Origin: a virus
Length of the DNA: 22,144 nt
IMG/VR virus record: IMGVR_UViG_3300045440_000255
Coordinates: 1 to 22,144 of that record
Reading direction: 5' to 3' (one strand)
Positions 1 to 22,144 of the stretch are shown here, piece after piece. The notes below the pieces were generated by a model, which was not told where the DNA came from, did not search any database, and saw only the letters and a program-made list of their open reading frames with translations. The translations under genes were made by a program, and so were the position numbers. Within the stretch, counting starts at the first letter, position 1. Every line of letters starts with the position of its first letter.

Positions 1-254
1 CCCGACATGGAGCAACGCAAGTAAAACATGTGGTCAAACAAAGTCTCTGCTTGTTGCTGTGTGTATGGAACACCAATTCCTACTGCGCCTTCAATAACAC
101 GCTGAACTGTTTCCACCCATGTTTCGTTACGGTCTGTTCCTTCTACAGGACGACTGTATGTGCGTAGATAAACGATTTCGCCTAGACCACCGAATCCCCA
201 AGGCGGGGTTTTGGTTTTGTAAGAGTCAACAAAAGATTGTTCAAGAATAGGCAT
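1..254 (-). CDS. nrdJ: Adenosylcobalamin-dependent (class II) ribonucleotide reductase, N-terminus only
   Basis: My minus-strand translation from the ATG at 254 is open to the window edge (84 full codons) and begins MPILEQSFVDSYKTK, followed by PPWGFGGLGEIVYLRTYSR and later ETVQRVIEGAVGIG. The PPWGF-G-GLGE..Y.RTYSR and W.ETV.RV.EG patterns are those of the N-terminus of monomeric B12-dependent ribonucleoside-triphosphate reductases, which turn ribonucleotides into deoxyribonucleotides without oxygen and a second subunit. The start is preceded by a G-run (GGGGGG) that can act as a ribosome binding site. The catalytic cysteines, substrate loops and B12-binding region lie outside the window. Together with ThyX (8481) and the MazG-like protein (21095) it suggests a phage nucleotide-supply set. 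A full-length reductase is likely but cannot be confirmed here. Confidence 0.85.
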   Translation of the reverse strand, partial: MPILEQSFVDSYKTKTPPWGFGGLGEIVYLRTYSRPVEGTDRNETWVETVQRVIEGAVGIGVPYTQQQAETLFDHMFYLRCSMS

Positions 255-330
255 GATGCCCCCCATTTCTGTTCATAAAGAATGATGTGTGAGAGGTAAA
301 GATTACACCATGAATGAATACAGAAACTGT

Positions 331-636
331 TTAGAGTAGACCTAATTCTTGCGCTCGTTCGTGACTAATCTCTCTGCCTTTTCTGTACACCAAAACGCGG
401 GCAGTATGGTACGGATTTATTTGCCGTTCTTCCCATATGTCTTCTTCTACAACATGTACGAGTTTTACGTCAATTGACTTGAATGCACCGACACCAGAAA
501 TATGACTTGGTTTGCTTGTTTCTGTTGCGCAATCGCCAGTTGGGTGACCGCAAATAATGCATGCGCTACGGTCTGCTCTAATAATTTGCACGTCATCAAA
601 TATGTAATCTGGTCGTTGGTATTGATTGCTCATCAT
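331..636 (-). CDS. Small cysteine-motif protein, function unknown
   Basis: A 101-residue soluble protein. Near residues 26-36 it has CIICGHPTGDC, a C-x2-C-x5-C cluster with a histidine that could bind zinc. The C-terminus (VLVYRKGREIS..RAQELGLL) resembles a short basic tail seen on many actinophage proteins, a resemblance from memory. A second ATG follows directly (MM), so the protein may start at 633. An AGG about 8 nt upstream of the first ATG is the only ribosome binding site. It lies 76 bp upstream of the reductase gene on the same strand and may be co-transcribed with it. It follows the terminator at 664-708, so its own promoter must lie between 637 and about 670. I do not recognise the function. 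Confidence 0.7.
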   Translation of the reverse strand: MMSNQYQRPDYIFDDVQIIRADRSACIICGHPTGDCATETSKPSHISGVGAFKSIDVKLVHVVEEDIWEERQINPYHTARVLVYRKGREISHERAQELGLL

Positions 637-663
637 TCACAGCCTTTTCACTATATTTTGACA

Positions 664-708
664 TAAAAAAACCACCCCACTCATAACAAGTGGGGTGGTT
701 TTATATTA
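664..708 (-). terminator. Strong intrinsic terminator (possibly bidirectional)
   Basis: A perfect 12-bp stem (670-681 with 689-700) with a 7-nt loop. Read on the minus strand the stem is followed by seven T. It sits 14 bases past the stop of the Ala/Thr-rich gene at 723-1076, so it ends that minus-strand transcript. Confidence 0.85.
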
Positions 709-722
709 CTTGAAAAGTTTGC

Positions 723-1076
723 TTAGCCTTGAGTGACTGTGAATGCAACCGTAATGTTTGAACCAGCGGTGCCTGAGCCAACAGCGGTGACATCAAGGGT
801 AACAATGTCGCCTGCTGCGAAAGCACAGGCTGCTGCTGTACCCAATGTTCCAGTGGCTGATGTTCCAGCGGCTGCAATAGAGAACGTTGCTGCGGTAGCG
901 GATGCTTTGAGAAGTGATGCGGTAAGTGCTGAACCTGCTGGTGCACCAGTTACTGCGACGGTAGCGCCAGTGATTTTGCCAGCGAATGGCATAGCCACTT
1001 TGACTTCGCTGCTGGTAGTCAATACCCCTGCAACGTTCAATGTGATGGTCGTGGGGGCAAGTACTGCAGTTGACAT
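723..1076 (-). CDS. Ala/Thr/Gly-rich low-complexity protein, possible virion decoration or fibre component
   Basis: A 117-residue protein dominated by Ala, Thr, Gly, Val and Ser. It begins MSTAVLAPTTITLNVAG and ends NITVAFTVTQG. Charged residues are few, there is no hydrophobic helix, and alternating short hydrophobic stretches suggest a beta-sandwich, as in phage head-decoration or fibre-type proteins; this is an inference from composition only. The start is well supported by AGGAGA a few bases upstream. The gene is a stand-alone unit bounded by terminators at 664-708 and 1134-1170, as expected for an abundantly made product. Overlapping open frames on both strands (for example 733-1095 plus) are by-products of its repetitive GCN/ACN codons. 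Confidence 0.75.
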   Translation of the reverse strand: MSTAVLAPTTITLNVAGVLTTSSEVKVAMPFAGKITGATVAVTGAPAGSALTASLLKASATAATFSIAAAGTSATGTLGTAAACAFAAGDIVTLDVTAVGSGTAGSNITVAFTVTQG

Positions 1077-1133
1077 TTTTTCTCCTGTGTTGTGAAGGGT
1101 GCCCTGTGTTTGAAGGGGTGCTTATATTGTACA

Positions 1134-1170
1134 CATAAAAAAACACCCCACCTGTAAAGAATGGGGTGCT
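1134..1170 (-). terminator. Intrinsic terminator downstream of the 1208-1450 gene
   Basis: CACCCCA (1144-1150) pairs with TGGGGTG (1162-1168) around an 11-nt loop. On the minus strand the hairpin is followed by a run of T. It lies between two minus-strand genes and uses nearly the same stem as the hairpin at 670-700. Confidence 0.75.
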
Positions 1171-1207
1171 TTTGACTAGTTTTTTTTCGGTGAAAATGCA
1201 CCGCGAT

Positions 1208-1450
1208 TTAAAGGGTTGTAATGAACCTTTTGTCATTTTCTAACGCAGAATACTCTTCGTTGAAAAGTGTCTTAAATTCATCTTCGTATTTGTGTTGAAG
1301 AACTAGGTATGCACGACGACGAGCCTCTGCCCGACGACGATTTTCCGACTTCTGTTGCTTTTCACGACGTGCTTTTTCCTCTACTGGGAGCGGTGTCCGC
1401 CCACGTCGCATGTGCATTTTTTCTTTCAATGTTTCATATTCCGTTGCCAT
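1208..1450 (-). CDS. Small basic coiled-coil protein, function unknown
   Basis: An 80-residue protein with a very basic, helical middle (EKARREKQQKSENRRRAEARRR, about residues 25-46), preceded by RRGRTPLP (about 15-22), which resembles an AT-hook core (RGRP) although the proline is displaced by Thr. The C-terminus is more acidic and aromatic. It could bind nucleic acid or act as an assembly adaptor; nothing in the sequence decides. AAGGA about 7 nt upstream of the ATG supports the start. It is the first gene of the minus-strand block and faces away from the micro-ORFs at 1537 and 1623, so 1451-1536 must contain divergent promoter signals, although I see no convincing -35/-10 pair. Confidence 0.7.
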   Translation of the reverse strand: MATEYETLKEKMHMRRGRTPLPVEEKARREKQQKSENRRRAEARRRAYLVLQHKYEDEFKTLFNEEYSALENDKRFITTL

Positions 1451-1536
1451 GTTTGTCCTTGTTTCTGTTTAGGGGTTATTTGTGTTTAGTTGTTATCAGC
1501 CGATTGGCTTACCGTGAAGGTTATCAGGTGATTGCT

Positions 1537-1602
1537 ATGTTGTCAACCTTTGTGAAGATTATTTACGGCATGGAGAAGAATAATGGGAGTACCATTCAAT
1601 AA
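1537..1602 (+). CDS. 21-residue micro-ORF A
   Basis: ATG at 1537 opens a 21-codon frame (MLSTFVKIIYGMEKNNGSTIQ without its last residue is too short to classify). AGGTG at 1526-1530 lies 6 nt before the ATG. The same AGGTGATT sequence stands in front of the next micro-ORF at 1623. It could be a leader peptide or a small functional protein. Its presence rests only on the ribosome binding site and the tandem arrangement. Confidence 0.35.
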   Translation: MLSTFVKIIYGMEKNNGSTIQ

Positions 1603-1622
1603 CAACCTAGCGAGGTGATTTT

Positions 1623-1688
1623 ATGTTCTTTATAGTTGTCGTTGCTTTTGTGGCGCTTTGCCTATTCATGTTGTGGCTCAATAGGTAG
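1623..1688 (+). CDS. 21-residue hydrophobic micro-ORF B (single membrane helix)
   Basis: The frame from ATG 1623 to TAG 1688 encodes MFFIVVVAFVALCLFMLWLN plus Arg, almost entirely hydrophobic and long enough for one membrane helix. AGGTG at 1613-1617 lies 5 nt upstream of the ATG. It starts 20 nt after micro-ORF A and ends just before the promoter at 1692. Small single-helix peptides of this kind occur in phages as holin-like, antiholin or membrane-stress proteins, but no lysis gene is near. The function is unknown. Confidence 0.4.
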   Translation: MFFIVVVAFVALCLFMLWLNR

Positions 1689-1691
1689 GGG

Positions 1692-1720
1692 TTGCATTCC
1701 CCTGCAAAACAATGTAAAGT
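1692..1720 (+). promoter_or_regulatory. Sigma-70-like promoter for the phosphatase gene
   Basis: TTGCAT (1692-1697), a 17-nt spacer and TAAAGT (1715-1720), located 33 nt before the ATG of the phosphatase gene. AGGAGG (1744-1749) then serves as ribosome binding site. Confidence 0.5.
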
Positions 1721-1753
1721 GTTCCCATAACAATACTAGCCATAGGAGGCACA

Positions 1754-2236
1754 ATGAAGGAACTTATGACAAACGTCACATTACCAGTAATTGGCAACAT
1801 CAAAGAAGCAGAAGCATGGAAAAACGAATTTTCAGCAATCATCACAGCAGGACCGTTGGCGTCAGAAGTCAACTGGAACCACCCACAGCACCTTGTCGTT
1901 GAATTTGGCGACACCACGATAGGAAATCGTGCACCCACGTTGAAGCAAATTGAACAGATGGTCAACTGGGGAATGGACAAAGACGACCTTCTAGTCCACT
2001 GCCACGCAGGAATGTCACGGTCAACCTCTACGGCGTGGGGAATCGCAATCGCTCGTGGCGTAGACCCCGAAGACGCGTTCATAACGCTCCGAGACGAGCA
2101 ACCAGTAGAGGAATACTGGGGACGCGACAGCAAGCGAGACTTCATTCCGAATCGTCTAATTGTCAAACATCTGGAAAAGATGTTCAAACTAGACTTAATG
2201 CCCATTTTGTATGCACACAGGCACCAAAACCTCTAA
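1754..2236 (+). CDS. Dual-specificity/tyrosine phosphatase-like protein
   Basis: A 160-residue cytosolic protein with the protein tyrosine phosphatase signature HCHAGMSRS at residues 82-90: Cys83 would be the nucleophile and Arg89 the phosphate-binding residue (C-x5-R). An acidic residue upstream (Asp53 in VEFGDTT) is a candidate general acid. The length matches single-domain dual-specificity phosphatases. The following helix (TSTAWGIAIARGVDPEDAF) is typical of the fold, where a conserved Ser/Thr after the Arg (here Ser90) stabilises the thiolate. It could dephosphorylate host proteins, nucleotides or RNA 5' ends; the sequence does not say which. AGGAGG four bases upstream supports the start. 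It lies directly before the deacetylase-like gene, which has its own promoter. Confidence 0.85.
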   Translation: MKELMTNVTLPVIGNIKEAEAWKNEFSAIITAGPLASEVNWNHPQHLVVEFGDTTIGNRAPTLKQIEQMVNWGMDKDDLLVHCHAGMSRSTSTAWGIAIARGVDPEDAFITLRDEQPVEEYWGRDSKRDFIPNRLIVKHLEKMFKLDLMPILYAHRHQNL

Positions 2237-2237
2237 T

Positions 2238-2266
2238 TTGACATTTGTCAAGAATTAGTGTAAGAT
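2238..2266 (+). promoter_or_regulatory. Near-consensus promoter for the deacetylase-like gene
   Basis: TTGACA (2238-2243), exactly 17 nt, then TAAGAT (2261-2266). Transcription would begin near 2273, giving a leader of about 23 nt before ATG 2296. The TTG codon at 2245 lies inside this promoter, so it cannot be the translation start of this transcript. Confidence 0.75.
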
Positions 2267-2295
2267 ATATCAAACAACTACTAGAAAGAACACAC

Positions 2296-3168
2296 ATGAA
2301 ACTTTTTTACAACGACGATTACGTGGCGGCAAAATACGCATACGACACAACTCGCAAATCCAAGCACATTAGGGAATCACTGGCAACCAACCCTATTGAC
2401 GACTTAATCATTTACGACCCCATTCTGTTTACAGAAAAGTCTTACAACCTAATCCCCACCGTCCACGACAAAAAATACGTCAATGCGGTACAGACGGGAA
2501 CACCCCTGAGTATGGCGGAATCTCAAGGATTTGACTGGGATGAAGGTATTTGGACTATGGCGTTAGCCCATAGCACTGGTCTAGTTGCAGCAACTACGGC
2601 AGCACTCAGCGAAGAAACCAGAGCAGGAAGTCTCTCATCTGGTCTCCACCATGCCAACAGAAACAGTGGTAAGGGTTTCTGCACAATCAACGGTCTAGCA
2701 GTCGCGGCACGGCAAGCAGTGGAAATGGACGCACCTCGCGTTCTTATTCTTGACTTTGACGCACACGCAGGCGGTGGAACGTGGGACATTATCAACGCAC
2801 ACCTACCGTCGGTTGTACAGGTTGACGTAACTTGCGCGGCATTTGACACCTACGAACCCGAAGGCGAAAGTAGCATTACTTACGCAGGACATCAGGATTA
2901 CCGTCAAGAGATTGGCAAAGCGTTAAATTACGCAGGAGAACTTGACGCATTTGACCTAATTATCTACAACGCAGGCATGGACCCTCTCAACAGTGGTGTA
3001 TCACTAAGCGACATTATTTGGCGCGAAAAAGCAGTCAGTGATTTCATTGCAGACACCCCAGCAGTATTTGCCCTCGCAGGAGGCTACACATGGGGCAAGA
3101 AAACAATGGAAGATGTTGTTGACTGGCACAGGATTACTATTGAAACTTGGACATCCGCAGGTATCTAA
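2296..3168 (+). CDS. Histone deacetylase-fold (arginase/deacetylase superfamily) hydrolase
   Basis: A 290-residue protein with the hallmarks of the bacterial HDAC/acetoin-utilisation/acetylpolyamine-amidohydrolase family: paired histidines in SGLHHANRNSGKGFCTINGL (His118-His119), the metal site DFDAHAGGG (Asp155 and His157, with Asp153 before them), the third ligand in NAGMDP (Asp229) and the catalytic tyrosine in LAGGYTWG (Tyr264). All key residues are present, so it should be an active Zn-dependent deacetylase or amidohydrolase. Known substrates in the family are acetyl-lysine, acetylpolyamines and related amides; which applies here is open. I start it at ATG 2296 because the in-frame TTG at 2245 falls within the promoter; AGAAAG precedes the ATG. 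The GNAT-type gene follows. Confidence 0.85.
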   Translation: MKLFYNDDYVAAKYAYDTTRKSKHIRESLATNPIDDLIIYDPILFTEKSYNLIPTVHDKKYVNAVQTGTPLSMAESQGFDWDEGIWTMALAHSTGLVAATTAALSEETRAGSLSSGLHHANRNSGKGFCTINGLAVAARQAVEMDAPRVLILDFDAHAGGGTWDIINAHLPSVVQVDVTCAAFDTYEPEGESSITYAGHQDYRQEIGKALNYAGELDAFDLIIYNAGMDPLNSGVSLSDIIWREKAVSDFIADTPAVFALAGGYTWGKKTMEDVVDWHRITIETWTSAGI

Positions 3169-3211
3169 GCACTAAAATAAAGGGATGGGTTCATTCCGCA
3201 AAAAGACTGGA

Positions 3212-3247
3212 AAAGAAGCCCTCGCCAAATCAGGTGAGGGCTTCTTT
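3212..3247 (+). terminator. Perfect 12-bp hairpin abutting the ATG of the next gene
   Basis: 3212-3223 pairs perfectly with 3236-3247 around a 12-nt loop, with A's before and TTT after, as in an intrinsic terminator for the deacetylase transcript. The next base is the A of ATG 3248. GAGGG in the 3' arm is the only plausible ribosome binding site for that ATG, so the hairpin could also mask translation initiation. Both roles are inferences. Confidence 0.55.
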
Positions 3248-4363
3248 ATGTCTATCAAAATACTCGGGAAACCTATTGGTGCCTTAGGCGAAGAAGACGG
3301 CGACGGAGACGGTTTTGTCACTGGTCCGAGCGGAGAAGACAACGTTCCTGCCCCTATAGCGAACGCTAAAGATGACATCAAAAAACTTTGGAATGATGTT
3401 AAAAAAAAGCAACTAGATGCTGATGAAAAACGGATAATCAAAGCCGTAAAAGAAACAAAACCACCAATGCATTCCAACGAAAAAATGCTGGAGATACTCC
3501 TCAGGGCAGACAAAAGAGACTCACGCGCAGCCAAAAAAATCACTCGCGATTGGGCTAAAAGCATCTTTGAAATGAAGGGTCTCGGAGACGACGGTAGTTA
3601 CTCTGCAGAACTCTGGGGAGATGACGAAGGAGTAAGAATTTGGGGTCAAAGAAACATGCGTGTTGCAGATGAATACAGCAGTAGTCCCTATATTCAAATA
3701 GGTGGCAAAATTGTTGACTCTGACGGTAAAAAAGTTGGCATTTTTGAACGCCACATTTATCTTGACGGGTCAAATGACCGTTTTGAACCACATGCGTACC
3801 ATGAGATTTTACGCATTGACAAAGAGCACCAAGGAAAAGGTATCGGCGCAGATTTTGGCATAAAAGCAGAATCAAAATATGAGGCTCTAGGTGTGAAGTC
3901 AATTCATCTGAACGCTGGGCTGGATGATGGCATCTATACATGGTCACGAGCGGGCTACAACTTCAAGTCAGATTCAGGCAGAAAGAACTTTCTGGCAGAC
4001 ATTGAAGACCGCTACAAGATGCTCCTCAAGGAAGCAGGAGGCGACAAGTCCAAACTGGTCGCAGGGGGCTTCAAAACCGCCGTAGGGCGTAGATATACAG
4101 ACAAAGGGGACATCGTCGCACCAACACCACTATTTGAGAACGTGGAGCATTTGGACGCTTTTCTAAAACTTCTGGGAGCCGCCAAGAAACAGACCATTGA
4201 GTCAGAAGGGGCAATATCTCCGTCCGCTTTTGCCATGTTTCCCGCTTCCAAGTTCATATTGCGCGGTCTCAATAAGGACATGTTCCGAAAGATTAGAACA
4301 ATGCCGAAAGCATCCAAGTCAATATCCATCACAGGGCTTGACAAAGTATTTCGTAGGGTGTAA
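3248..4363 (+). CDS. GNAT-type acetyltransferase domain protein with an N-terminal D-x-D-x-D-G loop
   Basis: From ATG 3248 it has 371 residues. Near the N-terminus EEDGDGDGFVTGPSGEDNVP holds a D-x-D-x-D-G loop like calcium-binding loops. A charged helical stretch follows. The middle contains a GNAT core: HEILRIDKEHQGKGIGADF with the acetyl-CoA pyrophosphate-binding Q-x-x-G-x-G (QGKGIG), then a helix, then SIHLNAGLDDGIYTWSRAGYNF, matching motif B with the usual aromatic/Gly-Tyr end. The roughly 120-residue C-terminal part is unassigned. An in-frame ATG at 3185 would add 21 residues encoded by the hairpin, but its AAAGGG touches the ATG. Similar D-x-D-x-D-G N-termini occur on phage minor head proteins, so a virion-delivered enzyme is possible. 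Substrate unknown. Confidence 0.65.
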   Translation: MSIKILGKPIGALGEEDGDGDGFVTGPSGEDNVPAPIANAKDDIKKLWNDVKKKQLDADEKRIIKAVKETKPPMHSNEKMLEILLRADKRDSRAAKKITRDWAKSIFEMKGLGDDGSYSAELWGDDEGVRIWGQRNMRVADEYSSSPYIQIGGKIVDSDGKKVGIFERHIYLDGSNDRFEPHAYHEILRIDKEHQGKGIGADFGIKAESKYEALGVKSIHLNAGLDDGIYTWSRAGYNFKSDSGRKNFLADIEDRYKMLLKEAGGDKSKLVAGGFKTAVGRRYTDKGDIVAPTPLFENVEHLDAFLKLLGAAKKQTIESEGAISPSAFAMFPASKFILRGLNKDMFRKIRTMPKASKSISITGLDKVFRRV

Positions 4364-4367
4364 CATT

Positions 4368-4559
4368 ATGACCATGCAGGACTACACACTAGAAATAGCC
4401 AAAATGCTCTCCGACAGCGCACAAATGCGTGCAGACTACGAGAGAATTTGCAAGGTCGCGGCATCAGTGGCTCGGACGGAGGAGGATTTCCTTCCATACG
4501 TTTGGGCATATCTGACGGGAAAGAGCGACTGGAAGTCTTTGGAGAAAATTATTCCATAG
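4368..4559 (+). CDS. Small hypothetical protein (63 residues)
   Basis: Starts 4 nt after the stop of the GNAT-type gene, so it is probably translationally coupled to it (AGGGTG overlaps the end of that gene). It begins MTMQDYTLEIAKML and ends SDWKSLEKIIP, mostly alpha-helical and acidic, with aromatic residues near the C-terminus (FLPYVWAYLTG). The frame is open upstream to 4197, but that part lies within the GNAT gene and has a different residue make-up. A second ATG at 4374 is an alternative start. No family recognised. Confidence 0.6.
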   Translation: MTMQDYTLEIAKMLSDSAQMRADYERICKVAASVARTEEDFLPYVWAYLTGKSDWKSLEKIIP

Positions 4560-4560
4560 G

Positions 4561-4589
4561 TTGCGGTTATACGACACACCTGTTATACT
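4561..4589 (+). promoter_or_regulatory. Extended -10 promoter with an overlapping imperfect inverted repeat
   Basis: TTGCGG (4561-4566), 17 nt, then TATACT (4584-4589) with TG one base before it (extended -10). CCTGT (4579-4583) and ACAGG (4600-4604) form the arms of an imperfect inverted repeat that spans the -10 and the expected transcription start, a position suited to a repressor. It would drive the small-gene block that starts at 4617. Confidence 0.6.
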
Positions 4590-4616
4590 AAATATTTATA
4601 CAGGTTGGAGACGCAA

Positions 4617-4748
4617 ATGAATCACCTATTTGTTCGCTGCCATTTTTGCAAACGGCGTCGCCTTAGACTCTCGGTCTACAGGTATCTGCTTGCACACAAC
4701 AAGTGGCAATGTAAAAACATACTAAATTGTCAAAGGAACTGGAATTGA
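4617..4748 (+). CDS. 43-residue zinc-ribbon-like protein
   Basis: ATG 4617 to TGA 4748, preceded by GGAG at a normal distance and by the promoter at 4561. The peptide begins MNHLFVRCHFCKRRRLRLS and ends CKNILNCQRNWN. Cysteines at 8, 11, 32 and 38 (C-x2-C ... C-x5-C) could bind one zinc ion; the basic segment between them (KRRRLRL) suggests nucleic-acid contact. It is the first gene after the promoter. No family recognised; such tiny zinc proteins are common in actinophages. Confidence 0.55.
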   Translation: MNHLFVRCHFCKRRRLRLSVYRYLLAHNKWQCKNILNCQRNWN

Positions 4749-4771
4749 TACGAGGATACGAAAGGGTAGTA

Positions 4772-4969
4772 ATGCCCAAAGCAAGCGAAGAGTTAATGAG
4801 TAACATCAAGAGCCAATATGAGTATTGGTTTAAGTATGACTCAATCAACAACGACGTCTTGGTCATGCAACTTTTAGGGCAGGCACATAGCGCCCTAGAG
4901 AGTTACGAAGTCCAAGTCTGCGAACTACAATCAGAGGTTCAACGCCTCACTCAAATAGCACAATACTAA
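4772..4969 (+). CDS. Small coiled-coil hypothetical protein
   Basis: A 65-residue protein from ATG 4772, chosen because AAAGGG (4761-4766) lies 5 nt upstream. The TTG at 4727 would add 15 residues but overlaps the zinc-ribbon gene and lacks a ribosome binding site. The C-terminal half (ALESYEVQVCELQSEVQRL) has a heptad-like spacing of hydrophobic residues, so it may form a coiled coil. Function unknown. Confidence 0.6.
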   Translation: MPKASEELMSNIKSQYEYWFKYDSINNDVLVMQLLGQAHSALESYEVQVCELQSEVQRLTQIAQY

Positions 4970-4992
4970 TAGAAATAACAACGGAGAAACTT

Positions 4993-5244
4993 ATGTCAGA
5001 ACTTAAACACGGAACATACGCATGCTACACGAACAGCAAATGTAGGTGCGAAGAATGTCGCAAGGCAGCACGCAGTTACATGCAGAAGTATCGCAAGACG
5101 GAAAACGGGCGTTCAAAAACGCGTCGCTACACGCACTTGCAAGCAAAACGAAACAATGCGGCAGCATCATGGGTACGCAAAACTCATCCCGAAATGTGGA
5201 AAGAAATTTGTGACGAAATAATCATTCGTGAAAAGAACGCATAA
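4993..5244 (+). CDS. Basic Cys/His cluster protein (HGTYACYTNSKCRCEEC type)
   Basis: An 83-residue basic protein. The N-terminal HGTYACYTNSKCRCEECRKA (residues 6-25) has His6, Cys11, Cys17, Cys19 and Cys22, a compact metal-binding knuckle that recurs in small proteins of actinophages and their hosts. It is followed by SYMQKYRKTENGRSKTRRYTH, suited to nucleic-acid binding. The start is marked by GGAG 9 nt upstream. Its stop overlaps the next ATG by one base (TAATG), so it and the next gene are translationally coupled. A DNA- or RNA-binding role is inferred. Confidence 0.7.
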   Translation: MSELKHGTYACYTNSKCRCEECRKAARSYMQKYRKTENGRSKTRRYTHLQAKRNNAAASWVRKTHPEMWKEICDEIIIREKNA

Positions 5245-5504
5245 TGTGTGGATTTCTTCGTCGCCCCGGCGACTACACACAGACATCATCCAGTGGATAC
5301 ATGAGAGATGTGATTGTTGATTCGTCATTCTCGGGCGTCAAAGTCACATACAGCCATCCGCCAACAAGCAACACTTTGCCACTTGGTGCTCTACAAACTT
5401 ACATAAGCACGCACCTAGAAGAAATCGCGGCACTGGAACAAACGAATCCCGAACTGTACGCATTGTTATCGCAATTGACGTATGGTGACGGCGATGGATT
5501 TTAA
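5244..5504 (+). CDS. Hypothetical protein (86 residues)
   Basis: Begins at an ATG that overlaps the previous stop codon by one base. The N-terminus MCGFLRRPGDYTQTSSSGYM is polar; the C-terminal half (GALQTYISTHLEEIAALEQ..PELYALLSQL) is helical. It ends with YGDGDGF, a D-x-D-like acidic tail. No membrane segment and no recognised family. Confidence 0.6.
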   Translation: MCGFLRRPGDYTQTSSSGYMRDVIVDSSFSGVKVTYSHPPTSNTLPLGALQTYISTHLEEIAALEQTNPELYALLSQLTYGDGDGF

Positions 5505-5874
5505 TGCAATGAGTGGAGCGATGGAGCGAGCAATACGTCATAGGGCGGAAAACCAGCCATTTGATGTTCAAATTATGGCTCTATACCCCCACAAATTTTC
5601 TATTGGCGAGATACAAGAATCGTTTACTCGTGTTGTTAATGAAAACGTACAGCAAAAATCACTTCTGCGTTCTGCGCTTCCAGAAATCATGACGCAGATG
5701 TCGGAAGAACTGTATTGCGCTGATTGGCTTATTAGTCTTGATAGAGTACTTCCAAAATCATGTCCTTTAGTACATGATATGGCTATTGTTCTCGGTGAAA
5801 TACCTACGAGGTATTTTCCACGAGAATGGCGAATGTATCCCGACGAGCATGATTTAAAAGACAATGAGAATTAG
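5494..5874 (+). CDS. Hypothetical protein (about 126 residues)
   Basis: The start is uncertain: ATG 5482, 5494 and 5509 are all in frame and none has a good ribosome binding site. 5494 gives an 11-nt overlap with the previous gene, consistent with coupling. The protein is mixed helical, with MERAIRHRAENQPFDVQ near the start and PTRYFPREWRMYPDEHDL near the end. There is no signal peptide. Function unknown. Confidence 0.6.
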   Translation: MDFNAMSGAMERAIRHRAENQPFDVQIMALYPHKFSIGEIQESFTRVVNENVQQKSLLRSALPEIMTQMSEELYCADWLISLDRVLPKSCPLVHDMAIVLGEIPTRYFPREWRMYPDEHDLKDNEN

Positions 5875-5949
5875 CACTATAAACATTATGGACACACGAG
5901 AAATTGGTGTTTGCTATTTCCTTGAAGAGGAAGAATACGGAGTTAAAAT

Positions 5950-6177
5950 ATGGAAATGGATGATACTGATTTCGCTCACAGACAAGAAACCGAGATTCTT
6001 AAAACGCAGATACAACAAATCCGTGCGGAACTTGCAAGACGTACTGCGGAAACTACAGTCATCATCACAGACTTCCCAGCAGGGAGTTTGGGAGCAAGAT
6101 TCGGAAGCATAGGTCAACGCTTCAATCAGAAAAAAGTGGCAACTAGCAGGGACGATGTTGCTAAACCGAAAGAATGA
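5950..6177 (+). CDS. Small coiled-coil hypothetical protein (75 residues)
   Basis: Preferred over the overlapping frame 5864-6112. This frame has GGAG 8 nt before its ATG and a convincing amphipathic helix (ETEILKTQIQQIRAELARR, about residues 13-31), while the other frame gives a Ser/Gln-rich, unprotein-like C-terminus. The second half (DFPAGSLGARFGSIGQRF) is glycine-rich. The roughly 75 bp between 5875 and 5949 hold no well-supported gene. Function unknown. Confidence 0.5.
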   Translation: MEMDDTDFAHRQETEILKTQIQQIRAELARRTAETTVIITDFPAGSLGARFGSIGQRFNQKKVATSRDDVAKPKE

Positions 6178-6193
6178 TGCTACGTTCAGAGTT

Positions 6194-6427
6194 ATGACAA
6201 ACACACTCATCAAGGCAGTCGCAGCAAACATCATTGTTTCAACAGTTATCGGTACCGCACTCTGGGTAGCGATTGACGTTGCTTCTTTTTACACAGAAAA
6301 CGAATTCACTGGAAAAATGAAAGCATACGATGCACATTTAATCAATTGCATCGGTGCAGCACTAGTTATGGTTGTGGCAACAACAATTTGCAAAATCGCA
6401 ACAAAGGCGCTAGACTCTAAGAACTAA
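6194..6427 (+). CDS. Small two-helix membrane protein
   Basis: A 77-residue protein from ATG 6194 with hydrophobic segments at about residues 8-28 (AVAANIIVSTVIGTALWVAI) and 48-65 (INCIGAALVMVVATTIC), separated by an acidic/polar loop and ending in a lysine-containing tail. An in-frame ATG at 6155 would overlap the previous gene. Neither start has a clear ribosome binding site. Size and topology match small phage membrane proteins such as holins, but no endolysin lies nearby, so the role stays open. Confidence 0.6.
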   Translation: MTNTLIKAVAANIIVSTVIGTALWVAIDVASFYTENEFTGKMKAYDAHLINCIGAALVMVVATTICKIATKALDSKN

Positions 6428-6444
6428 ACAATTAGTGAGGATAA

Positions 6445-6726
6445 ATGTTAGACATTAAAAATTTCGGACCGTGTTTTGTTGCGGTCTCACACTCAAAGCC
6501 AACGTACTCAGAAGACTACTGCTACGGTCCTTTCATGACTGGCATTGAAGCCATCGCATGGATGGACGCTCAGTTCCTTGAAGAGTTCCGCGGAGACTTC
6601 CATGTCGTACAATTGCGCACTCCATCACGTACGCGAACACACGACGACTGGTGGTTGTCAGACGAACATCAAAAACCAGAATTTTTTAACCTTGAATACC
6701 CCGAATACTCGGGCGCAGACTATTAA
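6445..6726 (+). CDS. Hypothetical acidic protein (93 residues)
   Basis: Good ribosome binding site (GTGAGGA) before ATG 6445. It is rich in aromatic and acidic residues (MTGIEAIAWMDAQFLEEFRG and a C-terminal FFNLEYPEYSGADY). The sequence looks like a compact soluble domain. It belongs to the tightly packed run of small genes from 4617. No family recognised. Confidence 0.7.
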   Translation: MLDIKNFGPCFVAVSHSKPTYSEDYCYGPFMTGIEAIAWMDAQFLEEFRGDFHVVQLRTPSRTRTHDDWWLSDEHQKPEFFNLEYPEYSGADY

Positions 6727-6750
6727 AACAACTAAACGATGGGAACAAAT

Positions 6751-7107
6751 ATGACTTCATTTCAAACACGAGTTCTTCAAGCCATGCATGACGGCATGAT
6801 TGAAGGTGACGGGCACACAATTTTTTCGCCCCAATACTACGCACCCCACTTCAGCGAAGAAGAACTTCGTGACGCAGGGCTAATCCAAAACTTCCGCTCC
6901 GACCTTTCCGACCACAAAGGAACAATCTTTGGGAATGACGGAATTGTGCGTGAAGAACTTAAAGACAGCGTGTACAACCTTGATTTTCTTTATTGGGTGC
7001 GTAACGAACTCGGCATTGACGAACCAGTCACCATGATTGGGCGAGGCTCGCAAGCACAACAAATTGTTGGTCAAATTAGACGGGTTGTTTTCCCTCCATC
7101 TGTATAA
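6751..7107 (+). CDS. Hypothetical protein (118 residues)
   Basis: Two in-frame ATGs lie 12 nt apart. The second (6751) has GGGA at a proper distance and is preferred; the first (6739) would add MGTN. The N-terminal helix MTSFQTRVLQAMHDGMIEGDG resembles a short helical domain, followed by an acidic middle (FSEEELRDAGLIQNF) and a C-terminus ending in QAQQIVGQIRRVVFPPSV. No catalytic motif is recognised. Confidence 0.65.
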   Translation: MTSFQTRVLQAMHDGMIEGDGHTIFSPQYYAPHFSEEELRDAGLIQNFRSDLSDHKGTIFGNDGIVREELKDSVYNLDFLYWVRNELGIDEPVTMIGRGSQAQQIVGQIRRVVFPPSV

Positions 7108-7134
7108 TCAACTGCGAAAAGCATCGGGGAAAAT

Positions 7135-7578
7135 GTGGCAGTCAATAAAAAACAGGCACCACAACAAGAGATTCTATCCATTGAGCGAACGGGCTCTTGG
7201 GGCAAAGTAGAATACCGCCATCGTTTAGTGTGCGGTCATACGGAAGTTCGCAAACGACCCAGTTCAGCACCCAAAATTGCTTGCGCCCTATGCGTCATCG
7301 CAAAAGAAAAAGGCGTTGAACTTCAAGCACTTTCAAACACCAAACGCCCTGAGTATGTGCCGCTCCCTGACGTTCACGACATTTTTGTGGATGAAACTAT
7401 TGAGGCGGAGATTTACGCTCAAAAACTGCAAGGTGCACTTTCGTCTGCACTAGGGTGTCCTCCTGATGCGATTGATGTTGTGATGTATGTTGATGACAAC
7501 GGAGATGTATCAATACAGTATGTTCAAGTTTTTCTTGATTTACATACAGCAAAGAAAATATCACGACTTGACATATGA
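7135..7578 (+). CDS. Zinc-knuckle hypothetical protein (147 residues)
   Basis: Starts at GTG 7135, 5-8 nt after GGGGAAAA. In the first half a C-G-H motif (LVCGHTEVRKR, about residues 32-42) and a later C-x2-C (CALC, about 50-53) make a zinc-ribbon-like pair joined by a basic loop. The C-terminal half (AEIYAQKLQGALSSALGCPPDAIDVVMYVDDNGDVSIQYVQV) looks like an alpha/beta domain. The TTGACA of the next promoter lies in its last codons. Function unknown. Confidence 0.7.
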   Translation: MAVNKKQAPQQEILSIERTGSWGKVEYRHRLVCGHTEVRKRPSSAPKIACALCVIAKEKGVELQALSNTKRPEYVPLPDVHDIFVDETIEAEIYAQKLQGALSSALGCPPDAIDVVMYVDDNGDVSIQYVQVFLDLHTAKKISRLDI

Positions 7579-7596
7579 GCAAAAGGATGATAGGCT
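7568..7596 (+). promoter_or_regulatory. Promoter for the winged-helix gene
   Basis: TTGACA (7568-7573) inside the end of the preceding gene, 17-nt spacer, TAGGCT (7591-7596). It lies 33 nt before ATG 7630. The -10 matches only weakly. Confidence 0.45.
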
Positions 7597-7629
7597 GTCA
7601 ACAGACTATTACTAAACCTAGAAGGATTT

Positions 7630-8103
7630 ATGAAAACACCGATACCTATTACAGAAGCCAATCTCCAATACAAAGAGGCGGTCAAGGCACTCATTGAAGA
7701 ATACGGAGATGCATCTCACATTCCGAAAGAACTGTTGTTTCTCATTGGCGAAGAAGCCCGATTCCACTACTGTGTGGATACGCAATCCACTTGGACTCTG
7801 ACCGAAGTGGTTCGCTACTACTCAATTGACAAGCGCGTAGCAGCACTCTTTATCGGTGAGGACAAAGCAACCTCAGCACCAGAGCGCAAACAAAAACGAA
7901 GCGATAAATACTCTGCGATTTTCAACTATGTTGATGAGCATGTATTTGAGCAAGTGACGCCAGCGCAAATTGCAGAAATCGGAAGCGTGTCGCACTCTAC
8001 TGCACTGAAAGTTATTGAATCGCGCCCAGACATTTTTCGTAAAATCAAACGAGGACTGTACGAACTACGTGATGCTCAAGCAGATAGAAAAGCACAAAAA
8101 TAA
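7630..8103 (+). CDS. Winged-helix DNA-binding protein
   Basis: A 157-residue protein; AAGGA before the ATG supports the start. Residues about 93-147 (KYSAIFNYVDEHVFEQVT, then PAQIAEIGSVSHSTALKVIE, then IFRKIKRGLYELRD) form a helix / helix-turn-helix / wing pattern typical of winged-helix DNA-binding domains. The N-terminal 80 residues are alpha-helical and unassigned, perhaps for dimerisation. A basic linker (PERKQKRSDK) joins the two parts. It has its own promoter and sits just before the replication block, so it may regulate that block; this is an inference. Confidence 0.7.
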   Translation: MKTPIPITEANLQYKEAVKALIEEYGDASHIPKELLFLIGEEARFHYCVDTQSTWTLTEVVRYYSIDKRVAALFIGEDKATSAPERKQKRSDKYSAIFNYVDEHVFEQVTPAQIAEIGSVSHSTALKVIESRPDIFRKIKRGLYELRDAQADRKAQK

Positions 8104-8110
8104 TTTCAAT

Positions 8111-8140
8111 TTGAATATTGACACACCCCCTTGGTAGTAT
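8111..8140 (+). promoter_or_regulatory. Candidate promoter for the whiB-thyX-replication block
   Basis: TTGAAT (8111-8116), 18 nt, TAGTAT (8135-8140), located 30 nt before the TTG start of the WhiB gene. A perfect TTGACA at 8119-8124 is also present, but it has no -10 at the usual distance. Confidence 0.45.
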
Positions 8141-8170
8141 CGTGCGAGACAAGAACGACGAGGGGGCAAA

Positions 8171-8491
8171 TTGGAAACAACAACACCGCAAGGTGCATGC
8201 AAAGGATTCCCAACACATTGGTGGTTCCCTGAAATCAACAACAGAGAAACCAAAGTCAATGTTTTGAAAGCAGTAGATATATGCAAGTCGTGTCAACTTG
8301 TCAAACAGTGCTTGGATTACGCATTACGAAACGAGACACACGGCGTATGGGGCGGGATGAAAGAAGTGGAGCGCGAAATTTATAGACGCAAATGTGGCAT
8401 CATGCTCACCCCAGAAGCGAACTCCAGTCAAAGCAATTCAACACGCCGTATACGCCGACGAATGAAGAAAGAAGAAGCAAATGCAGAATGA
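8171..8491 (+). CDS. WhiB-family iron-sulfur transcription regulator
   Basis: A 106-residue protein with the four cysteines of a WhiB [4Fe-4S] site: Cys10, Cys38, Cys41 and Cys47 (C ... C-x2-C-x5-C), followed by the G-V-W-G-G turn (residues 58-62) that packs on the primary sigma factor. The C-terminus is very basic (RRIRRRMKK), as in WhiB DNA-binding tails. WhiB proteins occur in Actinobacteria and their phages. In mycobacteriophage TM4 a WhiB homologue blocks the host WhiB2 and septation and gives superinfection exclusion, so this protein may redirect host transcription. TTG start with GAGGGG 5 nt upstream. It overlaps thyX by 11 nt. Confidence 0.9.
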   Translation: METTTPQGACKGFPTHWWFPEINNRETKVNVLKAVDICKSCQLVKQCLDYALRNETHGVWGGMKEVEREIYRRKCGIMLTPEANSSQSNSTRRIRRRMKKEEANAE

Positions 8492-9173
8492 GTACTTTGA
8501 TATTCATGGTGGCTTCATCCGTTTAGACGGATACATGGCAGACGACCTAAGTGTTGTCAACTCCGCCCGTGTCTCATTCGGACAAGAAACAGAAGAAATG
8601 CGCGATAAAGACATCGGTCTCATCAACTACCTCATGCGCTACAAGCATGGGACACCGTTTGAACACAACTCATTTCGTTTCCACGTTAAATGCCCAATCT
8701 TTGTTGCAAGGGAATGGTTCAGGCATCGCATTGGCTCATTCAACGAATTCTCGGCAAGATACACAGAAATGCCGAATACGTTCTATACGCCGAAAGCGGA
8801 ATCAATACGTCAGCAAACTGGCAAACAAGGGAACTATGAATACACACCAATCTTTGAAACACGCGAAAGAGACGCCAAAGCAGCACAACTCGCAATCACA
8901 GAAGCCAACGCCCGCGCATACTCCACGTATCTATATCTCATCCAGTTGGGTGTTGCAAAAGAACAGGCTCGTCTTGTCCTACCAGTTAACATCTACACCG
9001 AGTTCTACTGGACTGTAAACGCTCGCTCACTGATGAACTTTCTTGAATTACGAACTAGTCCTACGGCACAAGAGGAAATTCGGGAATATGCAGTTGCGGC
9101 AGAAAAAATGTTTCAAGAAGTTATGCCCGAGACATACAAAGCATGGACAGTGAACGGACGCATTTGTCCGTGA
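8481..9173 (+). CDS. thyX: Flavin-dependent thymidylate synthase ThyX
   Basis: A 230-residue protein of normal ThyX length. It carries the ThyX signature RHRIGSFNEFSARY (residues 81-94), in which the RHR and the S-x-R bind FAD/dUMP; CPIFVAREWFRHR precedes it, and QARLVLPVNIYTEFYWTVN and ARSLMNFLELR near the C-terminus complete the active-site pattern. It makes dTMP from dUMP with methylenetetrahydrofolate and FAD, supplying thymidine for phage DNA. It overlaps the WhiB gene by 11 nt and the next gene by 4 nt (GTGA), so all three are probably translated from one mRNA. Confidence 0.95.
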   Translation: MQNEYFDIHGGFIRLDGYMADDLSVVNSARVSFGQETEEMRDKDIGLINYLMRYKHGTPFEHNSFRFHVKCPIFVAREWFRHRIGSFNEFSARYTEMPNTFYTPKAESIRQQTGKQGNYEYTPIFETRERDAKAAQLAITEANARAYSTYLYLIQLGVAKEQARLVLPVNIYTEFYWTVNARSLMNFLELRTSPTAQEEIREYAVAAEKMFQEVMPETYKAWTVNGRICP

Positions 9174-10924
9174 GTAACCGTTCAGCATCACCAGAAGTAG
9201 AATCATTTTTAGCACGCCTAAACGGTGTGCGCGACAACGGTTCTAACTGGTCTGCTCGTTGCCCATGTCGCAATGATGACTCAAACCCATCGCTCTCCAT
9301 AGGTCAAGGAACCGATGGACGAGTTCTCATAACTTGCCATCGTGGAAGTGGATGTTCAGTGGACGAGATTTGTGAAGCAATGAACGTACAGAAAAGTTCA
9401 CTGTTCCCAAAGTCAACTCAGGTTGAAAAACCTAAACGGGAAAAGTTAACACTCATTGCGACTTACAATTATCGTGATGCAGACGGAACATTATTATTCC
9501 AAAAGCAGCGTCTCGTAAACGAGGAAGGTAGAAAAACTTTCCGACAACGCAGACCCAATCCAGATACTGGTGAATGGATATTCAACCTCGGGGAAATTCC
9601 AAAAGTTCTATACAGGCTCCCAGAGATTTTGGTCGCCAAACAAAAAGGCGAAATCATATGGCTCGTAGAGGGAGAAAAAGATGCAGATAACCTTGTTGCT
9701 CTTGGTCTCTGCGCAACCACACCGCCAAACGGTGCAGGCAAATGGCAAGACATTCACACAGAAGCCCTCGCAGGCGCGAACGTATTCATAATTTCAGACA
9801 GAGACGATGTAGGCAAAGAACACGTTGCCTTAGTTAGCGCCCAACTTGAAGCAGCAGGATGCACGGTCGCCTCATTCATTCCGCCCCACGGTCACAAAGA
9901 CGTAAGCGACATGTTGGAGGCTGGGTTAGGTGTAGATGACCTACTTGAGTTTGACGAACCAGCACAGCCAGAACTTGAAGAACATCCACAACAAGAACAA
10001 ATTCCTTTAGAAGTCAAAGACGAATCTGCTTCTGAGATATTGCGCGGAATGGAATCAATCTTTTCCCGAGACGACATCTCGTTAGAACAAAAACTAAACC
10101 GCGCATCGCTGCTACTCAACTCCACGAACCGTCAAGAAATTAGCGACAAGGGACGACTTGTTGTTTGGCAGGATTTTCTAGATGAAGTTGAAAACGATAG
10201 TTACGACTGGGTCATTCCTCAACTTATTGAAAAAGGTGAGCGCGTCATTGTCGTAGCAGCGGAAGGTGTTGGTAAAACAATGCTGGCAAGACAGGTTGGA
10301 TTATGTGCATCAGCAGGTCTACATCCCTTCACAATGTCAAAAATGACCCCTATTCGTACCTTGACAGTTGACCTTGAAAACCCTGAGCGAATTATTCGTC
10401 GTACATCAAAAAACATCATGAGCGCCGCCCTCCACTACGGGCACACGCGCAAAACTGAAGCACATCTACTTATTAAGCCAGCAGGTCTTGACCTATTGAA
10501 GCAGTCAGACAGAGCAATTCTGGAAGAAGCAATTGAAAAAACTAAGCCACAATTGCTCATCATGGGTCCGCTTTACAAATCTTTCGTTGACCCCGGCGGA
10601 CGAACTAGCGAAAGTATCGCTATTGAAGTAGCCAAATATCTGGACACAATCCGCGAAGTTTACGGATGCGCTATGTGGCTAGAACACCACGCTCCCCTCG
10701 GTTCATCTATTGGCGGTCGGGATTTGCGCCCATTTGGTTCTGCTGTATGGTCACGCTGGCCAGAATTTGGTCTATCATTGACACCAGACCCGACTTCAAC
10801 GGAAGGTTACGTATACGACGTAAAGCACTTCCGTGGTGCTCGTGATTTAAGACAATTCCCAACCAAGATGAAAAGAGGAAAAATTTTTCCTTTTGAAGTG
10901 TTGGAATTTATGAAAGTTGACTGA
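9170..10924 (+). CDS. Primase-like TOPRIM / RecA-like ATPase fusion (replicative primase-helicase type)
   Basis: About 584 residues if started at GTG 9170 (4-nt overlap with thyX); ATG 9143 would add 9. Residues below count from 9143. Cys40, Cys42, Cys65 and Cys71 make a CHC2-like zinc site with D-x-NPSLSI between them. A TOPRIM domain follows: LVEGEKDADNL (Glu176, Glu178) and IISDRDDVG (Asp219, Asp221). After an acidic linker comes a RecA-type ATPase: Walker A AAEGVGKT (372-379), DLENPERI, Walker B LLIMGP (471-476) and LEHHAP (513-518). This resembles phage and plasmid proteins that unite primase-type zinc/TOPRIM domains with a RepA-like helicase. No classical DnaB motif H4 was identified, so the helicase role is probable, not certain. 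Confidence 0.85.
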   Translation: MSNRSASPEVESFLARLNGVRDNGSNWSARCPCRNDDSNPSLSIGQGTDGRVLITCHRGSGCSVDEICEAMNVQKSSLFPKSTQVEKPKREKLTLIATYNYRDADGTLLFQKQRLVNEEGRKTFRQRRPNPDTGEWIFNLGEIPKVLYRLPEILVAKQKGEIIWLVEGEKDADNLVALGLCATTPPNGAGKWQDIHTEALAGANVFIISDRDDVGKEHVALVSAQLEAAGCTVASFIPPHGHKDVSDMLEAGLGVDDLLEFDEPAQPELEEHPQQEQIPLEVKDESASEILRGMESIFSRDDISLEQKLNRASLLLNSTNRQEISDKGRLVVWQDFLDEVENDSYDWVIPQLIEKGERVIVVAAEGVGKTMLARQVGLCASAGLHPFTMSKMTPIRTLTVDLENPERIIRRTSKNIMSAALHYGHTRKTEAHLLIKPAGLDLLKQSDRAILEEAIEKTKPQLLIMGPLYKSFVDPGGRTSESIAIEVAKYLDTIREVYGCAMWLEHHAPLGSSIGGRDLRPFGSAVWSRWPEFGLSLTPDPTSTEGYVYDVKHFRGARDLRQFPTKMKRGKIFPFEVLEFMKVD

Positions 10925-11565
10925 TGAACACCTCACAACAGGGGCTAAATAAAGAATTTTTAGCCGAGCGCGATTTACGTATCTTTAAGATGCGCCAAAG
11001 CGGTATCCAGCAAGCGGAAATAGCACGTCGCTTCAACATGACGCCTTCCGCTGTAGGGAACGCAATTCGCCGTCAATTGCAAAAGATGAACAGCGAAGCA
11101 CTTATGGCTTACCCTGAAGTCCTTCGCATGGAACTTGAAAGACTAGACGCTTTGCAATCCGCAATCTGGCCACTCACACAACACCGTCGCGTGAAAATGG
11201 ATGATGGGACAGAAGTTGCTGTTGAACCTGACATGAAAGCGGTTCAAACCGCTCTGTCCATTATGGATAGGCGCTCAAAATTACTTGGCATGGAACAGAA
11301 CAACGTCAACATCCAGATGGATATATCTGGCGGAACAAACCCTGTGCGAGCATCGCTTGCTGGGGTAGAACGCCCAGCAGCACTCAATGCTTTCAACCCA
11401 GAGGAAGAGGTAAAGAAATTGCTTCAAATCATGGGCGATTCAGGAGTTCTTCCTGAGGATACAATAAATCAGTTGTTGGGTAGAACTACGCAAAATCAGC
11501 GTATGCTACAAGCGGCGGAAGACGATGATATGCCCATTGATGCGGAGGTAATTGAAAATGAGTAA
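10924..11565 (+). CDS. Helix-turn-helix protein, small-terminase-like features
   Basis: A 213-residue protein starting at an ATG that overlaps the previous stop by one base (TGATG). The N-terminal domain (about residues 18-55: RIFKMRQSGIQQAEIARRFN, then MTPSAVGNAIRRQLQ) is a homeodomain/sigma-region-4-like helix-turn-helix. The centre contains RRSKLLG (116-122), a motif I associate with phage terminase small subunits, preceded by long helices. The acidic C-terminus is probably disordered. It may be a small terminase subunit or a replication regulator. The absence of a large terminase in the window keeps this open. Confidence 0.7.
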   Translation: MNTSQQGLNKEFLAERDLRIFKMRQSGIQQAEIARRFNMTPSAVGNAIRRQLQKMNSEALMAYPEVLRMELERLDALQSAIWPLTQHRRVKMDDGTEVAVEPDMKAVQTALSIMDRRSKLLGMEQNNVNIQMDISGGTNPVRASLAGVERPAALNAFNPEEEVKKLLQIMGDSGVLPEDTINQLLGRTTQNQRMLQAAEDDDMPIDAEVIENE

Positions 11566-11914
11566 AGAAGAAATTGACAATGTTGAAGCAGCAATGGAAA
11601 AAGTGGCAGAAACCCTTGATTTAACTCGGTCAACAAATACTGGGTCAAAGCAAGGTGAACCCGCAGCGAAGCAAGTGCTCGTCCGTGCCAGCGAGGCAGA
11701 CCATCAACGATGGAAAGACGCAGCAGAAAAGAACGGCGTCTCAATGTCGGAATTTGTGCGCGAATGCTGTAACGCTGCCGCAAACGAAACGCTTGATTGC
11801 CAGCACCCAGTTGAAATGACCAGATTTTACCCTTGGGGAAAAACATGTCTCAAGTGTGGGTACAAAGATTTTACCGAAAAAGCAAAGTCGTATCGCCGTA
11901 GCAATACTCAATAA
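11558..11914 (+). CDS. Ribbon-helix-helix protein with C-terminal zinc ribbon
   Basis: 118 residues from ATG 11558, chosen because GGAGGT lies 8 nt upstream. Residues about 38-77 (KQVLVRASEADHQRWKDAAE, then KNGVSMSEFVRECCN) match a CopG/Arc-type ribbon-helix-helix: one strand, helix, turn, helix. Then Cys81, His83, Cys97 and Cys100 (CQHP ... CLKC) form a putative zinc ribbon. The N-terminal 30 residues are acidic and helical. The stop is 2 nt before the HNH gene. A DNA-binding regulator or nuclease partner is likely from the fold; its target is unknown. Confidence 0.75.
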   Translation: MSKEEIDNVEAAMEKVAETLDLTRSTNTGSKQGEPAAKQVLVRASEADHQRWKDAAEKNGVSMSEFVRECCNAAANETLDCQHPVEMTRFYPWGKTCLKCGYKDFTEKAKSYRRSNTQ

Positions 11915-11916
11915 CG

Positions 11917-12216
11917 ATGCGTTACCGCTCTCCTAAAAAAGAGGCTGAATATCGTCTGCGTCGCCCGCTAGTTGCACGCCTCCTTGAAGAACGCCCATTG
12001 TGTGAAGCATGCCCAGTATTTGCTGTGCACGATGAGAAAACAACATATCGCAGAAACGCCTCCGTAGATGTTCACGAGTTGATTCGGCGCTCACAGGGTG
12101 GTTCTATTTTGGATGAAGAGAACCTTATGTGCGTCTGCAGACCATGCCACACGCGCATAGGCAATAACCCACAGTTAGCATTTGACCTTGGTCTTGCTAA
12201 ACATTCGTGGGAGTAA
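11917..12216 (+). CDS. HNH endonuclease
   Basis: A 99-residue protein typical of compact phage HNH nucleases. The zinc site is Cys29/Cys32 (LCEAC) with Cys74/Cys77 (VCRPC). The HNH residues are His53 (SVDVHELI), Asn69 (DEENL) and His78 (PCHTR). Such enzymes nick or cut DNA, and in many phages they help packaging or homing. It starts 2 nt after the previous stop with no clear ribosome binding site, so translation is probably coupled. It ends 46 nt before the RuvC-like gene. Confidence 0.85.
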   Translation: MRYRSPKKEAEYRLRRPLVARLLEERPLCEACPVFAVHDEKTTYRRNASVDVHELIRRSQGGSILDEENLMCVCRPCHTRIGNNPQLAFDLGLAKHSWE

Positions 12217-12262
12217 CTTCACTTCACTACCGCGATACGAATAGAAGTGTTAGATTTCATGG

Positions 12263-12802
12263 ATGAACATTCTTGGAATTGACCTGTCCTTAACATCTAC
12301 TGGAATATCCGTAAATGGCGAAACTGGAACAATCACCACACAAGCAAAAGGTGCAGAACGCCTATCAATTATTTCACTTGCAATATTGGATGCAATAATT
12401 GATAACAGTATAGAGATTGTTGCTATTGAAGGTTATTCTTTTGCATCGCGTAATAGCCAAGCATTCAGTATTGGTGAACTCGGAGGAGTCGTTCGCACGC
12501 GCTTATGGGAACGCAATATTCCATACGTTGACATTCCCCCAACTTGTCGCGCAAAGTTTGCTACAGGCAGAGGGAACGCAGCGAAAACAGAAGTGATGTC
12601 ATCAATCTCTGCTAAAACTGGAATTATTTTTTCTGGCAAAGGCGCAGACGACATGTGCGACGCATGGATTCTGGAAGAGATGTGCAGAACCGTCATTGGT
12701 GTTTCTGAATACGAATGGTCTGCTACACAATTATCAGCCCTTGACAAAATAGACTGGGAACCGCTAGTATCCCTACACAACAATAAGGAGAACCGTGCGT
12801 AA
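12263..12802 (+). CDS. RuvC-like Holliday junction resolvase
   Basis: A 179-residue protein of the usual RuvC size. It begins MNILGIDLSLTSTGISVNG (Asp7 first catalytic), then IVAIEGYSF (Glu56 second), then GKGADDMCDAW (Asp130 and Asp133, the acidic pair that completes the site). The order and spacing match RuvC-type nucleases of phages, which resolve branched DNA before packaging. An overlapping short frame at 12259 is out of phase. It overlaps the next gene by 8 nt. Confidence 0.88.
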   Translation: MNILGIDLSLTSTGISVNGETGTITTQAKGAERLSIISLAILDAIIDNSIEIVAIEGYSFASRNSQAFSIGELGGVVRTRLWERNIPYVDIPPTCRAKFATGRGNAAKTEVMSSISAKTGIIFSGKGADDMCDAWILEEMCRTVIGVSEYEWSATQLSALDKIDWEPLVSLHNNKENRA

Positions 12803-13136
12803 TAAACCTATTAGCCAAGTTGATATTGAAAATGAACTGGTTCGCCTCATGGACATGCTTGAGGAAGAAACCGAAGCATTTGAAACTTTGGCAGTGGACT
12901 GCGCTAAAAAAGAGGCTTTATACAAATCCAATTGGGCAAAAGAGTATCTTTCAGCGAAAGGCTCAATTCGCGAGCGCGAAGCATGGTCGGATTACAAACT
13001 TTCAGACGAATCATACGACTACAAAATCGCTGAAGCATTAGTTAAATCTAAGCGTGAAAAATTAACATCTTTAAGAACGTCAATTGACGCACTACGCACG
13101 CTCAACGCAAACGTACGTACACAAGTATCAATGTAA
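12795..13136 (+). CDS. Coiled-coil hypothetical protein (113 residues)
   Basis: GTG start with AAGGAG 4 nt upstream, overlapping the end of the RuvC-like gene. It is strongly helical and charged (LVRLMDMLEEETEAFETLAVDC, then YKIAEALVKSKREKLTSLRTSID), resembling the helical accessory proteins often found next to recombination genes in actinophages. No enzyme motif. Function unknown; a recombination/replication role is a guess based on context. Confidence 0.65.
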   Translation: MRNKPISQVDIENELVRLMDMLEEETEAFETLAVDCAKKEALYKSNWAKEYLSAKGSIREREAWSDYKLSDESYDYKIAEALVKSKREKLTSLRTSIDALRTLNANVRTQVSM

Positions 13137-13145
13137 GCAGGAAAA

Positions 13146-13949
13146 ATGAACCACAAGATTCATGAATCAATCGTATCCTTAGCCCGCCCACTAGATGATT
13201 TAGTTCACCTACAAGGCAACCCAAGAATAGGAAACATTGACTCTATTGCAGCGTCATACTCCGAATTTGGGCAAGTACGACCAATCGTTGTACGACCAAA
13301 CTCAGATGGAACAGCAACAGTTATTGCAGGCAACCACCAACTAGAAGCAGCACGTCGCCTCGGATGGACACACATCGCTGTCGTGGAAATGGACGCAGAC
13401 GATTCGCGCGCAATGGCATTCGCACTAGCAGACAACCGCACGAACGAACTAGGGCATACAGACGACAATCTGCTTCACGCAGCAATGGAATACATTATTG
13501 AAGACTACGGAGACCTTCTAGAAGACCTCGGCTGGGACGAATTTGAACTCGCAATGCTTGACCTAGATATGGAACGCGGCGAACTTGCTACACCAGGCGT
13601 CTACGAACAACCAATACTGCGAGACATAGACGAAATAGCAGAATCAACAACATCTCTCCCTTCGTACAACTCGCCACAAAACATTGTTACGACACGGGAA
13701 GAAAACGGTGACGTAACAATCAACGCCGCGCAAGGCACAGACATCAAAACAGCAATCACACAAGGTTCAGGTGCAGTAGGCGCAGGCGGGAACAGTAAAT
13801 CAATCGTTCAATACACCCTCGTATTTGACGATGCAGCACAACAACGCAAATGGTACGACTTCTTACGCTGGCTACGAAGCGACACAGCGGTCGCTGGTGA
13901 AACAACAGCCGAAAAACTTATTGACTTTATTGAACAACACACACCATAG
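13146..13949 (+). CDS. ParB-like N-terminal domain protein
   Basis: 267 residues. The N-terminal ~100 residues carry the ParB/sulfiredoxin-fold core: NPRIGNIDSIAASYSEFGQ (25-43), GQVRPIVVR (42-50), GTATVIAGNHQLEAAR (55-70; the GNHQ replaces the usual G-x-R-R) and ALADNRTNELG (93-103). The middle is acidic and the C-terminus contains a Gly/Ser-rich stretch (about 205-220) followed by a compact domain. No ParA or centromere-like repeats are visible. Phage ParB-like proteins of this type can be nucleases or nucleotide-binding regulators. The Arg loss in the signature means CTP binding should not be assumed. AGGAAAA precedes the ATG. Confidence 0.8.
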   Translation: MNHKIHESIVSLARPLDDLVHLQGNPRIGNIDSIAASYSEFGQVRPIVVRPNSDGTATVIAGNHQLEAARRLGWTHIAVVEMDADDSRAMAFALADNRTNELGHTDDNLLHAAMEYIIEDYGDLLEDLGWDEFELAMLDLDMERGELATPGVYEQPILRDIDEIAESTTSLPSYNSPQNIVTTREENGDVTINAAQGTDIKTAITQGSGAVGAGGNSKSIVQYTLVFDDAAQQRKWYDFLRWLRSDTAVAGETTAEKLIDFIEQHTP

Positions 13950-13957
13950 GAGAAACT

Positions 13958-14239
13958 ATGCCTACACGCGAACAAATAGATTCGGCATTCAAAGCAATGG
14001 ACGAATCAATCCTATTAATGGACGGATTTGATGAAGCATTCATCGGATTCACACGCCCAATGAACCAGCCGACACTCGCTGTTTACTCACACAAAAAAAT
14101 GATAGACACTCTAATGTTTCGTGACGGAATGAATTACGACGACGCAGAAGAATACATTGAATTCAACTGCATCGGTGCATACATCGGCGAGCAAACACCA
14201 ATCATTGTCTTTGATGTTGATGGACCATACTTTGCATAA
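13958..14239 (+). CDS. Conserved small phage protein (93 residues), function unknown
   Basis: Good ribosome binding site (TAGGAGAAACT) before ATG 13958. The sequence MDGFDEAFIGFTRPMNQPTLAVYS, DGMNYDDAEEYIEF, GAYIGEQTPIIV is familiar from many phage genomes as an uncharacterised family of about 90 residues (recognised from memory). It is acidic and soluble. It ends in ...FDVDGPYFA. The -35 of the CoA-transferase promoter (14217) lies in its last codons. Confidence 0.75.
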   Translation: MPTREQIDSAFKAMDESILLMDGFDEAFIGFTRPMNQPTLAVYSHKKMIDTLMFRDGMNYDDAEEYIEFNCIGAYIGEQTPIIVFDVDGPYFA

Positions 14240-14245
14240 TATAGT
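14217..14245 (+). promoter_or_regulatory. Promoter of the CoA-transferase gene
   Basis: TTGATG (14217-14222), 17 nt, TATAGT (14240-14245). Transcription would begin about 14251-14253, leaving a leader of only 12-14 nt before ATG 14265, without a Shine-Dalgarno sequence. Confidence 0.6.
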
Positions 14246-14264
14246 AATAAAATATCCACCACTC

Positions 14265-15410
14265 ATGGGGATAAAAATAGTTGACATGTCAACAATGATT
14301 GCTGGTCCGCTAGGTGCAAGCCTCCTCGCCGACTACGGTGCCGAAGTAATCAAAATAGAACCCAAAAACTCATGTGACCTCATGCGATTCGTTGGCTCAA
14401 ACAAAAACGGCATGTCAGGCATCTTCGCCCTAAACAACCGAGGCAAAAAAGGAATAGCCGTAAACGCCAAAGGCGTCAAAGGTCGCGAAGTAGTAGAAAA
14501 ATTGATATGCGCCGCAGACGTACTCATACACAACTTTCGCCCAGAAGTAATGGAATCGCTCGGATTTGGATACGACCAAATCAAAGAAAAATTCCCAAAC
14601 CTCATCTACGTCCACGTTTTAGGATTCGGAAACTTCGGACCGCTCAAAAACAATAAAGCGTACGACAACATGATTCAAGCAATGACTGGCATGGGCAACG
14701 CACAAAACGACCCGCCAGAAGTAGTACACCAACTCGTATGTGACAAAGTCACAGCGCACGTCGTAGCCCAATCAGTGCTCGGTGCACTATTCGCACGAGA
14801 GCGCGGGCTGTGTGGCGGACAGTACATTTCCATATCCATGCTTGATGTTGCAGCCCACTTCATGTGGCAAGACCTCGGCATGGATGCAGCACTACTAGAC
14901 GAAGACACCGTCAGGTCGCCGACAATAGACAAGTACTACCGCACCATCACACTCAAAGATGGATACTGCGCCGTAACCCCAGCAACAGACGAAGAGTTTG
15001 AAATATGGGCACAGACATTACGCATACCAGAGATACTCCAAGACGAACGCTTCAGTTCAATCGGGGCACGATTCAACAACGCCCCAGCACTCATTGAAAT
15101 CACAGACAAAGCCGCAAAACAACTGACAGTCGCAGAAGTACAAGCAGCCATCAACAACGGTCTACCAGCAGCAATTTTTGCTGACATTAAAGACCTACCA
15201 AACAATGAACAAATTAAAACAAATGCAGTTTTCATTGACCGAACACACCCAAGCGCAAACTTGATGATTAGAGAAGCACGACAAGCACCGATGTTCTCAG
15301 AAACACCACTCACAACAAGCCAACACGCACCGATGCATGGCGAACACACAGGAGAAATACTAGACTCGCTCGGATATTGGGCACCACTAGCAGAGGAAAT
15401 AACAAGATGA
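14265..15410 (+). CDS. CaiB/BaiF family III CoA-transferase
   Basis: A 381-residue protein (family members are usually about 380-420). The N-terminus GIKIVDMSTMIAGPLGASLLADYGAEVIKIEP is the classic family start. VLIHNFRPEVMESLGFGYDQ, FGNFGPLKNNKAYDNMIQAM and ALFARERGLCGGQYISISMLD follow in the right order. Asp160 in LVCDKVTAH matches the catalytic aspartate that forms the aspartyl-CoA/anhydride intermediate in formyl-CoA transferase. The family moves CoA between organic acids (formyl/oxalyl, carnitine, succinyl/benzylsuccinate and others); the substrate here is unknown. Start 14265 fits the promoter; in-frame ATG 14220 would be inside the previous gene and upstream of the transcription start. 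It overlaps the next gene by 4 nt. Such enzymes are unusual in phages. Confidence 0.88.
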   Translation: MGIKIVDMSTMIAGPLGASLLADYGAEVIKIEPKNSCDLMRFVGSNKNGMSGIFALNNRGKKGIAVNAKGVKGREVVEKLICAADVLIHNFRPEVMESLGFGYDQIKEKFPNLIYVHVLGFGNFGPLKNNKAYDNMIQAMTGMGNAQNDPPEVVHQLVCDKVTAHVVAQSVLGALFARERGLCGGQYISISMLDVAAHFMWQDLGMDAALLDEDTVRSPTIDKYYRTITLKDGYCAVTPATDEEFEIWAQTLRIPEILQDERFSSIGARFNNAPALIEITDKAAKQLTVAEVQAAINNGLPAAIFADIKDLPNNEQIKTNAVFIDRTHPSANLMIREARQAPMFSETPLTTSQHAPMHGEHTGEILDSLGYWAPLAEEITR

Positions 15411-15748
15411 ACACACCAATCAAGCGTTACGGCACAACACAACCAAACATTGAAACGGTCGCAACAACATTTTTGAGCAAAATCATTGGTGCCGTCAAAA
15501 CGATGTCATCCAAGTCATACTGGAACCGCGTAAACACCGTAGAAGCATGGGGATTCGCAACCAAAATTGCAATCATATTCCCTGGCTTACTATTTGGAAA
15601 ACAATGGTGGTGGCTATACATCTTCGCAATCGCATCAAGCATCAGCCTCATCTGGACATCAACCAAAAAAACGCTACCAACAATCATCCTCTTTAACGTC
15701 CTATGGATAGTTCTAGCGTCAGCGTCCATTATCAAACACTTCATCTGA
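15407..15748 (+). CDS. Membrane protein, about three helices
   Basis: 113 residues from ATG 15407, which overlaps the CoA-transferase stop (ATGA); GAGGAAAT supports it. Hydrophobic stretches at roughly residues 44-60 (ATKIAIIFPGLLFGKQ), 62-80 (WLYIFAIASSISLIW) and 88-110 (TIILFNVLWIVLASASIIK) suggest three membrane helices after a soluble N-terminus. The coupling to a CoA-transferase suggests transport or membrane anchoring, but nothing in the sequence proves this. Confidence 0.65.
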   Translation: MNTPIKRYGTTQPNIETVATTFLSKIIGAVKTMSSKSYWNRVNTVEAWGFATKIAIIFPGLLFGKQWWWLYIFAIASSISLIWTSTKKTLPTIILFNVLWIVLASASIIKHFI

Positions 15749-15749
15749 C

Positions 15750-16031
15750 ATGTGGTACGAACTCACAACAAACGGCGACTCAATATTCTGTTGCGAAAAA
15801 CATATAGAAATAGTTAGCCAATTTTGGCGCGAGCAAGAAGAATACAAAAAATACCCGCACAAATGCGTCATCATTCCACGTCTCATTAACGAACCACAAT
15901 GGTCATGCGGTGAATGCCAATACCAACAACTCATATACGACAACGAGCCAGTAGCCAAACTAGATTTGAGCAACATCAAAAAAAGCAAGTTCCGCAAAAA
16001 CATATCTTTCCACAACCCAGACAGTAAATAA
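15750..16031 (+). CDS. Cysteine/histidine hypothetical protein (93 residues)
   Basis: Starts one base after the previous stop. Cys14-Cys15-x2-His18 near the N-terminus (SIFCCEKHIEI) and C-x2-C at about residues 53-56 (WSCGECQY) suggest a zinc-binding fold. The rest is charged and helical, with a basic C-terminus (LDLSNIKKSKFRKN). Codons end mostly in A or C, as in the surrounding AC-rich stretch. Function unknown. Confidence 0.6.
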   Translation: MWYELTTNGDSIFCCEKHIEIVSQFWREQEEYKKYPHKCVIIPRLINEPQWSCGECQYQQLIYDNEPVAKLDLSNIKKSKFRKNISFHNPDSK

Positions 16032-16033
16032 AC

Positions 16034-16528
16034 GTGGCATATGACTACATACAAGCCTTCACAGACGGACACGCCTACAACCGTCGCGTAGCCGAATACC
16101 TACGCACCAGAGAAATCAAATGCCATGCGCCAGAACTACAAATAGCAAAAAACACAGCGGAACGCCGACACCTAACACTCACAGAAAAAGACATCGTCCT
16201 AGAAGGACTCACACACATACTAGAAGTCAAATCAAGTAGCAGAGAATTCACAGACGACCCAAACGACTTCCCCTACGACGACACAATCGTAGACACAGTG
16301 AGCAGTTTTGAAGACAAACTCCACAAACCCTGCGCATACATACTCGTCAGTAAAGTAACAGGCGCGATGGTAGCCATCGGAGTCTCATCACAACCGCGAT
16401 GGAAAAAGCGCACATTTTTTGACCGTAAACAGCAGTTAACAGACGACTTCTATCTAGTCAACAAAGAAGACATCCGTCATATGGATGACCTCGTTGAATA
16501 TCTACTAAAACTACAACGACGCGCTTAG
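16034..16528 (+). CDS. Candidate PD-(D/E)XK nuclease-fold protein
   Basis: 164 residues from GTG 16034, two bases after the previous stop. Asp53 (LTEKDIVLEG) and Glu64-Val65-Lys66 (HILEVKSSS) form the D ... E-x-K signature of the restriction-enzyme/resolvase nuclease fold, in the correct strand context (THILEVKS). Helices before and after (YNRRVAEYLRTREIKC; DDLVEYLLKLQ) fit the fold. It may be a phage exonuclease or a resolvase. The evidence is the short motif only. It ends 2 nt before the tRNA on the opposite strand. Confidence 0.6.
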   Translation: MAYDYIQAFTDGHAYNRRVAEYLRTREIKCHAPELQIAKNTAERRHLTLTEKDIVLEGLTHILEVKSSSREFTDDPNDFPYDDTIVDTVSSFEDKLHKPCAYILVSKVTGAMVAIGVSSQPRWKKRTFFDRKQQLTDDFYLVNKEDIRHMDDLVEYLLKLQRRA

Positions 16529-16530
16529 TG

Positions 16531-16604
16531 TCCGAATGGAGAGATTTGAACTCCCGACCTTGGCGTCCCAAACGCCCTGCGCTACCAAACTGCGCCACAT
16601 TCGG
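16531..16604 (-). tRNA. tRNA-Pro (anticodon TGG)
   Basis: The minus strand folds into a complete cloverleaf of 74 nt. Acceptor arms CCGAATG/CATTCGG (7 bp, perfect), discriminator A at 16531; D stem GCGC/GCGC with AGTTTGGTA loop; anticodon loop TTTGGGA (T33, TGG anticodon, G37 as usual in tRNA-Pro); T arm GGGAG-TTCAAAT-CTCTC. The anticodon stem has a mismatch at 27-43 (G-A). The 3' CCA is not encoded. It lies between two plus-strand genes, convergent with the candidate nuclease gene. It could supply a proline codon (CCA) that is frequent in this genome. Confidence 0.9.
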
Positions 16605-16704
16605 CTTTGTGAAAAGAATATCACACACAACAGCCCCCAGTTAGTTAAATTTAAACAGCACCAAGAGCGTTGAATATATTTAACCCCACCCATCAAGTAA
16701 ACCC

Positions 16705-16733
16705 TTGACAAACACAACTAGACACGATAAACT
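16705..16733 (+). promoter_or_regulatory. Strong promoter for a probably leaderless mRNA
   Basis: TTGACA (16705-16710), 17 nt, TAAACT (16728-16733). The next ATG (16742) begins 8 nt after the -10, about where transcription should start. There is no Shine-Dalgarno sequence, so translation is probably leaderless. Confidence 0.7.
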
Positions 16734-16741
16734 CAACAACC

Positions 16742-16921
16742 ATGAACCTAAACAACCCAGAAGAACTAGAAAAAGACCTCAACTTCCTCATCGTCAACGG
16801 ACTCGTAGAAAAAGTCATCGGCACCGACGGAGAAACCCGCTACAAAGCCACAGACAACACCAAACAACTCACCCCAGAACAACTCATAGAAATCGTCGCC
16901 AAAGGACTAGAAAACCAGTGA
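16742..16921 (+). CDS. 59-residue winged-helix-like mini protein
   Basis: ATG 16742 to TGA 16921. The middle (LNFLIVNGLVEKVIGTDGET, then RYKATDN) has the recognition-helix / beta-wing pattern of winged-helix regulators (L.xxGLV....G.DGE.RY..T). A C-terminal helix (TPEQLIEIVAKGLEN) follows. It is the first gene after the promoter at 16705 and overlaps the lipoprotein gene by GTGA, so the two are expected to be expressed together. A small transcription regulator is the best guess from the pattern. Confidence 0.6.
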   Translation: MNLNNPEELEKDLNFLIVNGLVEKVIGTDGETRYKATDNTKQLTPEQLIEIVAKGLENQ

Positions 16922-17274
16922 AAAAAATACTAAAAACCATCCCCCTACTCGCACTCATCGGCTGCACAACAACCCTAAGTAACCAAACCACAACCCTCAA
17001 ACCACTCCCAACAACAACCACAAACCCCTTCAAATACAGCGAATTCAACTACATAGACGACTTCTACTACCACTTCGGTAAACCAACCAAACAAGACGAA
17101 GACACACTCCTAGAACTCGCAGCACTATGGTGCCACGCCATCAAACTAGGAATGCAACCCACAGACATACAACAACGCATCAACGAAGGCTCAGCAGACC
17201 AAGAAGACGCAGAACTCAACGAAGCAATCGTAAAATCCGCGACCACCAACCTCTGCCCCTACACAACCAAGTAA
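16918..17274 (+). CDS. Lipoprotein, DUF732-like
   Basis: 118 residues from GTG 16918. The N-terminus KKILKTIPLLALIGC has positive charges, a short hydrophobic core and a lipobox L13-I14-G15-C16, so the mature protein should start at lipidated Cys16 and sit on the outer face of the membrane. A Thr-rich linker follows. The rest (an ALWC motif, EAIVKSATTNLCP) has two cysteines and helices that resemble the mycobacterial DUF732 family. Phage lipoproteins often block superinfection, which is a hypothesis here. Overlap with the upstream gene by GTGA and coding in the strongly AC-rich stretch support one transcription unit. Confidence 0.75.
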   Translation: MKKILKTIPLLALIGCTTTLSNQTTTLKPLPTTTTNPFKYSEFNYIDDFYYHFGKPTKQDEDTLLELAALWCHAIKLGMQPTDIQQRINEGSADQEDAELNEAIVKSATTNLCPYTTK

Positions 17275-17281
17275 CAACCAC

Positions 17282-17842
17282 ATGCTGGAAAACACAAACC
17301 GCTGGACATACCAACTCACCCTAGAAGAAGAAGCACTCTCCACACAAATAGGATGGGAACGCCAAAAACCCATGCTCGCACAACCCCACCGCAACATCAA
17401 CTACTTTGAAGGCGACGTCTGGGAAACACTCCAACACATGATATGCGTCGGAAGCGAAATAGCATTCGCCAGAATGATGGGACAAAACAACTTCACCCCA
17501 CACGTCAACAAATTCAAAAGCAAACTAGACCTCCCAGGATACGGCGAAATCAGATACGCATTCCCACAAGGATTCCCCAAAAACACAGGAGAACCAAAAG
17601 GCTTACGCATATCCGACCGAGACGACGACACACTCAAATACGCACTACTCGTCGGAGGACTAGCCCACAGAACACGAAGAAAACCACCAGACTGGCTAGG
17701 CGAACCATACAAAGCAATCGGATGGATGTACGGACACGAAGTCAAACAAGACAAATGGAAATACAACCACAACACATGGTACGCACCACCCAGCGAACTC
17801 CGAAAACTATTACCACAACAGTCGCTAGTGAAACAAATCTAA
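17282..17842 (+). CDS. PD-(D/E)XK-like conserved phage protein
   Basis: 186 residues starting 7 nt after the lipoprotein stop. Glu59 (GSEIAFARMMG), Asp83 (SKLDLPGYG) and Glu89-Ile90-Arg91 (GEIRYAF) resemble the E ... D ... (D/E)-x-K pattern with Lys replaced by Arg. Later, GLRISDRDDDTLKYALLVGG and KAIGWMYGHEVKQDKW match a family of phage proteins I recall as related nuclease-like proteins. Loss of the catalytic Lys may make it inactive or altered. Codons are almost all A/C-ending. The function is uncertain. Confidence 0.6.
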   Translation: MLENTNRWTYQLTLEEEALSTQIGWERQKPMLAQPHRNINYFEGDVWETLQHMICVGSEIAFARMMGQNNFTPHVNKFKSKLDLPGYGEIRYAFPQGFPKNTGEPKGLRISDRDDDTLKYALLVGGLAHRTRRKPPDWLGEPYKAIGWMYGHEVKQDKWKYNHNTWYAPPSELRKLLPQQSLVKQI

Positions 17843-17854
17843 ACAAAATGCCAG
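17815..17854 (+). repeat. Direct repeat copy 1 (with 18086-18125)
   Basis: 40 nt that match 18086-18125 at 31 positions, including an exact 15-mer ACAACAGTCGCTAGT at the left end. It overlaps the end of the 17282-17842 gene and the beginning of the next. Start-to-start distance is 271 nt. Confidence 0.75.
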
Positions 17855-18099
17855 TCACCAAATTTCATAACTGCAGCCACATACTAGAAAAACCAACAAG
17901 AAACGAGACACCCATGCCATACGGCTACTGGAACCAACTACCACCCGCAAACCACTACAACCTCAAACAACACAACCCCACCATACACAAAACAAAACAA
18001 CAAGAAACCACACTCAAAATCGTCGCCGCCATCACCACAATCTGCCTCATCACCTACACAACAACTCTCCTAATCCGAAAGAACTACAACAGTCGCTAG
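17848..18099 (+). CDS. Small protein with a C-terminal membrane helix
   Basis: 83 residues from ATG 17848; ATG 17914 would give 61. Neither has a strong ribosome binding site. The N-terminal part is rich in His, Asn, Gln, Pro and Thr; about 20 hydrophobic residues near the end (LKIVAAITTICLITYTTTLL) make a single membrane helix followed by RKNYNSR, so it is probably anchored with a short positive cytoplasmic tail. It lies exactly between two direct repeats, so it may have been duplicated or inserted as a unit. Composition follows the AC bias. Function unknown. Confidence 0.5.
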   Translation: MPVTKFHNCSHILEKPTRNETPMPYGYWNQLPPANHYNLKQHNPTIHKTKQQETTLKIVAAITTICLITYTTTLLIRKNYNSR

Positions 18100-18125
18100 T
18101 TGGATAAATCTAAATCAAGTTGCAG
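18086..18125 (+). repeat. Direct repeat copy 2 (with 17815-17854)
   Basis: Second copy of the 40-nt repeat; shares the 15-mer and a second core AAATCTAAA. It covers the end of the small membrane gene and leads into the non-coding origin-like region. Confidence 0.75.
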
Positions 18126-18244
18126 GACTCAAAAAATATAGTGTAGGCACGCCCGCTTATATGCCACCTCCCCGAATAAGTCAGCAGTCCCGTGTGTATT
18201 CCTCATTTCGTGCTCGCATTTTGTTTTTGACTTCTTTTATGTGC

Positions 18245-18296
18245 TCGTGTTTTTTTAGTTCATGCTTTTGAGTAGGTCGTGTTTTTTTAGTTCATG
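18245..18296 (+). repeat. Tandem 20-mer repeats (32-nt period)
   Basis: The exact 20-mer TCGTGTTTTTTTAGTTCATG occurs at 18245-18264 and 18277-18296. TGCTCG at 18211 and 18242 suggests a more degenerate copy about 31 nt earlier. They lie just before the DnaA boxes and may be iterons or regulator-binding sites. Confidence 0.7.
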
Positions 18297-18310
18297 TTTT
18301 TGTTGGGAAG

Positions 18311-18331
18311 TTATCCACAGGTTTATCCACA
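18311..18331 (+). promoter_or_regulatory. Two perfect DnaA boxes
   Basis: TTATCCACA at 18311-18319 and 18323-18331, same orientation, 12-nt spacing. Both equal the strongest DnaA-binding consensus. No other pair was noticed in the window. Confidence 0.75.
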
Positions 18332-18355
18332 TGACGAAGTTCACATATATATAAG

Positions 18356-18384
18356 TTGCTTTATATATCATGACCTGATATAGT
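18356..18384 (+). promoter_or_regulatory. Extended -10 promoter for the 18425 gene
   Basis: TTGCTT (18356-18361), 17 nt, TATAGT (18379-18384) preceded by TGA (extended -10). Transcription near 18391 would leave a leader of about 34 nt with AAAGG (18411-18415) before the ATG. Confidence 0.55.
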
Positions 18385-18424
18385 TATCTTTATAAGGAAG
18401 TAACTACTAGAAAGGTAGAAAGAA

Positions 18425-18724
18425 ATGGAATATCCACTAATAAGCGCAGTGTTAGGCTCAGCCTTTGAGAGTTGGGAATGGTACGAAGAAGTGACATTCG
18501 CAGAAGGATTTGACTGGGACATTCACCCATTAGATAAGAAGACAAAGTTTCTCACAATAGGGATAGAGGGCAAGACATACGAACTCTCAGTCAGCAACAT
18601 TATGACCGCTCTAGTGGCACAGTGTGGCAAGGGAGTCATATGGGAAGACGACCTAGACCTAGACGCTAGTGAAGGCGACAATGTCATACAGAGGGCAACA
18701 CTCAGAGAGATAGTGTTCGCATAA
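18425..18724 (+). CDS. Hypothetical acidic protein (99 residues)
   Basis: AAAGG lies upstream of the ATG. The protein is acidic with aromatic residues (AFESWEWYEEVTFAEGFDWDI) and a beta-rich centre (KFLTIGIEGKTYELSVSN). The C-terminal region (WEDDLDLDASEGDNVIQ) is strongly acidic. It is followed by a strong terminator, so it forms a single-gene unit. No family recognised. Confidence 0.7.
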   Translation: MEYPLISAVLGSAFESWEWYEEVTFAEGFDWDIHPLDKKTKFLTIGIEGKTYELSVSNIMTALVAQCGKGVIWEDDLDLDASEGDNVIQRATLREIVFA

Positions 18725-18740
18725 CAGAACAGAGAAGGAT

Positions 18741-18776
18741 AGGGGAGAGAGTAACATCTCTCCCCTGTTTTCGTTT
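18741..18776 (+). terminator. Intrinsic terminator after the 18425 gene
   Basis: Perfect 10-bp stem AGGGGAGAGA (18741-18750) with TCTCTCCCCT (18757-18766), 6-nt loop, followed by GTTTTCGTTTT. Confidence 0.9.
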
Positions 18777-18923
18777 TAGTGCTTACGGGTGCTCACGGGT
18801 ATATCTGTAGTACATCACTACATACACAGGTATACACATATACGCATACCTATACACACATACCCCATCTCACATAGTCATACGATATATACAATCAGGT
18901 ATAAAGATATGTCTCGTAAACAC
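18777..18923 (+). other. Non-coding spacer with short repeats
   Basis: No gene seen. It holds a CACGGGTA octamer (18794-18801), TA/AC-rich sequence and an inverted repeat AGGTAT (18828-18833) / ATACCT (18846-18851). It may contain operators for the promoter at 18924. Confidence 0.4.
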
Positions 18924-18952
18924 TTGACAATCATACACCCCCCTGATATACT
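18924..18952 (+). promoter_or_regulatory. Consensus extended -10 promoter, leaderless gene follows
   Basis: TTGACA (18924-18929), 17 nt, TATACT (18947-18952) with TG before it. ATG 18959 begins 6 nt after the -10, at the expected transcription start, and there is no Shine-Dalgarno sequence. Confidence 0.8.
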
Positions 18953-18958
18953 GACATT

Positions 18959-19180
18959 ATGAAAACAACCACAGCAGTACACATAAACAAAGGGCTAATC
19001 CCCAAAGAACTATACGACCAAGTACTCATGACCTGCTCGCATATCGCATTACTCACATTCACTGAGGGATACAGCGAAGGACTCACAAAGAGCCAACAGA
19101 GAGCAGTCAACAAAGCATGGAAAGTACTAGGCGAAATAATGGGAGAAGTCTGCGACGACGACGACGACCCATTTCTCTAA
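18959..19180 (+). CDS. Small helical hypothetical protein (73 residues)
   Basis: Probably read from a leaderless mRNA. Helical N-terminus (KGLIPKELYDQVLMTCSHIALLTFTEGY) and QQRAVNKAWKVLGEIMGEV, then an acidic end CDDDDDPFL. It heads the plus-strand group 18959-19543. Function unknown; a small regulator or adaptor would fit the size. Confidence 0.65.
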   Translation: MKTTTAVHINKGLIPKELYDQVLMTCSHIALLTFTEGYSEGLTKSQQRAVNKAWKVLGEIMGEVCDDDDDPFL

Positions 19181-19211
19181 CACAAAGCACGGCCACAAAA
19201 GGAGAGCCCCA

Positions 19212-19379
19212 ATGCTACAGAAACTAGACACCCCCATAACAGTCTCATCACTCATAGAGGAACTAGAACAACTAGACCCCAATGAGAAAGTCGCATACAT
19301 CTATGTGACTTGGAATGAGAACAGCACAATCACCCGAATCCTCGCAAGGCTCACGGGTAGGTCACGGGTATCAAAGTGA
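19212..19379 (+). CDS. 55-residue hypothetical protein
   Basis: ATG 19212 has AGGAG 8-9 nt upstream. Helical and acidic at the start (VSSLIEELEQLDPNEKVAYIY), Arg-rich at the end (ITRILARLTGRSRVSK). It overlaps the next gene by GTGA, so they are co-translated. Two copies of CACGGGTA fall in its last codons. Function unknown. Confidence 0.6.
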   Translation: MLQKLDTPITVSSLIEELEQLDPNEKVAYIYVTWNENSTITRILARLTGRSRVSK

Positions 19380-19543
19380 TACTAGGACTACTGTACTACC
19401 GCCATAAAGTCAAGCAACACAGGCGACAGGCTAAGAGGGAAGTCCGACAATACATAGACTCTCATGACTGTTGCGACTGTTGCGAAGTGTGGTACGAAGT
19501 GTGCGACCACGACCCACATGAATACTGTGAACTATGTACCTGA
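19376..19543 (+). CDS. 55-residue Cys-rich zinc-binding protein
   Basis: GTG 19376 overlaps the previous stop (GTGA). After a basic helix (YYRHKVKQHRRQAKREVRQY) come Cys32/33, Cys35/36, Cys43, His45, Cys51 and Cys54, a dense cluster with C-x2-C pairs (CCDCC ... YCELC) able to bind one or two zinc ions. Its 3' end overlaps the opposite-strand gene at 19532 by 12 nt. Confidence 0.6.
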   Translation: MILGLLYYRHKVKQHRRQAKREVRQYIDSHDCCDCCEVWYEVCDHDPHEYCELCT

Positions 19544-19699
19544 CCGTAAATCACGACGACGCTCATAAATCCACGCAACCCAACAGAAAAACACAAAAGA
19601 GACAGCACCTAGAATCCACGACATGAACGCCAACAGCCCCGTGAGCAGTAGTTTCACTGCTGTTCCTTTGTTCTGTAGCAGTCTTGTAATCGTCTTCAC
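19532..19699 (-). CDS. 55-residue small membrane protein
   Basis: GTG at 19699 (minus). KTITRLLQNKGTAVKLL is basic; LLTGLLAFMSWILGAV and SFVFFCWVAWIYERRR make one long or two short membrane helices with an Arg-rich cytoplasmic end. It is in the same direction as and just downstream of the 19711-19893 gene and convergent with the Cys-rich gene. There is no strong ribosome binding site. A larger overlapping frame (19563-19808) looks less protein-like. Confidence 0.45.
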   Translation of the reverse strand: MKTITRLLQNKGTAVKLLLTGLLAFMSWILGAVSFVFFCWVAWIYERRRDLRSGT

Positions 19700-19710
19700 A
19701 GCGGGGCTCT

Positions 19711-19893
19711 CTACTTGTTCTTCTTGTTTGCGATGCCGTTAGCATCATGTGTTCTAAGGGGGTGTCCCACTGGGAGGTATGCTCGCCCTTTGCCAGCCTT
19801 TGTTCCACTCACAGTTTCAGTCTCGCCTGTGCGAGGGTTGATACGAGTGCGACCTGTGGTTTGTGAACCTGTTGATTTCTTTTTCTTTCCCAT
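19711..19893 (-). CDS. 60-residue basic low-complexity protein
   Basis: MGKKKKSTGSQTTGRTRIN, then PRTGETETVSGTKAGKGRAY and a short tail with GHPLRTHDANG. It is very basic with Gly, Thr and Lys, and likely disordered; possibly nucleic-acid binding. There is no ribosome binding site. A TAAAAT 5 nt before the ATG might be a -10 for a leaderless mRNA, but no -35 is visible. Confidence 0.4.
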   Translation of the reverse strand: MGKKKKSTGSQTTGRTRINPRTGETETVSGTKAGKGRAYLPVGHPLRTHDANGIANKKNK

Positions 19894-19959
19894 AAAACAT
19901 TTTAGTATTTAGGGCACACGGGTAGCGCACACTTTCCCCACCTTTGTTCGTTATAACTA

Positions 19960-19988
19960 TTGACAACATCACACCCCTGCTATATAGT
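19960..19988 (+). promoter_or_regulatory. Consensus promoter for the 20013 gene
   Basis: TTGACA (19960-19965), 17 nt, TATAGT (19983-19988). AAGGAG before ATG 20013 serves as ribosome binding site. Confidence 0.75.
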
Positions 19989-20012
19989 GGGAATAACAAG
20001 GAGTACTAAACA

Positions 20013-20513
20013 ATGGACACAGACAACACAAACGACGACAGTCACGCATTGACATGGGCAGAGAACATGAAGCGTTTCCCATTCCAAGTGCCAAGTGCTA
20101 AAGACTTTGACCTTGACGGGTGGAACTGGAAGCAAGACTTCCTGCCCGACGACTTAGTGAGACTTTACAACTACCATCAAGAACTCTTCCACGACAACAT
20201 GGCACAAGGTATTCGTACCAATGAGCGTCGCCCCTCAACCGTATTCATCAACCAACTCAAAGAAGAGTTTGACCTTGACGACGAGCGACTGGAAATGTAT
20301 CTCTTTGCGGGCGCGCTAATCGCATACGACCGTGAACTCAACGCAATGACCGAAGAGGAACTTGCGGAACACATGGAGATTCAACAAGCGTTCAGTGAAG
20401 CGTTTGACGACGAAGATGGATTAGGCGGAGCACTTGACGAAATCGTTGAAATGGTCAAGAAAGAGTCCGAAGAAAGAAAAGCATTAGAAAACCTATGGAA
20501 GGAAGGCGAGTGA
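20013..20513 (+). CDS. Acidic hypothetical protein (166 residues)
   Basis: Clear promoter and AAGGAG upstream. The protein is highly acidic and helical (LPDDLVRLYNYHQELFHDNM, ERLEMYLFAGALIAYDRELN, AFDDEDGLGGALDEIVEMV) and contains KDFDLDGWNW near the N-terminus. DNA-mimic or host-protein-binding acidic proteins of phages look like this, but no motif proves it. It overlaps the next gene by one base (TGATG). Confidence 0.75.
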   Translation: MDTDNTNDDSHALTWAENMKRFPFQVPSAKDFDLDGWNWKQDFLPDDLVRLYNYHQELFHDNMAQGIRTNERRPSTVFINQLKEEFDLDDERLEMYLFAGALIAYDRELNAMTEEELAEHMEIQQAFSEAFDDEDGLGGALDEIVEMVKKESEERKALENLWKEGE

Positions 20514-20815
20514 TGGATACTCCCGAATACAGTTTAGAAAAACTCATTGAAGAAGCGCAGTTAGTACGACACATCGTCGCCAAGAAGCAGGTCGTCACAC
20601 AGAAGAGCCCCGCTAAGGAAGTACTGGAACAAGCGCAGTTGTTCGCACGTGTTTACAACGGGGTCACAGCGGTTCTTTCTGAATCAAACACAAATCCGAT
20701 TGACTACCGCACGGGCAAATTACTAGAAGAAACCAAGAAAGCAATACAAAATGTTGATTACGGAAGGCAACTGGGTGGACAAATCAACCATCTCAGGTGG
20801 TACGAGTTAGTCTAA
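20513..20815 (+). CDS. Helical hypothetical protein (100 residues)
   Basis: Starts at ATG 20513, sharing a base with the previous stop; an earlier in-frame ATG at 20495 overlaps that gene. GGAAGG lies about 10 nt upstream. YSLEKLIEEAQLVRHIVAKKQ and KEVLEQAQLFARVYNGVTAV suggest a helical bundle. The C-terminus overlaps the convergent membrane-protein gene by 9 nt. Function unknown. Confidence 0.7.
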   Translation: MDTPEYSLEKLIEEAQLVRHIVAKKQVVTQKSPAKEVLEQAQLFARVYNGVTAVLSESNTNPIDYRTGKLLEETKKAIQNVDYGRQLGGQINHLRWYELV

Positions 20816-21037
20816 CTTTCGCCAGCGCAGAAGGTTGCGCCAATGAACAGCCCACCACATGAGCGACATCGCAATGAATCCCGGCTTGTCGTGACTCACC
20901 GCATATATGAACCACGGGACTGTGTGGACAATAACGATTGCCCAACCCCACCAAATCATTTTCCCAATGAACCACATTCCTGTGACCCCGACGATTTCCA
21001 TAGCGAACAGCAACCAAGTCCAAGTTGTCTCAGTCAT
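20807..21037 (-). CDS. Membrane protein, conserved in actinophages
   Basis: 76 residues from ATG 21037; TTG 21049 would add 4. Hydrophobic, Trp-rich segments (TWLLFAMEIVGVTGMWFIG, WWGWAIVIVHTVPWFIY, PGFIAMSLMWWAVHW) make about three membrane helices with a basic end RWRKLD. I recall closely similar proteins of unknown function in actinobacteriophages. It ends convergently with the 20513 gene. Confidence 0.7.
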   Translation of the reverse strand: MTETTWTWLLFAMEIVGVTGMWFIGKMIWWGWAIVIVHTVPWFIYAVSHDKPGFIAMSLMWWAVHWRNLLRWRKLD

Positions 21038-21094
21038 TTCGCAATCCAATCAGCAAAATCATGCTACAAAGAGCGAATATGGAGAGAAAGACTT

Positions 21095-21427
21095 TCATCT
21101 TTTATCGCCGTCGCCCCCAATGACACCACGGTCTTTGCGGTCAAACAGTTTTACGAGGTTTTCTTCAGCGACCGAAGACAGAGTCGTGTCCAGTTCCATC
21201 GCAACCATCGCGCAATACCAGAGTACATCGCCGAGTTCGGCACGCAAATCTGCTTTGCGGGACTCCGATATAACGCCATCTTCGTCACGAATCGCTTTCT
21301 TCAGTTTGCCTGCTACTTCGCCTGCTTCTGACGCGAGTCCAAGCACGCAATAAACCAGCCCAGTACTTTCGGGGTACTTTGCTGTTTCTGATGCTCGTCG
21401 TTGATAAAAGTCCATGTCCATTGCCAT
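21095..21427 (-). CDS. MazG-like nucleotide pyrophosphohydrolase
   Basis: 110 residues if started at ATG 21427; in-frame codons extend to 21475 but overlap the upstream gene. GLASEAGEVAGK (Glu34, Glu37) and LRAELGDVLWY (Glu64, Asp67) form the E-x2-E ... E-x2-D metal site of the MazG/all-alpha NTP pyrophosphatase family. Such phage enzymes hydrolyse (d)NTPs and can lower (p)ppGpp, adjusting the nucleotide pool. Together with ThyX and the ribonucleotide reductase it supports a DNA-precursor function. It follows the 21442 gene by 14 nt on the minus strand. Confidence 0.88.
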   Translation of the reverse strand: MAMDMDFYQRRASETAKYPESTGLVYCVLGLASEAGEVAGKLKKAIRDEDGVISESRKADLRAELGDVLWYCAMVAMELDTTLSSVAEENLVKLFDRKDRGVIGGDGDKR

Positions 21428-21441
21428 GCCTGCCAGTCTAG

Positions 21442-21732
21442 TCACTTTCCTAGTTCGGGTTCGTACCAATCCCAAGTTCCGTCGCTTTCTAGCACCATTT
21501 GGTATGGGTGGCGACAGGTGGTGAGGTCAATCGGGTTAGTTGTGTTGTTGTCCCAAGTGAAATCAACATTGACTGTTACATCGCACTCGGGTCGTTTGTC
21601 CCCGTAGGAGTCAGAGACTTTGATAGCCCCAAAGAGCAGTCCGCCACAGAGCCCTGACCAAAAGGTCGCTCTTACGACGCTACGGATTTTGTAGTAGTAG
21701 TTCGGGTGTTGTTTATGTGTGTAGTAGTTCAT
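21442..21732 (-). CDS. Small membrane-anchored protein, leaderless
   Basis: 96 residues from ATG 21732, which lies 7 nt after the -10 of the promoter at 21740-21768, so the mRNA probably begins at the ATG. A basic N-terminus (NYYTHKQHPNYYYKIRSVVR) is followed by one hydrophobic segment (ATFWSGLCGGLLFGAI, about residues 22-37), then an outside-facing domain with two cysteines (PEC, TTCRHP), consistent with a type II membrane protein. Function unknown. Confidence 0.65.
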   Translation of the reverse strand: MNYYTHKQHPNYYYKIRSVVRATFWSGLCGGLLFGAIKVSDSYGDKRPECDVTVNVDFTWDNNTTNPIDLTTCRHPYQMVLESDGTWDWYEPELGK

Positions 21733-21739
21733 GTATTAC

Positions 21740-21768
21740 ACAGTACTAAACATAGCACACAATGTCAA
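21740..21768 (-). promoter_or_regulatory. Minus-strand promoter with two TTGACA boxes
   Basis: Read on the minus strand: TTGACA (21768-21763), 17 nt, TACTGT (21745-21740), then 7 nt to the ATG. A second TTGACA (21778-21773) pairs with TATGTT (21754-21749) at 18 nt. They are overlapping promoters for the 21442-21095-20807 operon. Confidence 0.7.
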
Positions 21769-21782
21769 GCATTGTCAAAAGA

Positions 21783-21816
21783 AGAACCCCCCTCGCTACT
21801 ACACAAGGGGGGTTCT
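21783..21816 (-). terminator. Intrinsic terminator downstream of the edge gene
   Basis: Perfect 11-bp stem AGAACCCCCCT (21783-21793) / AGGGGGGTTCT (21806-21816) with a 12-nt loop, followed on the minus strand by TCTTTT. It separates the edge gene from the promoter at 21768. Confidence 0.8.
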
Positions 21817-21862
21817 ATAGCAGGGGGAAAGGAGACCCTCGCTATTGTAAGTATATCAAACA

Positions 21863-22144
21863 CTATAAGTAATGTACAGTGAATCCCTCTTCAGCCAAGC
21901 CATCGGCGAGAACACGATGAAAAGTGTCGCCATCTTCAACTTCCGAAACCAGTTCCAAGTCAAGTGCTTTCCCAATCGCTGCGGGATACTTCTTGTCCCT
22001 GAGCACATCATCGTAGCCAGCGTATTTCAACGGGTCGCCGTAAATGACCGTGCGGGGAGGGGCGAGCGTATACGGGACTGTTACGAAGAGCGCATCTTTC
22101 ACGGAGATATGCGTGATGGAAAGACATTCGGAAACGGGCGAGTT
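21863..22144 (-). CDS. Hypothetical protein, 5' end outside the window
   Basis: The minus-strand frame is open to the window edge, so it is probably the C-terminal part of a longer gene. A GTG at 22102 could be a start but lacks a ribosome binding site. The visible 93 residues include DALFVTVPYTLAPPRTVIYG, VLRDKKYPAAIGKALDLELV and a terminal DTFHRVLADGLAEEGFTVHYL. No family recognised. The terminator at 21783-21816 follows. Confidence 0.55.
   Translation of the reverse strand, partial: NSPVSECLSITHISVKDALFVTVPYTLAPPRTVIYGDPLKYAGYDDVLRDKKYPAAIGKALDLELVSEVEDGDTFHRVLADGLAEEGFTVHYL

Follow-up and report, generated by a model that had tools for sequence, protein, structure and literature searches.

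The window analysed here is the entire 22,144-bp stretch of the virus record IMGVR_UViG_3300045440_000255, and its genes near the region of interest encode WhiB, ThyX, a primase/helicase, a RuvC-like resolvase and a ParB-domain protein. Because WhiB is among these neighbours we place the host in the actinobacteria, the gene pointing to a probable host within the Actinomycetota at no finer rank. The distant relatives of the helicase are mostly in phages of Gordonia, Microbacterium and Arthrobacter, and a megablast comparison of the window with cultured phages returned no match. Among the related virus records, G001 (107 kb) is 97% identical over window positions 1–16890 (16.9 kb) and belongs to the same species, but its contig ends at window 16890 and so does not reach the locus described below; G002 (IMGVR_UViG_3300042389_001027; about 128.5–128.6 kb) has a 127-bp terminal direct repeat, and its map is therefore complete and circular. 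An ORF at 14157–15410 in the window resembles CoA-transferase family III (CaiB/BaiF), and the related region of G002 has a Pfam match to the same family. From 15000 to 18250 the forward strand is strongly biased to A and C, a bias that stops at the leader, and an element CAACAGTCGCTAGT...AAATCTAAA, common to the related contig L452, is repeated at 17812–17843 and 18083–18115, close to the ends of two consecutive ORFs.

The locus itself consists of a noncoding leader and a 99-aa ORF (18425–18724, forward strand) with no match in Pfam or PHROG. The leader contains two exact copies of the DnaA-box consensus TTATCCACA, at 18311–18319 and 18323–18331, both on the same strand as the gene and separated by a 3-bp linker (GGT); the 12-nt distance given in the initial annotation is confirmed as a start-to-start spacing. 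To their left are two T-rich 26-mers on the forward strand (18245–18270 and 18277–18302; 25/26 identical, period 32 bp), so that the tandem repeats of the initial annotation are present although its 20-nt repeat unit is not. To their right is the AT-rich, palindromic region that it also described (18340–18399), with a short overlapping palindrome at 18343–18356; the best 60-mer, starting at 18347, is 77% AT, a level reached by 0.04% of the 60-mers in the window. Inside this stretch falls the likely promoter of the 99-aa ORF, a probable sigma70-type promoter on the forward strand, TTGCTT-17-TATAGT with an extended -10 TGA (18356–18384), recognised from the sequence and from alignment A1; its -35 element is weak and a simple promoter scan did not flag it. 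It is followed by a conserved 5' leader or ribosome-binding stretch AACTACTAGAAAGGTAGA (18402–18419, forward), the ORF, and an intrinsic terminator (18736–18771, forward), giving a one-gene cassette in the order boxes, promoter, ribosome-binding site, small ORF and terminator. Neither the promoter nor the terminator figured in the initial annotation. The box pair lies close upstream of the predicted promoter, with box centres at predicted positions -64 and -76 when the transcription start is taken from the -10 element only. Farther to the right (18924–18952), and in leaders of G001 and G002, a phage promoter recurs in which the conserved spacer ACACCCCxCTG precedes an extended -10; this spacer could mark phage promoters or serve as a site for a regulator.

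A search for more DnaA boxes finds no exact copy of TTATCCACA in the window, which is the whole virus record, beyond the two in the pair. It could be argued that 9-mers recur randomly in 22 kb, and the eight copies present at up to one mismatch are indeed no more than expected. However, dinucleotide shuffles contain a mean of 0.17 exact copies each, none of 300 has a pair within 40 bp, and the analytic probability of an exact tandem pair within 40 bp in the window is about 2e-5; together with the retention of the footprint in relatives (see below), this makes a chance match a very improbable explanation. The two boxes together form a perfect 'double DnaA box', with tandem 9-mers, a linker within the 2–3 bp range, occurrence above chance, and conservation. 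In vivo, E. coli DnaA mainly binds double boxes with linkers of 2–3 bp, corresponding to spacings of 11–12 (PMC11317965).

Relatives with a syntenic leader are G002, L452 and L009, of which G002 and L452 are apparently one species, and the leader with boxes is known from two lineages only. The upstream part of the leader (window 18083–18203, forward) is 79–80% identical in L009 and G002. In all three relatives the sequence of the pair is TTGTCCACA-ggt-TTTTCCACA, at unchanged spacing, and both substituted boxes remain DnaA-box-like. The 22-bp footprint GTTATCCACAGGTTTATCCACA (18310–18331, forward) is matched at 20 of 22 positions in the L009 leader, the highest of all 22-mers in the block; those clear of the boxes have at most 16/22 matches and the rest of the block is unalignable. 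The question of whether related phages carry the boxes is thus answered in favour of the initial annotation. At the equivalent place the relatives have the promoter TTGACA-17-TATAGT, the AACTACTAGAAAGGTAGA stretch is identical in L009 and G002, and the terminator region (18741–18804) is conserved in both. The ORF between leader and terminator differs, with the window ORF replaced by one at 12964–13241 in L009, and we therefore regard this as a cassette with swappable cargo, in which the position of the boxes upstream of the promoter, the ribosome-binding site and the terminator are conserved while the ORF is exchanged. A homologue of the 99-aa ORF (87–88% identical) is present in L067 and L068 behind another leader that lacks boxes. 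The predicted box centres in L009 and G002 (-104 and -116) are farther from the promoter than those of the window, and the box–promoter geometry is therefore not fixed. By alignment, neither the T-rich repeats nor the AT-rich DUE-like stretch is present in the syntenic leaders of L009 and G002.

Across 15 related records, some of them overlapping, there are 43 TTATCCACA sites compared with three for a reversed-letter control. Equivalent leaders of G001 and G002 hold a second site, with three boxes in the former (104.5 kb) and two in the latter (94.2 kb), and G003 has one box ahead of a homologue of the gene behind the G001 boxes. In these three genomes the boxes are directly upstream of promoters with the ACACCCCxCTG spacer, with box centres at predicted positions -42 and -54 in G001 and G002 and -46 in G003 (from the -10 only); the G001 second-site leader also contains the AACTACTAGAAAGGTAGA stretch. 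In G011, read by eye, box pairs adjoin leader promoters as well. A pair at an ORF start in G003 and G005 overlaps the last part of the preceding gene's coding sequence and was dropped as support. G002 also has dense clusters of mixed orientation at 100.37–100.49 and 101.68–101.80 kb, with the variants TTTTCCACA, TTGTCCACA and TTATTCACA, and no other origin-like structures were observed. SOS-box-like palindromes of the LexA-operator type, CGAAC-N4-GTTCG, form arrays at 101555–101637 and 99205–99232 in G002, where an array adjoins a dense DnaA-box cluster, and similar palindromes are present in L055 at 1044, 6996, 17284 and 17329.

The premise of the initial annotation that most tailed phages do not carry DnaA boxes is too strong. 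In IMG/VR, TTATCCACA pairs with linkers of 1–25 bp occur in at least 120 forward stretches, with 119 in the entire collection for the reversed-letter control, and the single arrangement TTATCCACAGGnTTATCCACA alone occurs in at least 120 stretches against a scaled control of about 0.3 (119/25/16; the contigs are not independent). Viral contigs are rich in tandem boxes, whose start-to-start spacings peak at 11–13, 20–22 and 31–34 bp, or one, two and three helical turns, with almost none at 14–17 bp. Such boxes are also present in cultured phages, among them a Streptomyces Samistivirus, a T5-like Salmonella phage, a Berlinvirus and an Arthrobacter phage; the T7-like Berlinvirus Shigella phage VB_Ship_A7 (L522) has four TTATCCACA copies at 22–135, in the first 135 bases. 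The window's 22-mer has exact copies in 67 bacterial genome stretches, many from Actinomycetota; dnaA-like motifs are found in 8 of the 67 (fetched stretches of up to 8 kb), and dnaB and nrdR genes lie in two of the small number of flanks inspected. Double DnaA boxes being widespread in viral contigs, the window site belongs to an already known kind, the double DnaA box at a promoter, to which it adds an example from uncultured phages of this family.

The initial annotation read the region as origin-like and took the arrangement to suggest replication reliant on host DnaA, perhaps as a plasmid-like phage. Use of host DnaA is likely, given that the motif is of a DnaA-binding type and kept by relatives, and that 16 records yielded no DnaA C-terminal domain, by which a phage-encoded DnaA is rejected. 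As an origin of phage replication, or a part of one, the region would be bound at the pair by host DnaA, the AT-rich stretch would melt, and phage primase/helicase with host polymerase would start forks. The boxes do adjoin DNA that ranks with the AT-richest of the window, a local skew inflection lies near 18.25 kb (the window being a genome fragment), and the two dense mixed-orientation clusters in G002 are typical of origins. Moreover, a family-A DNA polymerase was not detected in G001, G002 or G011, nor was one listed in Pfam scans of the larger G002 ORFs (one list giving 25 of 26 families), which makes reliance on the host's replication proteins plausible. However, the equivalent site in G002 is an isolated pair at 119.05 kb, about 17–19 kb from the dense clusters, the AT-rich stretch houses a promoter, and neither it nor the T-rich repeats are conserved. 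The leader holds two boxes, even with one mismatch to TTWTNCACA allowed, where an origin would be expected to show a cluster of three or more. The G002 skew is inconsistent, with a raw GC minimum at 104.6 kb and a third-codon-position minimum at 84 kb; being confounded by gene strand, skew is weak evidence on the origin and was rejected as proof of one. P1, RK2 and pSC101 have DnaA-dependent plasmid origins, and these, like bacterial oriC, resemble the window in having DnaA boxes near AT-rich DNA, whereas the window lacks conserved initiator iterons, has two boxes only, and its DUE is not conserved. The inclusion of RK2 in this group is documented (PMC11317965). As a further difference, no ParA-type ATPase (AAA_31) was found in the three largest relatives, G001, G002 and G011, and the ParB-domain protein at window 13146 stands without a detected ParA; with no ParA in these relatives, a plasmid-like phage is without support. 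At the 18.3-kb spot the reading as an origin and a plasmid-like phage is thus not supported, and we consider it unlikely that this region is an origin, although the boxes may have some part in replication and DnaA may serve replication in this phage family given the origin-like clusters of G002.

Two other roles for the boxes are less probable still. As a decoy, boxes on many phage copies would titrate host DnaA and halt host replication rounds in the manner of datA. The several G002 clusters, together with the SOS-box-like arrays, look as if host regulators were bound, but the two boxes here are few and a decoy would have no need of conserved placement beside promoters, which makes this improbable. 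It is slightly more doubtful again that the sites serve as operator to a regulator encoded by the phage and resemble DnaA boxes by coincidence. Such an operator would account for the repetition at several phage leaders with the linker GG in common, but the variants (TTATCCACA, TTTTCCACA, TTGTCCACA and TTATTCACA) track the DnaA consensus, pairs across unrelated viral contigs favour the helical-turn spacings given above, the linkers of 2–3 bp match those used by E. coli DnaA, and the exact 22-mer recurs in bacterial genomes, in some cases near dnaA-like motifs, dnaB or nrdR.

We therefore propose, with a probability of about one half, that the double box is bound by host DnaA and is a cis-regulatory site of the 18356–18384 promoter, such that phage transcription responds to host DnaA. 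Binding of the pair by host DnaA is itself likely. Bound at 18311–18331, DnaA would act in cis on the promoter, which would drive the one-gene cassette of 99-aa ORF and terminator, and cassette transcription would follow host DnaA, probably the level of DnaA-ATP, by analogy with nrdA, polA and purH of E. coli. Binding would then raise or lower transcription, as we infer, and the cassette gene is presumably an early gene. We favour promoter regulation over origin function on the grounds that what is conserved is the unit boxes–promoter–gene–terminator, that it recurs at a second promoter, and that the complete relative G002 has origin-like clusters elsewhere. Counting against regulation are the variable distance between boxes and promoter, the presence of this leader in two lineages only, and the dense clusters of G002. 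In addition, the double boxes in IMG/VR have no orientation preference toward the next gene, a pattern that fits origins or divergent promoters equally; co-orientation with downstream genes showed no bias and was set aside as a promoter test.

Transcription from lambda pR is stimulated by DnaA, and the lambda DnaA boxes are weak and downstream of the promoter. The window would be alike in having host DnaA at a phage promoter, but its boxes are perfect and upstream. The double boxes of E. coli, such as that of nrdA (TTATCCACAaagTTATGCACT), are also tandem 9-mers with a 2–3-bp linker upstream of a gene (PMC11317965), although there the genes are those of the host, whereas here a phage gene of unassigned function follows and both boxes are perfect. 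The injection stop signal region of T5-like phages is mentioned as carrying DnaA boxes (PMC13250531), and the T5-like record here has two TTATCCACA copies in a noncoding gap. The region resembles the window in having boxes in noncoding phage DNA with repeats, but it lies near the genome end and is linked to two-step DNA transfer, whereas the window site is an internal promoter leader.

If the proposed regulation is correct, phage transcription is tied to host DnaA. Tandem pairs with the linkers preferred by E. coli DnaA are common among viral contigs, which makes host-DnaA control of phage promoters testable as a general idea. More tentatively, these uncultured large actinobacterial phages may place several early promoters under the host replication initiator, through double DnaA boxes in a number of leaders and dense clusters of boxes beside SOS-box-like arrays, so that early gene expression would follow the host's state of replication and damage.
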